Assembly (NCBI RefSeq): GCF_020640915.1
Contig: NZ_JADWDC010000018.1
Span: 1 to 64,000 of the forward strand
From: Waterburya agarophytonicola KI4
Lineage (GTDB): Bacteria; Cyanobacteriota; Cyanobacteriia; Cyanobacteriales; Xenococcaceae
Direction: 5' to 3'
DNA: 64,000 nt
The first letter of the stretch is position 1; each line of letters begins with the position of its first letter. Below, one piece after another: positions 1-64,000 of the stretch. A program made the translations under genes and the position numbers. The notes below the pieces were generated by a model. That model searched no databases. It was not told the DNA's origin and saw only the letters and a list, made by a program, of their open reading frames with translations.

Positions 1-33
1 ATCGCTCTTTTTTTTCCCTGATTATAACCTAAA

Positions 34-174
34 CTAGGTGCGTCTAAGCTTATCCGTTGCACCAGCCATAGCGAATATTTCACCATTAAAATATTCATGT
101 TTGATGTCACTGTTGCTTTCTAGCTGTAGATATTCTTCTGGGGTTAAATAGGACTTTTGCGAAGAAGCAACCAT
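34..174 (-). pseudogene. Truncated Uma2-family (DUF820) nuclease-fold gene
   Basis: The 46 codons starting at the ATG at 172-174 read like the N-terminus of a cyanobacterial Uma2 protein: a [11 protein letters not shown] segment, then [15 protein letters not shown], the usual start of the PD-(D/E)XK-like core. Four residues later the frame diverges and ends at TAG (34-36). Full Uma2 proteins are about 180-200 residues, so the catalytic half is missing and this is a decayed fragment. Uma2 genes are numerous in cyanobacteria and their role is poorly known. The rest of the gene is not recognisable in the 33 bases to the window edge. Confidence 0.7.
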
Positions 175-464
175 AATAATTTTATACTTCTTAATTATCG
201 TATTCTTATTTTAGAAGATTGATTGTAGGTAGGGCGATCGCACTTTATTCAATTACACTCACTGTAATCAATTAATAAAGTGCAATCTTATACCCACTAC
301 TCGATAGCGATCTTAAGCAATTACAATAAATAAATTTGGTGGGTAATAAAGTATTTATGAAATGTTGAATTACTCTAGTATTTATATTTTGCTCACCCTA
401 CAAACTAAAAAAGATATTAAATATAATTCAGATGGAGTTACGAGAGCTTTTGATTTTTGCTGCT

Positions 465-791
465 TTATTCGTAATGAAATCTACAAAATATAAAGTCTAT
501 TTGGCTTTTACCAACTATATAAATAAATCGATGTTCTAAATCAATTCTTCTCGACCAAATATTTCCATCCATATACTTGAGAGGTTCGGGTTTACCAATC
601 CCCTTAAAAGGATATTGCATTACTACCGTTACTAAGTCCAGAATTTTATAGGCTTTTTTTGTATCTTGTTTAAACCACCAGCCTAAATCTTCTTTAAATT
701 GGGAACTGAAACCAGGAACACGATGGATAACAACAGGCTGCAATGGCAATGGCTCGTCTTTACTCTTTTTAGACTGTTTCTTCTTCGCCAT
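465..791 (-). CDS. yoeB: YoeB-family toxin (RelE fold mRNA interferase)
   Basis: The protein (108 aa) matches YoeB from about residue 30 on: FKGIGKPEPLKY followed by the SRRI..EHRFIYIV segment and a C-terminal CRFHYE. In the family these regions hold the catalytic Glu, Arg, His and terminal Tyr of a ribosome-dependent mRNA endonuclease. Escherichia coli YoeB is 84 residues; this one carries an extra N-terminal stretch rich in lysine (KKKQSKKSKDE). The gene overlaps the upstream antitoxin by 23 bases on the same strand, the normal toxin-antitoxin layout with the antitoxin translated first. The extension may be real, because no better internal start is visible before the conserved core. Confidence 0.85.
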   Translation of the reverse strand: MAKKKQSKKSKDEPLPLQPVVIHRVPGFSSQFKEDLGWWFKQDTKKAYKILDLVTVVMQYPFKGIGKPEPLKYMDGNIWSRRIDLEHRFIYIVGKSQIDFIFCRFHYE

Positions 792-1071
792 CTATTCCTA
801 ATTCTTGCTTTAACTCTGCGACTGATTGAGGCTTAATCTTCCCAGTTTGAGATTCTGCGATCGCATTTAAGAGACGATTACCATTTGCAGGAGAACGTAA
901 AAGATATACAGTTTCGATTAGGCTGGTTAAATCTGATTCGGAAATTAAAGCTACATTTTCGCCATCTCGTCGATTAACAATATACACCTGATGGTTTTGA
1001 GCGACTTGTTCTAGTAACTTAAAAAATCCTTTTCTAGCATCAGTAGGATTAGTAATTTCGTAGGAAAACAT
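769..1071 (-). CDS. yefM: YefM/Phd-family antitoxin
   Basis: This 100-aa protein has the Phd/YefM fold: an N-terminal strand-helix unit beginning SYEITNPTDARKGFFKLLEQV, then VYIVNRRDGENVALISESD, the usual dimer and DNA-binding part, and an acidic C-terminal tail (GIDGEEETV) expected to wrap and inhibit the toxin. It is the first gene of a two-gene operon with the YoeB-like toxin and overlaps it by 23 bases. By family precedent it represses its own promoter, which should lie in 1072-1200; an AT-rich stretch and a HIP1 site are present there, but I could not define an operator. Confidence 0.85.
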   Translation of the reverse strand: MFSYEITNPTDARKGFFKLLEQVAQNHQVYIVNRRDGENVALISESDLTSLIETVYLLRSPANGNRLLNAIAESQTGKIKPQSVAELKQELGIDGEEETV

Positions 1072-1287
1072 AAACTTATGTACGCATTAATGTACATAAT
1101 AGTTTAGCAAATTTATAGGCTATTTTGAAGATGATTCTGCTAGAGTTGCGATCGCTCTAATAAACAAACTTACGCTTCGCTCCTCGTAAGATTAATTAGT
1201 CAATTAACTGTATAGCTATATAATGTCACTACTGATAAAATTTAATTAAATTATTTTGTCAAGATTAATGAATATCAAATATAGGCT

Positions 1288-1638
1288 ATGCCACAAGAAT
1301 CCAATAACATGGAGTTTCTTACTCCAGTAGCAGAATATTTTAAAGTTCTTTCGGAGATTAGTAGGCTGCAAATTGTCATTTGCCTCAAATCGGGGACAAA
1401 AAACGTTAGCGAAATCGGTGCTGCAACAGGTTTAGGACAGGCTAACCTTTCAAAACACTTGAAACTTTTAACTCAGGCAGGGATTTTAGCTCGCAAGCCT
1501 CAAGGAGTAAGTGTTTATTATGAAGTCAGCGATCCTTTAACTTTTGAGCTGTGCGAGTTGGTATGCGATCGCATTTATCAAAGAATGCAAGAACAAGCAA
1601 AACAGTTCAAAAAAATGAATAGTTTTAGTACTAATTAG
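1288..1638 (+). CDS. ArsR/SmtB-family transcriptional regulator
   Basis: This 116-aa protein is a winged helix-turn-helix regulator of the ArsR family: EYFKVLSEISRLQIVICL opens the fold, SEIGAATGLGQANLSKHLKLL is the recognition helix-turn-helix, and GVSVYYEVSDP is the wing. The ArsR metal motif ELCVCDLC in the recognition helix is absent. Cysteines occur at IVICL and in the C-terminal helix (ELCELVCD), so the ligand could be a metal or a thiol/sulfur species; this is inference. It stands alone, facing away from the toxin-antitoxin pair and convergent with der. The upstream region (1180-1260) contains ATTAATTAGTCAATTAA, which could be a self-regulatory operator. Confidence 0.8.
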   Translation: MPQESNNMEFLTPVAEYFKVLSEISRLQIVICLKSGTKNVSEIGAATGLGQANLSKHLKLLTQAGILARKPQGVSVYYEVSDPLTFELCELVCDRIYQRMQEQAKQFKKMNSFSTN

Positions 1639-1769
1639 TCAACCTTCAACAACATCAATAGACTTTGTAAAACAACCAGGGTATACTTTTCAACTCTGAC
1701 AGTAAATAGAGATTAGTCAGAGATAGCTTATTTAGCTATTCGTGAGTTAACCAAAGATAAGAGATTCAG

Positions 1770-1791
1770 AGGGAGTGCTAATTTACTCCCT
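1770..1791. terminator. Possible hairpin between convergent ArsR and der genes
   Basis: AGGGAGT (1770-1776) and ACTCCCT (1785-1791) form a 7-bp perfect stem with an 8-base loop, lying between the ends of two convergent genes. No clear T-tract follows on either strand, so it is only a weak candidate terminator. Confidence 0.35.
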
Positions 1792-1809
1792 GCTTAATTC
1801 AAGAAAAAA

Positions 1810-3171
1810 TTACTTAACCTTAGTAGCTTTGTTCGCTCCTCGTTCGAGTTCGCGCATTTTCTTCCCGCGCCAAACAAGTTTTACTGGCGTTCCAGTAAAT
1901 CCTAATTGATCTCTAAACTGGCGATCTATATAACGACGATAGTTATCGTTAAAACGCTTAGGATCGTTAACAAAAAGGGCGATAGTCGGGGGTTGAGAAG
2001 TTACTTGAGTACCATAATAGATTCTACCTTGTTTCCCTTGACGAGAAGTTGGCGGAGAATGCCAGCTAACAGCCTCTTCCAATACCTCATTAATCACAGA
2101 AGTAGTAACGCGACGGCGATGAGATTCTGCTGCAATATCTACCATGTTAAGTATCTTAGATACGCGCTGCCCAGTCATAGCACTAACAAAAATTATTTGC
2201 GCCCATTCCATAAAGTAGAGGCGTGCCATAATTTCTTTTTTATACTCGTTAATTGTCCCCGTGTCTTTCTCCACCGCATCCCATTTATTAATGACGAGGA
2301 TAACCGCCCTACCTTCGTCGATGATTCTTCCTGCTAGTTTTAGATCTTGTTCGGTAACGCCATCGAGGACATCGATCACAAATAACACCACATCCGAACG
2401 GCGAATTGCTTTAAAAGATCGATTAATGCTGAAGAATTCCGCACCATAGTTCACATTCTTTTTACGGCGAATTCCCGCAGTATCGATCAGACGATAGGTT
2501 TTATCTCCCCGTTGTATAGTGGTATCGATCGCATCGCGAGTCGTGCCAGAAATCGGACTGACAATCGAACGATTTTCCCCTAATAGGGCGTTGAGCAAAC
2601 TAGATTTACCCACGTTAGGACGACCAATAATAGCTACTTTGGTTTCATCATCTTCGATTAATAGATCGGCAGGGGGTAGGTGAGTAATGAGATCATCTAG
2701 TAGTTCCCCCGTACCGCTACCGTGTATGGCTGAAATAGCATAGGGGTTGCCCAATCCCAATTCCCAAAACTCCGCAGCTTGAGCCATTCCCAGATCGACA
2801 GACTCACATTTATTCACTGCTAAAAGCACGGGAACAGATTGACGGCGAAGCCATTCAGCAATTTCGCGATCGCCTTCTGTCAAGCCAAATTGTCCGTCTA
2901 CCAAAAAAATTGCCACGCTAGCTTCTACTAGTGCAGCCATAGCTTGCTGACGAATAAGGGGTAAAAATTCTGTTTCATCGTCAAATACGAGCCCGCCCGT
3001 ATCGACAATTTGAAAATCTCGATCTTGCCAAAATGCAGGGCGGTAAGTGCGATCGCGAGTAATTCCTGGTTGGTCGTAAACGATCGCTTGCTTGTCTCCC
3101 GCCAAACGATTAACGAAGGTAGATTTCCCAACATTGGGTCTACCAATAACAGCAACAATAGGTAATTTCAT
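1810..3171 (-). CDS. der: Ribosome biogenesis GTPase Der (EngA)
   Basis: The protein (453 aa, normal length for the family) has two tandem GTPase domains. The first has [12 protein letters not shown] near residue 9, DTGGLV and NKCE. The second has [12 protein letters not shown] near residue 184, DTAGIRRK and NKWD. The C-terminal KH-like domain ends in a basic tail ([11 protein letters not shown]). Der acts in maturation of the 50S ribosomal subunit in the cytoplasm. The gene is monocistronic here, convergent with the ArsR gene and divergent from the NB-ARC gene. The start [10 protein letters not shown] begins directly at the first strand of the G-domain, leaving no room for an alternative. 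Confidence 0.97.
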
Positions 3172-3378
3172 ATTCTGTTAAGACGCTACACATCGCGCCT
3201 GTAATTTAATTGATAGTGAAGAGGATTGTATTGCTTTTACACAACTTAATACTTAATACTCATCTAAATAATAAGTTATTTTAGTAATTTTGGTTTGATT
3301 ATGAAGTCTAAATTACAATTCAAAAGCAAAACCATTGCATTTCATGGCTATTGAGAACTTCAATAAGCTTCTTTAATT

Positions 3379-6300
3379 ATGAACCGCCCCAAGCAAAAAA
3401 GAAACCGTGGAGTTCTTCTCACCCCTCAAGGATTAGAAGAACTCGAAATAGCAAGAGTAAGTTGGGAACGGGACAAGAATTTTGGCGAAAGATATACCTA
3501 TGAGAGAATTAGCGAGCTAACTAATTTAGATATCAATACAATCAAAAGAATCTTAGCTCGCGAGGAAAAAGTTGATAAGAGATCCTTAGAAAAGTTTTTT
3601 TTTGCTTTTGGATTAAAACTCAATCGTCAACAATATACCAAATTCAATCCAGATATTCGTCAAGATTGGGGAGAAGCAGTATCTGTAGATCTTTTTTTAG
3701 GACGTACTACTGAATTAGAGACTTTAACGACTTGGCTAATTGAAGATCGTTGTCGATTGGTGGCAATTCAAGGCATGGGTGGTATTGGCAAAACAACTCT
3801 ATCAGTGGAATTGGCTCGACAAATCAAAGATCGATTTGACTGTATTATCTGGAAATCTCTGCGAGATGCTCCCCCCATCGCTGCAATTTTAGCGAGCTTA
3901 ATTGAATTTTTATCCCCAGGACAAGAAACCGCAGGTCATCTTCCTAAAACAATTAGCGAACGAATAACAAAGTTGATCGATTATTTATGCACCAAACGTT
4001 GCCTGATTGTACTGGATAATGCCGAATCAGTTTTAGATAGTAAAGTCCGCGCGGGACAATATCGTCAGGGATATGAAGAATATGGGGAGTTTTTGACTAG
4101 AGTTGGGTCGACCAACCATAATAGTTGCTTAATCTTAACTACAAGGGAAAAACCGAAAGAAATAGCGGCTTTAGAAGGAGAAAGACTAGCAGTGCGATCG
4201 CTGTTATTACAAGGATTAAAAGAAGGAATTCTAGAAATTTTTAAACTCAAAGGTCTTGATGCACCCGAATCAGAATTGAAGATTTTGAGCGATCGCTATG
4301 GGGGAAATCCTCTAGCATTAAAAGTAGTAGCAACAACAATTAAAGATCTCTTTGAAGACAATATTGCTGAATTTTTAGCTCAAGAAAAAGCCGTATTTGG
4401 CGATATTCAAGATATCTTAGAGCAGCAATTCGAGCGACTATCCCATCTCGAACGAGAAACCATGTATTGGTTGGCGATCTCTCGTGAACCCGTTTCCATC
4501 AAGGAATTACAAGCAGATTTTGTCGTTAAAAGATCCTCAGTCAAATTATTAGAAGCTTTAGAATCATTGTCCAGACGCTCCCTGATTGAGAGCAATACGA
4601 ATGGTTTTACTCAACAACCAGTGGTGATGGAATATATCACTAGTCGTTTGATCGAACTAAGTTTTCGAGAGATTGTCTCTCAAAAATTTGAGATACTGGA
4701 AAATCATAGCTTGATTAAAGCAAATGCAAAAGAATATATCAAAGAAAATCAACATCGACTTATTCTTCAGCCTGCGATCGATGAACTCTTAACTTTTTTT
4801 AATAGCAAATCAGATATAGCAAACTGTCTCAATCAAATCTTGTCAACTCTCCAACAAACATCTCCTTTAAAGAAAGGATATGCCGCAGGAAATATTATCA
4901 ATTTGCTGTGTCAGATGAAAACTGACTTGACTAAATCTGACTTTTCTAACTTGTGCGTTTGGCAAGCAGATCTGCGTCAAGTAAAATTACATAATGTCAA
5001 TTTTCAAAATGCAGATTTATCTAAATCGGTTTTTGCCGAAAATTTTGGCGGTATTTGGTCGGTTGCTTTTAGTCCCGACGGACAATATCTAGCTGCGGGA
5101 GATACCAAAGGCGATATTATCTTGCGACGAGTATCCGATGGTCAACCAATTCGTCATTTTACAGGACACAGTGGCTGGGTGGTTTCTTTAGACTTTAGTC
5201 CAGACGGCAAAACTTTAGCTAGTGGAAGTTGCGACTGTACGGCAAAACTTTGGGATGTCAATACAGGTCAATGCCTACATAGTTTAGAAGAACACGAACA
5301 CGAAGTTTGGTCGGTCGCTTTTAGTCCAGACGGCAAAACTTTGGCTACTGGCTGTGACGATAATAAAGCAAGATTATGGGACGTTGCTACAGGCAAATGT
5401 ATTAAAGTTTTTCAAGAACATACTGATTATGTACTTTCTGTTGTCTTTAGTTTAGATGGAAAAGAGTTACTAAGTGGAAGTCACGATACCACTATTAAAC
5501 TTTGGAATATTGAAACAGGTGAGTGTAAAAGAACATTTAAAGGTCATGAAGATGGAGTGCGTTCTGTTAGCCTAAGTCCTAATGGTCAAATTCTTGCTAG
5601 CAGCAGTAACGACCGTACTATTAGATTGTGGAACTTGGAGACAGGTGGATGTCTAGATCTGCTTGAAGGTCACTATAATATAGTTATGTCCGTAATTTTT
5701 GCTCCTCAAGGTAATCTACTTGCCAGCAGTAGCATGGGTCACAAAGTCAGATTGTGGGATATAAATACAGGGGAATGTCTCAAAGTTTTTCAGGATCATT
5801 CCAATATAGTTAATTCTCTTGCTTTTGATTCCTCAGGCGATATATTAGCCAGCGGCAGTTATGATCAGTCGGTAAAACTATGGAATGTTAACACCTATCA
5901 ATGTATTAAAACCTGGCAAGGATATAGCAATCAGGATCTTTCTGTAGTTTTTAGCCCTGATGGCAAAAGTTTGATTAGTGGAAGACAAGATCGACAAATA
6001 AGACTGTGGGATATTGAAACAGAAAGAGTTGTAAAAACTTTACGCGGACACGCTAACTGGGTTTTTTCTATAGCATTTAGTCAGAAATATAATGTCTTGG
6101 CAAGCGGTAGCGGGGACAAAACCATAAAGTTATGGAATGCTAGCACTGGAAAACCAATCAAGACATTTTACGGACATGAAGCTGCTGTAAAATCAGTGGC
6201 ATTTGGTGCGGACGATCGAATTTTGGCAAGTGGCAGTGACGATCGAACAATCAAATTGTGGGACGTAAAAACTACTCAGATGTTAAAAACATTGCAAGGA

Positions 6301-6900
6301 CACCAAGCTGAAATCTGGTCAATTGCTTTTAGCAACAACGGCAAAATCTTGGCTAGTGCTTCTTTTGATAAGACCGTGAAATTATGGGATGTATCCACTG
6401 GCAAATGTCTCGAAACTTTAGAAGACCATGCAAGCTGGGTTATCTCAGTGGCATTTAGTCCTGACAATAATACTTTGGCTAGTACTAGCTCAGACCAAAC
6501 CATAAAGATTTGGAATTTAAAAACAGCCAGATGTATCAACACTATCAGAGAGAACATAGGATATTCTCAACTAGTTGCGTTTAGTGTTGATGGTCAGATC
6601 ATAGCAAGCTTTAATGGAGAGCATAATATTAGGCTATGGCAGGTTAGTACTGGAAAATGTTTAAAAACTTTGTCAGGTCATACAGCTTTAATTAATTCCA
6701 TAGCCTTTAGTTCTGACAATCTTTCTTTGGCTAGTAGTAGTGAAGATGAAACAATCAGGATTTGGAATCTTGAAACTGGTCAATGCCTCAAGACTTTAAG
6801 AGGAAAAAATCCTTATGAAAATATGAATCTTAATAATGTTAGTGGGTTGACGGAATCTACTATTGAGACGTTGAAAATTTTGGGGGCTGTGAATAATTAA
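3379..6900 (+). CDS. NB-ARC (STAND) ATPase with N-terminal HTH-like domain and 14 WD40 repeats
   Basis: The 1173-residue protein has three parts. Residues 1-90 hold an HTH-like segment (YERISELTNLDINTIKRILA). Residues about 110-420 form an NB-ARC nucleotide switch with P-loop GMGGIGKTTL near residue 132, Walker B CLIVLDNAES, LILTTREKP and GGNPLALKV. After a linker with a few pentapeptide-like units (DLTKSDF, DLRQVKL, NADLSKS), residues about 555-1150 carry about 14 WD40 blades with GH...WD spacing, enough for two seven-bladed propellers. STAND proteins of this build are sensor switches: ligand binding by the propellers drives ATP-dependent oligomerisation. No catalytic effector domain is visible, so the output may be through the N-terminal domain. 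Some STAND proteins are antiphage sensors, but nothing here shows that role. Confidence 0.9.
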   Translation: MNRPKQKRNRGVLLTPQGLEELEIARVSWERDKNFGERYTYERISELTNLDINTIKRILAREEKVDKRSLEKFFFAFGLKLNRQQYTKFNPDIRQDWGEAVSVDLFLGRTTELETLTTWLIEDRCRLVAIQGMGGIGKTTLSVELARQIKDRFDCIIWKSLRDAPPIAAILASLIEFLSPGQETAGHLPKTISERITKLIDYLCTKRCLIVLDNAESVLDSKVRAGQYRQGYEEYGEFLTRVGSTNHNSCLILTTREKPKEIAALEGERLAVRSLLLQGLKEGILEIFKLKGLDAPESELKILSDRYGGNPLALKVVATTIKDLFEDNIAEFLAQEKAVFGDIQDILEQQFERLSHLERETMYWLAISREPVSIKELQADFVVKRSSVKLLEALESLSRRSLIESNTNGFTQQPVVMEYITSRLIELSFREIVSQKFEILENHSLIKANAKEYIKENQHRLILQPAIDELLTFFNSKSDIANCLNQILSTLQQTSPLKKGYAAGNIINLLCQMKTDLTKSDFSNLCVWQADLRQVKLHNVNFQNADLSKSVFAENFGGIWSVAFSPDGQYLAAGDTKGDIILRRVSDGQPIRHFTGHSGWVVSLDFSPDGKTLASGSCDCTAKLWDVNTGQCLHSLEEHEHEVWSVAFSPDGKTLATGCDDNKARLWDVATGKCIKVFQEHTDYVLSVVFSLDGKELLSGSHDTTIKLWNIETGECKRTFKGHEDGVRSVSLSPNGQILASSSNDRTIRLWNLETGGCLDLLEGHYNIVMSVIFAPQGNLLASSSMGHKVRLWDINTGECLKVFQDHSNIVNSLAFDSSGDILASGSYDQSVKLWNVNTYQCIKTWQGYSNQDLSVVFSPDGKSLISGRQDRQIRLWDIETERVVKTLRGHANWVFSIAFSQKYNVLASGSGDKTIKLWNASTGKPIKTFYGHEAAVKSVAFGADDRILASGSDDRTIKLWDVKTTQMLKTLQGHQAEIWSIAFSNNGKILASASFDKTVKLWDVSTGKCLETLEDHASWVISVAFSPDNNTLASTSSDQTIKIWNLKTARCINTIRENIGYSQLVAFSVDGQIIASFNGEHNIRLWQVSTGKCLKTLSGHTALINSIAFSSDNLSLASSSEDETIRIWNLETGQCLKTLRGKNPYENMNLNNVSGLTESTIETLKILGAVNN

Positions 6901-6923
6901 GCTCCAAAAACTTATCCAAAAAC

Positions 6924-7841
6924 TTAATTAACAATATCTTCTAATGCTGTATGAAGTTCGGCATACTGATAATCGAAGCCAATTCCTTTAGTGTTTTCAG
7001 GCAATACTTGTTGTCCTTCCAAAACAACTACCGCACCGTCGCCCAATAAAATTTCTAAGACAAAATCGGGAACTGGCAACCAAGAAGGACGATTCATGAC
7101 ATTTCCCAAAGTTTTACATAATGTTTCCATACGTACGGGATGGGGAGCAGTAGCATTATAGACTCCAGAAATATTATAATCTTGTAACCCTCGATAAATC
7201 AAATTGACTAAATCATCGCGGTGTATCCAAGAAAACCACTGTTTGCCGCTACCAATTGGCCCTCCTGCAAACATTTTGAATGGGCCTAACATTTTACCCA
7301 ATGCGCCACCGTTAGCTAACACAATACCAATGCGCAGAATAACTAATCTTACTCCCGAGTCGGTAACTTTTTGGGCTTCTGCTTCCCAGTTTTGGCAGAC
7401 TTGAGCGAGAAAATCATTACCAGGCTTGCTATTTTCTCGAAAGACGTTGGTTTCGCTAGTGCCATAGTAGCCGACTGCCGAACCACTAACAAATACTTTG
7501 GGCTTTGATTCTGCCATGGCGATCGCTTCTACTAGTTTTCTCGTCCCTATTTGGCGACTTTCCATGATGGCTGTTTTCTGTTGAGGACTCCATCTTTCCG
7601 CGATTGGCTCTCCTGCAAGATTTACTACTCCATCACATCCAGAAACGCTTTTTTGCCATTCTCCCGACTCTTGGGGAGTATATTGAACTATTTCGAGATT
7701 GGAGTATAAGGAAGCGGGAAAAATCTTTTGTGCTTTGTTGGGGTTACGAGTAAAAACTAATATTTGGTGTCCTTCTTGATTCAATTTTTCTACTAAACGA
7801 TTTCCAACTAGTCCTGTTGCACCTGTGATTGCTATTTTCAT
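6924..7841 (-). CDS. TIGR01777-family NAD(P)-binding epimerase-like protein (YfcH-like)
   Basis: This is an atypical short-chain dehydrogenase of the YfcH/SulA-like family (about 305 aa). The N-terminus MKIAITGATGLVGNRL is the glycine-rich Rossmann motif; GVVNLAGEPI and GSAVGYYG are family signatures; the C-terminal part has the conserved WLPVPDFVLEILLG segment. The ATG at 7839-7841 is chosen over one four codons upstream because the Rossmann strand starts there. The biochemical substrate of the family is unknown. In cyanobacteria and plastids it is usually annotated as an epimerase. The gene ends 23 bases from the end of the convergent NB-ARC gene. Confidence 0.9.
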   Translation of the reverse strand: MKIAITGATGLVGNRLVEKLNQEGHQILVFTRNPNKAQKIFPASLYSNLEIVQYTPQESGEWQKSVSGCDGVVNLAGEPIAERWSPQQKTAIMESRQIGTRKLVEAIAMAESKPKVFVSGSAVGYYGTSETNVFRENSKPGNDFLAQVCQNWEAEAQKVTDSGVRLVILRIGIVLANGGALGKMLGPFKMFAGGPIGSGKQWFSWIHRDDLVNLIYRGLQDYNISGVYNATAPHPVRMETLCKTLGNVMNRPSWLPVPDFVLEILLGDGAVVVLEGQQVLPENTKGIGFDYQYAELHTALEDIVN

Positions 7842-7979
7842 TATTTTTATCAAAAACCAAATTTATGAAATTAATTTCACCTTACTACATAAAAAAGCGA
7901 TCGCCCTAAAAAAGCGATCGCTCGATCCATAATCAACTAACAATAATCAATTTTCTGATAACTGATAATTGATAACTGC

Positions 7980-8093
7980 TTACTCAGGTTCTCCACCTTG
8001 AATTTTGAGAATTAGAAAGCCAAGGCTAAGTCCGCCCAGAATCAAAGTAATACATAGAATTGCTCCATTGAACAACATACTTTCTGCACTCAT
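7980..8093 (-). CDS. petM: Cytochrome b6f complex subunit PetM (VII)
   Basis: A 37-codon reading frame begins [17 protein letters not shown] and ends LLK-like IQGGEPE. It has one hydrophobic membrane helix (about residues 8-28) and a short polar C-terminus. Length, the SAE..LFNGAIL start and the KIQGGE end match PetM, the small subunit of the thylakoid cytochrome b6f complex. It is monocistronic and divergent from pdxA. The gene is easily missed because of its size. Confidence 0.93.
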
Positions 8094-8263
8094 GTTTTTT
8101 TCTCCCGTTTTTTTACTAGATATTTTTTTAATAAGATGAGATTAGTTCTATTTAAAGCCTCAAGCTGTTTAAATTTCTAATTTTCAACCATAATCAATAA
8201 TAGGTATTTTAAATCATCAAGTCATACCATCCATAACGAAATTATTTTAAAACCCAGTTTTTC

Positions 8264-9289
8264 ATGTCTAGCAGTCCCTCTTTAGCTATCACCATGGGCG
8301 ATCCTGCGGGAATTGGATCGGAAATTATCCTCAAGGCTTTGACGGATAAGTCTTTAGCCCAAAAGTGTCAAATTACGGTAGTTGGCAACCGCCAACTGTT
8401 GCAATTTACTTACGAACATCTATTGCAACAAACTCAACTAACCGAAGAGAATTTAATCAATCCGAGAACGATAAATGTGTTAGATATTCCCATTGAAGGA
8501 GAAGTAGTTTTAGGACAAGGAGATAGAATTAGTGGCAGCTTTAGTTTTGCTTGTTTAGAAAAAGCGATCGCTTTAACCCTAGAAGAGAAGTTTCAGGGGA
8601 TTATCACCGCACCCATTGCCAAATCATTGTGGAAAGCAGCAGGACACGAATACCCTGGTCAAACAGAAGTCTTAGCACTAAGGGCGGGAGTAGATCGATT
8701 CGGGATGATGTTTGTGGGAGAATCTCCCCATACAGGCTGGATTTTGCGTAGCTTGCTCGCCACTACCCATATTCCTTTAAAAGATGTTGCTCGAACTTTG
8801 ACACCAGAGTTGATGTCTTTGAAGTTAGATTTGTTAATTGAATGCTTGGCGGAAAATTTTGGTATTACCGAGCCTCATATTGCGATCGCGGGTTTAAATC
8901 CTCATAGTGGAGAAGCGGGACAACTAGGCACAGAAGAACAAGATTGGATGTTAAATTGGCTGGAGCAAGCCAAAGCTAATTATCCTCAAGCCAAACTAAC
9001 TGGACTAATTCCCCCCGATACAATGTGGGTCAACCCAGGAATAGCTTGGTATGGTAACTATCAAACCCCACCCACCACTGCTGATGCGTATTTGGCTTTG
9101 TATCACGACCAGGGATTGATACCCGTTAAGTTGATGGCATTTGATCGCGCCATAAATACCACGATTGGACTGCCTTTTATTCGTACTTCTCCAGACCACG
9201 GAACGGCTTTCGACATTGCAGGACAAGGTATTGCCAATGCTAGCAGTATGAAAGCAGCAATAGAATTAGCAATCCAAACCAGTAATTAA
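8264..9289 (+). CDS. pdxA: 4-hydroxythreonine-4-phosphate dehydrogenase PdxA
   Basis: The enzyme (341 aa) oxidises 4-phosphohydroxy-threonine with NAD in the pyridoxal 5'-phosphate (vitamin B6) pathway. [16 protein letters not shown] is the N-terminal signature. The three metal-ligand histidine regions are present: [28 protein letters not shown] and [12 protein letters not shown]. The C-terminal [14 protein letters not shown] is also typical. Start ATG at 8264 gives the usual family length. It is followed 164 bases later by a universal stress protein gene on the same strand, probably a separate unit. Confidence 0.96.
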
Positions 9290-9453
9290 AACAAGTTATT
9301 AGATTTGCGATCGAGTTTGTGCGATCTTCAAAATAAAAACAGGAAGTTTACGAGAATCTGCCTTGTCACAATTTCCTCAAATTGTTTCTTTATAAAAAAA
9401 GACATAGACAACCGAATTATGAATCGGCTTACTTAATTTCCAAGAGAACAATT

Positions 9454-9990
9454 ATGTTAAACAAAATTTTAGTGGCAATAGATATCACTGATGAAGATAA
9501 AACTATCTACAACAGGGCTTTGTCTCTGGCACAAATCACTGGAGGAAAATTAATGCTGTTAAACATCATTTCTTCTGATAAAGACAATTATCCTAATCCT
9601 TTTATTTATTCTGGTTACGAGTACGATTTAATGGACGAATCCCTGGTCACAATTTATCAGCAGCAGTGGGAGAAATTCAAACAAAAAGGATTAGATACAT
9701 TGCGATCGCTGACAGAAGAAGCTAAAACCGCAGGAGTTGAAGCTGAATATAGTCAAGACTTCGGCAATCCTGGGCATAATATTTGCAAAACTGCTGATGA
9801 TTGGTCTGCGGATTTAATTTTAATCGGTAGTAGGGGATTGACGGGTGTTAAAGAAATGTTTCTGGGTAGCGTCAGTAACTATGTAACCCACCATGCTCCT
9901 TGCTCGGTTTTAATCGTGCGAGAAAGTAATAACTTGAGTCCTGACTTACCTCAGCAAGAACAACAGAAATCTGCTTCTCCTATCTCTTAA
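9454..9990 (+). CDS. Universal stress protein (UspA family)
   Basis: The protein (178 aa from ATG 9454) has the Usp alpha/beta fold: KILVAIDITDEDK is the first strand, and the C-terminal ATP-binding signature GSRGLTGVKEMFLGSVSNYVTHHAPCSVLIVR is intact (G-2x-G-9x-G(S/T)). An upstream in-frame ATG at 9382 would add 24 residues with no family similarity, so the internal start is preferred. The family binds nucleotides and responds to stress; no specific partner is indicated. The C-terminus is a short polar, glutamine-rich tail. Confidence 0.9.
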   Translation: MLNKILVAIDITDEDKTIYNRALSLAQITGGKLMLLNIISSDKDNYPNPFIYSGYEYDLMDESLVTIYQQQWEKFKQKGLDTLRSLTEEAKTAGVEAEYSQDFGNPGHNICKTADDWSADLILIGSRGLTGVKEMFLGSVSNYVTHHAPCSVLIVRESNNLSPDLPQQEQQKSASPIS

Positions 9991-10263
9991 AACGATGTGA
10001 TGTTTTATAGATTACAGAACGATTGCTTTGTAGTTTCTGCTTCACATCCCCATCTCATGATACTTTTAATCTGAAAAACTGGGTTAAATCAATGCCAATG
10101 TCTTCGTCCGAAACGAGCTAAAGCTCCTCTTAATTTATCTCCTTTTCCTCTTGATATTGACAACTGGCTTTTAAGCTTAACTTTCACCAATGGCTAATAG
10201 CTATTAGCTCGCAGCTAACAGCTAATTCAACTAGCTAATTTTGATCGCCTCTGGGGAAGACGT

Positions 10264-10665
10264 TCACTTTTTGGCTATTTTTGGTGCGGGTTTGGCAGGG
10301 CTTTTTCTTCTTTGAGAATTTCCTGAATTTCCCGAAGATCTACCACGGCGATCGCCATCATCAGATTTAGGGGGTTCATCGCTGTAGATATCAAGGAAAA
10401 CCGATTCATTGTGGGATATTGCTGCGGTCTGAATGGCGGTGCGGATAGCTTGAATATTGCGACCACCACGACCAAACACTTTACCGCGATCGCTTTTGTC
10501 AAAAGCAACTCGCAACCAAATTTTATTCTGATTCTGATTAACTTCAGAATGCACGCATAGGGATTGAGGATCGTTCAAAAAAGGTTCGATCAAGAAGCGT
10601 ACTAACTCTTCATAATTGGGTCTGTCCGCTACTTGATCGCCAGACAATTGGGTCTTATTTGGCAT
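10264..10665 (-). CDS. khpA: KH-domain RNA-binding protein (KhpA/YlqC family)
   Basis: This 133-aa protein has a single KH domain: [22 protein letters not shown], then the [18 protein letters not shown] helix-turn with the GxxG loop. The C-terminal 35 residues are basic and low-complexity ([28 protein letters not shown]), an addition over the roughly 75-residue KhpA. It overlaps rpsP by 11 bases and is co-transcribed with it; the ffh-rpsP-khpA order is common and points to a role in translation or sRNA binding. Confidence 0.9.
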
Positions 10666-10906
10666 TTACTTGTTCAAAAACTTGAGCTTTGTTAAGAATA
10701 CTTCTTACAGTTTGGCTGGGCTGCGCGCCTTGTTGTAGCCTTTTAACAATAGCTGGTACGTCTAGTCTAGTTTCGTCTGTTCTGGGATTGTAGAAACCTA
10801 ATTCTTCAATAGGACGACCATCTCTGCGAGTCTTACTTTCGATCGCTACAATACGGTAGCTGACTTCTCTCTTTTTGCCGAAGCGTTTTAAACGTAATTT
10901 AATCAT
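10655..10906 (-). CDS. rpsP: 30S ribosomal protein S16
   Basis: The 83-aa protein starts [20 protein letters not shown], the S16 signature, and continues with [16 protein letters not shown]16 binds 16S rRNA in the 30S body. It sits 80 bases downstream of ffh and overlaps khpA by 11 bases, suggesting translational coupling. Confidence 0.97.
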
Positions 10907-10986
10907 TGGTTATTTCAATTTGTCCTTTTCGATTGTAATCTATCTATCTAGTTTTACCTATAGGTTGCTTTAGACAATCTATTATC

Positions 10987-12432
10987 CTACAACGAACCAA
11001 AGCCTTTTTTCTTCTTTTTCTTCTTTTTCCTTCTACCTTGAGCCATACCAGGCATTCCCATACCAGGCATGCCCATTCCAGGCATACCACCACCCATACC
11101 AGGCATTCCCATACCAGGCATGCCCATTCCAGGCATTCCTTGTCCCATATTCTGCATCATGGAACGCATTTTGGTAAAGTCTTTGACTAGTTTGGATATA
11201 TCTTTTTCTTCAAAACCCGAACCTTTAGCTACTCGACGACGGCGACTGGGAGATTGTGCTAATAAATCGGGGTCGGCTTTCTCGGCTTTGGTCATGGAGT
11301 TGATCATTGACTCGGTACGTTTTAGCTGAGTTTCTCCCTTGGCTAAATCTGCACCGCTAATTTTACCCATACCAGGGATTAATTTGAGGACTCCTCCTAA
11401 AGATCCCATATTTTTGAGTAGGCGCATTTGTTTGATAAAATCATTAAAATCAAACTTTGCCTCCATAATCTTCGACTGCATCTTTTCGACATCAGCCAAA
11501 TCAAATTCTTCTTGAGCTTTTTCAACTAAAGTTAGAACATCTCCCATATTCAGGATACGAGATGCTAAGCGATCGGGATAAAAAGGTTCTAAAGCCTCGA
11601 CTTTTTCTCCTACTCCGACAAATTTAATTGGTTGCCCCGATATTTGCCTGACAGAGAGGGCTGCACCACCACGACTATCTCCATCCAATTTAGTTAAAAT
11701 CGCCCCTGTAATGCCAATTTGTTCGTGGAAAGCATAAGTCAAATTGGCTGCTTCTTGACCCGTCATGGCATCTACTACCAAGAGGGTATCGTCTGGCTCG
11801 ATCGTATCTTTGATGCGAGATAATTCCCCCATCATGTCATCATCGATCTGGAGTCGCCCAGCAGTATCCACAATAACCGTATCAACACCAAGCTCTTTGG
11901 CTTTGGCAATACCCTGTCTGGCTATTTCTACAGGATCGGCATCTGTTCCCATTTCAAAGACAGGAACGTCGATCTGATTGCCTAAAGTTAACAACTGATC
12001 GATGGCAGCGGGGCGATATATGTCCGTTCCCACCATTAAACAAGAGCGTTCTTGTTTGCGTAGATACAGAGCTAATTTAGCAGTAGCAGTAGTTTTCCCC
12101 GTACCCTGCAAACCCGCCATCAAAATCACGGTAGGAGGCTCGTTTGCATTAGCTAGAGGGACGTTGCTCTCCCCCATCACCTTGACGAGTTCGTCGTAAA
12201 CAATTTTGATAAACTGTTGTCCTGGGTTAACCCCAGAAATAACCCCTTCCCCTAGGGCTTTTTTTTCTACATCAGCAATGAAGGCTTTGACTACCTGAAG
12301 ATTGACATCCGCCGATAGAAGAGCGCGACGTACTTCTTTGAGAGTGTCTTGAATATTAGCTTTGGATATTTTGTCTTGACCGCGCAGTTTTTTCCACGCA
12401 TCATCTAACTTGTCGGCTAAAGCATCAAACAT
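10987..12432 (-). CDS. ffh: Signal recognition particle GTPase Ffh (SRP54)
   Basis: The 481-aa protein has the N domain, then the G domain with P-loop GLQGTGKTTATAKLA near residue 105, DTAGRLQIDDDMM, and TKLDGDSRGGAALS, followed by the methionine-rich M domain that binds 4.5S RNA and signal peptides. It targets membrane proteins with FtsY. The tail is unusual in its regularity: six or so GMPGM units (about residues 430-465), then a run of eight lysines and GFGSL. The coding DNA of that tail is a tandem repeat at about 11,045-11,145. Expressed as the first gene before rpsP and khpA. Confidence 0.97.
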   Translation of the reverse strand: MFDALADKLDDAWKKLRGQDKISKANIQDTLKEVRRALLSADVNLQVVKAFIADVEKKALGEGVISGVNPGQQFIKIVYDELVKVMGESNVPLANANEPPTVILMAGLQGTGKTTATAKLALYLRKQERSCLMVGTDIYRPAAIDQLLTLGNQIDVPVFEMGTDADPVEIARQGIAKAKELGVDTVIVDTAGRLQIDDDMMGELSRIKDTIEPDDTLLVVDAMTGQEAANLTYAFHEQIGITGAILTKLDGDSRGGAALSVRQISGQPIKFVGVGEKVEALEPFYPDRLASRILNMGDVLTLVEKAQEEFDLADVEKMQSKIMEAKFDFNDFIKQMRLLKNMGSLGGVLKLIPGMGKISGADLAKGETQLKRTESMINSMTKAEKADPDLLAQSPSRRRRVAKGSGFEEKDISKLVKDFTKMRSMMQNMGQGMPGMGMPGMGMPGMGGGMPGMGMPGMGMPGMAQGRRKKKKKKKKGFGSL

Positions 12433-12750
12433 AGATATTGATCTTTTTTTAGTTACTTGTTACTTATATTAATTTTGAGCTATTGAGGCAGCTTTTTCAA
12501 AAGCGATCGCTTTATGATTGTTTGAATTACAAACATAATCTAAGTCATATAGCCGATTTTCATCCAATTTGACTGATTTAGTTAAGTCAAATGACTGATG
12601 CTTCGGTTATCACTAACACCTACTATATTAAAAGATACTTCTCGAACATTTCCAGAGCTTACATCGAGAGAATAGAGTGTAAGCTCTGGTTTTACTATCT
12701 ATAGATAAGAAAACAACAGCTCGGAGTAGCATAATTTCCATGACATCCGA
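12433..12750. other. Intergenic region with one strong inverted repeat
   Basis: No gene is visible here. It contains a HIP1 palindrome near 12,502 and an 11-bp perfect inverted repeat, CCAGAGCTTAC (12652-12662) and GTAAGCTCTGG (12679-12689), with a 16-base loop. It lies 60 bases beyond the end of the S8 protease gene and could terminate its transcript, although the T-run that follows (TTTTA) is on the plus strand, so the direction is unclear. Confidence 0.5.
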
Positions 12751-15700
12751 TTAACTTTGTACCACGTCGGTGGGAAAAGCATAGTAAGCAATTCCTTCCG
12801 ATTGAAAATCTGGTAAATTATCTTCGACATTATCTCTTTCAGCAACTGAGGGAGTATAAAAATGCGCTCCAGTACTGGTATTAAAAAATCGAAAAATAGG
12901 GATTGCTCCTTCAATACTTGTGCCAGTCTCTAGACTATAAGCAGAAAATACTTCTCCTTCAAAACTAAAATTATCTAATTCCCTAACAATATCCCTTTCT
13001 GTTTCCGAAGTAGTATAGAGATGAACTCCAGTATCTTGATTGAGAAAACGATAAACTGGCGTTACTTCAGAAGAACTAGCTGCTGGGTCAACTGACTGAT
13101 AAGATACACCTTCAAAACTAAAATTATCTAGTTCTCCAACAATATCTCTTTCTGCGGGATTTGCCGTGTAAAAATGTACTCCTACATCGTTTCGGAAAAA
13201 GCGATATACAGAAAATTCTGAATCATCATCGATTAGATCCAAATTTGTACCAGTAATATCGCCAACAGAAAGGTTATAGTCTCCCTGACTACCTGGGGCT
13301 GCACCTTCTCCAGTGAAAGGATCGTAATTACCAGCCTCTAAACTATAACCGTTAATTCCGATATAGTATTCAGTATTAGCCAGAACTTCAACTTCGAGAA
13401 AACTACCTCTAATCAAAGAACTTTCATCATCATTGAAAGCAATCTCATTTCCATCTTGATCGAAGAAACGTAAAACCGTATCCGCACTAAATTCTTCGCT
13501 GGTACTAACGCGAATGTTAACAGTACCATTATTGGTAGGAACAAAACGATAAAGGTCTATATCTGCACCACCAACAATATAACCATCATCCTCACCGATG
13601 TTTGCTGCAATTGTCTCGCCTAAAGCTACATTGCGGACCAAATCGCTGTCGATGGTATTGTTGCTAATACTCGATACTGTATCTAAAGGCAACAAACGGC
13701 TGTTGAGAACATATTCTCCCGTATCTCCTCCCGAACCACTACCTGATGCTAGGGGATTGAAGTCTTGATTGCCAAACCCAGTTATCCCAGCATAATAATT
13801 TGTGTTTGCCTCTACTTGAAAACGCAGTCTAGAATCTGTAGTATCGGTATCGTCATTGAGGCTTATTTGATTGCCCTGCTCGTCAAATAATACTATTACC
13901 GAATCTACAGGATCGATAATAGATGCTTCTGACACAGAATCGATATCAATTTCTAAAATTCCTGGGGTGAGAGAATTGACACGATAAAAATCAACATCTT
14001 TATCTCCTACTGCTGTTGCGCCATCATTACCGATGAAACCTGTCAAGCTATCTGTCGGTAAAGCAGGGCTGGTTATTAAGCTATCAATACTGCCATCAAC
14101 ATCCTCGTTGAGAAAAGTAGCAATTAGCTCGTAAGAACCGCCATCAGTGGATAAAGGTGCAGGACGGTTATCAAGGATGAGGGGGTTATATTGCTGGTTG
14201 GAAAAGTCTGATACGCCAATATAATATATTTGTCCTCGTCCCCCTAAAAAACTGAGATAACTATCTGTTGCATGTCCGTAATTTCCTTTTTGATAGTTGC
14301 CATCATCATCAAAGAAACCATCAACTACATTGGTTATATTTTCGTCATCGAGAACAACAGCTTCGCCAGTAGAATTTAATGTTGCGCTTGTTTCCCCTGG
14401 TGCGAGGTCGTCATCGCTAGCTACAAGCTCGTTGTTGGTAGTGAAAAACAATTCTTCGCCATTCTCATTAAAAAGCCTGATATAAGAGTCAGGAAAATCA
14501 GCAAAAGGAGTATCAATATCAATATTGAGCGTGCCATTATCGGGGAGGATAAGACGATATAAATCTACATCCGCCGAAGCTACTGGCTCGTTGCGATCTG
14601 TTCCTAATACCCCAGGAAATATTAGGGGTTCTCGATCGTTGCCTAAAGTTACGTCGATCGCACCATCGATAATATCATTGGGAGCATTATTGGGGTCTGT
14701 AGGAGGAGCGGGGGTGAAATTAGCATTTTCCAAATCTTCCCTTAAAGCGATCGCCGAATTATGTATGTTAATTCGAGGATAGGATACATTAGTGTTGATA
14801 ACACCATCTTCTTCGTCATCTCCATCGGCGATGATATCTGCGTTATTAATTAGATAATCCCTTACTTGTGCGGAACTAAGTCGAACGCCAAAACCAGCAG
14901 CGATCTCCTGTAATAAAGCTACCGCCCCTGCAACATGAGGAGATGCTTGACTAGTACCCGCAGAGGTGTTTAATAATTCACCATTGGGTTTTTGAGGTAC
15001 AGTGCTGGTAATATAAGCTCCAGGAGCAAACAAAAAATTATCTACATTAAGACGTTGGCTAAAAATAGCAATTCTATCTGCCCCTGGAACTTGGAAATTG
15101 CTATAAAAATTAACAGGATCGATATTATTTTGCCAAACCGCTCCCACGGATATCGTGCTATAAATTGCTGGCGCACTTACGTTTGGCTCTTGATTGGGGT
15201 CGAGTAAGTTTCCTCCGACATCAAAAAGATTTCCTTCACTGTCTGTCTTGCCAATATAGTCGTTCCCTGCTGCTGCAACTACCACTACTCCTGCTGCTTC
15301 TATATCTTGAATTAGACGACGGCGTTCGACATCGACGAGCGAGTTAGGTTGATTGGGTGCGGTAAAAAACTCGTTACCTCCAAAAGACAAATTAACGGAG
15401 GCGATATTAAATTCTGAGTCGGGATTATTTACCTCATTTAATACCCACTCTAAGGCATTGATAACCGCTCCGACAGAAAATGCTCCATTAGCATCACCCG
15501 CCCTTAGCCCAATTAAACCAACGTCAGGAGCAACTCCAATATTTTCGTCTTCCGCTCCAATCGTACCCGATACATGAGTTCCATGATCGTTGAGATCGTT
15601 AGGATTGTCATCGCCGTCTATATAATCGAATCCAAATCTATAATTATCATCTAGTAAAGGATGGGTGCGATCTAAACCAGTATCGATAACAACGACATCA

Positions 15701-16311
15701 AAACCCGTACCGTCAATGTCGGCAAAATTGGGATCGTTGCGTAAATCTGTTAGCCCAATTAAATCGAAAGCAGGGTTTATTCCTGCTTCTGCTTGTTCGA
15801 TTTGAATGTTGCGATCGTTAAGGTTAACAGTAACCGTATCATCTTCTGTTTGCAACCGTGTCAAAGTTTCAGAGGATATATTCTCATTTCTAACTAGCAA
15901 GCTAAAAATTGCCCCTTCGTCTCCTGGTACATCTTCAGGATTTAGTTGCTGGGAAAATGCGTGTCCTAGTTCTTCTAAGATTACACTGGTAACTCGATCG
16001 CGATTGTTTTGGTTTTGACTCAAAAATTCTTGGGACAGATAAATAGTATTGTTGTCGGCAGAATATGCACCCAATGCACCATTAATCGAACTACTGGAGA
16101 TAATTTCTATTCCTGGTAAGATATTTTCTCCCGCCAACCACTGACCGATAATTTCCCTAGCATTATTGCTTTGCTGTGGGTCAGACAAACCAAACGCCAA
16201 ATCGATCCTATCGTTAAAATTAGGGTCGGAAATGAAGCTGCTTAATTGTTTTCGTGCCTCTAATAAAGCTTTGTTTAATATATCTTGGGGAGTAATTAAT
16301 CTATAAGACAT
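12751..16311 (-). CDS. Extracellular subtilisin-like (S8) protease with PPC modules and C-terminal triple repeat
   Basis: The 1186-aa protein has a complete S8 catalytic triad: Asp in VVVIDTGLD (about residue 207), His in DHGTHVSG (about 245) and Ser in GTSQASPHVAGA (about 453). Ahead of it (residues 60-175) lies a region with ILEELGHAFSQQ, which resembles a zinc-metallopeptidase HExxH helix with the first His replaced. After the protease come about three PPC-type modules, each with a DxDLYR/DVDFYR strand and FDxxGNEI-like motifs, rich in Asp/Asn and likely calcium-binding. The last 150 residues are three repeats of the pattern VYRFxNxxTGxHxYTxxxxERDxV. No Sec signal peptide is present at the N-terminus; this pattern is common for cyanobacterial proteins exported by type I or other systems (inference). 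Confidence 0.93.
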   Translation of the reverse strand: MSYRLITPQDILNKALLEARKQLSSFISDPNFNDRIDLAFGLSDPQQSNNAREIIGQWLAGENILPGIEIISSSSINGALGAYSADNNTIYLSQEFLSQNQNNRDRVTSVILEELGHAFSQQLNPEDVPGDEGAIFSLLVRNENISSETLTRLQTEDDTVTVNLNDRNIQIEQAEAGINPAFDLIGLTDLRNDPNFADIDGTGFDVVVIDTGLDRTHPLLDDNYRFGFDYIDGDDNPNDLNDHGTHVSGTIGAEDENIGVAPDVGLIGLRAGDANGAFSVGAVINALEWVLNEVNNPDSEFNIASVNLSFGGNEFFTAPNQPNSLVDVERRRLIQDIEAAGVVVVAAAGNDYIGKTDSEGNLFDVGGNLLDPNQEPNVSAPAIYSTISVGAVWQNNIDPVNFYSNFQVPGADRIAIFSQRLNVDNFLFAPGAYITSTVPQKPNGELLNTSAGTSQASPHVAGAVALLQEIAAGFGVRLSSAQVRDYLINNADIIADGDDEEDGVINTNVSYPRINIHNSAIALREDLENANFTPAPPTDPNNAPNDIIDGAIDVTLGNDREPLIFPGVLGTDRNEPVASADVDLYRLILPDNGTLNIDIDTPFADFPDSYIRLFNENGEELFFTTNNELVASDDDLAPGETSATLNSTGEAVVLDDENITNVVDGFFDDDGNYQKGNYGHATDSYLSFLGGRGQIYYIGVSDFSNQQYNPLILDNRPAPLSTDGGSYELIATFLNEDVDGSIDSLITSPALPTDSLTGFIGNDGATAVGDKDVDFYRVNSLTPGILEIDIDSVSEASIIDPVDSVIVLFDEQGNQISLNDDTDTTDSRLRFQVEANTNYYAGITGFGNQDFNPLASGSGSGGDTGEYVLNSRLLPLDTVSSISNNTIDSDLVRNVALGETIAANIGEDDGYIVGGADIDLYRFVPTNNGTVNIRVSTSEEFSADTVLRFFDQDGNEIAFNDDESSLIRGSFLEVEVLANTEYYIGINGYSLEAGNYDPFTGEGAAPGSQGDYNLSVGDITGTNLDLIDDDSEFSVYRFFRNDVGVHFYTANPAERDIVGELDNFSFEGVSYQSVDPAASSSEVTPVYRFLNQDTGVHLYTTSETERDIVRELDNFSFEGEVFSAYSLETGTSIEGAIPIFRFFNTSTGAHFYTPSVAERDNVEDNLPDFQSEGIAYYAFPTDVVQS

Positions 16312-16497
16312 TATTCTGATATTTCCTGTCGCTGTTGAGATAGTTTTTTAAAAAACTTGTTTTGATACAAGAATAATACCAAATTGATGGCAAACAATAA
16401 GCAGTTAATATACAATTGTAAAAATTTTGAGACATTATCTAATTTTGCTGAATTAACATTGCAAAAGTGGTTTCAAAATTACAACTCCCAACTTTGC

Positions 16498-18879
16498 TTA
16501 AGATTTTTTCCCGCGGGAAGATAGAACAACAAATTGGGAAAAACTATTGAGAAATTCAGGGACAGAAATACTATTATCGCGGTTGATATCGCTCATTTTC
16601 CAGAAGTTTTCGATTTCTCGATCGTCATAACCCCATTCTTGGAATTTGGTTTTAATTTCATCAATTTCTAGTACGCCATCTTGGTTGACATCAAATTCTT
16701 CAAAAATTTGTAATAAAGAATCTCGGAATAAGGCTTTGGCTACTACTTGACGCAATTCTTGTTCGATGACATTGAGGAACGAGCCTTTGGCTGTCTCTGT
16801 TAGCCAGGGATTCATTACGGTAGAACGCAAGACGGTAATTGTATCTCCAGGAGATCCACCAACTCCCAAACGTTGCTTATAGTTTTCAATAAATTCTTCA
16901 CCATAATCAGCTTTGGTAAAATCGGTAGTGCTGACAATTAGACTATAACCATAAATATCATCCCCAAGATTGATACTGAGCATATCGTAGATTGCTTTAT
17001 TAAGTCGGTTGGCTAGAGCCAAATTGGTATTTAAGAAACCGTTGGGTTTGCGGAAGTTAAAAGCATAGGTAAGAATATTTTGATCGGGACCGAGTTCTGC
17101 TAGGAAGTTCATTGCCTCGGAGTCGGCGAAGAGTTCTTCGTTAGTTTTGCCATCAATGCGATCGCGAATAAAGCCAAGCTGTTTTTGAATATCCCCACCA
17201 TTGATTTCTGCGGGCAATCTTGGTACGGGAACGACGATAAACCAGTCTTTAGGACGCGCCATGGAGATCAATCTGGCGTAGAGTTTTTTACAGCTAAATA
17301 AAGCGTGTCCGTGAATTTTGCCATAGCCACTTTTGGTGGGACGAATTACTTTGTGGCTGAGATAGACCGCAGCAGCAGCAGCACCTGGTTTTGAGCCTTC
17401 TATCCCATAAATGCCGATGGAGGGTTCTGTACCACCGTGAAACACTACTGGTGCAGCAAAGGTGACTAGATTTCGCATTGCGGAATTACGATAGCATAAT
17501 GCCCCCGCAGGATAGGGAATATAGCCAGATTTGTGAGGGTCAACGGTGATGGAGTCGGCTTGACCCAAAACTTCAAATTGCCGAGTTACGTATTTGCTCA
17601 TGGCGATCGCATAACTGGTCTTGCTAGGAGGATTTATTGTTACCGTACCTGGTTCGTCTTCCCGCAGCAGAGAAGCGAAGTAACCACCCCAAGCAGCATC
17701 TCCATGAACCGTAAATTCTAAACCCAATTCCCGATATTTTGACCGCAATGCTAAAATTTCTTCTAAAGGATCGACGGCACTTTCTTCGGTGCTGCCCATA
17801 ACCGCCACTACAGTATATACAGGTTGTTTTTTTGCCAAACAATCTTGCAAAATCAAATCTAGCTGCTGGGCATCCATACGAGCATCTTTATCTACAGGAA
17901 CATCAATGATGTTAGACGAGCCGATACCTAGTAATGCCGTAGTCTTAGCAAAAGAGTAGTGTTTTGTCCCAGGAACGATTAAAACAGGGGAATGGGTCAC
18001 ATTCGCCAAAAAACGACGAGAAAATTCTTGAATGCCCAGATTTTGTAGGGAATATTTCGCGATCGCCTGACTAACTGCTTCTGCTTCGATTTGATATTCT
18101 GTTTGCAAGCGGGTTGGCAGTGCTAGGATCTCATCACCTTTGAGGTTAAGTAACGACCAAGTATCTAATTCAATCAACATCTGGCTTTTTCCCGTTACCA
18201 GAGGTACTTCAATATATTTAGCCGTGATAAATTCGGGTTCGTTTTTCAATACGGCTTGAAGTGCGAGAGGATAAAACTTGAGATTGCGTGCCGACCAAAT
18301 TGCCTCTATATTAGCTACCGTACCACCACAGGTAAGATGTCCCCAAGGACGCAAGGCACCTCGTTCTATTTCTGCCCAATCAGGCATAGTATAGCCGAGC
18401 ATTTTGCAGATATCGTCTCCGACTAACATTTCTAAAATAGTGGTGGCGGTAGATGCTTCAAATGCCACATTATTGGGGTTATACAGCATGGCTGCAAAAT
18501 AACCCAACATCGCGGGCATAGTTACCTCCCAGTTCATATGCCCTTGATAGCGCATACTAAAAAAGGGGACTGATTTTTTTAAAAATGCCAGGAGCGATCG
18601 ATAACTTTCTTTGAGGGTGTCTATGGTTTGAATATATTCAGGCTGTCGTTTTACTTGTTCGTCTATTTGTGTCGGATCGCCTGGATAAAAATTTCTGCGC
18701 CAAAATGCCTGATCTCTAACTGCTTCTAGAATTAGACCTTCAAATTCAGCCAAATTTTCGGCATTATGCCCCAAAAACCAAGCTTCTAACGATTGAGTCC
18801 CCGAAGCTTCTAAATCCAGAATGTCGCCAAAAGGAAATAGCTGCTTGAGATCTTGTTGGGAAAAGTAATTATTGCTCAT
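16498..18879 (-). CDS. PLP-dependent group II decarboxylase with C-terminal EF-hand pair
   Basis: The 793-aa protein is a fold-type I PLP enzyme of the glutamate/aromatic amino acid decarboxylase group. Motifs: CGGTVANIEAIWSARN (phosphate binding), VHGDAAWGGY (Asp to pyridine N), and VDPHKSGYIPYPAGA with the Schiff-base Lys near residue 450. The last 70 residues hold two EF-hands, DVNQDGVLEIDE (about 730) and DINRDNSISVPE (about 764), both with the acidic loop positions for calcium. Substrate cannot be read from the sequence; glutamate, tyrosine and related amino acids are candidates. The calcium-binding tail suggests calcium-regulated activity. It lies 24 bases downstream of the Ppx/GppA gene on the same strand and is probably in one operon with it. 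Confidence 0.9.
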   Translation of the reverse strand: MSNNYFSQQDLKQLFPFGDILDLEASGTQSLEAWFLGHNAENLAEFEGLILEAVRDQAFWRRNFYPGDPTQIDEQVKRQPEYIQTIDTLKESYRSLLAFLKKSVPFFSMRYQGHMNWEVTMPAMLGYFAAMLYNPNNVAFEASTATTILEMLVGDDICKMLGYTMPDWAEIERGALRPWGHLTCGGTVANIEAIWSARNLKFYPLALQAVLKNEPEFITAKYIEVPLVTGKSQMLIELDTWSLLNLKGDEILALPTRLQTEYQIEAEAVSQAIAKYSLQNLGIQEFSRRFLANVTHSPVLIVPGTKHYSFAKTTALLGIGSSNIIDVPVDKDARMDAQQLDLILQDCLAKKQPVYTVVAVMGSTEESAVDPLEEILALRSKYRELGLEFTVHGDAAWGGYFASLLREDEPGTVTINPPSKTSYAIAMSKYVTRQFEVLGQADSITVDPHKSGYIPYPAGALCYRNSAMRNLVTFAAPVVFHGGTEPSIGIYGIEGSKPGAAAAAVYLSHKVIRPTKSGYGKIHGHALFSCKKLYARLISMARPKDWFIVVPVPRLPAEINGGDIQKQLGFIRDRIDGKTNEELFADSEAMNFLAELGPDQNILTYAFNFRKPNGFLNTNLALANRLNKAIYDMLSINLGDDIYGYSLIVSTTDFTKADYGEEFIENYKQRLGVGGSPGDTITVLRSTVMNPWLTETAKGSFLNVIEQELRQVVAKALFRDSLLQIFEEFDVNQDGVLEIDEIKTKFQEWGYDDREIENFWKMSDINRDNSISVPEFLNSFSQFVVLSSRGKKS

Positions 18880-18903
18880 GGTGACATTCTCTGTAATCGA
18901 TAA

Positions 18904-20508
18904 CTAGTAACTCATAGCAGACACCTGATTCTCAGCCACAGAGGCAATTAATTCCAGATTAAATTCTTCTTCAAATGCTTCTTTCTTATAACTAAGATTC
19001 CATAATTCTAAGGAACATTTATCCCCTACTTCACTTGGTTGTAATTGGAAATAAAGTTTACGATCGCGATGGTCATAATCGCATTTTATACCTGCGATCG
19101 CGCCTTTGTTGCGACGGTCTAAGGCGACAGCTAATCTAAGAATAGCACTCAACTGTCTGACCATTAGTTGATATTGTTTGTGGGGTAGATCGCGATAGGG
19201 TTCGTGTTTTTTCTTGGGCTTGCTTTTACGATGATAGCGAGCAAGATTGGCAATTAATTCTAATTCTAATTCGGTAAACCCGAGTAATTCAGCATTGCGG
19301 ATCAAATAATAGGAATGCTTGTGATGGGAAGAATGGCTGATATAAACACCACAATTGTGTAAAATAGCTGCCGACCATAATAATTCTTTTTCTGGTGCGC
19401 CCCAGTCGTGTAGATCTCCCTGCAACCGATCGAATATTTCTAAGGCAAATTTAGCTACTCTTTGGCTATATTCTAGGTCTACATGATATTTATGAGCAAT
19501 TTTAAGTACGTTACGGTTTTTGACTTCATTTTGATAGCGCAAACGGCTGTTAATTAAGCCGCGAGTCAGCATCCAATCGACAATCATGCCCTCTCGTAAA
19601 GCTCTCTCGCAGATGGCGATCGAGTCTACTTTGAGCATAGTCATGGCTTCTAACAAAATTATCGCCCCTGGAACAATAATTTCAGCGCGTTTTTCAGAAA
19701 GCCCCGAAAGATCGAGTCTTTGTTTATAGCTCATTTTCGCCAGTTTTTTGACGATCTTTTCAATATCCTTGCGACTGATTTCGTAACCATTGAGGGGATC
19801 GGGAACTTCTCCTAGTTCGTCTTTGGCATGAATTGCCGCTATGGTTTCAATTGTGCCAGACGTCCCGATTATTTGAGGAACTTCATTTAGCTGAAGATTA
19901 CGCCAAATCTCATCGACAGGACGTTCTAACATTCCTCGGACATAAGCTTGTAATATCTTTAATTCTTTGTCGCTAATAGGATCTGTGGTAACAAATTCTT
20001 TAGCCAAACGAACTGCACCTATTTTGGTACTGCTCAAAAAACGTGCTTCATGAATGTCTGCCAAAATGAGTTCGGTCGAGCCTCCACCAATATCAATAAT
20101 GATGTGAGGACTATCGTTAAAGTCCATACCAGACAATACGCCGAGATAAATTCGACGAGCTTCTTCTTGACCAGAAATCAAATTGACAACAATACCCAAT
20201 TCTGCCTCGATTTGGCGTAAAAATGCTTCTCCATTGGGGGCTTCTCTGGTGGCACTAGTGGCAACAGCAATTATTCGCTTTGCTCCCAAACTGATTGCTA
20301 AATCTCGACAACGGCGAAGAGTATCGAGAGAACGTTTAATCGCTTCTGAGGTTAGTTGTCCTGTCTCTGGATCGCGATCGCCCAAGCGAACTGTATCTTT
20401 TTCTTTGGCAATTACCGTAAAAGCTGGCAGAGTTGGCTCTATTTGGACGATTACCATGTGAATGGAGTTAGTGCCGATATCGATCGCTGCAATAATCTGT
20501 TTGTTCAT
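18904..20508 (-). CDS. ppx: Ppx/GppA family exopolyphosphatase
   Basis: The 534-aa protein begins AAIDIGTNSIHMVIVQ (phosphate-1 loop of the ASKHA fold) and has IDIGGGSTELILAD (phosphate-2), both required for hydrolysis. The C-terminal half has an HD-like helical domain (LHNCGVYISHSSHHKHSYYLIRNAE). The family removes terminal phosphate from polyphosphate or pppGpp; the sequence does not separate the two. It is first in a probable two-gene unit with the EF-hand decarboxylase, 24 bases apart. It is divergent from the prenyltransferase gene. Confidence 0.93.
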   Translation of the reverse strand: MNKQIIAAIDIGTNSIHMVIVQIEPTLPAFTVIAKEKDTVRLGDRDPETGQLTSEAIKRSLDTLRRCRDLAISLGAKRIIAVATSATREAPNGEAFLRQIEAELGIVVNLISGQEEARRIYLGVLSGMDFNDSPHIIIDIGGGSTELILADIHEARFLSSTKIGAVRLAKEFVTTDPISDKELKILQAYVRGMLERPVDEIWRNLQLNEVPQIIGTSGTIETIAAIHAKDELGEVPDPLNGYEISRKDIEKIVKKLAKMSYKQRLDLSGLSEKRAEIIVPGAIILLEAMTMLKVDSIAICERALREGMIVDWMLTRGLINSRLRYQNEVKNRNVLKIAHKYHVDLEYSQRVAKFALEIFDRLQGDLHDWGAPEKELLWSAAILHNCGVYISHSSHHKHSYYLIRNAELLGFTELELELIANLARYHRKSKPKKKHEPYRDLPHKQYQLMVRQLSAILRLAVALDRRNKGAIAGIKCDYDHRDRKLYFQLQPSEVGDKCSLELWNLSYKKEAFEEEFNLELIASVAENQVSAMSY

Positions 20509-20722
20509 GGCAACTGTCTGTATTTAACTCTCTTGAGGAGCAGATTTACGGATAAAATTAATTGTCAAAAGCAGTATCGAAAGATAACTTCGATTTATTG
20601 CTCTATTTAAGATATTTTTATATTCTCATGGATTTAAGTAAACTCAAGATTTACTCGGAGAATTTTTATATATTTGTTAATTTTAGTAACAGTAATTTTA
20701 AGATAAATTAAGCAATTTTAAT

Positions 20723-21607
20723 ATGACCCAAGATCAGCCAGCTACGAGGGAAGCGACGTGGCAAAAAGTAATCCGTCTCTTGCGTTGGGACAAACCCGCA
20801 GGAAGATTGATTTTAATGATTCCTGCATTATGGGCAGTATTTTTAGCTGCCAAGGGAACACCGCCCTTGCCTTTGGTTGGGGTAATAATTTTGGGGACTT
20901 TGGCGACTAGTGCAGCAGGTTGCGTGGTGAACGATCTCTGGGATAAAGATATCGATCCTCAAGTAGCCCGTACCAAGACTCGTCCTTTGGCATCCCGCGC
21001 CCTGTCGGTGAAAGTGGGAATTATAATTTTTGCGATCGCTTTATTGTGCGCTGCTATATTAGCTTTTTATCTCAAGCCGTTAAGTTTTATTCTCTGTGTT
21101 GTTGCCGTTCCGTTTATTGTTTTATATCCTTTAGCCAAGCGAGTTTTTCCCGTACCTCAATTGGTATTATCTTTGGCTTGGGGTTTTGCTGTTTTGATTA
21201 GTTGGACGGCGGTAACGGGAGAAATCGAACCAGCAACCTGGATACTGTGGGGGGCGACAGTTGCGTGGACGATGGGTTTTGATACGGGTTATGCCCTAAG
21301 CGATCGAGAAGACGATCTTAAGGTTGGGATTAATTCTAGCGCGATCTTTTTTGGTAAATATACCCCTGGTGCGATCGCAATTTTTTATGTTATTACGGCA
21401 GGCTTAATGACTTATCTTGGTCTTGAGTTAGCCTTGAGTTGGGCTTTTTGGGTTAGCCTTGCCTTAGCCACTGTTGGTTGGGGATGGCAATATTTAAAAT
21501 TGCGTCAACCTAAGATTCCTCGTTCTGTCTATGGCAAAGTTTTAGGACAAAATGTTTGGTTGGGCTTTATTTTGTTAGCAGGAATGATCGTCGGTTATTT
21601 GGTTTAA
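20723..21607 (+). CDS. 4-hydroxybenzoate polyprenyltransferase (UbiA family), plastoquinone pathway
   Basis: The 294-aa membrane protein has several hydrophobic helices and both prenyl-diphosphate-binding aspartate motifs of UbiA: NDLWDKDIDPQVARTKTRPLAS (about residues 72-93) and DTGYALSDREDDLKVG (about 190-205). In cyanobacteria this gene attaches a solanesyl chain to 4-hydroxybenzoate in plastoquinone synthesis. It is followed after 94 bases by prfC on the same strand. The role comes from family knowledge; chain length cannot be read from sequence. Confidence 0.92.
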   Translation: MTQDQPATREATWQKVIRLLRWDKPAGRLILMIPALWAVFLAAKGTPPLPLVGVIILGTLATSAAGCVVNDLWDKDIDPQVARTKTRPLASRALSVKVGIIIFAIALLCAAILAFYLKPLSFILCVVAVPFIVLYPLAKRVFPVPQLVLSLAWGFAVLISWTAVTGEIEPATWILWGATVAWTMGFDTGYALSDREDDLKVGINSSAIFFGKYTPGAIAIFYVITAGLMTYLGLELALSWAFWVSLALATVGWGWQYLKLRQPKIPRSVYGKVLGQNVWLGFILLAGMIVGYLV

Positions 21608-21701
21608 AATCAAACTAAAGAATCAAACTAATTAAGGTTCGGCGATATCTATCGGGTCGGAGATATAATAAACACAACAATTGTTGCCAAATAACTATTT
21701 C

Positions 21702-23327
21702 ATGCCCGTAGAACTTCAGACTGAAATCGAACAAGCTGTAGCCAGTCGTCGTAATTTTGCTATTATTTCCCACCCTGATGCGGGAAAAACCACCCTGACA
21801 GAAAAACTCCTACTTTACGGGGGTGCAATTCATGAAGCAGGGGCAGTAAAAGCCCGTCGAGAACAGCGCAAAGCAACTTCTGACTGGATGGAAATGGAGC
21901 AGCAAAGGGGTATTTCGATTACATCCACGGTGTTGCAATTTATTTATAATCAATTTCAAATCAATTTACTAGATACCCCTGGACACCAAGACTTTAGTGA
22001 AGATACCTATCGAACCCTGGCTGCTGCCGATAATTCGGTGATGTTGATTGATGCGGCAAAAGGTTTAGAACCCCAAACTCGCAAATTGTTTGAAGTATGT
22101 CAGTTGCGATCGCTGCCTATATTTACCTTTGTCAATAAACTAGATCGTCCTGGTAGAGATGCTTTTGAACTAATTGATGAAATAGAACAAGAATTAGGTT
22201 TGCAGACTTACGCGGTAAATTGGCCTATAGGTATGGGCGATCGCTTTAAAGGTGTATTTGATCGTCGCCAAGGCAAAGTTCATTTATTTGAACGTCGCTC
22301 TCACGGTAGTAAAGCAGCAGGGGATACTGTCATCGAACTGGACGATCCGCGCTTGGAAGAATACTTAGATTCCGAGCTTTATCACCAGTTAAAAGAAGAA
22401 TTGGAAATTTTAGATGAGATCGGGGCAGAATTTGACTTAGAACGAGTCCACGCAGGGAAAATGACTCCGATTTTCTTTGGTAGTGCTATGACTAATTTTG
22501 GGGTAGAGCTATTCCTCAAAGCCTTTCTAGAATACGCCCAGATGCCCGAATCTCATAATTCATCTTTAGGCATAATCGAGCCTACCTATGAAGAATTTAC
22601 GGGTTTTGTCTTCAAGCTTCAGGCAAATATGGATCCCAAACATCGCGATCGCGTGGCATTCATCCGAGTTTGTACTGGTAAGTTTGAAAAAGACATGACT
22701 GTCCAACACGCTCGTACGGGTAAGACAGTGCGTCTGTCTCGTCCTCAAAAACTCTTTGCTCAAGGTAGAGAATCTCTCGATGAAGCCTTCCCTGGAGATA
22801 TTATTGGTTTAAACAATCCAGGGGTATTTGCGATCGGCGATACGATTTATAATGGTAAAAAGCTAGAATACGAAGGTATTCCTTGTTTTTCTCCTGAAAT
22901 CTTTGCTTATCTCAAAAATCCTAACCCATCTAAATTCAAACAATTTCAAAAAGGAATTACCGAATTGAGAGAAGAAGGGGCAATTCAAGTCATGTATTCT
23001 ACCGATGATTTCAAACGCGACCCTATTCTGGCAGCAGTAGGACAACTACAAATTGAAGTGGTGCAATTCCGCTTGCAGAACGAATACAATGTCGAAACTA
23101 GAATTGAACCCCTACCCTATAGTGTCGCTCGTTGGGTACACGGAGGCTGGGATGCACTAGAAAAAGCTGGTCGCATTTTTAATTCTATTTCAGTCAAAGA
23201 TAACTGGGGGAGACCAGTATTACTCTTTAAAAATGAATGGAATCTGCGTCAAGTCGAGCAAGATATGCCCGAATTAAAGCTTAATTCTATTGCACCTGTG
23301 GGTTCGGGACTGCAACCAGACAAGTAA
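21702..23327 (+). CDS. prfC: Peptide chain release factor 3
   Basis: The 541-aa GTPase recycles RF1/RF2 after termination. [19 protein letters not shown] is the P-loop, [18 protein letters not shown] is G3 and [13 protein letters not shown] is G4. The elongation-factor-like domains 2 and 3 follow, ending in [16 protein letters not shown]. The ATG at 21702 is chosen over an in-frame TTG seven codons upstream, because [13 protein letters not shown] starts the usual N-terminal helix. Probably transcribed with the prenyltransferase gene. Confidence 0.96.
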
Positions 23328-23413
23328 AAATATTGATAATTGACGTATTTGTTTGGCTTGAATTAATGTGTTAAAGGTTTAGAAGCAATCTTTATAAAAC
23401 AAGGTATTACTCT

Positions 23414-24544
23414 ATGTTTGACTGTATTATCGTGGGTGCTGGTCCTGGGGGAAGTAGTTCCGCTTATCATTTAGCCAAGAAAGGACACTCAGTTTTAGTA
23501 TTAGATAAAGCGGATTTTCCTCGTCGGAAGTCCTGTGGTGGTGGTGTTTCTCCTGCGATCGCCGAGTGGTTCGATTGTGATTTTTCGACTGTAGTAGAAA
23601 ATCATGTTTCTCAGGTTAAATATACTTTTAAAATGAGCGATCCAGCCGAAGTCGAACTTAAAGGCGTTACCCCCATGTGGATGGTGCAACGAGATAAGTT
23701 TGATAACTTTCTCCTCGAACAAGCGGTTAGTCAAGGGGCTGAGTTTAAATCTGGTGTAGCAGTACAGGACGCAAAATTAGCAGGAGATATTTGGCAGGTT
23801 AGTACTAGCAACGGTCAATTTGAAAGCAAATATTTAATTGCAGCCGATGGTGCAAACAGCATGATGGCAAAGTTGCTCGGATTTGCCACGCCTCAATTGA
23901 CCCCAGCAGCAAGTTTACAAGTGCCTGGAGAAGTCAGCGATCGCCGTAAGGTTACTGCTTTTTTTGATTTTGGTTCGTTAAAAAATGGTTTTATGTGGTG
24001 TTTTCCTAAAGCAGACGGTTTTTCTTTTAGTGCTGCTTACGTCCGTAATGCCAAAGGAAAAGCAGACGAGTTGAAAAAAGAGCTTTATAAATATGCCGAA
24101 CTATTCAACTTAGACCCCAACCGAGGAGAATATAGCGAACATCCCTTGAATTTGTGGCAGGAAAATACTCCGTTGCATAGCGATCGCGCTCTTTTGGTGG
24201 GAGAAGCAGCAGGGATGGTCGATCCTTTGATTGGAGAAGGTATTCGCCCCGCTTTATATACGGGAGTTCAGGCAGCAACAGCAGTAAGTAATGCGATCGC
24301 AGGGGATGCTTCCGCTCTAGCTAACTATAGTAAAAATGTCAATCAAACGTGGGGTGACAACCTAGCCAAAGCTGACTTTTTAGCTGGTTTATTTTTCAAA
24401 GCTCCCAAAATTGCCTATAAAATGGGAGTTAAACGACCTGCTGCGGGTCAATTGATGGGTAAGATTCTTTGTGGGGAATTGAGCTATTCACAGGTTGCGG
24501 ATAAAGCCACTAAAAAATTAAAATTCATCCCTGGAATTGGCTAA
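23414..24544 (+). CDS. Geranylgeranyl-reductase-family FAD-dependent oxidoreductase
   Basis: The 376-aa flavoprotein starts MFDCIIVGAGPGGSSSAYHLA, the FAD-binding GxGxxG motif, followed by DFPRRKSCGGG. The second FAD motif is VGEAAGMVDPLIGEGIRPALYTG near residue 260. This matches the geranylgeranyl reductase/ChlP superfamily (isoprenoid double-bond reduction), but it is not clearly ChlP itself, so the substrate is open. It is convergent with the downstream kinase; a perfect palindromic hairpin separates them. Confidence 0.88.
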   Translation: MFDCIIVGAGPGGSSSAYHLAKKGHSVLVLDKADFPRRKSCGGGVSPAIAEWFDCDFSTVVENHVSQVKYTFKMSDPAEVELKGVTPMWMVQRDKFDNFLLEQAVSQGAEFKSGVAVQDAKLAGDIWQVSTSNGQFESKYLIAADGANSMMAKLLGFATPQLTPAASLQVPGEVSDRRKVTAFFDFGSLKNGFMWCFPKADGFSFSAAYVRNAKGKADELKKELYKYAELFNLDPNRGEYSEHPLNLWQENTPLHSDRALLVGEAAGMVDPLIGEGIRPALYTGVQAATAVSNAIAGDASALANYSKNVNQTWGDNLAKADFLAGLFFKAPKIAYKMGVKRPAAGQLMGKILCGELSYSQVADKATKKLKFIPGIG

Positions 24545-24569
24545 TTTTAACTAATTAATTGAATCAATA

Positions 24570-24600
24570 AATAATGAGTAATCATTGATTACTCATTATT
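24570..24600. terminator. Bidirectional hairpin between convergent genes
   Basis: AATAATGAGTAATCA (24570-24584) is followed after one base by its exact reverse complement (24586-24600). This 15-bp palindrome lies between the stop codons of the oxidoreductase and the kinase. It is A/T-rich with flanking A and T bases on both strands, as expected of a shared terminator. Confidence 0.65.
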
Positions 24601-24602
24601 AG

Positions 24603-26180
24603 TTACCAAAATCCTCGTTTACCACTAGGCATAATAGTCATCCAATTCGTTTTAACTTCTTCTATTTGCTCTTTGGTTAAATTAGTATCTTTTAGATTTG
24701 CGCCGCATAAATTAGCACCTTTGAGCTTAGTATTTTTAAAATTAGAGTTATTCAAATTTGTTCCACGCAAATCGACACCTTCTAAATTGCAAGATTTAAA
24801 AAACGATTTACTCATATCGGCATTACGAAGCATTGCTTGGCGCATATCACAATGAGCAAAATCAGTTCTACTTAAATCTGCACCCTGTAAATTAGTTCTG
24901 ACCAATTTTGAATTATGAAACTTAGAGTCAGATAGATCGGCTTTTTGCAGATCTTGCAGACTAATATCTTTTAAGCCAAAATCTTTTCTACCAGAAGCAT
25001 AAGCATTTAAAATCTCTTCCGCAGTTATCTTGACTGGTTTAGCAGGGGCGTTAGAAACTTTACTCGCAGAAGTATGATTATTGTTGCCAACACTAGTTCT
25101 AGAAGAACTATTTCGAGAATATCTGGAAGTAGAATTACTTTGAACAGAAGTATGAGATGTTCTAGAACTAGACGAGATATTACGACGAGAATTACCCCCG
25201 CGACTTCTACCAGAAATAGAGGTGTTAGGAGGTTCGCTAGTGTTAGGGAAACTGAGCATACTTTCTGATAGGCTATCAACATGATTCTCTAGATCCAATG
25301 CTCTTAGAGCCTCCTCCGCAGTCTTATAGCGACTTTTGACTGCTACTTCTAACATAGTAGTAAGTATTTCAGCAAAGCTATCGCTTACCTTGGCATATTT
25401 AAACCAATCAATATCTCCTGTAATGGGGTCGCAATCCATATTTTTTGGTGCTTTTCCCGTCATCAAATACATACAGGTAACACCAAGAGCATAAACATCA
25501 CTAGCATATACAGGACGCATTGCCAGTTGCTCGGGAGGTGCAAAACCAGGAGTACCTACCGCAAAGGCTGTAAAGGCTGTTTGGTTAGAGCCTCCAGCAC
25601 CAATCGAATTGACTTGATTTTTCACCACTCCGAAGTCAATTAATACGAGTTTGTCGTCAATTTCACGACGGATAATATTGGCAGGTTTGATATCTCGGTG
25701 AATCACTTTTTGAGCGTGAATATCTCTCAAGATGATTAAGACTTCTTTGAGTACCTGTCTGGCTTTGGCTTCGTTGAGAACCCCTTCTTTTTTGACTTCT
25801 TGTTGAAGATTATTGCCTTTAACAAATTCTTGAATCAAATAAAACTGTTCGCGATCTTCAAAATAGTCTAATAACCTGGGTATTTGGGGATGATTTCCCA
25901 CTCTTCCCAGAGTTTTTGCTTCTCTTTCAAATAATTCCCTTGCCATCGACAAAAAGTTGGGATTGTCTGTATTAGGACGTAATTGCTTAATTACGCACAA
26001 AGGTTTTCCAGGTAAAGCAAGGTCGGCTGCCAGAAAAGTAGCTCCAAAACCGCCTTTGCCAAGACCTTTTACTAAATGATAGCGACCGTGTAGTAGCAGT
26101 TTATTTCCACAAGCCTTACACAATTTTGACTTGGGGTGATTAACTGGTTTAGGACAGGATGGATTTAGGCAATAGCTCAT
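24603..26180 (-). CDS. SpkB-like Ser/Thr protein kinase with zinc ribbon and pentapeptide repeats
   Basis: The 525-aa protein has an N-terminal zinc-ribbon-like CLNPSCPKP..KLCKACG, then a Hanks kinase domain (about residues 33-300): glycine loop LGKGGFGATF, VIKQL lysine, catalytic loop VIHRDIKPANII, LIDFGVVK and the TPGFAPPEQ activation segment end. A serine/asparagine-rich linker (about 300-380) follows, then about 15 pentapeptide repeats (A(D/N)Lxx), e.g. ADLSRTDF and GVDLRGTNL. Synechocystis SpkB has this architecture. The kinase is complete and should be active. Targets are unknown; the pentapeptide helix is a likely protein-binding surface. Confidence 0.93.
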   Translation of the reverse strand: MSYCLNPSCPKPVNHPKSKLCKACGNKLLLHGRYHLVKGLGKGGFGATFLAADLALPGKPLCVIKQLRPNTDNPNFLSMARELFEREAKTLGRVGNHPQIPRLLDYFEDREQFYLIQEFVKGNNLQQEVKKEGVLNEAKARQVLKEVLIILRDIHAQKVIHRDIKPANIIRREIDDKLVLIDFGVVKNQVNSIGAGGSNQTAFTAFAVGTPGFAPPEQLAMRPVYASDVYALGVTCMYLMTGKAPKNMDCDPITGDIDWFKYAKVSDSFAEILTTMLEVAVKSRYKTAEEALRALDLENHVDSLSESMLSFPNTSEPPNTSISGRSRGGNSRRNISSSSRTSHTSVQSNSTSRYSRNSSSRTSVGNNNHTSASKVSNAPAKPVKITAEEILNAYASGRKDFGLKDISLQDLQKADLSDSKFHNSKLVRTNLQGADLSRTDFAHCDMRQAMLRNADMSKSFFKSCNLEGVDLRGTNLNNSNFKNTKLKGANLCGANLKDTNLTKEQIEEVKTNWMTIMPSGKRGFW

Positions 26181-26361
26181 TCAAAATACCTATGAAGCTC
26201 TGTCTGACAAGTATGTTTTCAGGAGCATTAACCCCTTAAATAGCTGAACTTTGAGTTTATGATAATTTCTTGCCAGCTATTTCTCCACCAGCATATCCTA
26301 AAAATTTAAAAATCAGTTGAGAGAGTGCTGAGATAATCTTGAGATCGGATCGTATAAACCG

Positions 26362-27180
26362 TTACACTATTTCTGTTTTCAGTTTCTTTTGTTGAGCTAT
26401 TCTTGGAGAAGAGACTTCGGGTGAAGACAAGAACATAATTTTTTGTAATAGCCAGGGAAAAATACGCTGGCACAATACAGCAAGATAACTTTGCCATCCT
26501 ACTAAAATCTCGCTCTTGTTTTTGTATAATCCCGCCACCAAAGTTTGAGCAACTTTTTCGGGTGTTACTGGTATTACCCAACGAAATAGTTTGAGATTGC
26601 GAGCCATCTCCGTATCAGTTAAGGTTGGTAGCAAGGCAATAACTTTAATGTTGTGTTGCGCTAATTCACTCCGCAAAGCCTGAGTAAAACCAACGATCGC
26701 AAATTTAGTTGCAGAATAGGTAGACATGGTAGGAGCAGCTACTTTACCCATTAAACTAGAAACATTAACAATTGTTCCTTCTTTTTGGCTTGCCATCCGT
26801 TTGGCTAGTAAGCGAGTTATGTTCATCATTCCTAAAATATTGAGAGAAATCTCTTCTTCAAACTTGTCAGCTCGAACATTTAAAAACGACGACTGGTGAG
26901 CAATTCCCGCACAGTTTACTAGCAAATGAATTGGTCTATGGTTGCACCATGTCTGAGCAATTACAATATCAATCGAAGATAGCTGCGTTAAATCTAGAGA
27001 CAAAGTAGTAACTTTGGTGCCTATAGTTTCAATTTCTGTGGCGACTTCAGCGAGTTTCTGGCGATCTCTAGCTACTAAGATTAGATGTTTAATTCCTTGA
27101 TTGGCTAATTCAATTGAAATTGCTTTCCCAATTCCACGAGAAGCACCTGTAATTAATGCGGTTTTTCCTTTTATATCCAT
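26362..27180 (-). CDS. Short-chain dehydrogenase/reductase
   Basis: The protein (about 272 aa) is a classical SDR: KTALITGASRGIGKAI is the cofactor-binding motif, NCAGIAH is the NAG motif, the catalytic Ser lies in NVSSLMGK and the Tyr-Lys pair in YSATKFA. The C-terminal 60 residues contain a hydrophobic segment (LAVLCQRIFPWLLQKIMFL), possibly a membrane-associated tail. The start at 27180 (MDIKGKTALITG) is preferred over an ATG five codons upstream. Substrate unknown. It is a different gene from the SDR interrupted by the nearby mobile element. Confidence 0.88.
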   Translation of the reverse strand: MDIKGKTALITGASRGIGKAISIELANQGIKHLILVARDRQKLAEVATEIETIGTKVTTLSLDLTQLSSIDIVIAQTWCNHRPIHLLVNCAGIAHQSSFLNVRADKFEEEISLNILGMMNITRLLAKRMASQKEGTIVNVSSLMGKVAAPTMSTYSATKFAIVGFTQALRSELAQHNIKVIALLPTLTDTEMARNLKLFRWVIPVTPEKVAQTLVAGLYKNKSEILVGWQSYLAVLCQRIFPWLLQKIMFLSSPEVSSPRIAQQKKLKTEIV

Positions 27181-27869
27181 GTATTTTACTCTCACGATAA
27201 AGTTTACATAAGGTCGATTTCAAAATAAAATCTTCATGATTCTACAAATTTAAAATTGATTCGATCCTTATCCTAAAGAACAGTAATCAAAACTTATATT
27301 TGATAGTATTTTGAGCATTCATCAAACTAGTAATAAAAAGCTTTTTTCTGTTCAATAGTTTCTTGTTGTAACAGTAATTAAATCGATCGCAATTGAAGAT
27401 AAACTTGTAATAAAACCTCTTTTTTAATTTCAGTTATACCCTAACAAAAGCGTCAAGAGGCAGCAACAATAATTAACGATCCCCAAATATCGTTACAAAA
27501 CTTAATTAGTAATCAAATTAAATTAAAACCGATTTAACATGACTCTCAATGGCTGAAATAACTGAAGTCATTGTTTTATTGCCTTGGAAAAGAGAGATTA
27601 ACTTATTGACCGATTATGAGAAAATTAGTTTTTCTGGAATTAATTATGAGAAGAAAATAAAAAAGTCGATCTATTTAATATGAATTAGTTTGGTTCGTCT
27701 TAAACCTATTAAGTTTTTTGGTATATTAATATACAGTTCAATTAATAAAAAATTGCCAGATGAATATTGATATTTCTTCTAACTTAATCAAAATAATTTT
27801 TTTAAAATATATTTAATGAGATAAAGCGATCGCCAATCAAATATATTACTTATTACTTGTTTTTTATTA
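27181..27869. other. AT-rich intergenic region, no gene seen
   Basis: About 690 bases without a convincing reading frame. It is strongly AT-rich, contains the palindrome GTATATTAATATAC (27721-27734) and one HIP1 site near 27,827. It separates the SDR gene from the 3' remnant of the interrupted SDR. Confidence 0.5.
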
Positions 27870-28167
27870 CTATATATTTAAGATAGTTTCGTCGGGCTGT
27901 AGTTGAGTTAATTGAACGCTACCATTCCATAGTTGTTGTGCTTCGGTTGCATTGTAAGATTCTTGAGAAGAATCAATCATTTTCATGGAGCTAAAATACT
28001 TGCCTGTGGTATTTTCAAGTTCAGGATCTAGTACCAATCTTGCTAAAGCTTGTCCTGCATTCTCTATCGTATTAACATTAGGAACAAAACGAGAAAGTAT
28101 CGGTAAAATATTATGCCAGACAAATTTTGCTGTAATAGTATAATCTTGAGCCAAACCCGATCCTGGC
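27870..28167 (-). pseudogene. 3' part of SDR gene split by the mobile element
   Basis: Reading from the junction (CCA, 28164-28166) the frame gives PGSGLAQDYTITAKFVW and continues to a stop at 27870, ending in LQPDETILNI. This is the C-terminal third of a protochlorophyllide-reductase/retinol-dehydrogenase-like SDR, including the typical TGKYFSSMKMIDSSQESYN segment. The first two thirds of the same protein lie 13.46 kb away at 41,621-42,277. Joining the two at the common GCCA codon context gives ...VFNPGLMPGSGLAQDY..., an in-frame protein of about 316 residues. There is no promoter or sensible start for this half alone. Confidence 0.9.
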
Positions 28168-28185
28168 TTTACGCTTCATGTGGGT
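28164..28185. other. Left attachment site of the element (core and arm)
   Basis: The core TGGC (28164-28167) is followed inside the element by 13 bases and then TGGGTAAA (arm, 28181-28188). The right end has the same arm inverted (TTTACCCA, 41598-41605) 15 bases from its core copy. The host side of this site is the SDR C-terminal coding sequence. Confidence 0.7.
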
Positions 28186-28244
28186 AAAAATAATTTACTA
28201 AAAAACCACCTCCGTTATAGAGATGGCTTCCGTTGAAATTAATA

Positions 28245-28627
28245 TTATTTTTTTTGTTTCTTCAGTTCTTCTTCATGCTGTCTTATTAAATCATTTAAAA
28301 TATCTCTTATAGTCAATACCTATATCCAAATTTATCGGTACACCTGGAAGTCGAGCATAGCTCTTCTTGATTAAGATGCACTTGATAATGAAGAAAGCAA
28401 AAGTCATATGGACAAACTAATGTATGTTGTGGCTATACATCTATGTTATCCTGTACATATTTTATTGTCCAGTGCGAGAGAAAAAACTACCTCCGAAACC
28501 AGTATCCAAGTCTATATCTGGGTTATCTTCAAAACCACCTGTTACTGTATCTATGAGTGTACCCAGAAAAACTCAGAACCAAGCAAGTAGTTGCTGTAGT
28601 AACTGCTAATACTCTGTTCATTTTCAT
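28245..28627 (-). pseudogene. Degenerate small genes at the left end of the element
   Basis: From ATG 28625-28627 the frame reads MKMNRVLAVTTATTCLVLSFS, a plausible signal peptide, but ends at 28529. The next frame continues directly with GTLIDTVTGGFEDNPDIDLD and a glycine-rich end, stopping at 28462-28464. One frameshift would give a small secreted protein of about 54 residues. Further left, two short overlapping frames (one ending YKRYFK, the other IRQHEEELKKQKK at 28245) look like another broken gene. The identity of both is unknown; they may instead be non-coding. Confidence 0.35.
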
Positions 28628-28960
28628 ATGAAATTCCTCACATTATTTACCCTTTTAGGATTCCCAAAACAATGTGAAAACTTTTGTGCTATAACTGTAA
28701 TCTAATTTAGTTGAATCAATAATCAACAAATACTTTCTTAAATAACAAATTGATGTACCAGGAGAGCTTGCTCGACTTCTTTAGCAACGCGCCTCGGTAC
28801 TCCACATCTCTATTCATGAGAACCATTGCAACTCTCATTTTTAGAAAATTTGGTGTGCTCACTTTGCAACGATAAGTTTTACTTATTTTAATTGTTTTTT
28901 TATTCTATCTCACCTTATTATTCGCCCATTCTTCTAATAGTAAACCCAAGGAGTGAACAA

Positions 28961-29149
28961 ATGTTAGCCATAGAACTAAAAAGACCTACCCGTAATAGAG
29001 ACACAAAAGCTGTTGGTTGCAGAATTAAAAACTCTGACCTAAAACCCATCCAGAAAATAGTTGACGAATCATTTAACGGTAATTTCAGCCTACTACTGAG
29101 AACAGCTTTAGACGAATACATCACTAAATTACAGAAAGGTGATTCTTGA
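28961..29149 (+). CDS. Small ribbon-helix-helix-like DNA-binding protein
   Basis: The 62-aa protein contains a strand (AVGCRIKNSD) followed by two helices (LKPIQKIVDESF and FSLLLRTALDEYITKL), the spacing of a MetJ/Arc ribbon-helix-helix fold. The start at 28961 is supported by AAGGAG eight bases upstream; a longer frame from 28892 lacks this. Located first in the plus-strand group with the primase gene, it is a candidate regulator or replication/copy-control protein. No partner can be named. Confidence 0.65.
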   Translation: MLAIELKRPTRNRDTKAVGCRIKNSDLKPIQKIVDESFNGNFSLLLRTALDEYITKLQKGDS

Positions 29150-29165
29150 CTTCATTGACCTGGAT

Positions 29166-29282
29166 ATGTCTCTAAACTCATCCAGCACTCTGATAGGTAG
29201 TGCCAAAAAATTAGTTGAAGTTGGCTACTTCATTTGCTATCAAGCCAAAAAACACAATAGCCCTAGACCCACCACAGTCTAA
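29166..29282 (+). CDS. Very small ORF between the RHH gene and the primase gene
   Basis: A 38-codon frame begins 17 bases after the RHH gene and reads MSLNSSSTLIGSAKKLVEVGYF. It has no recognisable domain and no strong ribosome-binding site. Position within a co-directional group is the only support. Confidence 0.3.
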   Translation: MSLNSSSTLIGSAKKLVEVGYFICYQAKKHNSPRPTTV

Positions 29283-29327
29283 GGCTACCAATAAATTTAA
29301 AACTACTCGCAGAAGTAGATGACGTAA

Positions 29328-32009
29328 ATGATAAATACTACAACTATTGTAGCACAAGAAAAAGAGAATATTAACACTACTGGTAGTGTTGAGCGTACTA
29401 ATAATAACGCCACCGATAGTGTTGTTAGATTTAAACCAGCTACTAAACCACCTCTTGGTACATATACTCCTGATGTCAAAGATTTAGAACAAGAATGCCT
29501 AAAATTCCTAGACCTAATTGGGTATTCTACAGGTGAAGACTTAGAACCTGATGAAGATGCTAGGTTTGTCGAGTTCTTTGCTAGAGCAATTTACAACAAT
29601 ACTGGTGGTGAAGGTGCTATTAATGAAAAAACGGGTAAAAAATACACAGCACTTAACCTAAATAACAACTTAGGTAGTATGGGATTCCCACTACTTAGGG
29701 AACTCCATAAATACCAGTTGCTTGGTTATGACATATTTTTTGTAGTTAATGGACAAGGGAACAAAGCACGAGAGATTAATTTTGGAAAATGTTTCTACTT
29801 TGAAATAGATAAAGACGAAAATGGTGAAACTATTCCATTGGATAAGCAGTATTCTTATGCTCTTAAGTCAATGGGAGGACGTGAGCCTTCTGTTACCTTG
29901 CATACGGGTGGTAAGTCCTTACACTTTTACTACCGATTAGATAGACCTCTACCTAAAAAAGACTGGAAGCCTTTACAGCGTGATTTGATAGACCATATTG
30001 GTTACTCTGACGATGCCATAAAAGATATTTGCCGAGTGATGCGGTTGCCTGGCTTCCACTACAAAGGAACTGAGAACATAAGCAGTATTTACCAGTACTC
30101 TGACAAGTCTTATAGTTATGAAGAGCTTAGAGAGTTTATTCCTCAGAGCAAAAGCAAGAAAACCACTTCTTCTAAAAGTAGAACAAGGTCTTCTTCCACT
30201 TCTTCTTCTTCTAGTCGAACAAATAAGAGAAAAGGGAAGCCACAATTTCAAATTAACAACGGTGACATTGAGGAGTTTGCTAAGAAAGCCTTGAAGGGTA
30301 CTTACTATGAGATGTGGCAAGGTAGACGTAGTGTAAAAGACGGTGAGCAGAATACTAGTCTCTATCAACTAGTATGTGAAATTGTTGGTAATGTTCAAGC
30401 TACTGCGTACTCCGAAGAAGATGGTTATGCTCTTGCCTTAGAATACATGAACTCTTTTGAGAACTTTAACCCCAACGACCCTTGGACTGAAGAACACCTA
30501 AAAGATATGTGGGAGAGAGAGTCGTCACAGAATAAGGAAGGTTTTTATACTTCTGATAAGGATAGCGGTGATAATTACCCTGGAGATGCTGACATACAAA
30601 AATTTTTTCATGAACAAGGTAGCGGTGGTCAAAACCTAATAATGAAAAATTTACTTGGAATGAATTCAAATGAAATTTTTTCTCTGGATGAGCCTGAACT
30701 TAACAAACTAATTCTTGAAAATGACCTAGAGCCAATTAGACATAACATTCTCACTGGCTGTAATGAAATTTTAGGTGAACCACTGGAAATTCCTGTTGCT
30801 TTAAAGCTTTTTGAGGATAAAACAGACTTATTTATTTCTCAGAATAAATTTGCTAGATTTGTTGCTGGTGAAGCCCACGAGAATAGATACAACCCTGTGG
30901 AAGAAAAACTTTTCCACTGTGTGCTTTCTTTTCTAGGTGAGGAAAAATTGGGCGATATGGATTTTATGAGTTCTTTTCCTACTAGATTCCGAGAAAAACT
31001 CAGCAAGTACTACAATAGAGTTGTTCAAAACTACATTGGTTCTAATAAGAACACTTTTCTCGTCAATACAGACGCTAGACTTTTTGATACTGGTATCACT
31101 AAGGATAAACCAGACTCAATTTCTTTAGGGGAAATTTTTAAACCACTGCCTACTCTTACTTCACTAGAAGAATTCCTCAAAAATGTTTTCAATTCAACTG
31201 ACAACTGGGATATTGACTTTGCTAAGAAATTCTTGATTTCTGCTGTTGCTAGAACACTAGACCCAGGATGTAAAAGTGACGATGTATTTATTATTAGAAG
31301 TAACAAACAAGGGTTATTAAAGTCTACATTCTTCAAGACCCTGGCTTTTGATGACTTTTATACTGTAAAAACTGGTAATGATGTAGTCTCTAAGGATGCT
31401 ATTGAGGGTCTTTATAGAGGATGGATTCATGAAATAGACGAGATTGAGAGAGTTACTCGTACTAGAGAGGCACACGATACCAAGTCTTTCATTTCAAAGA
31501 CTCATGATAATTACCGCGCTCCCTATGAGAAACAGTCCATAAACCGTCCTAGACACTGGGTTTTAGTAGGCACTTCCAATGATGACGTACTCTTCATTGA
31601 TTCAGAAAACCGTAGATACAATGTAGTAACCATAGATAAAACTATTGATATTGAGTATGTAAAGAAATACCGTGAGACAGTTTGGGCTATGGCTACCCTT
31701 GCCTATTTACAAGGTGAAAAGTGGTATTACTCTGAGTCTGAAGAGGGTGCTAGGGTTCGTAAAGAACGTAATGAACAGTATAAAGTAGTTGATGATAACT
31801 TAGCTACCTATGCTGAGATGTTATCCAGTACCAGGGCTATTTCTACTACTGAGTTTATTGATTTAATTGCCTGCCAGCGACCCTTCGATAAAATGAACCA
31901 AGTAAAAGTTGGTAAGTTTTTCAAGGAACTTGGTTGGGACAAAAAAAGAATAACCAAAAATGGGGTTAGAACCTGGGTCTATGTTAAACCAGAAGCTAAT
32001 ATCACCTAA
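29328..32009 (+). CDS. Primase-helicase (AEP/prim-pol plus D5/VirE-like helicase)
   Basis: The 893-aa protein is the element's replication protein. Residues about 60-290 look like a primase-polymerase: FYFEIDKDENG (metal-binding acidic motif, about 157), HTGGKSLHFYYRLD (about 194) and ICRVMRLPGFHYKG (about 235). A Ser/Thr/Lys-rich linker follows (280-310). The C-terminal 300 residues match the VirE/D5-like helicase: GLLKSTFFKTLA as Walker A (about 661; the glycines before Lys are reduced compared with GxxGxGKS), GWIHEIDEIERV as Walker B (about 699), ISKTHDNYRAPY and VLVGTSNDD with NRRYNVV. Such proteins open origins and prime DNA synthesis in satellites and plasmids. A candidate origin lies right after the gene. 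Confidence 0.85.
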   Translation: MINTTTIVAQEKENINTTGSVERTNNNATDSVVRFKPATKPPLGTYTPDVKDLEQECLKFLDLIGYSTGEDLEPDEDARFVEFFARAIYNNTGGEGAINEKTGKKYTALNLNNNLGSMGFPLLRELHKYQLLGYDIFFVVNGQGNKAREINFGKCFYFEIDKDENGETIPLDKQYSYALKSMGGREPSVTLHTGGKSLHFYYRLDRPLPKKDWKPLQRDLIDHIGYSDDAIKDICRVMRLPGFHYKGTENISSIYQYSDKSYSYEELREFIPQSKSKKTTSSKSRTRSSSTSSSSSRTNKRKGKPQFQINNGDIEEFAKKALKGTYYEMWQGRRSVKDGEQNTSLYQLVCEIVGNVQATAYSEEDGYALALEYMNSFENFNPNDPWTEEHLKDMWERESSQNKEGFYTSDKDSGDNYPGDADIQKFFHEQGSGGQNLIMKNLLGMNSNEIFSLDEPELNKLILENDLEPIRHNILTGCNEILGEPLEIPVALKLFEDKTDLFISQNKFARFVAGEAHENRYNPVEEKLFHCVLSFLGEEKLGDMDFMSSFPTRFREKLSKYYNRVVQNYIGSNKNTFLVNTDARLFDTGITKDKPDSISLGEIFKPLPTLTSLEEFLKNVFNSTDNWDIDFAKKFLISAVARTLDPGCKSDDVFIIRSNKQGLLKSTFFKTLAFDDFYTVKTGNDVVSKDAIEGLYRGWIHEIDEIERVTRTREAHDTKSFISKTHDNYRAPYEKQSINRPRHWVLVGTSNDDVLFIDSENRRYNVVTIDKTIDIEYVKKYRETVWAMATLAYLQGEKWYYSESEEGARVRKERNEQYKVVDDNLATYAEMLSSTRAISTTEFIDLIACQRPFDKMNQVKVGKFFKELGWDKKRITKNGVRTWVYVKPEANIT

Positions 32010-32033
32010 CTCCTAATTTAAGAGTATTGCCTA

Positions 32034-32064
32034 AAGTGTCCACCTTTTACTTGGACACTTTTTT
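32034..32064 (+). terminator. Rho-independent terminator of the primase gene
   Basis: AAGTGTCCA (32034-32042) and TGGACACTT (32052-32060) form a 9-bp perfect stem with a 9-base loop, followed by TTTTG. It lies 25 bases after the primase stop codon. The same stem sequence recurs downstream, so this hairpin may also be part of the repeat array described separately. Confidence 0.7.
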
Positions 32065-32419
32065 GTTTTAAATAATCGCTAAAATACTTATGGTGTAAGC
32101 TTTTTAGAGTTTTTGTGTTTTTTAAGTGTCCAGGTTAAAAAAAAAGGTGGACACTTAATGGCAGGCTGTAACTATTGCACAGTATGCTTCGTAGCGATTG
32201 CTGCCCAACTTTTGTCTAGTTTTTCGCAAACAAACTATTTCTCAGCCACTACAGCTACTTCTTACACTACCATTTCTACTACTCTCTCTTAATATATACT
32301 AAATATATTTTGTTTAAGAATGTACCTGGACACTTGGACACTTAACATAAAATCCTTTAATAGATAGGGTTTGAGGGTGTCCAACTTTTAAGATAAAAGA
32401 TAGGCACTAAGTTGGACAC
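32036..32419. repeat. Array of eight TGGACAC heptamers; candidate replication origin
   Basis: TGGACAC or its complement GTGTCCA occurs at 32036, 32052, 32126, 32148, 32327, 32335, 32377 and 32413 (leftmost base of each). Six copies are arranged as three inverted pairs (stems of 9, 11 and 10 bp) and two as a direct tandem with an 8-base period. Between the second and third groups lies an AT-rich stretch with TTAATATATACTAAATATAT (about 32,290-32,309). No gene is visible in 32,010-32,544. Iterons flanking an AT-rich segment next to a primase-helicase gene is the usual origin layout in phage satellites. The pairs could also be only terminators. Confidence 0.6.
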
Positions 32420-32544
32420 CTTTTATATTGAGTGTTTTTTGAGTAGGAAGAGGAGAAGCTAATGGTTTGACAGAAGAAGATTATTTGTAGCGGAGTTAGA
32501 AGAGTACTAAAGACATCCACTAGATTTAAGATTAGTGATGAAAA

Positions 32545-33105
32545 TTACCTATTGCTCATAGCATCTTGCTGATACTTGTAAAAAAGCTCGTATTCTCTAA
32601 GACAATTTTCACCTGACATTCCAACTTCACAAGCATCTACTGCTCTAGCTCCTTGTTCTGATGCTTTTTTTAGGTAGTATTGGTTATAACCTTTCTCCTT
32701 TAGTAATAGGAGTCCTGTAGCTTTCCAAGCGAGGTCTGTGTGTATCTTCGTGGATATCTCCAGAGTTACGCGATTGTACTTAGCTCTCTTCCTTTTCTCT
32801 TCCCTTTTTGATGCCTCTTTAGCTTTTATTTCTTGGCGAATTCTTTTTCTCTCAGCAGCTTTATCTGCTTTTGCTTGCTCTCTTGCTCTTTCACTTTCCT
32901 CGACTACTTTGGCTACTCGTTCAATATCTCTTATTATTGCTTCTTCTTTTGTTTCTTCTGTTCTTTGGGAAGCCAATTGACGTGCTTGTTGTCTGTACTC
33001 TTCTGAGCTTTTATTTGCAGCGTTAATTCCGTAAGCTATTGCTGCGCCTGACATTGCTACAATACCGAAGGATGCGAGTAAATTTGTTTTTAATTTTTTA
33101 TTCAT
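32545..33105 (-). CDS. Unknown protein with N-terminal membrane helix and long charged coiled coil
   Basis: The 186-aa protein starts MNKKLKTNLLASFGIVAMSGAAIAYGI, a membrane anchor or signal peptide. Residues about 30-115 are almost entirely Glu, Lys, Arg, Ala and Gln and should form a coiled coil. The C-terminal 70 residues are more globular with two cysteines (DACEVGMSGENCLREYE), perhaps a disulfide outside the membrane. I do not recognise the family. It is transcribed against the primase gene and divergent from the small-gene cluster that starts at 33,419. A role at the envelope (for example superinfection control) is possible but not shown. Confidence 0.6.
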   Translation of the reverse strand: MNKKLKTNLLASFGIVAMSGAAIAYGINAANKSSEEYRQQARQLASQRTEETKEEAIIRDIERVAKVVEESERAREQAKADKAAERKRIRQEIKAKEASKREEKRKRAKYNRVTLEISTKIHTDLAWKATGLLLLKEKGYNQYYLKKASEQGARAVDACEVGMSGENCLREYELFYKYQQDAMSNR

Positions 33106-33418
33106 TTCTTTAGCTCATTTGCTTGTTAAGTCTCTATTTTGCTCTTGTTGAACTACATCCTTAGTGACTTCACACCCGCCCCTTATTGGTTATTCCTATG
33201 GTAAGAACCTTGTGGAGTCCATAACCGTGATGCAAAACACAGGGGGGAAGTGAGGTAAAGAACTTGGAGACTTTGTAGAAAGAGTATAGGTAATGACTGT
33301 TATTTACATAAACACTGCAACTCTAGAACGTCATCACTAAAAATTCTAGGATAGCTCTCATTGGGTGATTCCTAGAATGAACACCCAAAAAAAAAGTAGT
33401 AATAATTGGAGATATCAA
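33106..33418. promoter_or_regulatory. Divergent intergenic region inside the element
   Basis: This 313-base stretch separates the minus-strand coiled-coil gene from the plus-strand small-gene cluster and must hold promoters for both. It contains a short inverted similarity, CTAGAA/TTCTAG (about 33,322-33,378), but no motif that I can identify. No gene is seen. Confidence 0.4.
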
Positions 33419-33577
33419 ATGTCAATAAATACAATAGATAAACCTACTACTATCAATACATTCAACCCAAATGACCTAACCATAAAGAATTTGCCTCATG
33501 GTGGTTATGTCATCGAGGAGTATGCCACAGAAGATGTACTTGAATTAATCATGTCAATCATCAAACGAGATTGTTAG
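33419..33577 (+). CDS. Small unknown protein of the element
   Basis: The 52-aa protein begins MSINTIDKPTTINTF. The start is decided by a GGAG seven bases upstream of ATG 33419; a longer frame from 33365 has no such site. The C-terminal half (HGGYVIEEYATEDVLELIMSII) should be a strand and a helix. No family is recognised. It is the first of about five co-directional small genes. Confidence 0.55.
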   Translation: MSINTIDKPTTINTFNPNDLTIKNLPHGGYVIEEYATEDVLELIMSIIKRDC

Positions 33578-33618
33578 ACGCTCATTTCTTAAGTGACTAT
33601 AAGAAATGGACTGTCACA

Positions 33619-33855
33619 ATGAGTAAAAGAAGAAGGAAAGCATTACCAATAACTATTTATTTGGAGACTTGGTTAAAGGTAATGGCACGTAAAAAAGGTG
33701 AAGAAAAGGGATTAACTTTAAGTAGTTACATTAGAGAGTTAATTAGAAAAGATTTAGACTTATCTAAAGACTATGACCCTATGAAAATTATTGTTCGTCA
33801 ATTAGAAAATGGTACTAAACTTTACGATGTGGAGTTCGCTAGAGATGAGAAGTAG
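33619..33855 (+). CDS. Ribbon-helix-helix-like protein
   Basis: The 78-aa protein has KALPITIYLETWLKVMARKKGEEKGLTLSSYIRELIRKDL: one strand followed by two helices with SSYIREL, the usual second helix of CopG/Arc proteins. A start at ATG 33619 (MSKRRRK) is preferred over 33571 because the extra residues are unlike the family. Its stop overlaps the next gene by 11 bases, implying coupled translation. Likely a transcriptional regulator of the element. Confidence 0.65.
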   Translation: MSKRRRKALPITIYLETWLKVMARKKGEEKGLTLSSYIRELIRKDLDLSKDYDPMKIIVRQLENGTKLYDVEFARDEK

Positions 33856-34225
33856 TGCTATCTACGTAGCTGACACTAGGGTAACTCCATTTTCTAATTT
33901 GTTAGAGCGTTGTATCCAGGGTACTCCCGAAGAGCAGGATAGACCTATGGTGGTGACTGGCATGGTTGAAAACTCTGGGAGTCAGGGAACTACATTCAGC
34001 CATATCCTCATGCTGAACATCTTGCAACCTGATAGAAGCTGGAAATTTTTCCTGTTTGGAATGAACACAGGCAATAGTTTTGATTATCGCCTAATAAACC
34101 AATTTCAAAAAAAGAGTAGAAAATGGTTGTCACTAAGATTTGACAAGAAATGGCTTAGATTCAACTTAATTGATGATGATATTGATGTCCTAGAGGATTT
34201 TAATCGCTATAGGAGTAGTATCTAA
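33845..34225 (+). CDS. Unknown protein of the element
   Basis: The 126-aa protein starts MRSSAIYVADTRVTPFSNLLE at ATG 33845, inside the end of the preceding gene, and its TAA stop shares one base with the next ATG (TAATG at 34223-34227). These overlaps indicate a tightly coupled operon. The sequence has no recognisable domain; the last third is basic and aromatic followed by an acidic stretch (NLIDDDIDVLEDF). Confidence 0.6.
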   Translation: MRSSAIYVADTRVTPFSNLLERCIQGTPEEQDRPMVVTGMVENSGSQGTTFSHILMLNILQPDRSWKFFLFGMNTGNSFDYRLINQFQKKSRKWLSLRFDKKWLRFNLIDDDIDVLEDFNRYRSSI

Positions 34226-34779
34226 TGTTAACTCAAATTGAAACCAGCAACTATCTTTTTTGCCATAATTCCTTACTGAGTAATACCGTAATAGACGTTG
34301 CCTTAGAACTAGAAAAGGAATACTCAGGAAGAATCATTGATTACAAGGTAAGATTGGGAAATATCCATATAATCAATGATTCATTGGAAGATACCATCGT
34401 ATCTAACTTTAAGAGTCGGCTTGTGGCTAGGATTCTCAAGAGAGATTATTTTCAAGACGGAATACTACTAATCTCTAACCGCGAGACTGCTAAACATATT
34501 ATCCAAAAAAACAATGGTGCATTCAGGGATAAGGTACTGGCACTTCAGGAGAAAAATGAATGGTACACACTAGCTGGTAGGAATAAATTAGAGTATCTAC
34601 TTCAAAAGTGTGAGTTATCGAAAGCAGATAGAGCCAAAATAACTGCTTTCATTAAGCTAGAAGGTTTTCAATTTAAAGCACTAATAGGCTTAAGTCATAT
34701 TCTTCCTTGGTTCATTTCCAGAATGAACAATAATGCTGCTTATGGGGAAATGCTTAAGAAACAACCTCGTTGGTTTTAA
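34225..34779 (+). CDS. Unknown protein of the element
   Basis: The 184-aa protein reads MLTQIETSNYLFCHNSLLSN and is soluble, mixed alpha/beta in appearance, with a lysine-rich C-terminus. It is translationally coupled to the gene before it (TAATG). I do not recognise it. By position in a satellite-like element it could be an accessory or helper-interference gene; this is speculation from context. Confidence 0.6.
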   Translation: MLTQIETSNYLFCHNSLLSNTVIDVALELEKEYSGRIIDYKVRLGNIHIINDSLEDTIVSNFKSRLVARILKRDYFQDGILLISNRETAKHIIQKNNGAFRDKVLALQEKNEWYTLAGRNKLEYLLQKCELSKADRAKITAFIKLEGFQFKALIGLSHILPWFISRMNNNAAYGEMLKKQPRWF

Positions 34780-34837
34780 CACTCAAACCTTCTATGAACA
34801 CATCAGGACAAACTTATTTAAGTATTTAATTAAACTC

Positions 34838-35011
34838 ATGATACATCGGAACAGTATTCGCCAGGCTAGGCTAAATGGAGCTAAGGCTAGAAAGAAGAAG
34901 AAAAATGTTTCAAAGGTAACTATTTACGAAGAAATTAACAGACCTGGTAGTATGCCTGCCAAGCACCTACGTTCATTTCGAGCATTAGACCGTTACCGCA
35001 AACCCCGATAA
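34838..35011 (+). CDS. Small basic unknown protein
   Basis: The C-terminal 57 codons (MIHRNSIRQARLNGAKARKKKKN...) are strongly basic and suggest nucleic-acid binding. The frame is open further upstream to ATG 34733, which would overlap the preceding gene by 47 bases; the true start is uncertain. It ends 58 bases from the convergent terminase gene. Confidence 0.4.
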   Translation: MIHRNSIRQARLNGAKARKKKKNVSKVTIYEEINRPGSMPAKHLRSFRALDRYRKPR

Positions 35012-35069
35012 GTTTTTGTTGCAAGGTTGTTGCTTGGTGCAATAAATATTAATAGCATGCATCAGTACA

Positions 35070-36545
35070 TCAAAGTCCGTACTTGGAAATCCCTTGGCAT
35101 AACATAGCAAGGCTCATGGGGATGTCGTCATTAACACTAGAGCTACCATCTATCTTAAAGTTCAGAAATTCTCTGGTGAATTGCTTATAACCTTTCATTC
35201 CCGACCATACTTTCAATTTACCAGTCTCGGCTAAGAATCGAATCCTTGATAGAAGCTCTACCTTGTTGTTACGAGTGGTGTTGATGCCCTCAGTCTCAGG
35301 TACTAGGTTATTACGGATAATTTCATCAAGATAGATACAACCCATAGAGTTCTTCTCAATCCCAATGTAAAAGGGTTCTTCATGTAGTCCTATCACTTCA
35401 CCAATGGAGAACATGGCAAGCTCTAGAGTACCTTTGTTCATCCTCAACATATCGTGAAGGACATAATAAGTATTGTTGGTTATTGCGTTATAGCATTGGC
35501 TAACAATCGTCAGTACCATGTAATCATTGCCCGTTAAACCTGAGCAATCTAGACCATAGAATTTTAGCCCATAATCAATATCAGATGGTAATTCATCAAT
35601 CAGCATACTGTTTAGAACATCAGCTTTAAAGAAGACTTCCGAGCTACTTGTAAAAGACAAATTAAATTCTCTTTGGATAGTCTCATCATCTAAACTAAGT
35701 TGTTGTTTCATAGTGCCAAGAAACCCTAGTTCAGATTCTTGCTCTACTTTTAGGCATCTAGGGTTAGCCCTCCAATGGAGATACACCGAACCCCATCCTG
35801 TGTTGTTGTTGAAAAATGTTATAAATGGTGTTTCTTGCTGATTGACTATCCTTGTACTTAACTCTTCAGGGTCTTCTGGTGTATGTTGCTGGAGTAGCTT
35901 ACAATGCCAGTCTTCCTTAGTATTTGGTGTAGAGATAGCCCAGAACCTACCATTAGTAGTTGTCAGGGTAGGAGCAGCAGCAGCATAGATAGCCTCCATA
36001 TTAGGATTAAAGGCTATTTCATCACCTACTAGAATATCTACCGAATACCCACGTAAGGCATCGACAGAAGAAGGTCTGAAGATTAGCTGACCACCATTCT
36101 GAACTCTTATGTTGAGTAAGGACTGACTTTCTAATCTAATGTATCCAGCGTTTTCGATGTCAGTGAGAATGTCCCTGATGTCCTGAGCCACTTTTGAAGC
36201 ATCGCGTTGACTAAGGCTAATCCAAGCCCCAACAAATCCATTCTTAGTACAGGCTAGATAAGCCAGTATTATGCTTGTAAGCGTGGTGATGGCTAATTGT
36301 CTACCCTTGTTAATTACCGCGCCTCTGAGAGAATCCTGAAGCAAGTAATCAGTAAGCTCTATCTGGTAGTCAAAAATCACCTCTGAGAACTTAACTTTGC
36401 TAGAACCTGCTTTAATATAAACTAAATCACAGAACCCTAGAAATGTGTCAGGGAGACGCTTCAAACCATCAGAAGTCTTATTGAGTAATGCTTCTTTTTC
36501 TCGAAGTAGTTTAACCAGCCTGGATTGTTGAGCTAAACTAGGCAT
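35070..36545 (-). CDS. Terminase large subunit-like ATPase/nuclease
   Basis: The protein (491 aa from ATG 36545) has a terminase ATPase core: NKGRQLAITT as an adenine/P-loop region (about residue 80-90), VDILVGDEIAF as Walker B with catalytic Glu (about 173), and WAISTPN as the coupling motif. The C-terminal nuclease has acidic residues in FYGLDCSGLTGNDYM, YIGIEKNSMG and DDIPMSLAM, the RNase H-like pattern. The P-loop lacks the usual GKT lysine, but a lysine just before GRQ could serve, as in other deviant terminases. Length is normal. The start overlaps the previous stop by 8 bases. It would package DNA into phage heads, although the element encodes no head. Confidence 0.8.
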   Translation of the reverse strand: MPSLAQQSRLVKLLREKEALLNKTSDGLKRLPDTFLGFCDLVYIKAGSSKVKFSEVIFDYQIELTDYLLQDSLRGAVINKGRQLAITTLTSIILAYLACTKNGFVGAWISLSQRDASKVAQDIRDILTDIENAGYIRLESQSLLNIRVQNGGQLIFRPSSVDALRGYSVDILVGDEIAFNPNMEAIYAAAAPTLTTTNGRFWAISTPNTKEDWHCKLLQQHTPEDPEELSTRIVNQQETPFITFFNNNTGWGSVYLHWRANPRCLKVEQESELGFLGTMKQQLSLDDETIQREFNLSFTSSSEVFFKADVLNSMLIDELPSDIDYGLKFYGLDCSGLTGNDYMVLTIVSQCYNAITNNTYYVLHDMLRMNKGTLELAMFSIGEVIGLHEEPFYIGIEKNSMGCIYLDEIIRNNLVPETEGINTTRNNKVELLSRIRFLAETGKLKVWSGMKGYKQFTREFLNFKIDGSSSVNDDIPMSLAMLCQGISKYGL

Positions 36546-36966
36546 GTGAATCACCTCTACGTACAAGTGATTCAAGACGGGTAATAGCTTCCTGATATTC
36601 TGAGGTGGCTTGGGCTTGAGTTACTGCTTGACAATGCGCTAGTGCTGCTTTGGCTGCTGAAATCCGTTCATGTGATTTTTCTGCTGAATCTGCTAACTCA
36701 AACAAGACTCTTAGAGCCTGAGTCTCATACTGATTCACCATTTTTATTACTTTACTTCTAGAAATTCTAGAGCTATCTCTGATGGTATCGAACCAGTCTT
36801 TAGAGAAATCCTTATACTCTTGACTTATTAACACATCCCGTAAATCGGTAATGGTGATATCTAACGTCTTAGCCATATCATAAGGGTTGATGGCTTTGCT
36901 TCTCATCTCAAACACTTCTGATAGAAATGCTTGGTCTAGTAATTTTTCCTTAATTGTTTTCTTCAT
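36538..36966 (-). CDS. Probable terminase small subunit
   Basis: The 142-aa, mostly helical protein lies immediately upstream of the terminase large subunit and overlaps it by 8 bases. The N-terminal half (INPYDMAKTLDITITDLRDVLI) resembles a helix-turn-helix, as in small terminases that recognise the packaging site. The C-terminal half (RVLFELADSAEKSHERISAAKAAL) would be an oligomerisation helix. Assignment rests on position and shape, not on a recognised motif. Confidence 0.55.
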   Translation of the reverse strand: MKKTIKEKLLDQAFLSEVFEMRSKAINPYDMAKTLDITITDLRDVLISQEYKDFSKDWFDTIRDSSRISRSKVIKMVNQYETQALRVLFELADSAEKSHERISAAKAALAHCQAVTQAQATSEYQEAITRLESLVRRGDSHA

Positions 36967-36984
36967 TTAACAAACTCCTATTAA

Positions 36985-37254
36985 TCAAACTAACGTTTTT
37001 CTATATATACTTACTTGTCTATGTAGACTGCTTTTTGGTACTTCTAATAGCTTCCCCACTTCTCTAACTGAAAAACCTTCTCTCAGTAATTTGTCTGCTT
37101 TAATTACCGTTTCTACTGGTACTTTATTTCTGTACTTACTAGGCGGAATATTCCTGGTTAGCCTATCCCTTAGCGTTGTCCAAGGCATACCCATTTCTAT
37201 TGCCAATGCCCTGATTGACCGCTCTGTTCTAATTAACACATCAAAGTAATTCAT
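36985..37254 (-). CDS. Helix-turn-helix DNA-binding protein
   Basis: The 89-aa protein has two HTH-like segments: IRALAIEMGMPWTTLRDRL near the N-terminus and FSVREVGKLLEVPKSSLHRQV near the C-terminus. It is 18 bases upstream of the probable small terminase gene, in the same direction. An AGGAGG directly abuts the ATG at 37254 with no spacing, so the start might be the GTG five codons later. It may regulate the terminase operon or assist packaging-site recognition. Confidence 0.65.
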   Translation of the reverse strand: MNYFDVLIRTERSIRALAIEMGMPWTTLRDRLTRNIPPSKYRNKVPVETVIKADKLLREGFSVREVGKLLEVPKSSLHRQVSIYRKTLV

Positions 37255-37706
37255 CCTCCTAAGTCCTTGCTACGCCTACTTTCTATATATGGTGGGCGTT
37301 AAGGGACACTCAATTTAGGTTCAGAGGGTCAATTTTTATATTCTGAGTCCCCATTAATTTAACTAACCGCTTTCTGATTAGGAAAATATTAAATTTGCAT
37401 TTTTAGGAGTAATTTGCAGAAGGAGCAGATTAGAGTAAAACTGTACGAGGGTAGGGGGGTCTATCCACCGATGTAAATTTAACCAGTTGATAAATAATCA
37501 GTCTATTCTGTATAGCTTCGGAGAGGCGAACAGATAATTATTCTGTGAAGAATCATTTGTTAGTTCTGATTGCAGATATCACCATAGGCACAAGAAAAGC
37601 ACCACCTTGATAGATAATGCTCATTAAAACTCAAATATTCACGCTCATTAATAAAAAATGAACCACCTGAACCACCTAAACTCTCTAGTCTAAGTAGTAG
37701 GTTTTA
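37255..37706. promoter_or_regulatory. Gene-free region upstream of the HTH-terminase operon
   Basis: About 450 bases with no convincing gene. It should contain the promoter of the HTH-terminase operon reading to the left. A direct repeat of GAACCACCT (about 37,660-37,678) and several GGTTCAG/CTGAACC-like words are visible. A packaging (pac/cos) site or an RNA gene could lie here, but nothing specific can be identified. Confidence 0.35.
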
Positions 37707-37817
37707 TTAACCTTTTTGTTTTGCTAGTTTTAATAGCTGTTCTTCAGAATAATTCACTTCTGACATGAGTTTTACTCTAGAAGAAATAGCTAAACTAGCT
37801 GTCTCAACTTTTTTCAT
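37707..37817 (-). CDS. Small unknown protein with strong ribosome-binding site
   Basis: From ATG 37815-37817 the 36-aa frame reads MKKVETASLAISSRVKLMSE and ends KLAKQKG. GGAGGT lies nine bases upstream, an excellent Shine-Dalgarno, which decides this start over a longer frame from 37898. The product is a short basic/amphipathic peptide of unknown function. Confidence 0.5.
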   Translation of the reverse strand: MKKVETASLAISSRVKLMSEVNYSEEQLLKLAKQKG

Positions 37818-38201
37818 AATTGAAGTACCTCCGTTCTTAGGAGCGCAGTTTAACGACTTGAGCATTTCGGTCATCTTGAGGAGTTGGGAGATAGGCACTT
37901 TAACGCTTATTCCTAATCTCTAGCTGTAGTTTTTCAAGACGTTACATATGAAGTTCTAGGCTTACTCCCTTAGCTCTTGCTAATAGTGATTCAGTGATTC
38001 ACTCCTAAAAAGTGTTCTATCCCCTACTCTATCTGTGGTGACGTTGTAGAAATAAGCTCGCTTGATGTTCTGAAGTCTCATGTTGTTTAGCTTGTGAAGT
38101 GCTTGCTATATAATAATTATAGTTATTAGTAGTATTAATGTAACCAGTAAAAACATCTAACTTTGAGGCTAGGAAATTAATACATAGCCCCTCACTAACT
38201 T
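37818..38201. other. Gene-free stretch inside the element
   Basis: About 380 bases between two minus-strand genes. It includes the ribosome-binding site of the small gene to its left and AT-rich DNA with runs such as TATATAATAATTATAGTTAT (near 38,106). I see no further gene or clear structure. Confidence 0.35.
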
Positions 38202-38753
38202 CTAATTCCTCAACAGATGCTTGATTTCTAAATAGCTGTCTGAATACTCATCAAAGTCTGAACCCCACAGTAACTCAGTTAACCATACTAGCCCTTTGAG
38301 AATCGTCGTAAAGCCTTGGTCAATATAGGGAAGGGTAAATACAACCAAGCTCTTAATAACCACTCCTAGCCTTACTAGAAGCCACCCTGAAGCCATTACA
38401 CTAGCGATAATAACTACAGCTAAAGGATACAGCATAGTTATAGGAGTAGCAGCACTGGGAATTACTCTACCAGTAGTCTCTACAGCGTCATCGCTTGACG
38501 CGATTCCTACAGCTTCTACAGTAGGTGCAATTTGCTCTATTTGTGCTTGTGAGGCTTCAAGTTCTTCAATAGTAATATCAGCCTCTTGAGCCATTACTTC
38601 TTGCTCACCACACTCTACTAGGTAGTCAGTAATGGAATTAATGTATGATAGCTTCTTGCGCTTGTCTCCTTCGATAAGAATATCGTTTGCGAATGCAAAT
38701 GCTTTTAGGTCAGAAAGTGAAGTGGATTGGATTGTTTGTAGAGTAATTGACAT
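38202..38753 (-). CDS. Unknown membrane protein of the element
   Basis: The 183-aa protein starts MSITLQTIQSTSLSDLKAFA, where residues 10-50 resemble a SAP/Rho-N-like helix-extended-helix (SLSDLKAFAFANDILIEGDKRKKLSYINSI, read as a pattern). An acidic linker follows (about 60-95), then two hydrophobic segments (about 105-130 and 133-160), probably membrane-spanning. I do not recognise a family. A nucleic-acid-binding domain joined to a membrane hairpin is unusual. Confidence 0.6.
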   Translation of the reverse strand: MSITLQTIQSTSLSDLKAFAFANDILIEGDKRKKLSYINSITDYLVECGEQEVMAQEADITIEELEASQAQIEQIAPTVEAVGIASSDDAVETTGRVIPSAATPITMLYPLAVVIIASVMASGWLLVRLGVVIKSLVVFTLPYIDQGFTTILKGLVWLTELLWGSDFDEYSDSYLEIKHLLRN

Positions 38754-38921
38754 GATGTAAACCTTTGATTGTAGTGAAGTGGTTTGGTTAAGTTGCAGTT
38801 CGGCTGTGTAGTGCTGCCTTTGCTGCTTATATCTCTATTATGTCACTATGTAGTGCTAATGTCAACAATTAATTTCAATTATTTGGAACATCCATAAATA
38901 GTGATGTAAATTCTTACTGGT

Positions 38922-39383
38922 TTACTTAATCCCCATAGCTAATACTTGTTCCTGTAAGTCCTTGTCACGAGATAGTCTGACTAATGCTTGAGGGTCTGAT
39001 GATTGCCTCCATAGCTCTCCTACTTGAGCATTATCTGTTTTCCAAGTAGAGAACCAGTCTTTTTCACCAGTAGCAATATCTTCACCTAGAACTCTTATAA
39101 GCCTTTGACCCATATAGCTAGAGGTGGGATTCTTATGAGTTCTTAGAATTCTATATACCAAACCCGCTTGAAATTTATTAGCTCGGAGTACTGGTTTAGC
39201 AGGTTTTATTTTTGGCATAGGTGCAGATTTCATTGCCATCTTGAAAGACACAAATCTACAACCAAGACCTTGGATTTTGACTAGAAACACGTGGCGAAAG
39301 ACCTTGTAGTGAGTTACTTGTTCAGGCTTAACGCCATATTTAACAGCTACTTGTTTGGGGTCTGGAATTAATTTAGTTTGCAT
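38922..39383 (-). CDS. Unknown basic protein of the element
   Basis: The 153-aa protein starts MQTKLIPDPKQVAVKYGVKP and is soluble and basic, with no motif I recognise. The C-terminal part (GELWRQSSDPQALVRLSRDKDL) is helical. It is 168 bases upstream of the membrane-protein gene in the same direction. Confidence 0.55.
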   Translation of the reverse strand: MQTKLIPDPKQVAVKYGVKPEQVTHYKVFRHVFLVKIQGLGCRFVSFKMAMKSAPMPKIKPAKPVLRANKFQAGLVYRILRTHKNPTSSYMGQRLIRVLGEDIATGEKDWFSTWKTDNAQVGELWRQSSDPQALVRLSRDKDLQEQVLAMGIK

Positions 39384-39538
39384 TTTCTCAATAGTGAAGG
39401 GTTATTGAGGGAGAGCTATGTATGCAAATGTCTTGAAGAGTTGTGATTTGCTTATATTATCATTATAGCTTAGGGGTGTCACCTTGTCAATAGATAATTT
39501 CAAAGATACTATTTGGGTGGTGCTACTGAGTTTTGAAA

Positions 39539-39697
39539 ATGCCGAGTAACAAGCCTAGATTGTGTGCTAGACCGACAAGGGATGAAGAAGTGAGGATAAG
39601 AAGACTGGCAGATAGCTATGGATTAAGTGTTAGCCAATATTTAATTAGATGTGCGCTAGCTTATCCTCAGTTAATTGAGAAGACTAAGGATTTATAA
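39539..39697 (+). CDS. 52-residue ribbon-helix-helix protein next to the recombinases
   Basis: ATG 39539-39541 opens a 52-codon frame (MPSNKPRLCARPTRDEEVRI) with the RHH pattern: a strand (RLCARPT) followed by helices EEVRIRRLADSYG and SVSQYLIRCALAYP. It ends 6 bases inside the convergent tyrosine-recombinase-like gene. As a small DNA-binding protein close to the integrase module it is a candidate recombination directionality factor or regulator; this is inference from position. Confidence 0.55.
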   Translation: MPSNKPRLCARPTRDEEVRIRRLADSYGLSVSQYLIRCALAYPQLIEKTKDL

Positions 39698-40057
39698 CTC
39701 TGGAATATCAAACCCGTTTTTCTTTGCTGATAAATAGAAGTTAACAATAGTCTCTGTTGAATTACCGCTAATCCTGGCAATGGTTGCTATGTCCTCCCCA
39801 CTTCTAACTAACCTAGTGATGAAAGAATGCCTTAAGGAGTAATTCCTGTACTTTTTCTCAAGCTTGCCATCTATCATTAATCCTTTTACTACAGTGTTCC
39901 AGTATCTTCTTAACGTTCTACTACTGACTGGATATTTCTTCGTCAGTACCTCAAAGGATGCCTTACTGGTATTTGACTTAAGTAGTTCTTGGTATTTCTG
40001 ATAAGCTTCCTGTATTTCTTCTAACGTAAGGGTTCTATGGATAGGTACTTCAGTCAT
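39692..40057 (-). CDS. Truncated tyrosine recombinase-like protein
   Basis: The 121-aa protein ends with a tyrosine-recombinase catalytic tail: YSLRHSFITRLVRSGEDIATIARISG, then ETIVNFYLS with the nucleophilic Tyr near residue 107. The box II Arg is kept (YSLR, with the usual preceding His as Tyr), but the later His/Trp position is Asn (SGNST), and the box I Arg and core N-terminal domain are missing. Full recombinases are about 300 residues. It is either a remnant or a small protein reused as a regulator. It sits 58 bases downstream of the serine recombinase. Confidence 0.7.
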   Translation of the reverse strand: MTEVPIHRTLTLEEIQEAYQKYQELLKSNTSKASFEVLTKKYPVSSRTLRRYWNTVVKGLMIDGKLEKKYRNYSLRHSFITRLVRSGEDIATIARISGNSTETIVNFYLSAKKNGFDIPEL

Positions 40058-40115
40058 CTCGATAGTTTGATGTTTATTTTTTGTATCCTATCTCAATGGG
40101 AATGTCAATATCTTG

Positions 40116-41546
40116 TCACACCTTAAAGGTAAAGGTAGGAACACCATCTCTGATATCAATCCTAGAGATGAACTCAGCAAATAACCTTAACTTTTGGTCA
40201 AAACTAGCGCGCTGCCAAAATTCCATTGTTTGACCAAATTCAGCTAGTTTTTCTCTCTGTGCTTGAGTCTCCAAAATATCCTTAGTATTATCCAGATAGA
40301 GCAACTTCTGTAATTCCTGTTCCTTTTCTCTAATAACACCCTCTAATCCTGGTACTGTCATAGCAGTATTCTTTAATGTCTCAATCTGCCTCTGCAAATC
40401 AGGAACTTCTTTAGGAGTAACGATAACAGGGTCGTCATATACTTTATTAGCAATAACCCTTGCTCTCCTGGTCAGGGCTTCTATAGTCTGGAACTCCAGG
40501 TCATCAGGCGTTAATCCAGAATATCCAACCTGTGAACAACGACATATTTCTTGCCGTAGTTTCCTACGAGTAATTACCTTAGCTGCTTTTGGATTAGCAT
40601 TAGAGCATAGAACATAACGATACTTACCACAGTTTGACTGGACTCTCATCTCTGACTTGCATTCACCACAAAACATAATATTTTTCCAAAGATTACGTCT
40701 CTTCTTATTAGGATTCCAACCTTTTACGGGTCTATTAAGCAGCTTATCTAGGGTAATTAACCTACTACCGAAGACCAAAGGGTCATGTGTACCATAGATA
40801 ATCTCGTCAGTAACTTTGTAATGTAGATTACCTCTGATTTCCTGCCTCCTCAAAAATCTCCTTATACCCGATGCTTCAGTAGGGTATTTTAAGTGTCTTA
40901 CCTTAGTATCTGTAGTACCATATTTCTCTAACATTTGATGAATAGTACCTCTATGAGAATGAGTCACAATATAAGTATCTACAATATCATTGGCTATCTG
41001 CCAGAATGAGGTTTTAGTATCCATGTAAAAGTCATGATTGGGTACTAGCTTATTACCATCCTTTTCATAAGGAAAGATTGCTCTTTGAGGTATGTGATTC
41101 TCTCTAATATACTTAGCTCCATCAATAGCCCTTCTCTTATTCCTTTCCGCTTCATATTGATAAAAGCTAATCTGTAAATTACCTTGTAAGCCTTCCTCTG
41201 GACTCTCAAATTTATACTCATCAAAGGATAGGTTATATAGCTTAACCCCTGTCTCTAATAGTAGTGCCTTAATCACTTGGAACTCCACCAAATTACGAGT
41301 TAGCCTTGAGAGGTCGTTAGGTAAGAAGATGGCATTAATTTGACCTTTGATAGCCATCTCTTTTACTTTTTTGTAGCTACTCCTTTCTGCCGTAGTACCA
41401 CTACCAATATCATAAAAAATTTGTTCATCCTTAAAGCCTATCTTTCTAGCTCTTGATTGATAATGAGATAACGTAGATGCCCTCTCACTTTGGTTACTAG
41501 TACTTACCCTGTAATAGAAGCAAGCACTATCTAAACTGAATGTCAT
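40116..41546 (-). CDS. Large serine recombinase (integrase/excisase), XisF-like class
   Basis: The 476-aa protein has the resolvase/invertase catalytic domain at its N-terminus: FYYRVSTSNQSERASTL with nucleophile Ser15, and NDLSRLTRNLVEFQ with the conserved arginines. The recombinase domain follows (YIRENHIPQRAIFPY), then a zinc-ribbon (FCGECKSE ... YVLCSNA, about residues 293-325) and a coiled-coil (LQRQIETLK ... EKEQELQKLL). This domain order is that of phage large serine integrases and of XisF, which excises the fdxN element in heterocyst-forming cyanobacteria. It is the last gene before the right junction. Its ATG overlaps the TGA of the chimeric SDR frame (ATGA). Confidence 0.93.
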   Translation of the reverse strand: MTFSLDSACFYYRVSTSNQSERASTLSHYQSRARKIGFKDEQIFYDIGSGTTAERSSYKKVKEMAIKGQINAIFLPNDLSRLTRNLVEFQVIKALLLETGVKLYNLSFDEYKFESPEEGLQGNLQISFYQYEAERNKRRAIDGAKYIRENHIPQRAIFPYEKDGNKLVPNHDFYMDTKTSFWQIANDIVDTYIVTHSHRGTIHQMLEKYGTTDTKVRHLKYPTEASGIRRFLRRQEIRGNLHYKVTDEIIYGTHDPLVFGSRLITLDKLLNRPVKGWNPNKKRRNLWKNIMFCGECKSEMRVQSNCGKYRYVLCSNANPKAAKVITRRKLRQEICRCSQVGYSGLTPDDLEFQTIEALTRRARVIANKVYDDPVIVTPKEVPDLQRQIETLKNTAMTVPGLEGVIREKEQELQKLLYLDNTKDILETQAQREKLAEFGQTMEFWQRASFDQKLRLFAEFISRIDIRDGVPTFTFKV

Positions 41547-42277
41547 CTTAAATCATGTAGTATGTCGTAACTATTGGTACATATAGCATACCATTGATTT
41601 ACCCACCTGTCACTTAATCTTGGCATTAAACCTGGATTAAATACATTAACAGTAATTGACGGTATTTCTTGCTGTTGAAGACGGCGATCTAATTCGTAGG
41701 CACAGAGAATATTACAGAGCTTAGAGGTAGTATAAGCAATTCGTCCAATTTCGCCTATGTTTTTATTTTTGAGCGCAGGATCTTTTTGAGGGTATGCCAT
41801 TAATTGTGGATCGCGAAAATAAGGTTTAGGCATTCCTGTTGTCTTACTAGAATCATGGGTATCACTACTAACCAGAACAATTCTCCCAGGTTTAGCTAGT
41901 TGAGATAAAAGTAGATTGATTAATAAAAAATGCCCTAGATGATTCACGCCAAAGGTAGTATCAAAACCATTTTTAGTATAGGTTTGTCTTTGAATAAACT
42001 GCACTCCTGCATTGCAAATTACGGCATTCAAAGGAGGTAAATCGCGATGGGATAATTCAGTGGCAAAAGTTCTTATAGAAGCGAGATCGGCTAAATCCAA
42101 CTCCATTGCTTCAATGCGATCGCATTTCGTCGCTTCTTTAATCGTAATTACTGCTTGGTTGGCTTTATCTAGATTACGACAAGCCAGAATAATATACCAA
42201 TTCTCATCTCGGGAAATTTCTTGGGCGCAAGCATATCCCAAGCCACTATTTGCTCCAGTAATAACGACTGTCTTCAT
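41543..42277 (-). pseudogene. 5' part of SDR gene split by the element, with a chimeric tail
   Basis: Residues 1-219 are an SDR of the protochlorophyllide-reductase/retinol-dehydrogenase type: VVITGANSGLGYACA, VICNAGVQF, SSDTHDSSK and the catalytic AYTTSKL. The protein then runs over the junction at 41,621 into element DNA for 25 unrelated residues (RLSDRWVNQWYAICTNSYDI...) and stops at 41543. The missing C-terminal 97 residues are at 27,870-28,163. The N-terminal half keeps all catalytic residues, so a shortened enzyme is possible but probably unstable. Excision would restore the gene exactly in frame. Confidence 0.9.
41601..41624. other. Right attachment site of the element (arm and core)
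   Basis: The arm TTTACCCA (41598-41605) is followed by 15 bases and the core TGGC (41621-41624), after which host SDR coding sequence begins. With the left end, the circular form would carry ACCCA-15 bases-TGGC-13 bases-TGGGT, an inverted-arm attP whose centre falls between T and G of the core. Confidence 0.7.
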
Positions 42278-42426
42278 TTTATCTACCTAGTATAAATTAC
42301 GATTGGTTTTTAGATTAATTACAAAATTTATATTATCTATGAAGAAATAGCCACCTTGAATCATTCCACCTCAAGTTAGAATGAGCGATACAGTTCTTTT
42401 TATCGATCTATTTCGGGTAGCTAGTT

Positions 42427-43704
42427 ATGAATCCTGCTTTATCTCAATTTGGTTTGCAAATGTCTCAGCTAACGGGAGTTAGAGCAATTATGAAAGACAT
42501 TATAGAAACCTTGAGAAATAGTGGAGGGAAAGAATTTATCAATCTCAGTGCGGGAAATCCCGTGATTTTACCCGAAGTAGAACAATTATGGCGTAATTGT
42601 ACTCAAGAATTACTCGATAGCGATGAATATGGCGAAGTTGTCTGTCGTTATGGCTCTTCTCAAGGTTATACGCCCTTGATAGAGGCGGTAATTAAAGATT
42701 TTAATACCCGTTATGACTTGGAGTTAAGCGATCGCAATATTTTGATTACAGGAGGCTCTCAGGCACTATATCTCTATGCTGCCAATGCTTTTGGTGGTTA
42801 TACCCCATCGGGAGAGTTGAGACAGGTAGTATTGCCCCTTTCTCCCGATTATACTGGCTACGGCGGAGTTAGTCTGACTCCAGAAGCTTTGGTTGCTTAT
42901 AAGCCTACTTTAGATCTAAATGAGGATAAGCATCGCTTTAAATATCGCCCTGATTTTAGTCAATTACAAATCAATCAACAAACAGGCTGTGTAATCTTTT
43001 CTCGCCCTTGTAATCCTACGGGAAACGTAATTAGCGATGATGAAGTCAATAAAATAGCAAATTTAGCTGCTAGTCATGATGTCCCCGTATTAGTTGATTC
43101 CGCCTATGCGCCGCCTTTCCCCGCGCTAAACTTCACCGATATGAATCCCCAGTTTGGCGATAATATCATTCACTGCATGAGTTTATCCAAAGCAGGATTA
43201 CCAGGGGAAAGAATAGGTATTGCCATTGGCGATCGCAAATTAATTGAAATATTAGAATCATTTCAAACCAATGCTTGCATTCATTCCTCTAGATACGGAC
43301 AGGCGATCGCAGCAAGAGCGATCGCATCTGGTAAACTAGCAGATATTGCCGTGAATGTTATTCGCCCTCACTATCAACGCAAAATAAAAGTATTGGAAGA
43401 CACTTTAGACGCAGCAATGCCCAAAGATATTCCTTGGTATCTCCACCAAGGAGAAGGCGCGATTTTCGGGTGGTTGTGGCTCAAAGATTTGCCCATGACA
43501 GACTGGGAATTTTATCAAGAATTGAAGCAAGTAGGGGTAATTGCTGTACCTGGAAGTACCTTCTTTCCTGGTTTAAAAGAAGATTGGCAACATAAACAAC
43601 AATGTCTTAGAATTAGCCTTACTGCAACGGAAGCAGAAATCGCTGAAGCCATGAAACGGTTGGCTAAAGTAGCGAAGAAAGTTTATCAAACCCTTACTGT
43701 ATAA
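42427..43704 (+). CDS. avtA: Valine-pyruvate aminotransferase-like PLP enzyme
   Basis: The 425-aa protein is a fold-type I aminotransferase: MNPALSQFGLQMSQLTGVRAIM and FINLSAGNPVILPEVE are typical of AvtA-type enzymes. ITGGSQALYLYAANAF binds PLP phosphate, SRPCNPTGN and VDSAYAPPFP hold the Asn and Asp/Tyr contacts, and SLSKAGLPGERIGI contains the Schiff-base Lys. It interconverts valine or alanine with their keto acids. It is followed after 50 bases by rimM on the same strand. Confidence 0.9.
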   Translation: MNPALSQFGLQMSQLTGVRAIMKDIIETLRNSGGKEFINLSAGNPVILPEVEQLWRNCTQELLDSDEYGEVVCRYGSSQGYTPLIEAVIKDFNTRYDLELSDRNILITGGSQALYLYAANAFGGYTPSGELRQVVLPLSPDYTGYGGVSLTPEALVAYKPTLDLNEDKHRFKYRPDFSQLQINQQTGCVIFSRPCNPTGNVISDDEVNKIANLAASHDVPVLVDSAYAPPFPALNFTDMNPQFGDNIIHCMSLSKAGLPGERIGIAIGDRKLIEILESFQTNACIHSSRYGQAIAARAIASGKLADIAVNVIRPHYQRKIKVLEDTLDAAMPKDIPWYLHQGEGAIFGWLWLKDLPMTDWEFYQELKQVGVIAVPGSTFFPGLKEDWQHKQQCLRISLTATEAEIAEAMKRLAKVAKKVYQTLTV

Positions 43705-43754
43705 GTAATAAATTAGAGACGAACGGCTGTTCGCCCATACATGAGTAACAAGTA

Positions 43755-44396
43755 ATGAGTAGTGAAGAAATAGAATGGCTAGAAGTGGGGACAATTACCT
43801 CTCCCCAAGGTTTAAAAGGAGAATTGCGAGTATATCCAGATTCCGACTTTCCCGAACGATTTATTCAAGCTGGTAAACGATGGGTGCGAGATCCCAAGAC
43901 TTCCCAGGTAAAAGAAGTGCAGTTAAGGGGAGGAAGATATATAGCAGGTAAAAACCTCTATGTAATTAAACTCGAAGGAGTGGAAAGTCGCGAGACGGCG
44001 GAGGAATTTCGTGATTACGAACTTTTGGTTGATAAAAGCGATCGCCCTAAACTAAAAAATGATGAATATCATGTCTCAGATTTAGTTGGTTTAGAAGTTT
44101 ATCACCAAGAAACCCAAGAAAACCTCGGTGTAGTAATTGATTTATATTCAGCGGGCAACGATTTATTAGAGATTCAATTACACAAACAACCAGAATTAGA
44201 AGTTAAACAAGACACCGATCTTTCTCAAATAAGTCGTCGTAGCAAGCGCAAAAAATATCGACCAAAATCAAACAAGCCCTTAACAATATTTATTCCCTTT
44301 GTGAGAGAAATAGTACCCATTGTCGATATTTCTAATAACAAGATCGAAATATCTCCTCCTGATGGTTTGATAAACATTCACGAAACCAAAGATTAA
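43755..44396 (+). CDS. rimM: Ribosome maturation factor RimM
   Basis: The 213-aa protein starts WLEVGTITSPQGLKGELRVYPDSDFPERF, the RimM N-terminal beta-barrel signature, and its C-terminal PRC-barrel has VSDLVGLEVYHQE and IPFVREIVPIVDI. It acts in 30S (16S rRNA 3' domain) maturation. An insertion of about 25 residues in the PRC domain is very basic (RRSKRKKYRPKSNK), longer than in most bacteria. It lies 50 bases downstream of avtA. Confidence 0.95.
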   Translation: MSSEEIEWLEVGTITSPQGLKGELRVYPDSDFPERFIQAGKRWVRDPKTSQVKEVQLRGGRYIAGKNLYVIKLEGVESRETAEEFRDYELLVDKSDRPKLKNDEYHVSDLVGLEVYHQETQENLGVVIDLYSAGNDLLEIQLHKQPELEVKQDTDLSQISRRSKRKKYRPKSNKPLTIFIPFVREIVPIVDISNNKIEISPPDGLINIHETKD

Positions 44397-44421
44397 CGAT
44401 CTTTATTAATTCAGCGATTGA

Positions 44422-44856
44422 TTAAAGCCAAATAAGCTGAGGTGGCTTGCTTAATTCTCCAAAAACGATCGCATTTTGCTGAAATCTATGACCAATTGCG
44501 ATCGCTTTATCCTCCTCGATACCCAATATAAAAACACTTTTTTCTGGCAGCCAAACACCATCTCGATCTTTACCCACTGCATCCAAAAAAGCTAAACTTT
44601 GCCATCTCAATAATTCAATCAAACTTTGATCGCGCTGTTTATTTTCTGCTGCTGATAAAGATTGAGAATAGGGATTATATGCCGTAATTAAAGCCCAGGT
44701 AGTGCAATTATATTCTTCTAAAATAAAATCTAATTCTCGATTATGGCAATCTATAGATAACCGTATTATTTTCTGGTTATAGTAAACCTCGTAAACTGCA
44801 TCTTGATAAGCCTGGTGTAAATCGTCTATTTCTTTTTCTGTAAACTGAGGCTTAGA
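44422..44856 (-). CDS. DUF3293 family protein
   Basis: The 144-aa protein contains the DUF3293 core: WALITAYNPYSQSLSAAENKQRDQSLIELL followed by the C-terminal SVFILGIEEDKAIAIGHRFQQNAIVF. Function is unknown. The ATG at 44856 (MSKPQFTEKEID) is preferred to one 13 codons upstream, which runs close to the divergent ilvA start. Confidence 0.8.
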   Translation of the reverse strand, partial: SKPQFTEKEIDDLHQAYQDAVYEVYYNQKIIRLSIDCHNRELDFILEEYNCTTWALITAYNPYSQSLSAAENKQRDQSLIELLRWQSLAFLDAVGKDRDGVWLPEKSVFILGIEEDKAIAIGHRFQQNAIVFGELSKPPQLIWL

Positions 44857-44902
44857 CATAATTTGATAGAATTTAGAACTACCCTTAAATAGCATCCTGC
44901 CA

Positions 44903-46414
44903 ATGAAATCCGATTACTTAGAGAGGATTCTCAACGCCCGTGTTTATGATGTGGCGCAAGAATCGCCTCTAGAATATGCACCCAATCTTTCTACTAGACT
45001 GCAAAACAAGCTGCTACTAAAACGCGAAGATATGCAGTCGGTGTTCTCTTTTAAACTACGGGGTGCATATAACAAAATGGCACAATTACCCCAGGATATT
45101 CTACAGCAAGGGGTAATTGCAGCTTCCGCAGGAAATCACGCCCAAGGAGTAGCACTAGCAGCAAAAGAATTAGGTACTACGGCAATTATTGTGATGCCCG
45201 TAACGACACCTCAAGTCAAGATCGATGCCGTAAAAGCAAGAGGGGGAAATGTCGTTTTATACGGGGATACCTATGACGATGCTTGCGCCCATGCTAAAGA
45301 AATATGTACTGAAAAAGGTTTAACTTTTATCCATCCTTTTGATGATCCTGATGTGATTGCAGGACAAGGTACGATTGGCATGGAGATTTTAAGACAATAC
45401 CAAAAGCCAATCCACGCTATTTTCGTGGCAATTGGAGGAGGAGGCTTAATTGGAGGAATTTCAGCATATATTAAGCGATTACGCCCAGAAATCAAGATTA
45501 TTGGGGTAGAACCCGTAGATGCCGATGCTATGTCTCAATCTCTCAGGGCTGGCTATCGGGTATGTTTGCCCAGGGTGGGTTTATTTGCCGATGGAGTAGC
45601 GGTAAGAGAAGTAGGGGCAGAAACCTTTCGTCTCTGTCAGGATTATGTAGATGAGATTATTTTGGTCGATACAGACGATACCTGCGCTGCGATTAAGGAT
45701 GTATTTGAAGATACTCGTTCCATTTTAGAACCAGCGGGGGCGTTAGCGATCGCAGGAGCAAAAGCCTATGTGGAAAAAGAAAATATCAAAGATGAAACTC
45801 TAGTTGCGATCGCCTGTGGGGCAAATATGAATTTCGATCGCCTCCGTTTTGTTTCGGAAAGGGCAGAATTTGGGGAAAGAAGAGAAGCGATCTTTGCCGT
45901 CACTATTCCTGAAGAAAGAGGTAGTTTTCGTAAGTTTTGCGAGTGCATTAATAAACGCAACCTCACTGAATTTAACTATCGTATTTCTGACGATAATAAA
46001 GCCTATATCTTTGTCGGGGTACAGATCCAAAATCGCGCCGATGCAGTAGAAATCAAAAGCAATTTTGAAGCCCAAGGATTTCAAACAATCGATCTAACCG
46101 ATGACGAACTTGCTAAGATGCACTTGCGTCATATGGTGGGAGGGCGATCGCCTTTAGCCCATAATGAATTATTATATCGCTTTGAATTTCCCGAACGTCC
46201 AGGGGCATTAATTAAGTTTCTTAGCTGTATGAGTCCCAACTGGAATATTAGTTTATTCCACTATCGCAATAATGGTGCGGACTACGGGCGCATTGCAGTA
46301 GGGATGCAAGTACCTAGTAATGAGATGTCCGAATGGCAAACATTTCTCAATTCTTTGGGCTATCGCTATTGGGATGAAAGCTCAAATCCATCCTACAAGC
46401 TGTTTCTAGGCTAG
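44903..46414 (+). CDS. ilvA: Threonine ammonia-lyase (biosynthetic)
   Basis: The 503-aa PLP enzyme converts threonine to 2-oxobutanoate in isoleucine synthesis. LKREDMQSVFSFKLRGAYNKM includes the PLP lysine, ASAGNHAQGVA binds the substrate, and AIGGGGLIGGISAYIK holds the phosphate. The C-terminal 180 residues form two ACT-like regulatory domains (REAIFAVTIPEERGSF and RFEFPERPGALIKF), which in this class bind isoleucine or valine. Length is that of biosynthetic IlvA. It is divergent from the DUF3293 gene. Confidence 0.96.
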   Translation: MKSDYLERILNARVYDVAQESPLEYAPNLSTRLQNKLLLKREDMQSVFSFKLRGAYNKMAQLPQDILQQGVIAASAGNHAQGVALAAKELGTTAIIVMPVTTPQVKIDAVKARGGNVVLYGDTYDDACAHAKEICTEKGLTFIHPFDDPDVIAGQGTIGMEILRQYQKPIHAIFVAIGGGGLIGGISAYIKRLRPEIKIIGVEPVDADAMSQSLRAGYRVCLPRVGLFADGVAVREVGAETFRLCQDYVDEIILVDTDDTCAAIKDVFEDTRSILEPAGALAIAGAKAYVEKENIKDETLVAIACGANMNFDRLRFVSERAEFGERREAIFAVTIPEERGSFRKFCECINKRNLTEFNYRISDDNKAYIFVGVQIQNRADAVEIKSNFEAQGFQTIDLTDDELAKMHLRHMVGGRSPLAHNELLYRFEFPERPGALIKFLSCMSPNWNISLFHYRNNGADYGRIAVGMQVPSNEMSEWQTFLNSLGYRYWDESSNPSYKLFLG

Positions 46415-46442
46415 ATCGACGACCTAACCTAAAATATCCTGA

Positions 46443-49400
46443 TTAGGATTGATTACAATTAACCGATATATGAGGAGTCCGAGCATTTTGAGTAGTTTTG
46501 TATGCAGTCAAAATAATCTCTCCGTCTTCCGTTATTTCTACTCCTTGGGCGGGAATAATATTACCCTGACTAGTTGATATGGGTTGCAACTGTTCTTGAC
46601 TGGGAGATTTAACTTCTGTAGTTTGACCGTCAATACTAATTATTTGTGAAGTCAAAGTATCAGAAGCCGAATTGGCAACACCACCTTTACCCACAATTAC
46701 CAGATTACTATTAGCAATACCTCTATTCGTCGAACAAGTCTGAGCGATTGTTTCTCCAGATTCAATGGGAATGCCAGATAGTTCAGTCGAACCTTCAATA
46801 GCATCTGCATTGGGAGTAATAATTTCAACATTGCCGTCGTCAATATCGCCACTGGCATCAATATCATTAGTATTATTACCCGCACCAATATCTCTTTCTT
46901 CTAAGCCTAAAACTCCCAAGGCTTCAATGGTAATATTTCCTCCCGCCCCTCCATTAGAAAAAGCGGAAATATCGTTACCATCACCATCATTTTCACTGGG
47001 GAATGCAACTACAAAACCAGACGGTGCATTAATAGTTATATCTCCCCCGTTGGCATTTTCTTGAGTAGCTTCTACAGAAATAGTGCTATTTTCTCTCAGA
47101 GTCAAGCGATCGCCTATATTAAAAGTTAAATCTCCACTATCTCCAGATCCTTCACTACCAGCAGCAATTCTCGCACCATCAACTATACCCAGATTGGGTG
47201 TTGTTATGTTGATGTTTCCACCACTACCGTTTGCTCCTGTCCCCACAGAACTAGTGATCCCACTTACTCTGGTAGTTTGTTCGTCGAATATAGTAAAGCC
47301 TGACACATTAATCGCATTATTAGCAGTAATTGCGATCGCTCCTCCACTACCCGAACCAAAAATATCACTGGCAATACTGCCTCCATCGATCAGATTGAGA
47401 TTAGTAGTTGTAATTTCAATATCACCTCCATTTCCTACACCACTAGCTGCAACGTTATTGAGAATTCCACTAGCGAATCCATCGCTATCAATACCTTGAA
47501 AAGTAATTGTATCTGAAGCGTTAATTGTGACACTTCCCCCATCTCCTGTACCAAAAACTCCCGCTGAGATTTGTGAACCCTCAAGCAAAGACAGATTGGT
47601 TGTATTAAGGGTAATTGTTCCTCCATCTCCCTCTCCACCAGCACCTACTTGACTAAAAATATTGCTATCGGTTAATTCAGTATTGCCACTAATATTGAGT
47701 ACAATATTGCCTGCATTACCCTCGCCAAAAATACTATTGTCTAGTTCTGTTTGATTAGATAAAGATAATGAAGCTGCTCTAATTTCAATATTACCTGCAT
47801 CACCAATTGAACCATTTGCTGTACTATTTGAGATTTCACTGAGTCTGGTAATTTGTTCGTTGAATACAGTAAATCCCGAAACATTAACGGCGTTGCTAGC
47901 ATTAATCGCAATCTGTCCGCCATTCCCTTGTCCCAATACGTTACTGAGAATAGTTCCTCCATCAACTAAATTGAGATTGGCGGTAGTAACATCAATGTTC
48001 CCAGCATTTCCTATACCACTTGCTGCAACATTATTAAGAATGCCACTAGCAAATCCATTTTCATCGATACCTTGAAAAGTAATATTATTTGCTGCATTAA
48101 TGGTAACTGTACCTGCATTACCCCTACCAAAAACTCCTGCTGTAATTTGCGAACCCTCTAGCAAAGAGAGGTTGGTTGTATTAAGGGTAATTGTTCCCCC
48201 TTCCCCTACTGCATCAGCAGCTACTTGACTAAAAATATTGCTATCGATTAGTTCAGTAATCCCATTGACATTTAGCAAAATGCTACCCGCATTACCATTG
48301 CCTAATGTGCCACTACTCAAAAATGCTTGATTGGATAAAGATAATGAACCTGCGGTGATGTCAATATTTCCTGCATTATTTATTCCCTCTGCGGTACTAA
48401 AGGTACTACTTTCAATCGAACTAAATCTGGTTATAGCTTCATTAAATTCCGTAAAACCAGAAACATTAATAGCGTTGCTAGCATTAATCTTAATCTGTCC
48501 GCCATTCCCTTGTCCCAATACGTTACTGCGAATAGTTCCGCCGTCAACTAAATTGAGATTGGCGGTAGTAACGTCAATGTTCCCAGCATTTCCAATACCA
48601 CTTGCTGCAACATCGTTAACAATTCCGCTAGCAAATCCATTTTCATTGATACCTTGAAAAGTAATATTATTTGCTGCATTGATGGTAACTGTACCTGCAT
48701 TACCCGTACCAAAAACTCCCGCTGAGATTTGCGAACCCTCTAGCAAAGAAAGATTGGTTGTATTAAGGGTAATTGTTCCAGCCGATCCAGTTCCAGTCTC
48801 ACCTACTTGGCTAGAAATATTGCTATCTGTTAATTCCGTATTGCCACCGATATCGAGTACAATATTACCTCCGTTCCCCTCTCCTATAACGCTGCTGCCG
48901 ATTGTTCCGCCATTAACTAAATTGAGATTGGCGGTAGTAACGTCAATGTTCCCAGCATTTCCTATACCACTTGCTGCAACATTGTTAACAATTCCGCTAG
49001 GAAATCCATTTTCATTGATACCCTGAAAAGTAATTGTATCGGCTGCATTGATGGTAACTATCCCCGCATTACCAGTCCCAAATACTCCCGATGAGATTTG
49101 CGAACCCTCAAGCAAAGAGAGATTGGTTGTATTAACAGTAATTGTTCCCCCTTCTCCCACTCCACCAGGAGCTACTTGGCTAAAAATATTGCTATCGATT
49201 AGTTCAGTAATTCCATTGATATTTAGCAAAATGCTACCCGCACTACCATTACCTGACGTGCCACTACTTAAAGAGGCTTGATTTGATAAAGATAATGAAC
49301 CTGCGGTGATGTCAATATTACCTGCATTATTTGTTTCCTCTGCGGTACTAAAGGTACTACTTTCAATCGAACTAAATCTGGTTGTAGCTTCATCAAATTC

Positions 49401-51044
49401 CGTAAAACCAGAAACATTAATAGCGTTGCTAGCATTAATCTTAATCTGTCCGCCATTCCCTTGTCCCAATACGTTACTGCGAATAGTTCCGCCGTCAACT
49501 AAATTGAGATTGGCGGTAGTAACGTCAATGTTCCCAGCATTTCCTATACCACTTGCTGCAACATTATTAACAATTCCGCTAGCAAGCCCATCACTACCTA
49601 TACCTTGAAAAGTAATATTATCCGCTGCATTGATGGTAACTGTACCTGCATTACCCGTACCAAATACTCCTGCTGTAATTTGTGAACCATCTAGCAAAGA
49701 GAGATTGGTTGTATTGACAGTAATTGTTCCCCCTTCCCCTACTGCATCAGCAGCTACTTGACTAAAAATATTGCTATCGATTAGTTCCGTATTGCCATCA
49801 ACATTAATTGCAATATTTCCTGCATTGCCTACGCCAGAAGTAGTACTAGTCAAAAACGATCCTTCGTTTAATGACAGAGAATTGGCACTAATAATAATAT
49901 TTCCTCCATTTCCCGTTGCGCCAGACTCTACATCGCTAAAAATTGCGCTTCTTAGATTGCCATCTTGATTGCTTCCAGCGATCGCAATATCTCCTTCAAT
50001 TTCTATTACCACGTTTCCTGCATTTCCCTGACCGCCTGGAATGTCTTCGTTTGCACCCGCAACAAAGTTTTGAATTTGCGAGCCACCAGTCATGGTTAAA
50101 GACCGAGCATCGATCGCAATATCTCCTGCTTGAGCCTCAGTAGAAATCGAGTCCGTCGTGATTCCTGCTTGAAGGACACTACCACCAAAGTCTCCCCCCA
50201 GCATTTCTACATTATTGGCATGGATCGAAATATCTCCTCCACCCGTTCCTCTAACATCAATAATTCCATTGTTGCTCAAGGATACATTGGCTCTAGCTAC
50301 ATTTTCAGGAAAGCTCAAATTACCATTTGGTTCGATAGATATAGTACCCGCATCGAGCAATCCGCCTACAGCAATTAACCCTCCTGGTGCTGTGGCTTCG
50401 CCTGCTTCAAAGTTGACATCGCCTCCAATCAAACCGATAGTTTGTCCTGAGGATACTTCCAAGCCGACAAAATCGCCATCGTTGTTTGTAAAGAAGGATT
50501 GATTGGTAATGGGATTGGGATTATTTCTAAGATTTAAGCCAATGGGCGCATTAATAGTCAGAATAGGTGCGTCTAAATTATTTACCGCGCTAAATTCTCC
50601 GTCTTCAAATAAGATACTATCTGCGGTACTGCCATAAAACGAACCGCCGATATCTAAACTAGCATTCTGCCCGAATACAATACCCGCAGGATTGATTAAA
50701 AATAAATTGGCACTATTATTAGCTCTAATTGCACCTTGGATGTTGGATATGTTTCCTCCCGTAACTCTAGATAAAATATTACTTATCTCAGAAGCATTAT
50801 TGAAAAAAGCTTCCCCTCCCCCTGGAACAGAAAAATCCTGAAAACTGTGAAATAAATTGTTGCCGTTGGTAGTTCCGTTATTTATTTCAAAGTTGTTGCC
50901 ATCAGCATTAACTGTCGTTCCTGTGGTGCCATCAGTGGTTACTTGCGCCAAAGCAGATTTAGCAGTTAAGGGGTTGTCAATAAAACCAACAATTGAACAT
51001 AAAAGTAAAGAAAATTGCAGCTTAAAATTCATACTAAAATTCAT
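46443..51044 (-). CDS. Large FHA-type adhesin (two-partner secretion) with long internal repeats
   Basis: The 1533-aa protein has a signal peptide (residues 1-33, ending AKSALAQ), then the haemagglutinin N-terminal secretion domain: GNNLFHSFQDFSVPGGGEAFF, ISNILSRVTGG, and ANLFLINPAGIVFGQNASLDIGGSF. The rest is a predicted beta-helix of Gly/Asn-rich units (GNAGNIDVTTANLNLVDGG and similar). At DNA level these form about five copies of a unit near 580 bases, with one short copy near 370. The C-terminal 100 residues are non-repetitive with two cysteines. It should be exported through a TpsB-type pore; no such partner gene is in the window. The function is surface adhesion by family precedent. Confidence 0.9.
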   Translation of the reverse strand: MNFSMNFKLQFSLLLCSIVGFIDNPLTAKSALAQVTTDGTTGTTVNADGNNFEINNGTTNGNNLFHSFQDFSVPGGGEAFFNNASEISNILSRVTGGNISNIQGAIRANNSANLFLINPAGIVFGQNASLDIGGSFYGSTADSILFEDGEFSAVNNLDAPILTINAPIGLNLRNNPNPITNQSFFTNNDGDFVGLEVSSGQTIGLIGGDVNFEAGEATAPGGLIAVGGLLDAGTISIEPNGNLSFPENVARANVSLSNNGIIDVRGTGGGDISIHANNVEMLGGDFGGSVLQAGITTDSISTEAQAGDIAIDARSLTMTGGSQIQNFVAGANEDIPGGQGNAGNVVIEIEGDIAIAGSNQDGNLRSAIFSDVESGATGNGGNIIISANSLSLNEGSFLTSTTSGVGNAGNIAINVDGNTELIDSNIFSQVAADAVGEGGTITVNTTNLSLLDGSQITAGVFGTGNAGTVTINAADNITFQGIGSDGLASGIVNNVAASGIGNAGNIDVTTANLNLVDGGTIRSNVLGQGNGGQIKINASNAINVSGFTEFDEATTRFSSIESSTFSTAEETNNAGNIDITAGSLSLSNQASLSSGTSGNGSAGSILLNINGITELIDSNIFSQVAPGGVGEGGTITVNTTNLSLLEGSQISSGVFGTGNAGIVTINAADTITFQGINENGFPSGIVNNVAASGIGNAGNIDVTTANLNLVNGGTIGSSVIGEGNGGNIVLDIGGNTELTDSNISSQVGETGTGSAGTITLNTTNLSLLEGSQISAGVFGTGNAGTVTINAANNITFQGINENGFASGIVNDVAASGIGNAGNIDVTTANLNLVDGGTIRSNVLGQGNGGQIKINASNAINVSGFTEFNEAITRFSSIESSTFSTAEGINNAGNIDITAGSLSLSNQAFLSSGTLGNGNAGSILLNVNGITELIDSNIFSQVAADAVGEGGTITLNTTNLSLLEGSQITAGVFGRGNAGTVTINAANNITFQGIDENGFASGILNNVAASGIGNAGNIDVTTANLNLVDGGTILSNVLGQGNGGQIAINASNAVNVSGFTVFNEQITRLSEISNSTANGSIGDAGNIEIRAASLSLSNQTELDNSIFGEGNAGNIVLNISGNTELTDSNIFSQVGAGGEGDGGTITLNTTNLSLLEGSQISAGVFGTGDGGSVTINASDTITFQGIDSDGFASGILNNVAASGVGNGGDIEITTTNLNLIDGGSIASDIFGSGSGGAIAITANNAINVSGFTIFDEQTTRVSGITSSVGTGANGSGGNINITTPNLGIVDGARIAAGSEGSGDSGDLTFNIGDRLTLRENSTISVEATQENANGGDITINAPSGFVVAFPSENDGDGNDISAFSNGGAGGNITIEALGVLGLEERDIGAGNNTNDIDASGDIDDGNVEIITPNADAIEGSTELSGIPIESGETIAQTCSTNRGIANSNLVIVGKGGVANSASDTLTSQIISIDGQTTEVKSPSQEQLQPISTSQGNIIPAQGVEITEDGEIILTAYKTTQNARTPHISVNCNQS

Positions 51045-51158
51045 ACTTTTTTCAGTGAGAAGAAACTGAAGTATTATACAAATTTTCCGTACTGCGAAAT
51101 TGCTACATTTAACACTTGTTGATAAATATTCAAGGAATTATTACTTCTAATCTTAAAA

Positions 51159-52613
51159 CTATTGGCAAGCATCAACAGCCGAATCAGAAGTTGGAGAAGC
51201 AACTGTCACAAAATCGTAACCAAAGCTAGAATTATCACTAGCTACCACTTTAACTAATTCTACTTCCGCCGCGCGATCGCCTGTAGGTAGAAATTCGATC
51301 TTTTTTTCTGCTCCTTCGGCTGAAAATTCTGGAGAGATCAGAGTTTGCTGAATACCCGAACGAGTAGGCTCTTTTTTCATTGCTTCCCCCAGAGCCATAG
51401 TCGCATCGTAGGCTAACACAGTACGCCAGTTGACTCCTCCTCCCCAAAGTTTGTTTGCCATAGTAGAAAATTGGGAATTATTATTTTTGGTATGCCAGGG
51501 TACGGCAATAATCATATCTACGACGTTTTGTCTGCCTAGTTGTAGGGTACGGGGTTTATAAAAACTGTCTCCACCCAGCAACGGTAATTCTCCTTGATTG
51601 ATTAAAGCAACCAAAAAGGTTTTATCCAAAGTTTCTAAAGCGTTCATTCCCGATGAATTGGGGAACATAGCTATTGCTTTTGCACCCTTTTGTTTGATTT
51701 GAGTCAAAATATCAACAATATCAAAATTGGGCTGGCTAAAATTAAACTCGGCAACTACCCTACCGTTTTTATTTTCTAAACTACTTTTAAAGACATCTCG
51801 CAGAGAAGTACTATAGCTACTAGCAGAATTATATAAAACCGCAACTTCTTTGACCTTAATTTGGTCGAGCAAATACTCTGCCAAAGCATTCCCTGCAAAA
51901 CAATCGCTCGATACGGTACGAAATACATAGCTGCCAACATTAGAGATAGCGGTAGAACTACTAGTAGGGGAGATTACCACCAAGCCCTTATTTTGATATA
52001 CCTGTGCTGCTTCTAAGGTTACATTGCTCGAAAAATGACCGACGATACCCAGGATTTCAGGATTTTCACTAAAATTCTGGGCTAATTTTTTAGCTACATC
52101 GGGGTTGTTACTATCATTGGCTACTATTAATTTAATGGGCTTGCCTTTGATGCCACCACTACTATTAATTTGCTGTTGCGCTTGAGCAGCACCCCTTAAT
52201 ATTTCTTTGGCTACATTGATTTCTGCATCGATAGGAACGGGTACGCCAATGCTATAGGATGGATTATTACCAATACGAGCATTGTTAGCATAAATCAAAG
52301 TTTCAGGATCGTTGCGTTGTAGTTTGAGGCTACTTTGCCACTGAGACACCGCGCGATCGTAATCTCCATCAGCATAAGCATCAGCAGCCATCTGTTTTTG
52401 AGTATTAGGATCTTCGTCGAAGAGTGTTTTTTCCCCCGAACTAATTTTGTTTTCCAAGCCATTTATCGCGATCGAATCTGGGGTTGTGTTGCCCTGAGAA
52501 TCCCCAACAGGATCGGAAGTAGAATCTCTTGATGACCATGTTCCACAACCAGTTAAACCAATCATGGCTATTGATGCTAGCAAAATTAGCTTTGTTTTTA
52601 TACGACGATCCAT
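51159..52613 (-). CDS. Periplasmic-binding-fold lipoprotein (LivK-like receptor)
   Basis: The protein (about 484 aa) has a lipoprotein signal (LLASIAMIGLTGCG, lipobox Cys). A short TPR-like segment (DAYADGDYDRAVSQWQSSLKL) precedes a type 1 periplasmic-binding domain of the branched-chain amino acid receptor class (SYSIGVPVPIDAEINVAKEILRGAAQAQ ... VGHFSSNVTLEA ... VVISPTSSS). No LivHMGF transporter genes adjoin it, so it may serve as a sensor or use a transporter elsewhere. The start MDRRIKTKL at 52613 fits the signal peptide better than an ATG eight codons upstream. It is divergent from the methyltransferase gene. Confidence 0.85.
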   Translation of the reverse strand: MDRRIKTKLILLASIAMIGLTGCGTWSSRDSTSDPVGDSQGNTTPDSIAINGLENKISSGEKTLFDEDPNTQKQMAADAYADGDYDRAVSQWQSSLKLQRNDPETLIYANNARIGNNPSYSIGVPVPIDAEINVAKEILRGAAQAQQQINSSGGIKGKPIKLIVANDSNNPDVAKKLAQNFSENPEILGIVGHFSSNVTLEAAQVYQNKGLVVISPTSSSTAISNVGSYVFRTVSSDCFAGNALAEYLLDQIKVKEVAVLYNSASSYSTSLRDVFKSSLENKNGRVVAEFNFSQPNFDIVDILTQIKQKGAKAIAMFPNSSGMNALETLDKTFLVALINQGELPLLGGDSFYKPRTLQLGRQNVVDMIIAVPWHTKNNNSQFSTMANKLWGGGVNWRTVLAYDATMALGEAMKKEPTRSGIQQTLISPEFSAEGAEKKIEFLPTGDRAAEVELVKVVASDNSSFGYDFVTVASPTSDSAVDACQ

Positions 52614-52722
52614 AATATGCAGAAACATAATATTCAAAAATACTACCCTAGATAATGATTATCCCCTAACAAATAACCCAGAGCTAATATAATGCTTCTA
52701 GATATATCCATAACAAACAACT

Positions 52723-53679
52723 GTGACACTTTCGACTGATAAACTAAAACCAGATTGGGCTGGAGAAGATTTACTTTCTCGCTTTGTCAATCTACTGATT
52801 AAAACCAAGCCGATCTATAGCATTATGCAACGGCAAGCGCGACAAGTATTAATTCAAACGGCAGAGAAAAATGGTATTCCTTGGCGCAAAAATTATCAAG
52901 AACTAGAACAATCTGGTGCAAAAGATTTACTAGAGTCTTTAACTAATACCGATTTAGTTTATCCAGACTATTATCAAGTATCCTTTCACGCTTATAACGA
53001 GGGCAACCTTTGTTGGCAAGCAGCATTTGAAGCAGCTTCAGCTACCTATTCTATGGGGTTACGAGTCTGGAAAGATGAAGATCTCACTTGGCAAGAGGCA
53101 CAACAAAGACTGCGCCATAGTTTTTATCAAGTTTTAGAAGAATACTGCCCCGCCACAATAACTAATATTCTAGATTTGGGATGTTCTGTGGGAATTTCTA
53201 CCCTCGAACTGCATCGCTACTTTAGCAATAAACAAAATAGCCCGATTAATACGATTGGTTTAGATTTATCTCCTTATATGTTGGCAGTAGCTAAGACTAC
53301 TGATACTCAGCAAGAAATATTTCAATGGTTGCATGGTTTAGGAGAATCTACTAATTTAGCCGATAATTCTCTGGATCTAGTCACCCTGCAATTTTTGATT
53401 CATGAGTTACCCCATCAAGCAACCGAAGCAATTTTTCGAGAAGTTTTGCGTATTCTCAAACCAGGGGGTGTCATTGGAGTGGTGGATAATAACCCTGCGT
53501 CTCCTGTAATTCAAGGTTTGCCACCAGTATTATTTACTTTGATGAAAAGTACCGAACCTTGGAGTGATGATTACTATACATTTGATGTAGAATCAGCCCT
53601 ACAAGAAGCAGGTTTTGATTATCAAACTACTGTTGCCAGCGATCCTCGCCATCGCACTATTATCGGTTTAAAACCTTAG
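52723..53679 (+). CDS. Class I SAM-dependent methyltransferase
   Basis: The 318-aa protein starts at a GTG codon (52723). NILDLGCSVGISTLEL is the SAM-binding motif I, TIGLDLSPYMLAVA is the acidic loop, and DLVTLQFLIHELP with RILKPGGVIGVVDN are motifs of the methyltransferase 11/25 group. The N-terminal 130 residues form an additional helical region. The acceptor is unknown. It starts a long co-directional run continuing with the ABC export genes. Confidence 0.88.
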   Translation: MTLSTDKLKPDWAGEDLLSRFVNLLIKTKPIYSIMQRQARQVLIQTAEKNGIPWRKNYQELEQSGAKDLLESLTNTDLVYPDYYQVSFHAYNEGNLCWQAAFEAASATYSMGLRVWKDEDLTWQEAQQRLRHSFYQVLEEYCPATITNILDLGCSVGISTLELHRYFSNKQNSPINTIGLDLSPYMLAVAKTTDTQQEIFQWLHGLGESTNLADNSLDLVTLQFLIHELPHQATEAIFREVLRILKPGGVIGVVDNNPASPVIQGLPPVLFTLMKSTEPWSDDYYTFDVESALQEAGFDYQTTVASDPRHRTIIGLKP

Positions 53680-53760
53680 TGGTCAAACTAGTTATTACCA
53701 ATTTTTGGGCTACTTTTGATTACAATAGATCCTGATTTGAAAAATACATAAAAGTACTAC

Positions 53761-54567
53761 ATGGTTACAACTGTTTCTAATCAAGAAAAACAGAGGGAAT
53801 GGTCTTGGTATCGAGAACTATTGGCTGTTTTGATTCGACGCAACCTTAAAAGAAGATATCGAGGTTCTCTTTTGGGTATTTACTGGTCATTATTAAATCC
53901 AATGGCAATGACTGGTTTATATACAGCAATTTTCGGTGCTGCTTTTGCGCAATATTATGATAATTCTGCTTTAAATTATATCTTGGCAGCTTTTACAGGT
54001 CTGGTAGTAATTAATTTCTTTTCTTCTTCTACAGCCCAAGCCTTACCTAGCGTGGTGGAAAATGGTGGAATAGTAAATAAAATCCGTCTGCCATTATTTA
54101 TTTTTCCTTTGTCGACTATAGGGGCAAATGTTTTTCAATTATTAATGGGAGCTTTTCCTTTACTGGCTATAGTAACTCTAATTATTTCTAAAAATGTTAT
54201 TAATGTTGCTGCTTTAATATTACCGATCTTCGGTTTAATTCTAGTTTGTGCTGGAGTAGGAATGTTAATGAGTGCATTATATGTATTTTTTCGCGATCTT
54301 TCTTATTTTTACGAACTAGTAACTTTTATATTATGGATGGGTTCTCCTATTTTTTATCCCCCAGATATTGTTCCCGATACTGTTAGTAGATTTTTAGTTT
54401 TAAATCCTATTTTGCCGATTATTGAAAGTATTCGCCAGATCACTCTTTCGGGCAATCTACCTGACTTAATATTAATTGGTCATAGTCTGATTAGTGGTGC
54501 GATCGTCTTGACTATTGGCATAGTCGCATTTTCTAGTTGGCGTTCTCAATTTATGGATTTGCTCTAA
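53761..54567 (+). CDS. ABC-2 polysaccharide-export permease (Wzm/TagG type)
   Basis: The 268-aa membrane protein has six hydrophobic segments. RRNLKRRYRGSLLGIYWSLLNPMAM near the N-terminus is the Wzm/TagG/KpsM signature and FFRDLSYFYELVTFILWMGSPIFY is the conserved third quarter. It forms the membrane channel for lipid-linked polysaccharide with the ATPase encoded 209 bases downstream. Confidence 0.92.
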   Translation: MVTTVSNQEKQREWSWYRELLAVLIRRNLKRRYRGSLLGIYWSLLNPMAMTGLYTAIFGAAFAQYYDNSALNYILAAFTGLVVINFFSSSTAQALPSVVENGGIVNKIRLPLFIFPLSTIGANVFQLLMGAFPLLAIVTLIISKNVINVAALILPIFGLILVCAGVGMLMSALYVFFRDLSYFYELVTFILWMGSPIFYPPDIVPDTVSRFLVLNPILPIIESIRQITLSGNLPDLILIGHSLISGAIVLTIGIVAFSSWRSQFMDLL

Positions 54568-54600
54568 AAAAGCTCTAAGCTTATGCCCTAAACTATATGC

Positions 54601-54720
54601 CAAGCGGTACTTTTAGGATTCCCTTCGGTCACGGAGCGATATACCATATGCGCAGAGGTATACTTTATGACAAGGGTATATCCGAAGGTGTATCCTTTAG
54701 GACAATGTCTTTTAGGAATA
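54601..54720. repeat. Small inverted-repeat sequence between the Wzm and Wzt genes
   Basis: CCTTCGG (54622-54628) and CCGAAGG (54682-54688) are inverted copies, and TTTAGGA occurs three times (54612, 54696 and 54711). Between them are alternating GGTATA/TATACC words. The segment is foreign-looking in an otherwise close gene pair and may be a remnant of a short mobile repeat. Identity unknown. Confidence 0.4.
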
Positions 54721-54776
54721 GGCTATAACTTTTAAAGTCATCTTTTGACTGGGAACATTTAAACATAATATATAAA

Positions 54777-55562
54777 ATGATGGAAGAATCGATTAGATTA
54801 GATGGGGTTTCTCTTTGGCGTAGAACACAAGAAGAATTTTCTTACGACCTTAAAAGAACTATCCTCTCTTTTTTAGAAGGCAAATATCGTCATCCAGCTA
54901 AAAAAATTGTTTTAGATAATATCGACCTGACTATTGAAAAGGGTGAAAAAATTGGCATTATTGGAGCGAATGGTTCGGGTAAATCTACCCTCCTCAAGCT
55001 GATTTCGGGTATCCTCACCCCTACTTCTGGTACGGTTAGAGTTAGGGGCAAAGTTGCACCTTTGATCGAACTTAGTGCGGGTTTTGACCATGAGTTAGCT
55101 GTAAAAGATAATATTATTTTATACGGAGTGATGTTGGGCTATTCTCAGGAAGAAATGAAGGCTAAGGCTAAACTAATCCTAAAATTTGCTGAATTAGAAG
55201 ATTATGCTCTTGTTCCAGTGAAGGGGTTATCTTCAGGAATGACTGCTCGTTTGGGATTTGCGATCGCTACAGATACTAAACCAGATATCTTGATCCTAGA
55301 TGAAGTACTCTCCGTGGGAGATGTTACTTTTAAAAATAAGTGCAGTCAAAGAATGGAAGAATTTTGGCAGGATCGCGTTACCGTATTGCTAGTTTCCCAT
55401 TCGATGGAATTGATTCGTAAAAACTGTCATAAAGCTATTTGGCTCGAACAAGGACAAATTAAAATGATAGGCGAAAGCAACAATGTAGTGGATGAGTATC
55501 TCAGACGGGTTAAACCGACGGAATTAACTAGCGAATCCGCAGTCGAATCTGCCATAACTTAG
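54777..55562 (+). CDS. ABC polysaccharide-export ATPase (Wzt/TagH type)
   Basis: The 261-aa ATPase has Walker A GANGSGKSTLLKL, signature LSSGMTARLGFAI and Walker B ILILDEVLSVGD. The N-terminal region (VSLWRRTQEEFSYDLKRTILSF) is typical of the TagH/Wzt/KpsT class, and the SSGM signature variant is also characteristic. It lacks a long C-terminal carbohydrate-binding domain. It pairs with the upstream Wzm-type permease. Confidence 0.93.
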   Translation: MMEESIRLDGVSLWRRTQEEFSYDLKRTILSFLEGKYRHPAKKIVLDNIDLTIEKGEKIGIIGANGSGKSTLLKLISGILTPTSGTVRVRGKVAPLIELSAGFDHELAVKDNIILYGVMLGYSQEEMKAKAKLILKFAELEDYALVPVKGLSSGMTARLGFAIATDTKPDILILDEVLSVGDVTFKNKCSQRMEEFWQDRVTVLLVSHSMELIRKNCHKAIWLEQGQIKMIGESNNVVDEYLRRVKPTELTSESAVESAIT

Positions 55563-55649
55563 ATCTGATTTAGCAAACAATTAACATCTATAACTTGGGC
55601 TAAACTACTACAATAAAATATATAGAATCATAAATTTTAGATAAAGAAT

Positions 55650-56669
55650 ATGGCTGCTGCCGTTTTAATCAAAAACTTACGGAAAAGTTATGGGGATGTC
55701 CCAGCAGTGAAAGATATATCTTTTACTGTTGAACCAGGAGAAATCTTCGGTTTACTAGGTCCTAACGGTGCAGGAAAAACAACAACCATTAGATGTTTGT
55801 GTACTCTAGCTAAGCCCGATCGCGGCAAAATAGAGGTAGGGGGAATATCGGCGATCGCATCTCCCAAAGCTGTCAGGCAAAGGCTGGGTTATGTAGCTCA
55901 AGAAGTAGCTATAGATAAGGTATTGACGGGAAGGGAATTATTAAAGCTGCAAGCAGCACTATACCATTTACCTAAAAAATCAATTGGCGATCGCACTAAC
56001 CAATTAATTGAAGTTCTGGGTTTACAAGACTATGCCGACAAGAAAACAGGCACTTACTCAGGAGGTATTCGCAAGCGATTAGATTTGGCAGCAGGGTTAT
56101 TACACCAGCCAGAAGTTTTGGTATTAGACGAGCCGACAGTCGGCCTAGATATCGAAAGTCGCATGGTAGTGTGGGAGTTTTTACAAGCCCTCAGGGAGGC
56201 AGGAACAACAGTATTAATTACCAGCCACTATCTAGAAGAAATTGACGCTCTAGCCGATCGCTTGGCTATTATCGACCAAGGTGTAGTCATTGCTGAAGGT
56301 ACGCCATCAGAACTTAAAGATAAGCTAGGAGGCGATCGCATTACCCTCCGCATTCGCGAATTTACTCCCTACGAGGAAGCTGAAAAAGCCAAATATATTC
56401 TTGAGTCTCTGCCTTTTGTGGAAAATGTCATTGTCAATACAGTACAAGGTAATTCTTTAAACTTAATTGTCACATCTGGTCAAAACTCTTTGAGCAAAAT
56501 TGAACAGTCTCTCTCCGAAGTCAGTTTACCTACTTTTAGCTTGGCGCAGTCTCGCCCCAGTCTTGATGATGTCTATCTGGCTGCTACGGGTAAAACCATT
56601 ATGGACGCGCAAATAGCAGCATCTAGCTCTAGAGATCTCAAAAAAGAGAAAAAACAGCAGATGAAGTAA
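55650..56669 (+). CDS. ABC exporter ATPase, DrrA type
   Basis: The 339-aa protein has Walker A GPNGAGKTTTIRCL, signature YSGGIRKRLDLA and Walker B VLVLDEPTVGLD, with the DrrA-type C-terminal extension (SQSRPSLDDVYLAATGK-like end: PSLDDVYLAATG). DrrA-type ATPases power export of hydrophobic molecules. It starts 88 bases after the Wzt gene and is followed by its permease. Confidence 0.92.
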   Translation: MAAAVLIKNLRKSYGDVPAVKDISFTVEPGEIFGLLGPNGAGKTTTIRCLCTLAKPDRGKIEVGGISAIASPKAVRQRLGYVAQEVAIDKVLTGRELLKLQAALYHLPKKSIGDRTNQLIEVLGLQDYADKKTGTYSGGIRKRLDLAAGLLHQPEVLVLDEPTVGLDIESRMVVWEFLQALREAGTTVLITSHYLEEIDALADRLAIIDQGVVIAEGTPSELKDKLGGDRITLRIREFTPYEEAEKAKYILESLPFVENVIVNTVQGNSLNLIVTSGQNSLSKIEQSLSEVSLPTFSLAQSRPSLDDVYLAATGKTIMDAQIAASSSRDLKKEKKQQMK

Positions 56670-56758
56670 AGATTATTATTAGTTATTCAACAAGATTATC
56701 CAGTCATTAGCCTTGAGGTTTTTTCCTTTATTTTTTCTTTCTTACACCATAAATAATT

Positions 56759-57655
56759 ATGAGCCAATCAATTTCTAGCAGAAATATCAAGTCAGCCCTA
56801 GCACCCAATCCTGCTGTTGGCGGACAAAATAATGAGTCGAGTAATTCTTTGGGGGATTTTATTCAGGAAACATTAGCTCTAACTCAACGTCTATTTATTC
56901 AACTGCAACGCCGTCCTTCGACTTTGATTGCGGGAATTATTCAGCCGTTTATGTGGTTGGTTTTGTTTGGTGCATTATTTAGCAAAGCACCTGCGGGTTT
57001 ATTTGGTAGTGACTTGAGTTACGCTAAATTTCTCGCCCCAGGAGTGATTGTGTTTACCGCTTTTTCGGGAGCATTAAATGCAGGCTTACCTGTCATGTTT
57101 GATCGCGAATTTGGTTTTCTCAATCGTTTGTTAGTCGCGCCCTTGTCTTCTCGCTATTCTATTGTGGCAGCATCAACAATTTATATTATTGCCTTGAGTT
57201 TTATTCAAACCGCAGTAATTATCTTTGCCAGTGCGATCTTAGGTGCGGGTTTGCCAGGAATTGTTGGCTTGAGTGCGATCGCTTTAATCGTATTTCTAAT
57301 TGTTTTGGGAGTGACAGCCTTGAGTTTGGGATTGGCTTTTGCCCTACCAGGTCATATTGAACTACTTGCGGTGATTTTTGTGACTAACTTACCTTTGTTG
57401 TTTGCTAGTACGGCTCTTGCTCCTCTAAGCTTTATGGCTGGATGGTTGCAGGTAATTGCTAGTCTAAATCCTCTTACCTATGCGATCGAACCAATTCGCT
57501 ATATTTACGGTCATGGAGATTGGGCAATTAATAGTATTGTGATGAATACTCCCTGGATTGGCTTTAGTTTTGGCAGTGTTATTCTAGTTTTATTAGGATT
57601 TGATGCTCTAATATTGCTAGCAATTCAACCTCTATTACGCCGTCGTTTTGCTTAG
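56759..57655 (+). CDS. ABC-2 exporter permease, DrrB type
   Basis: The 298-aa membrane protein has a polar N-terminal 40 residues and about six hydrophobic segments. RRPSTLIAGIIQPFMWLVLFG and DREFGFLNRLLVAPLSS are DrrB/YadH-type signatures. It forms the exporter with the DrrA-type ATPase just upstream. Substrate cannot be read from the sequence. Confidence 0.9.
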   Translation: MSQSISSRNIKSALAPNPAVGGQNNESSNSLGDFIQETLALTQRLFIQLQRRPSTLIAGIIQPFMWLVLFGALFSKAPAGLFGSDLSYAKFLAPGVIVFTAFSGALNAGLPVMFDREFGFLNRLLVAPLSSRYSIVAASTIYIIALSFIQTAVIIFASAILGAGLPGIVGLSAIALIVFLIVLGVTALSLGLAFALPGHIELLAVIFVTNLPLLFASTALAPLSFMAGWLQVIASLNPLTYAIEPIRYIYGHGDWAINSIVMNTPWIGFSFGSVILVLLGFDALILLAIQPLLRRRFA

Positions 57656-57692
57656 AAAAAGCTGAAAGATAAATAATATAAGATCTTACATT

Positions 57693-58046
57693 ATGTTTAA
57701 AAATAGCCAACGAAATAAATTGAGTCAGGGTTTGAGTCTTGGTATGATTCTGACTTTAATAGCAGGTTTTAATTCTTCTGTTGTGGCTCAGTCTCAATAC
57801 GAGCGAGACAATGGTTATCAGTCCAATGAAAAAGATAGTATCTATGGAGACGCCCCTGGGGGTTTAAATCCAGTAGATTTGATTCACCGCGCTCAACAAT
57901 TGAAAGGACGCAGTGCATCTGAGTTTGAGGCAGATTCCCAAGGACAAATGGAGAATTCTGTATCTGACTTTAAACGTCTTCAACAACAAAGAATTCTGCA
58001 ACAACAGCAGCCCACAGCAGAGTCGGAAGAAAGTAGCGATCTATAA
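57693..58046 (+). CDS. Small secreted protein of unknown function
   Basis: The 117-aa protein has a basic N-terminus and a hydrophobic core ending FNSSVVAQ, a good signal peptide with cleavage after residue about 33. The mature part has a conserved-looking segment (DAPGGLNPVDLIHRAQQLKGRSASEFEADS) and a Gln-rich end. Similar short exported proteins occur in cyanobacteria without known function. It lies 37 bases after the exporter permease and 14 bases before pyrF. Confidence 0.7.
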   Translation: MFKNSQRNKLSQGLSLGMILTLIAGFNSSVVAQSQYERDNGYQSNEKDSIYGDAPGGLNPVDLIHRAQQLKGRSASEFEADSQGQMENSVSDFKRLQQQRILQQQQPTAESEESSDL

Positions 58047-58060
58047 CTAAATAAATTGGC

Positions 58061-58966
58061 ATGACTATATTTATCGATCGCTTGATTGGAGCTATTCAAG
58101 AAAAAAACACTCCCTGTATTGTGGGGCTAGATCCCGCTCTAGATAGGATGCCTAAAAGTTGGCTAAAGCACCAAGGAATTACACCAAAGAGCAGTATAGT
58201 CGAACGAGCTGAAGCGATCTACCAATATAACCTGATGGTATTAGATGCGATCGCCGATCTTGTACCCGCAGTCAAACCCCAAAGTGCTTATTATGAGTTA
58301 TTTGGCTCTGCGGGAATAATCGCCCTAGAAAAAACAATTATGGCTGCCCGCGATCGCGACTTGTTGGTAATACTAGATGTCAAACGAGGGGATATTGCTT
58401 CTACTGCAACAGCCTACGCTCAAAGTTATTTACCCAGCGAGCCAAAACGCCCTTATGCAGCCGATGCCATCACAATTGTTCCCTATTTAGGTACAGATTG
58501 TCTCGATCCTTTTTTCCAAGAAGCAATTCAATGGGGAAAAGGAATCTTTGTCTGTGTTAAAACATCTAATCCTGGCGCATCAATAATTCAAGAACAAAAA
58601 ATTAATCACCGCTACCTCTACGAAATTGTCGCGGATTTAATTAAATCTGCTGCCGATCAAAGTATTGGCGAGTCTGGTTATAGCGGTATTGGTGCAGTTG
58701 TTGGTGCTACTTACCCTGAAGCAGCCATTAAACTGCGCCAGCAATTACCGCGAAGTATATTCCTCGTACCAGGAGTAGGGGCGCAAGGTGGAGGAAACGA
58801 GGGCATAAAAGCCTGTTTCAATCCCGATGGTTTGGGTGGGGTAGTGAGTAGCTCTAGAGCTATTATGTATCCTCATCTGTATGGTAGTGAGGATACTAAT
58901 CGAGATACTATCCGCCAAGCTGCGATCGCTTTAATAGCTCAAGTTCAAGATATTTTGACAACATAA
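58061..58966 (+). CDS. pyrF: Orotidine 5'-phosphate decarboxylase (type 2)
   Basis: The 301-aa enzyme makes UMP from OMP, the last step of pyrimidine synthesis. CIVGLDPALDRMP opens the barrel; LVILDVKRGDIASTATAYA holds the catalytic Lys-Asp array; VVGATYPEA and FLVPGVGAQGG bind the phosphate. Length and motifs are those of the longer type 2 PyrF. It ends the co-directional run and is convergent with the ComB-like gene. Confidence 0.95.
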   Translation: MTIFIDRLIGAIQEKNTPCIVGLDPALDRMPKSWLKHQGITPKSSIVERAEAIYQYNLMVLDAIADLVPAVKPQSAYYELFGSAGIIALEKTIMAARDRDLLVILDVKRGDIASTATAYAQSYLPSEPKRPYAADAITIVPYLGTDCLDPFFQEAIQWGKGIFVCVKTSNPGASIIQEQKINHRYLYEIVADLIKSAADQSIGESGYSGIGAVVGATYPEAAIKLRQQLPRSIFLVPGVGAQGGGNEGIKACFNPDGLGGVVSSSRAIMYPHLYGSEDTNRDTIRQAAIALIAQVQDILTT

Positions 58967-58994
58967 TTTTGTGCCACAAACAATTGCTTAATGG

Positions 58995-59732
58995 CTATTT
59001 ACTGCTTACTAAAACACCTGGTTCTTTTTGAATGGGTAAGACATTCAAAATATCGGTTTGAGAGCAATACTGTAAATCTGCATCTCCTTTTAACTTTAAA
59101 AGCCGTTGTCCGTGACTGCATTGACGAAAAACATTTAATAAATTATCTTTCCACTGTTCGTAAAGAGCGATCGCGCCAATTACTTCGTCATTGCCAAACA
59201 AGTTGATCGGCGAAATATCGCTTTGCTGAAAAATCGACTGAGCGATCGCACCAGCACAAGCAGTATCTTCTACAGAATAGTCTCCTTGCCAACCCGAACC
59301 CACCATCCAGACTGTTTCTGGTTGAGTTTCTAATAAATAGTTGACTGCTGCTTGACGGTTAATTTGGGCTGCTGTTATGACGCAAGGAGATTTCTCGACT
59401 CTTTGCAAAGCGCGAGTACCATTGGTGGTGGTGAGAAACAATCTTTTCCCTTTTACGACTTCTGGAGTACAAGTCAAAGGAGAATTACCTAAATCGAAAC
59501 CTTCTACCTTTAGACCACCTCTTTCTCCTGCTAAAAGACGCTTATCAGTTTGCCAAGAACTCGCTTGACTCTTTAATTTTTCCATATCACTAAATGCTTG
59601 CACTGCTTCCGCACCAGCATCTAAAGCCGTCGCGATCGTAGTGGTTGCTCGCAAGACATCAATTACTACGGCACAATCTGGTAGCAAATCAGAGGGAGTG
59701 TCTTCAGGAGTATGGTAAACAAATAGTTTCAC
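58995..59732 (-). CDS. 2-phosphosulfolactate phosphatase family protein (ComB-like)
   Basis: The 245-aa protein has the ComB family motifs: [37 protein letters not shown] and [13 protein letters not shown]. In archaea ComB acts in coenzyme M synthesis. Cyanobacteria do not make coenzyme M, so the substrate here is likely a different phosphate ester or sulfonate (inference). Confidence 0.88.
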
Positions 59733-59867
59733 GCTAAAACAAATATTATTTAAAATCAGTAAATCAAAACTTACGCAATTATACGTTATTTATCAACTAC
59801 TAATTTTTACTTTTTTGTTTTTAGTTACGCCTGTTACTTATGAAGCAAAAAAATTGGAAATAGAGAA

Positions 59868-60182
59868 CTAAACCTCAGATATTAAATAAATGATGCCTTC
59901 ACTATCAGAATTATAGTTAGCTTGAATGTATTTAATACAATCTGCTCTGTGGTGAAATACATCGATCGCTAAATGGGGATTATTACTAGGAGATAAGTTG
60001 GGATGAATTGTGTCGGCAATATAATATTCTCCGTCATAACTCAACATACAGTACCAACCATTGTCAGTTCCTAAATTATCGTCGGAATATTTAACAGCTT
60101 CTACTTTGCTATCAAAAACCTTAACTCTATGCCAAGGTAAAGAAGAATCTACTTGAGGAATTGCTAAAACATATTGTGTCAT
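59868..60182 (-). CDS. Hypothetical protein
   Basis: The 104-aa soluble protein reads MTQYVLAIPQVDSSLPWHRV and contains WYCMLSYDGEYYIADTIHP. No signal, membrane segment or recognised motif. It looks like a genuine gene from its composition and from host-type codons, but no function is proposed. Confidence 0.6.
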   Translation of the reverse strand: MTQYVLAIPQVDSSLPWHRVKVFDSKVEAVKYSDDNLGTDNGWYCMLSYDGEYYIADTIHPNLSPSNNPHLAIDVFHHRADCIKYIQANYNSDSEGIIYLISEV

Positions 60183-60226
60183 TAATCTAATTTAATAATT
60201 AGGGCATTAGGCAATTTGTTTCTCTT

Positions 60227-60349
60227 CTACGTCTTAGCAAATTCTGGGAAAAAATCCAAACCGACTACGCTAGTATCGAGTACAATAATACCATATTTAC
60301 CAAGGCGATCGCTCAGAGCATCATCGAAATCTTGTTTAAGTTTTTTCAT
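60227..60349 (-). CDS. Possible 40-residue ORF
   Basis: ATG 60347-60349 opens a frame starting MKKLKQDFDDALSDRLGKYG and ending PEFAKT. It contains a HIP1 site, as host coding sequence often does. It may be a small gene or a fragment of a larger lost one. The rest of 60,183-60,535 holds only the terminator at 60,424-60,456. Confidence 0.35.
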   Translation of the reverse strand: MKKLKQDFDDALSDRLGKYGIIVLDTSVVGLDFFPEFAKT

Positions 60350-60423
60350 CAAGTTAAACTAAAAATCTGAGGAACTTGTGAGTAATTTCTGATATAGTTC
60401 ATCTTAATATTACTTGGAAAGCA

Positions 60424-60456
60424 AAAAAAAAGCCGAGGCATGACCCCGGTTTTTTT
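60424..60456 (-). terminator. Rho-independent terminator of the sbtA-sbtB unit
   Basis: CCGAGG (60433-60438) and CCCCGG (60444-60449) pair with one mismatch around a 5-base loop. On the minus strand the stem is followed by nine T residues, and the plus strand also has a T-tract (60450-60456), so it may work in both directions. It lies 80 bases beyond the sbtB stop. Confidence 0.75.
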
Positions 60457-60535
60457 GGATTGAGCAGAGTGATTTTAGGTTTGAGTTTTATTCACCCTTA
60501 TCTTGTTTCTCTTTTTAGATCTGGGTCGTTTCGGT

Positions 60536-60880
<345 letters not shown>

Positions 60881-60967
60881 TTAATGTGTATATTTAGTCA
60901 ACTATATAGAAACTCAGAAAAACGGCAGCACTGCGCGCTATCGCGCTGATATTATAGCTGTCGCGTT

Positions 60968-61002
60968 GGTCGCTGAGCCAGTACTCTCCTGGATCAGCGA
61001 CC
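60968..61002 (-). promoter_or_regulatory. Hairpin between sbtA and sbtB
   Basis: GGTCGCTGA (60968-60976) and TCAGCGACC (60994-61002) form a 9-bp perfect stem, with CCAG/CTGG able to extend it inward. It is placed 9 bases after the sbtA stop and 100 bases before sbtB. There is no T-tract, so it is more likely an mRNA-stability or partial-termination element than a full terminator. Confidence 0.55.
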
Positions 61003-61011
61003 TGTCTGGTA

Positions 61012-62076
61012 TCAGCTGCCCATCAGAGCCTGGGCAAGCCCCATGAAGATCGGTATTCCCAAGGCGATCGCAACTGGCGTGCCGACCGCTGTGGAGGAGC
61101 CGATGTATGCCGAGGGATTAGCCGACGGGATACCAGCTCTTAAAGTAGGCGGTCCTGAGATGTCTGAACTGGAAGCAGCGATAACGGCCAGGATCACGAC
61201 ACCACCAAGGCTAAATCCCGTGACGTAGTGGGCAATCATACCGAGACCGAAGGCTATAAGCCCATGCAGCAACGGTGCTATAAAGGCATATAGGGCATAC
61301 CACTGACCCACCTTGCGCAGCTCGCCGAGCCTTGCAGCAGCCTCCATACCCATTATTAGCATCAGTACCGAAAGCAGACCGCTAAAGAGGGGACTGTAGA
61401 AGCTTTCATAGACACTTTCTGGTTTAGTTACCAGACCTAGAGCCAGGCCGAGCAGCAGTGCCGTTAGGGCAGAACCCTGGAGGCTTTCCTTCACGATGGG
61501 CCAGATCTTGACCCGATTGCTTGCGGTACCGCGCTGCTGGCTAAGATACTCCTGCCTGGTGCTGGGATTCTCCCGCTTGCTGAGATACTTCTGCTTTTTG
61601 GTATAAATGCTGGCTAAAACGATCGCAGTTACGAGGGCTGGGATGTCCATGAAAGGATAGAGTGCGGCGGCCCAGGGTTCGTATGTGATGCCTTGACTTT
61701 CTAGTAGCGTCAGGGCTGCGGCGAGGGTAGAGCCACTCACGGCACCGAACAAGCCTGCGGTCGCAAGACCATCCTCGGTTTTGACCTTCGGCAGCTTACA
61801 CAACGTGTAACGGCCGATAAACACGATTAGGATTCCCATCGTCACGGCGAACAGCGCGGGCAACAGAATCTCTCCTAGATTGGATTCGCGGATCCCTTGC
61901 CCACCAGTCAAACCGACTTTCATGAGCAGCATGAAGACGATGAACTTATAGGCTGCATCTGGAATTGCCAGTTGGCTACCAAGGGAAGCGACAACTATAC
62001 CACCAATCAGAAAGCCAAGTGTCGGGGATTGTAACTGCGCTAGAAAGCGCGTCAAAAAATCGGATAAAAAATCCAC
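61012..62076 (-). CDS. sbtA: Sodium-dependent bicarbonate transporter SbtA
   Basis: The 354-aa membrane protein has the two inverted five-helix halves of SbtA. LKVGLTGGQGIRES-like and FGAVSGSTLAAALTLLE in the first half and AASSSDISGPPTLRAGIPSANPS in the second are the conserved sodium/bicarbonate-site regions. The cytoplasmic loop (about 165-200) that contacts SbtB is present. SbtA imports bicarbonate across the plasma membrane for the CO2-concentrating mechanism. The coding sequence is GC-rich compared with the surroundings. HIP1-type sites are present, so a cyanobacterial donor is likely if it was acquired. Confidence 0.95.
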   Translation of the reverse strand: MDFLSDFLTRFLAQLQSPTLGFLIGGIVVASLGSQLAIPDAAYKFIVFMLLMKVGLTGGQGIRESNLGEILLPALFAVTMGILIVFIGRYTLCKLPKVKTEDGLATAGLFGAVSGSTLAAALTLLESQGITYEPWAAALYPFMDIPALVTAIVLASIYTKKQKYLSKRENPSTRQEYLSQQRGTASNRVKIWPIVKESLQGSALTALLLGLALGLVTKPESVYESFYSPLFSGLLSVLMLIMGMEAAARLGELRKVGQWYALYAFIAPLLHGLIAFGLGMIAHYVTGFSLGGVVILAVIAASSSDISGPPTLRAGIPSANPSAYIGSSTAVGTPVAIALGIPIFMGLAQALMGS

Positions 62077-62302
62077 TTTAGTAATTCTCCTTTTAATAAT
62101 TTTCTTAGATCAAAACCTTAGAGGTTAGGAGAGATAGAATAGATTTAAACCAATGGCTATTTTATATCTCATTGATCTAAGTCTATCTTACTAAGTGCGC
62201 AAAAGTTGACCAAATTCTTGGAATTTGAAACGTATTATTTTATTCGATTGATAATCTAGGCTTATAATTTAAGCTTGATTCATATTTAAACTTGACCAAT
62301 AG

Positions 62303-62593
62303 TCAATCTATCCCAAAGGGGTATGAGCTATCAGACTTATCCTGTAAGCTTTTTTTGGAGCTGGTTTCAGGAGTTTGCAAAAGGTTTGTTGAATGCTCAG
62401 TATTGCTTGGAAGACTATGGGACGCGCTATAGAGCGCAGACCACATAATGGCCGCTAAAAGGCCCAGCCCAATGCCCCAACTGAACGCCCAAATATGGGA
62501 AGATTCGAGAGTAAATCGCAGGTGGCGATCTCTATCGTAAACATGGATAGCCCACCCTTCGCCTATGGATGGTTTCGCTTTTGTCTTATTCAT
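62303..62593 (-). CDS. Small single-span membrane protein upstream of sbtA
   Basis: The 96-aa protein has a soluble N-terminus (GEGWAIHVYDRDRHLRFTLESSH), one membrane helix (about residues 33-58, WAFSWGIGLGLLAAIMWSALY) and a polar Ser/Lys-rich tail. The gene is GC-richer than the host average, like sbtA and sbtB, and reads in the same direction, 226 bases upstream of sbtA. I do not recognise the family. Shared composition and order suggest that it arrived with sbtAB and might work with it. Confidence 0.6.
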   Translation of the reverse strand: MNKTKAKPSIGEGWAIHVYDRDRHLRFTLESSHIWAFSWGIGLGLLAAIMWSALYSASHSLPSNTEHSTNLLQTPETSSKKSLQDKSDSSYPFGID

Positions 62594-62897
62594 GATGGCG
62601 TTCTTGTATTTTGGAAATAGATAGATTCAAAAAGAGATAAATCAATGCTTACTATTACTCTCATTGCTACCGACTAAAAAGAGCACTTGTATCGCCGCAG
62701 ATGCTGGTTTTTGTGAGTAATTTTGTGAGTAAGTTGTTCTCGGAATTATCTATAATAATATCCAAACGATCTGTAGACCAACCATAACGATCTCAAACCG
62801 AAGGGATAAGTTTGAGATATAGCAGACGTTTCACAACTGTCGAATCGTAGACAAGAGTTTCCAATGTTAATGAAGCTTCCAAGTCTCTTTATTGGAT
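62594..62897. other. Intergenic region, no gene seen
   Basis: About 300 bases with ordinary AT-rich composition. A direct repeat of TTTTGTGAGTAA (about 62,709-62,731) is the only structure noticed. It should contain the promoter of the small membrane protein gene reading left. Confidence 0.4.
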
Positions 62898-63461
62898 TTA
62901 TAAAACTATGTCGCCGTTGTTTACGGCTTTTTGGTTGTAGGGTAATTTAGCTAGCAGCATTGCCATAGCACAGGTATTAGTTACACCAGCAAATACTAAA
63001 CCAGCTCCCACAAAGCCGCTGATTATTAAGAACCAGGGCGAAACTAAAGTTCCCAAGACAGTTCCTAAAAAGACTAATGAACCTGCAACAATTTGTACTT
63101 GACGAAACATACTAATTGGCGCATTTTTATTTACTACTGTTGGATATCCTGCTGCCTTCCAAGTTGGCAATCCACCTCGAAGATGAAATACTTCGTTAAA
63201 GCCTGTCTCAAACATTTTCTGGGCTGCCTGTGCCGAACGAGTACCAGATTGACACTGCAATACGATTTTTCTATTATTATCTTGAGGAATGACTGTAGGG
63301 TCAAATTGGGAAAGAGACATTAGTTTTGCCTCAGCAATGTGTTCGGCTGCAAATTCCCCAGGTTCTCTGACATCAATTAATAATGTTTCTTGGCGTTGCA
63401 GCCACTTTTTGAGGGTAACGGCGTTAATTTCTTGAAGTTGGTTAATAGTGGTCATGGTCAA
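62898..63461 (-). CDS. Rhodanese-like protein with C-terminal DUF2892 membrane domain
   Basis: The 187-aa protein has a rhodanese domain (LLIDVREPGEFAAEHI ... VLQCQSGTRSAQAAQ) with active-site Cys in the loop CQSGTR, then a DUF2892 part with two hydrophobic helices (VQIVAGSLVFLGTVLGTL and FLIISGFVGAGLVFAG). This is the YgaP layout, a membrane-bound sulfur transferase. It is 122 bases downstream of a TauE/SafE exporter gene in the same direction. Together they suggest handling of sulfide, persulfide or thiosulfate-derived sulfur. Confidence 0.92.
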   Translation of the reverse strand: MTMTTINQLQEINAVTLKKWLQRQETLLIDVREPGEFAAEHIAEAKLMSLSQFDPTVIPQDNNRKIVLQCQSGTRSAQAAQKMFETGFNEVFHLRGGLPTWKAAGYPTVVNKNAPISMFRQVQIVAGSLVFLGTVLGTLVSPWFLIISGFVGAGLVFAGVTNTCAMAMLLAKLPYNQKAVNNGDIVL

Positions 63462-63583
63462 TCTCCTTGTTGGTTGATAGTTGGTAGTGAGTGGGTAGGG
63501 TGAGTAAATTCTAAAAGCTGCTAAGAGAAAAGTTCATACAGGTTATTTTGCCCACCTTACAAATAGTTTGTTGTCGATCGCTC

Positions 63584-64000
63584 TTAGCGTTTAATCAGAA
63601 TAAATATGGCGATCGCAATTAGAAAGTAGCCAAAGCCCTGTTGTAGTTTTTCACTTCGGATCTTGCCTGAAAAATATGCGCCCCAAATTACGCCTAAGAT
63701 AGCTACAGTGGTAAAAGTAAGCATCAGATTCCAGTCAATAGTTACTTGATTTAAGTACCCAATAAATCCCGTAGCTGATTTAAAGGTAATTATTAGTAGA
63801 GAAGTACCGATCGCTTCTTTCATTGGTATTCCTCCCAGCAATACCAATGCGGGAATAATGGCAAATCCACCACCAACACCGACGAAACCAGTTAGGATAC
63901 CTACCCCCAATCCTTCTAAGGTTATGGCTAACCAAGGATATTTGGGCTGATGTTTTTTGGCAATAACTAGTTCAACATGGTTTCTCGTCTGTGATGGCTT
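63584..64000 (-). CDS. Sulfite exporter TauE/SafE family protein (partial, runs off the window)
   Basis: The frame is open from the stop at 63584 to the window edge at 64000; the N-terminal half is missing. The visible 138 residues include GILTGFVGVGGGFAIIPALVLLGGIPMKEAIGTSL, the second repeat signature of TauE/SafE, and three to four hydrophobic helices. Family members export sulfite, sulfoacetate or other sulfur anions. It is coupled by position to the rhodanese gene. Confidence 0.9.
   Translation of the reverse strand, partial: KPSQTRNHVELVIAKKHQPKYPWLAITLEGLGVGILTGFVGVGGGFAIIPALVLLGGIPMKEAIGTSLLIITFKSATGFIGYLNQVTIDWNLMLTFTTVAILGVIWGAYFSGKIRSEKLQQGFGYFLIAIAIFILIKR

Follow-up and report, generated by a model that had tools for sequence, protein, structure and literature searches.

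Elements that carry a serine recombinase and interrupt cyanobacterial genes are already in print (described in PMC4874684), as is the principle that a host promoter drives an integrated integrase gene and another promoter takes over after excision (described in PMC13023037). In the published account of ICEKp1, int is transcribed from the tRNA-asn promoter while the element is integrated and from a 3'-end promoter once it is excised (PMC13023037). The skin element of C. difficile, as presented in PMC5025042, interrupts a protein gene, and its serine recombinase CD1231 is constitutively expressed. At the level of translation, a 4-nt overlap is reported to be the commonest arrangement of unidirectional gene pairs (PMC10666635), and termination-reinitiation has been documented at overlaps of the ATGA type (PMC6728339, PMC10666635). 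Our searches of the open-licence literature gave no publication in which ribosomes pass from a split host gene to an integrase by reinitiation.

We analysed a window of 64,000 nucleotides (Waterburya agarophytonicola KI4, contig NZ_JADWDC010000018.1, positions 1 to 64,000, from a genome of 5.1 Mb) in which an integrated element splits an SDR gene and the SDR frame runs into the start of a serine integrase gene (int). A preliminary description of this locus had proposed a switch in which int is transcribed from the SDR promoter and translated by termination-reinitiation as long as the element is integrated, and is placed behind the left-end DNA in the excised circle. That a broken gene might switch on its own repair is a tempting idea, and here it was tested across many related elements. 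The reading that we favour, with a probability of roughly 0.6, is that of a phage- or satellite-like element with an inward-facing, XisF-related integrase transcribed from its own promoter in the right arm of attP, the overlap with the host frame being incidental or a minor input. The features of the locus are collected in the table.

Table. Features of the interrupted SDR locus, numbered from the first nucleotide of the window.
Feature	Position	Strand	Details
SDR frame including element-derived tail	42277 -> 41543	(-)	244 aa; ends in NPGLMP followed by RLSDRWVNQWYAICTNSYDILHDLR and the stop
SDR gene, 5' part	41621..42277	(-)	219 codons, core GCCA included; PF00106, E 5.8e-22
SDR gene, 3' part	27870..28163	(-)	97 codons and stop; open frame beyond the core
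Foreign codons appended to the SDR frame	41543..41620	(-)	25 codons and stop; element DNA
ATGA, SDR stop overlapping int start	41543..41546	(-)	ORF coordinates
XisF-like large serine integrase (int)	40116..41546	(-)	476 aa; PF00239, E 7.5e-15
Tyrosine-integrase fragment	39692-40057	(-)	121 aa, C-terminal domain; directly downstream of the serine integrase, same strand
NikA-like small protein	39533-39697		inside element
TerL	35070-36575		inside element
VapE-like helicase	29328-32009		inside element
Promoter-like sequence before int	41585..41613	(-)	GTGACA-17-TATGCT, extended TG; predicted
Terminator-like hairpin and U tract at left end	28201..28231	(-)	reads towards attL; -17 kcal/mol, z -4.7
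Integrated element	28164..41620	.	13,457 bp between both cores, from attL/attR positions; TerL, VapE-like helicase and integrase inside
attR core GCCA	41621..41624	(-)	crossover dinucleotide inferred as CA from attR/attL/intact SDR comparison and attP symmetry centre
attL core GCCA	28164..28167	(-)	
attP left arm motif	28180..28188	(-)	TTTACCCAC
attP right arm motif	41598..41606	(-)	GTGGGTAAA; 9-bp inverted partner of the left arm

Joining the host flanks at the shared GCCA gave a 316-aa SDR without a stop codon that is 64-74% identical to eight intact genes of the same genus and family (ten loci were tried and eight, L008-L015, compared; L016 and L017 were left out). The intact homologue L008 reads NPGLMPGSGLAQDY, continuing NPGLMP-GSGLAQDY where the SDR of the window enters the element. 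Because the joined flanks restore an SDR of intact type and L008 diverges at this point, the last 25 codons of the SDR frame are element DNA. Profile searches place the protein as LPOR-like (TIGR01289, 119 bits, below the 331-bit cut-off); a second homologue of the same size is present on contig C135 of this genome and may be its true LPOR. Measured against the same eight genes, the 5' part of the SDR is 63-74% identical and the 3' part 55-76%. The 3' part is thus without clear decay relative to the 5' part, a hint that the SDR gene is still used or that the insertion is recent. No second integration at this site was seen among 40 relatives, many of them with distant SDR paralogues only, and the eight close genes that were aligned (L008-L015) were intact; conservation of the ATGA could therefore be followed only across other host genes.

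The attL and attR sites were positioned against the intact SDR genes, and attP was rebuilt by joining the element ends at the core. In attL, GCCA is followed by G, the base of the host gene, and in attR by A, which places the exchange within GCCA. The reconstructed attP reads TTTACCCAC-N30-GTGGGTAAA; its 9-bp arms form a perfect inverted repeat with the CA of GCCA at the centre. Symmetric arms around the core are the form expected of the attP of a large serine integrase, and the position of the symmetry centre gives independent support for the crossover. At least 60 repeat families came out of a search for att sites as direct repeats, and among the 20 listed none clearly marked the element ends. 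The window supplies a fully delimited attP/attB pair for an XisF-related large serine integrase. As to the cargo, TerL and the VapE-like helicase are present and no capsid or portal family emerged from the frames covered by the profile searches, a gene content from which the element may be a phage satellite or remnant. No sister element was recovered with the VapE-like and TerL queries, which gave distant relatives only (243 and 60 genomes). Two 35-nt repeats that are 71% identical and have T-run ends (32031-32065 and 32407-32441) flank a small frame within the element.

The integrase carries an N-terminal PF00239 resolvase domain above the cut-off and matches the phrog_95 integrase profile over residues 8-467 (E 5.4e-31). 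It reaches 220.3 bits with the XisF profile NF041201 against a cut-off of 375 bits and is thus a relative of XisF, not an equivalog. The PF13408 zinc ribbon scores 23.8 bits, slightly below its cut-off of 25.3, and Cys 293, 296, 314 and 337 are invariant in a six-row alignment that pairs int along its length with five relatives (27-36% identity). The six starts, those of the relatives having been picked by rule, fall in one column, which supports a start at ATG 41546; this is the sole ATG, GTG or TTG in the first 40 codons, and the open frame opens two codons upstream of it. The gene begins 74 nt inside the element end, counted from core to ATG, and reads inward. A query with the single integrase gave no match in genome_contigs or viral_contigs, and a query with the alignment gave six loci in viral_contigs (26-28% identity). 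Phage and plasmid collections held distant relatives only (five Nodularia phage records and two plasmids, all below 60% identity), and the named close XisF-type matches are cyanobacterial. XisH and XisI are partners in the fdxN element; a search of this genome for both gave no match, and neither did the controls. The closest relative of int, L038 (G010, 36%, about 0-based 1433-1491), lies just upstream of a secD-like gene and faces away from it; an interrupted frame was not seen at this neighbour.

The geometry at the right junction is as the preliminary description had it. From the reading frames and the intact homologues, the SDR frame crosses the attR core (41624-41621), continues for 25 codons into the element and stops in ATGA, its TGA (41545-41543) overlapping the ATG of int (41546-41544). 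That this ATG is the start of the serine recombinase is likewise upheld by the ORF coordinates, the lack of any other early start codon and the aligned relatives. Of 5000 shuffles of the 74-nt spacer, made with the ATGA fixed and dinucleotides preserved, 8% left the host frame open as far as the ATGA, and ATGA stands at the start of 40 of 90 related genes, whose starts were assigned by rule. The overlap exists, but it is not an improbable one. It is also possible, although we hold it to be less probable than the favoured reading, that the overlap has no effect at all, the int start and the SDR stop coinciding by chance next to an unexpressed SDR gene. The 8% in shuffles and the 16 of 19 co-oriented relatives that have no ATGA overlap speak for such a coincidence; the 3' part of the SDR, not clearly decayed and hinting at continued use or a recent insertion, speaks against it.

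Several features around the start of int would also suit a combined arrangement, in which a weak promoter of int is supplemented, in the integrated state, by a real dose of read-through from the SDR gene and reinitiation at the ATGA, so that the amount of integrase would in part reflect transcription of the host gene and drop on excision. The overlap is exactly 4 nt and the host frame is open up to it, a pattern scan of 41400-42450 gave no minus-strand terminator, and tight coupling at ATGA overlaps is described elsewhere (PMC6728339). No Shine-Dalgarno-like motif was found before the ATG of int, which would fit reinitiation, yet most of the 90 related genes also have none (22 carry one). A search for mRNA structure hiding the int start found none (z +1.0). 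In all three co-oriented elements with an ATGA frame open from the junction onwards, this frame is the one used by the host gene, which has a probability of 1/27 under random phases; two of the three share the comM site. Among the three phases, the host frame stays open the longest in 9 of 15 elements (5 expected; L076 left out), a count biased upward since junctions set by eye favour the host frame. The 8% in shuffles makes coincidence plausible here as well, and the ATGA lies on int in only 3 of 19 co-oriented host genes and 2 of 6 comM insertions. We consider this combination unlikely, albeit worth keeping in mind.

Conservation of the ATGA across other integrations, which the preliminary description had put forward as a check, did not emerge. 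Relative to the int start, 3 of 19 co-oriented interrupted genes have their stop at +4 (ATGA) and 5 have it no more than 8 nt away; the 19 are not independent (comM 6, nifJ 3, coxA 3, nifH 3, nifE 2, flv3B 1 and the SDR gene). The three ATGA cases are this window and the comM insertions L045 and L106. At the remaining comM insertions the host stop falls at -5 (L089), +28 (L110), -21 (L137) and -11 (L142), so the arrangement is not conserved even at a single attachment site. The gene names comM, nifJ, nifE, nifH, coxA, flv3B, moaE and secD were given by eye from the typical sequences of these families, and visual judgement also set the residue at which each host protein ends at its junction. 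The junction analysis took integrase matches of at least 100 bits. Outside the 19 were left L076 (a 272-nt duplicated spacer), L103 and L114 (ambiguous as to host gene or junction; stops -86 and -90), L052 (possible accessory gene; stop -57), the moaE-like neighbours L139, L140, L145 and L173 (stops -1, +14, +26 and -10; interruption putative), L043 (a 55-aa frame resembling an ATPase gene start cut after the P-loop; stop -33; probably valid), L062 (a 75-aa frame without identity; stop +23), L049 (a 114-aa frame without identity; overlap +4) and L143 (the same gene as L106); other short frames without a recognisable host gene were counted as noise. In the six gene pairs tested in PMC10666635, reinitiation was almost lost once the genes stood about 20 nt apart, which suggests that most co-oriented relatives should not be coupled.

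Two further observations came from this comparison. In the co-oriented L045 (0-based 511-1492), L106, L089, L110, L137 and L142, the cut in comM/YifB falls close to the peptide HRGVLF or one of its variants, and in L047 and L141 the gene is hit in the opposed orientation. This gene, named by eye, seems to serve repeatedly as an attachment site for XisF-type integrases of cyanobacteria, in both orientations. L060, L064 and L066, among the matches below 100 bits, encode a 430-aa XisF-like protein in ATGA overlap with an apparently complete upstream gene of 125-140 aa; the XisF-like protein may be a relative with a housekeeping role and not the integrase of an element.

We then turn to the source of int transcription. 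The promoter-like sequence before int matches the consensus at 9 of 12 positions and has a TG before the -10, with the -35 at 41613 and the -10 ending at 41585. It falls within the interval 41,546-41,620, where a strong separate promoter would count against the switch of the preliminary description, and its match quality is at chance level: four sites of such quality were found in a 1-kb region against 3.9 expected in shuffles. The best score has a p of about 0.05 against 100 shuffles of the 80 nt upstream of int. Taken alone, this predicted promoter is weak evidence. No part of it extends past the crossover into host DNA, and it would therefore stay with int both in the integrated state and in the circle.

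The comparison with relatives carries more information on this point. The 64 upstream regions of XisF-type integrases (63 distinct) contain 32 -10-like hexamers, defined as 5 of 6 matches, at -40 to -31, against 7.0 in shuffles; in a set thinned to 50 dissimilar regions, 29 carry such a hexamer at -46 to -27 against 9.1 +/- 2.9. Within the thinned set, the hexamer is found at -46 to -27 in 12 of 13 integrases that face away from the host gene next to them (2.7 expected; classes were assigned by eye, and this one includes L038, where no interrupted gene was seen) and in 10 of 15 co-oriented ones (2.6 expected). Regions with unclassified neighbours have it in 7 of 22 (4.2 expected), which is not significant, as 26 of 300 shuffles reach 7. 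Away-facing integrases are unable to use the promoter of the host gene, so their hexamers favour a promoter of their own, although part of the enrichment could reflect a motif to which the integrase binds. The -10 of the window itself, TATGCT, matches 4 of 6 positions and fails the 5-of-6 threshold; in the nearest relative, L038, a two-hexamer scan was no better than shuffles (p 0.84), and TATGAT stands at -38. The preponderance of opposed genes has also been described by Hilton et al., who counted 23 xis genes that run in the direction of the interrupted gene and lie at the beginning of the element, and 70 opposed to it, all but one near the element's end, counts that pool serine and tyrosine xis genes (PMC4874684); most xis genes thus cannot use the host gene's promoter. 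Altogether, an integrase of the XisF type seems to have a promoter of its own next to attP in either orientation, and the timing of exit should then be sought in this promoter and a directionality factor, not mainly in host read-through. As a separate observation, L050, L087, L039, L107 and L111, elements in different host genes with junctions placed by eye, all have TGATATGAT 14-27 nt inside the element; this string may represent an extended -10 promoter or else an arm motif of the integrase.

Excision removes the SDR promoter from int, as the preliminary description had stated and as the placement of the junction bears out. Its placing of the left-end DNA behind int in the circle is also right as geometry; as a source of an int promoter this DNA fares worse. 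A terminator-like hairpin, absent from the pattern-scan list, closes the left end and would lie upstream of int in the circle, so left-end transcription probably stops before attP, and the minus-strand promoter-like matches there, at 28471 and beyond the hairpin, are at background number. The left-end DNA is probably a poor promoter source for int in the circle. The proposed switch, with int set by the SDR promoter and reinitiation when integrated and expressed differently from the left-end DNA in the circle, fits the geometry, and a related logic has been demonstrated in ICEKp1 (PMC13023037). We nevertheless regard it as improbable: the promoter-like sequence is kept on the int side of the crossover, the hairpin closes the left end, away-facing relatives have -10-like hexamers at a matching position, and the ATGA is not conserved (3 of 19).

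In the working that we favour, a XisF-related large serine integrase would integrate the element, with int placed just inside one end and transcribed from its own putative promoter in the right arm of attP, in the integrated and circular states alike. As the arm motif (41606-41598) sits between the -35 and the -10, integrase bound at attP or attR may repress its own gene. The SDR frame would meet the ATGA owing to the phase of attB and the short spacer. With an active SDR gene, a fraction of the ribosomes that terminate at the TGA may resume at int, a contribution that we rate as minor or nil. Directionality would presumably come from a separate factor. It is tempting to speculate that the interrupted gene acts as a sensor, SDR expression giving reinitiated integrase that, with a directionality factor, excises the element, restores the SDR gene and thereby cuts its own supply. 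We give this little credence. If true, int would be left after excision with only a weak, self-repressed promoter, and the zero-distance comM junctions L045 and L106 would be further examples.

The closest described systems resemble the locus in part. Like the ATGA pairs of PMC10666635, SDR and int share a 4-nt stop-start overlap, but the upstream frame here is a truncated host gene continued by element DNA and not an operon partner; of the marks of translational coupling, the stop-start overlap is present and conservation in relatives is absent (3 of 19). With ICEKp1, the proposed switch shares a junction-adjacent int, a host promoter in the integrated state and another promoter after excision, as described in PMC13023037. 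That system involves a tRNA gene and transcription (PMC13023037), whereas an interrupted protein frame and reinitiation were proposed here; int also has a predicted promoter of its own, and the left end is closed by a hairpin, which argues against a left-end promoter of the ICEKp1 kind. The skin element likewise has a serine recombinase within an element that splits a protein gene, but in the account of PMC5025042 CD1231 directly precedes the 3' part of sigK and the directionality factor CD1234 restricts excision. The locus also resembles elements of the XisF/fdxN type (PMC4874684), with which it shares a large serine recombinase strongly matching the XisF profile, located at the element edge, reading inward and interrupting a protein gene; here the split gene is restored by joining the flanks. 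It differs from them in an integrase of 220 bits, below the XisF equivalog cut-off of 375, and in its host gene, an LPOR-like SDR that is not among the 22+3 orthologues of Table 1 in PMC4874684. As no nifH match over the cut-off was found in this genome either, the locus appears to be a further case of such an element outside the nitrogen fixers.
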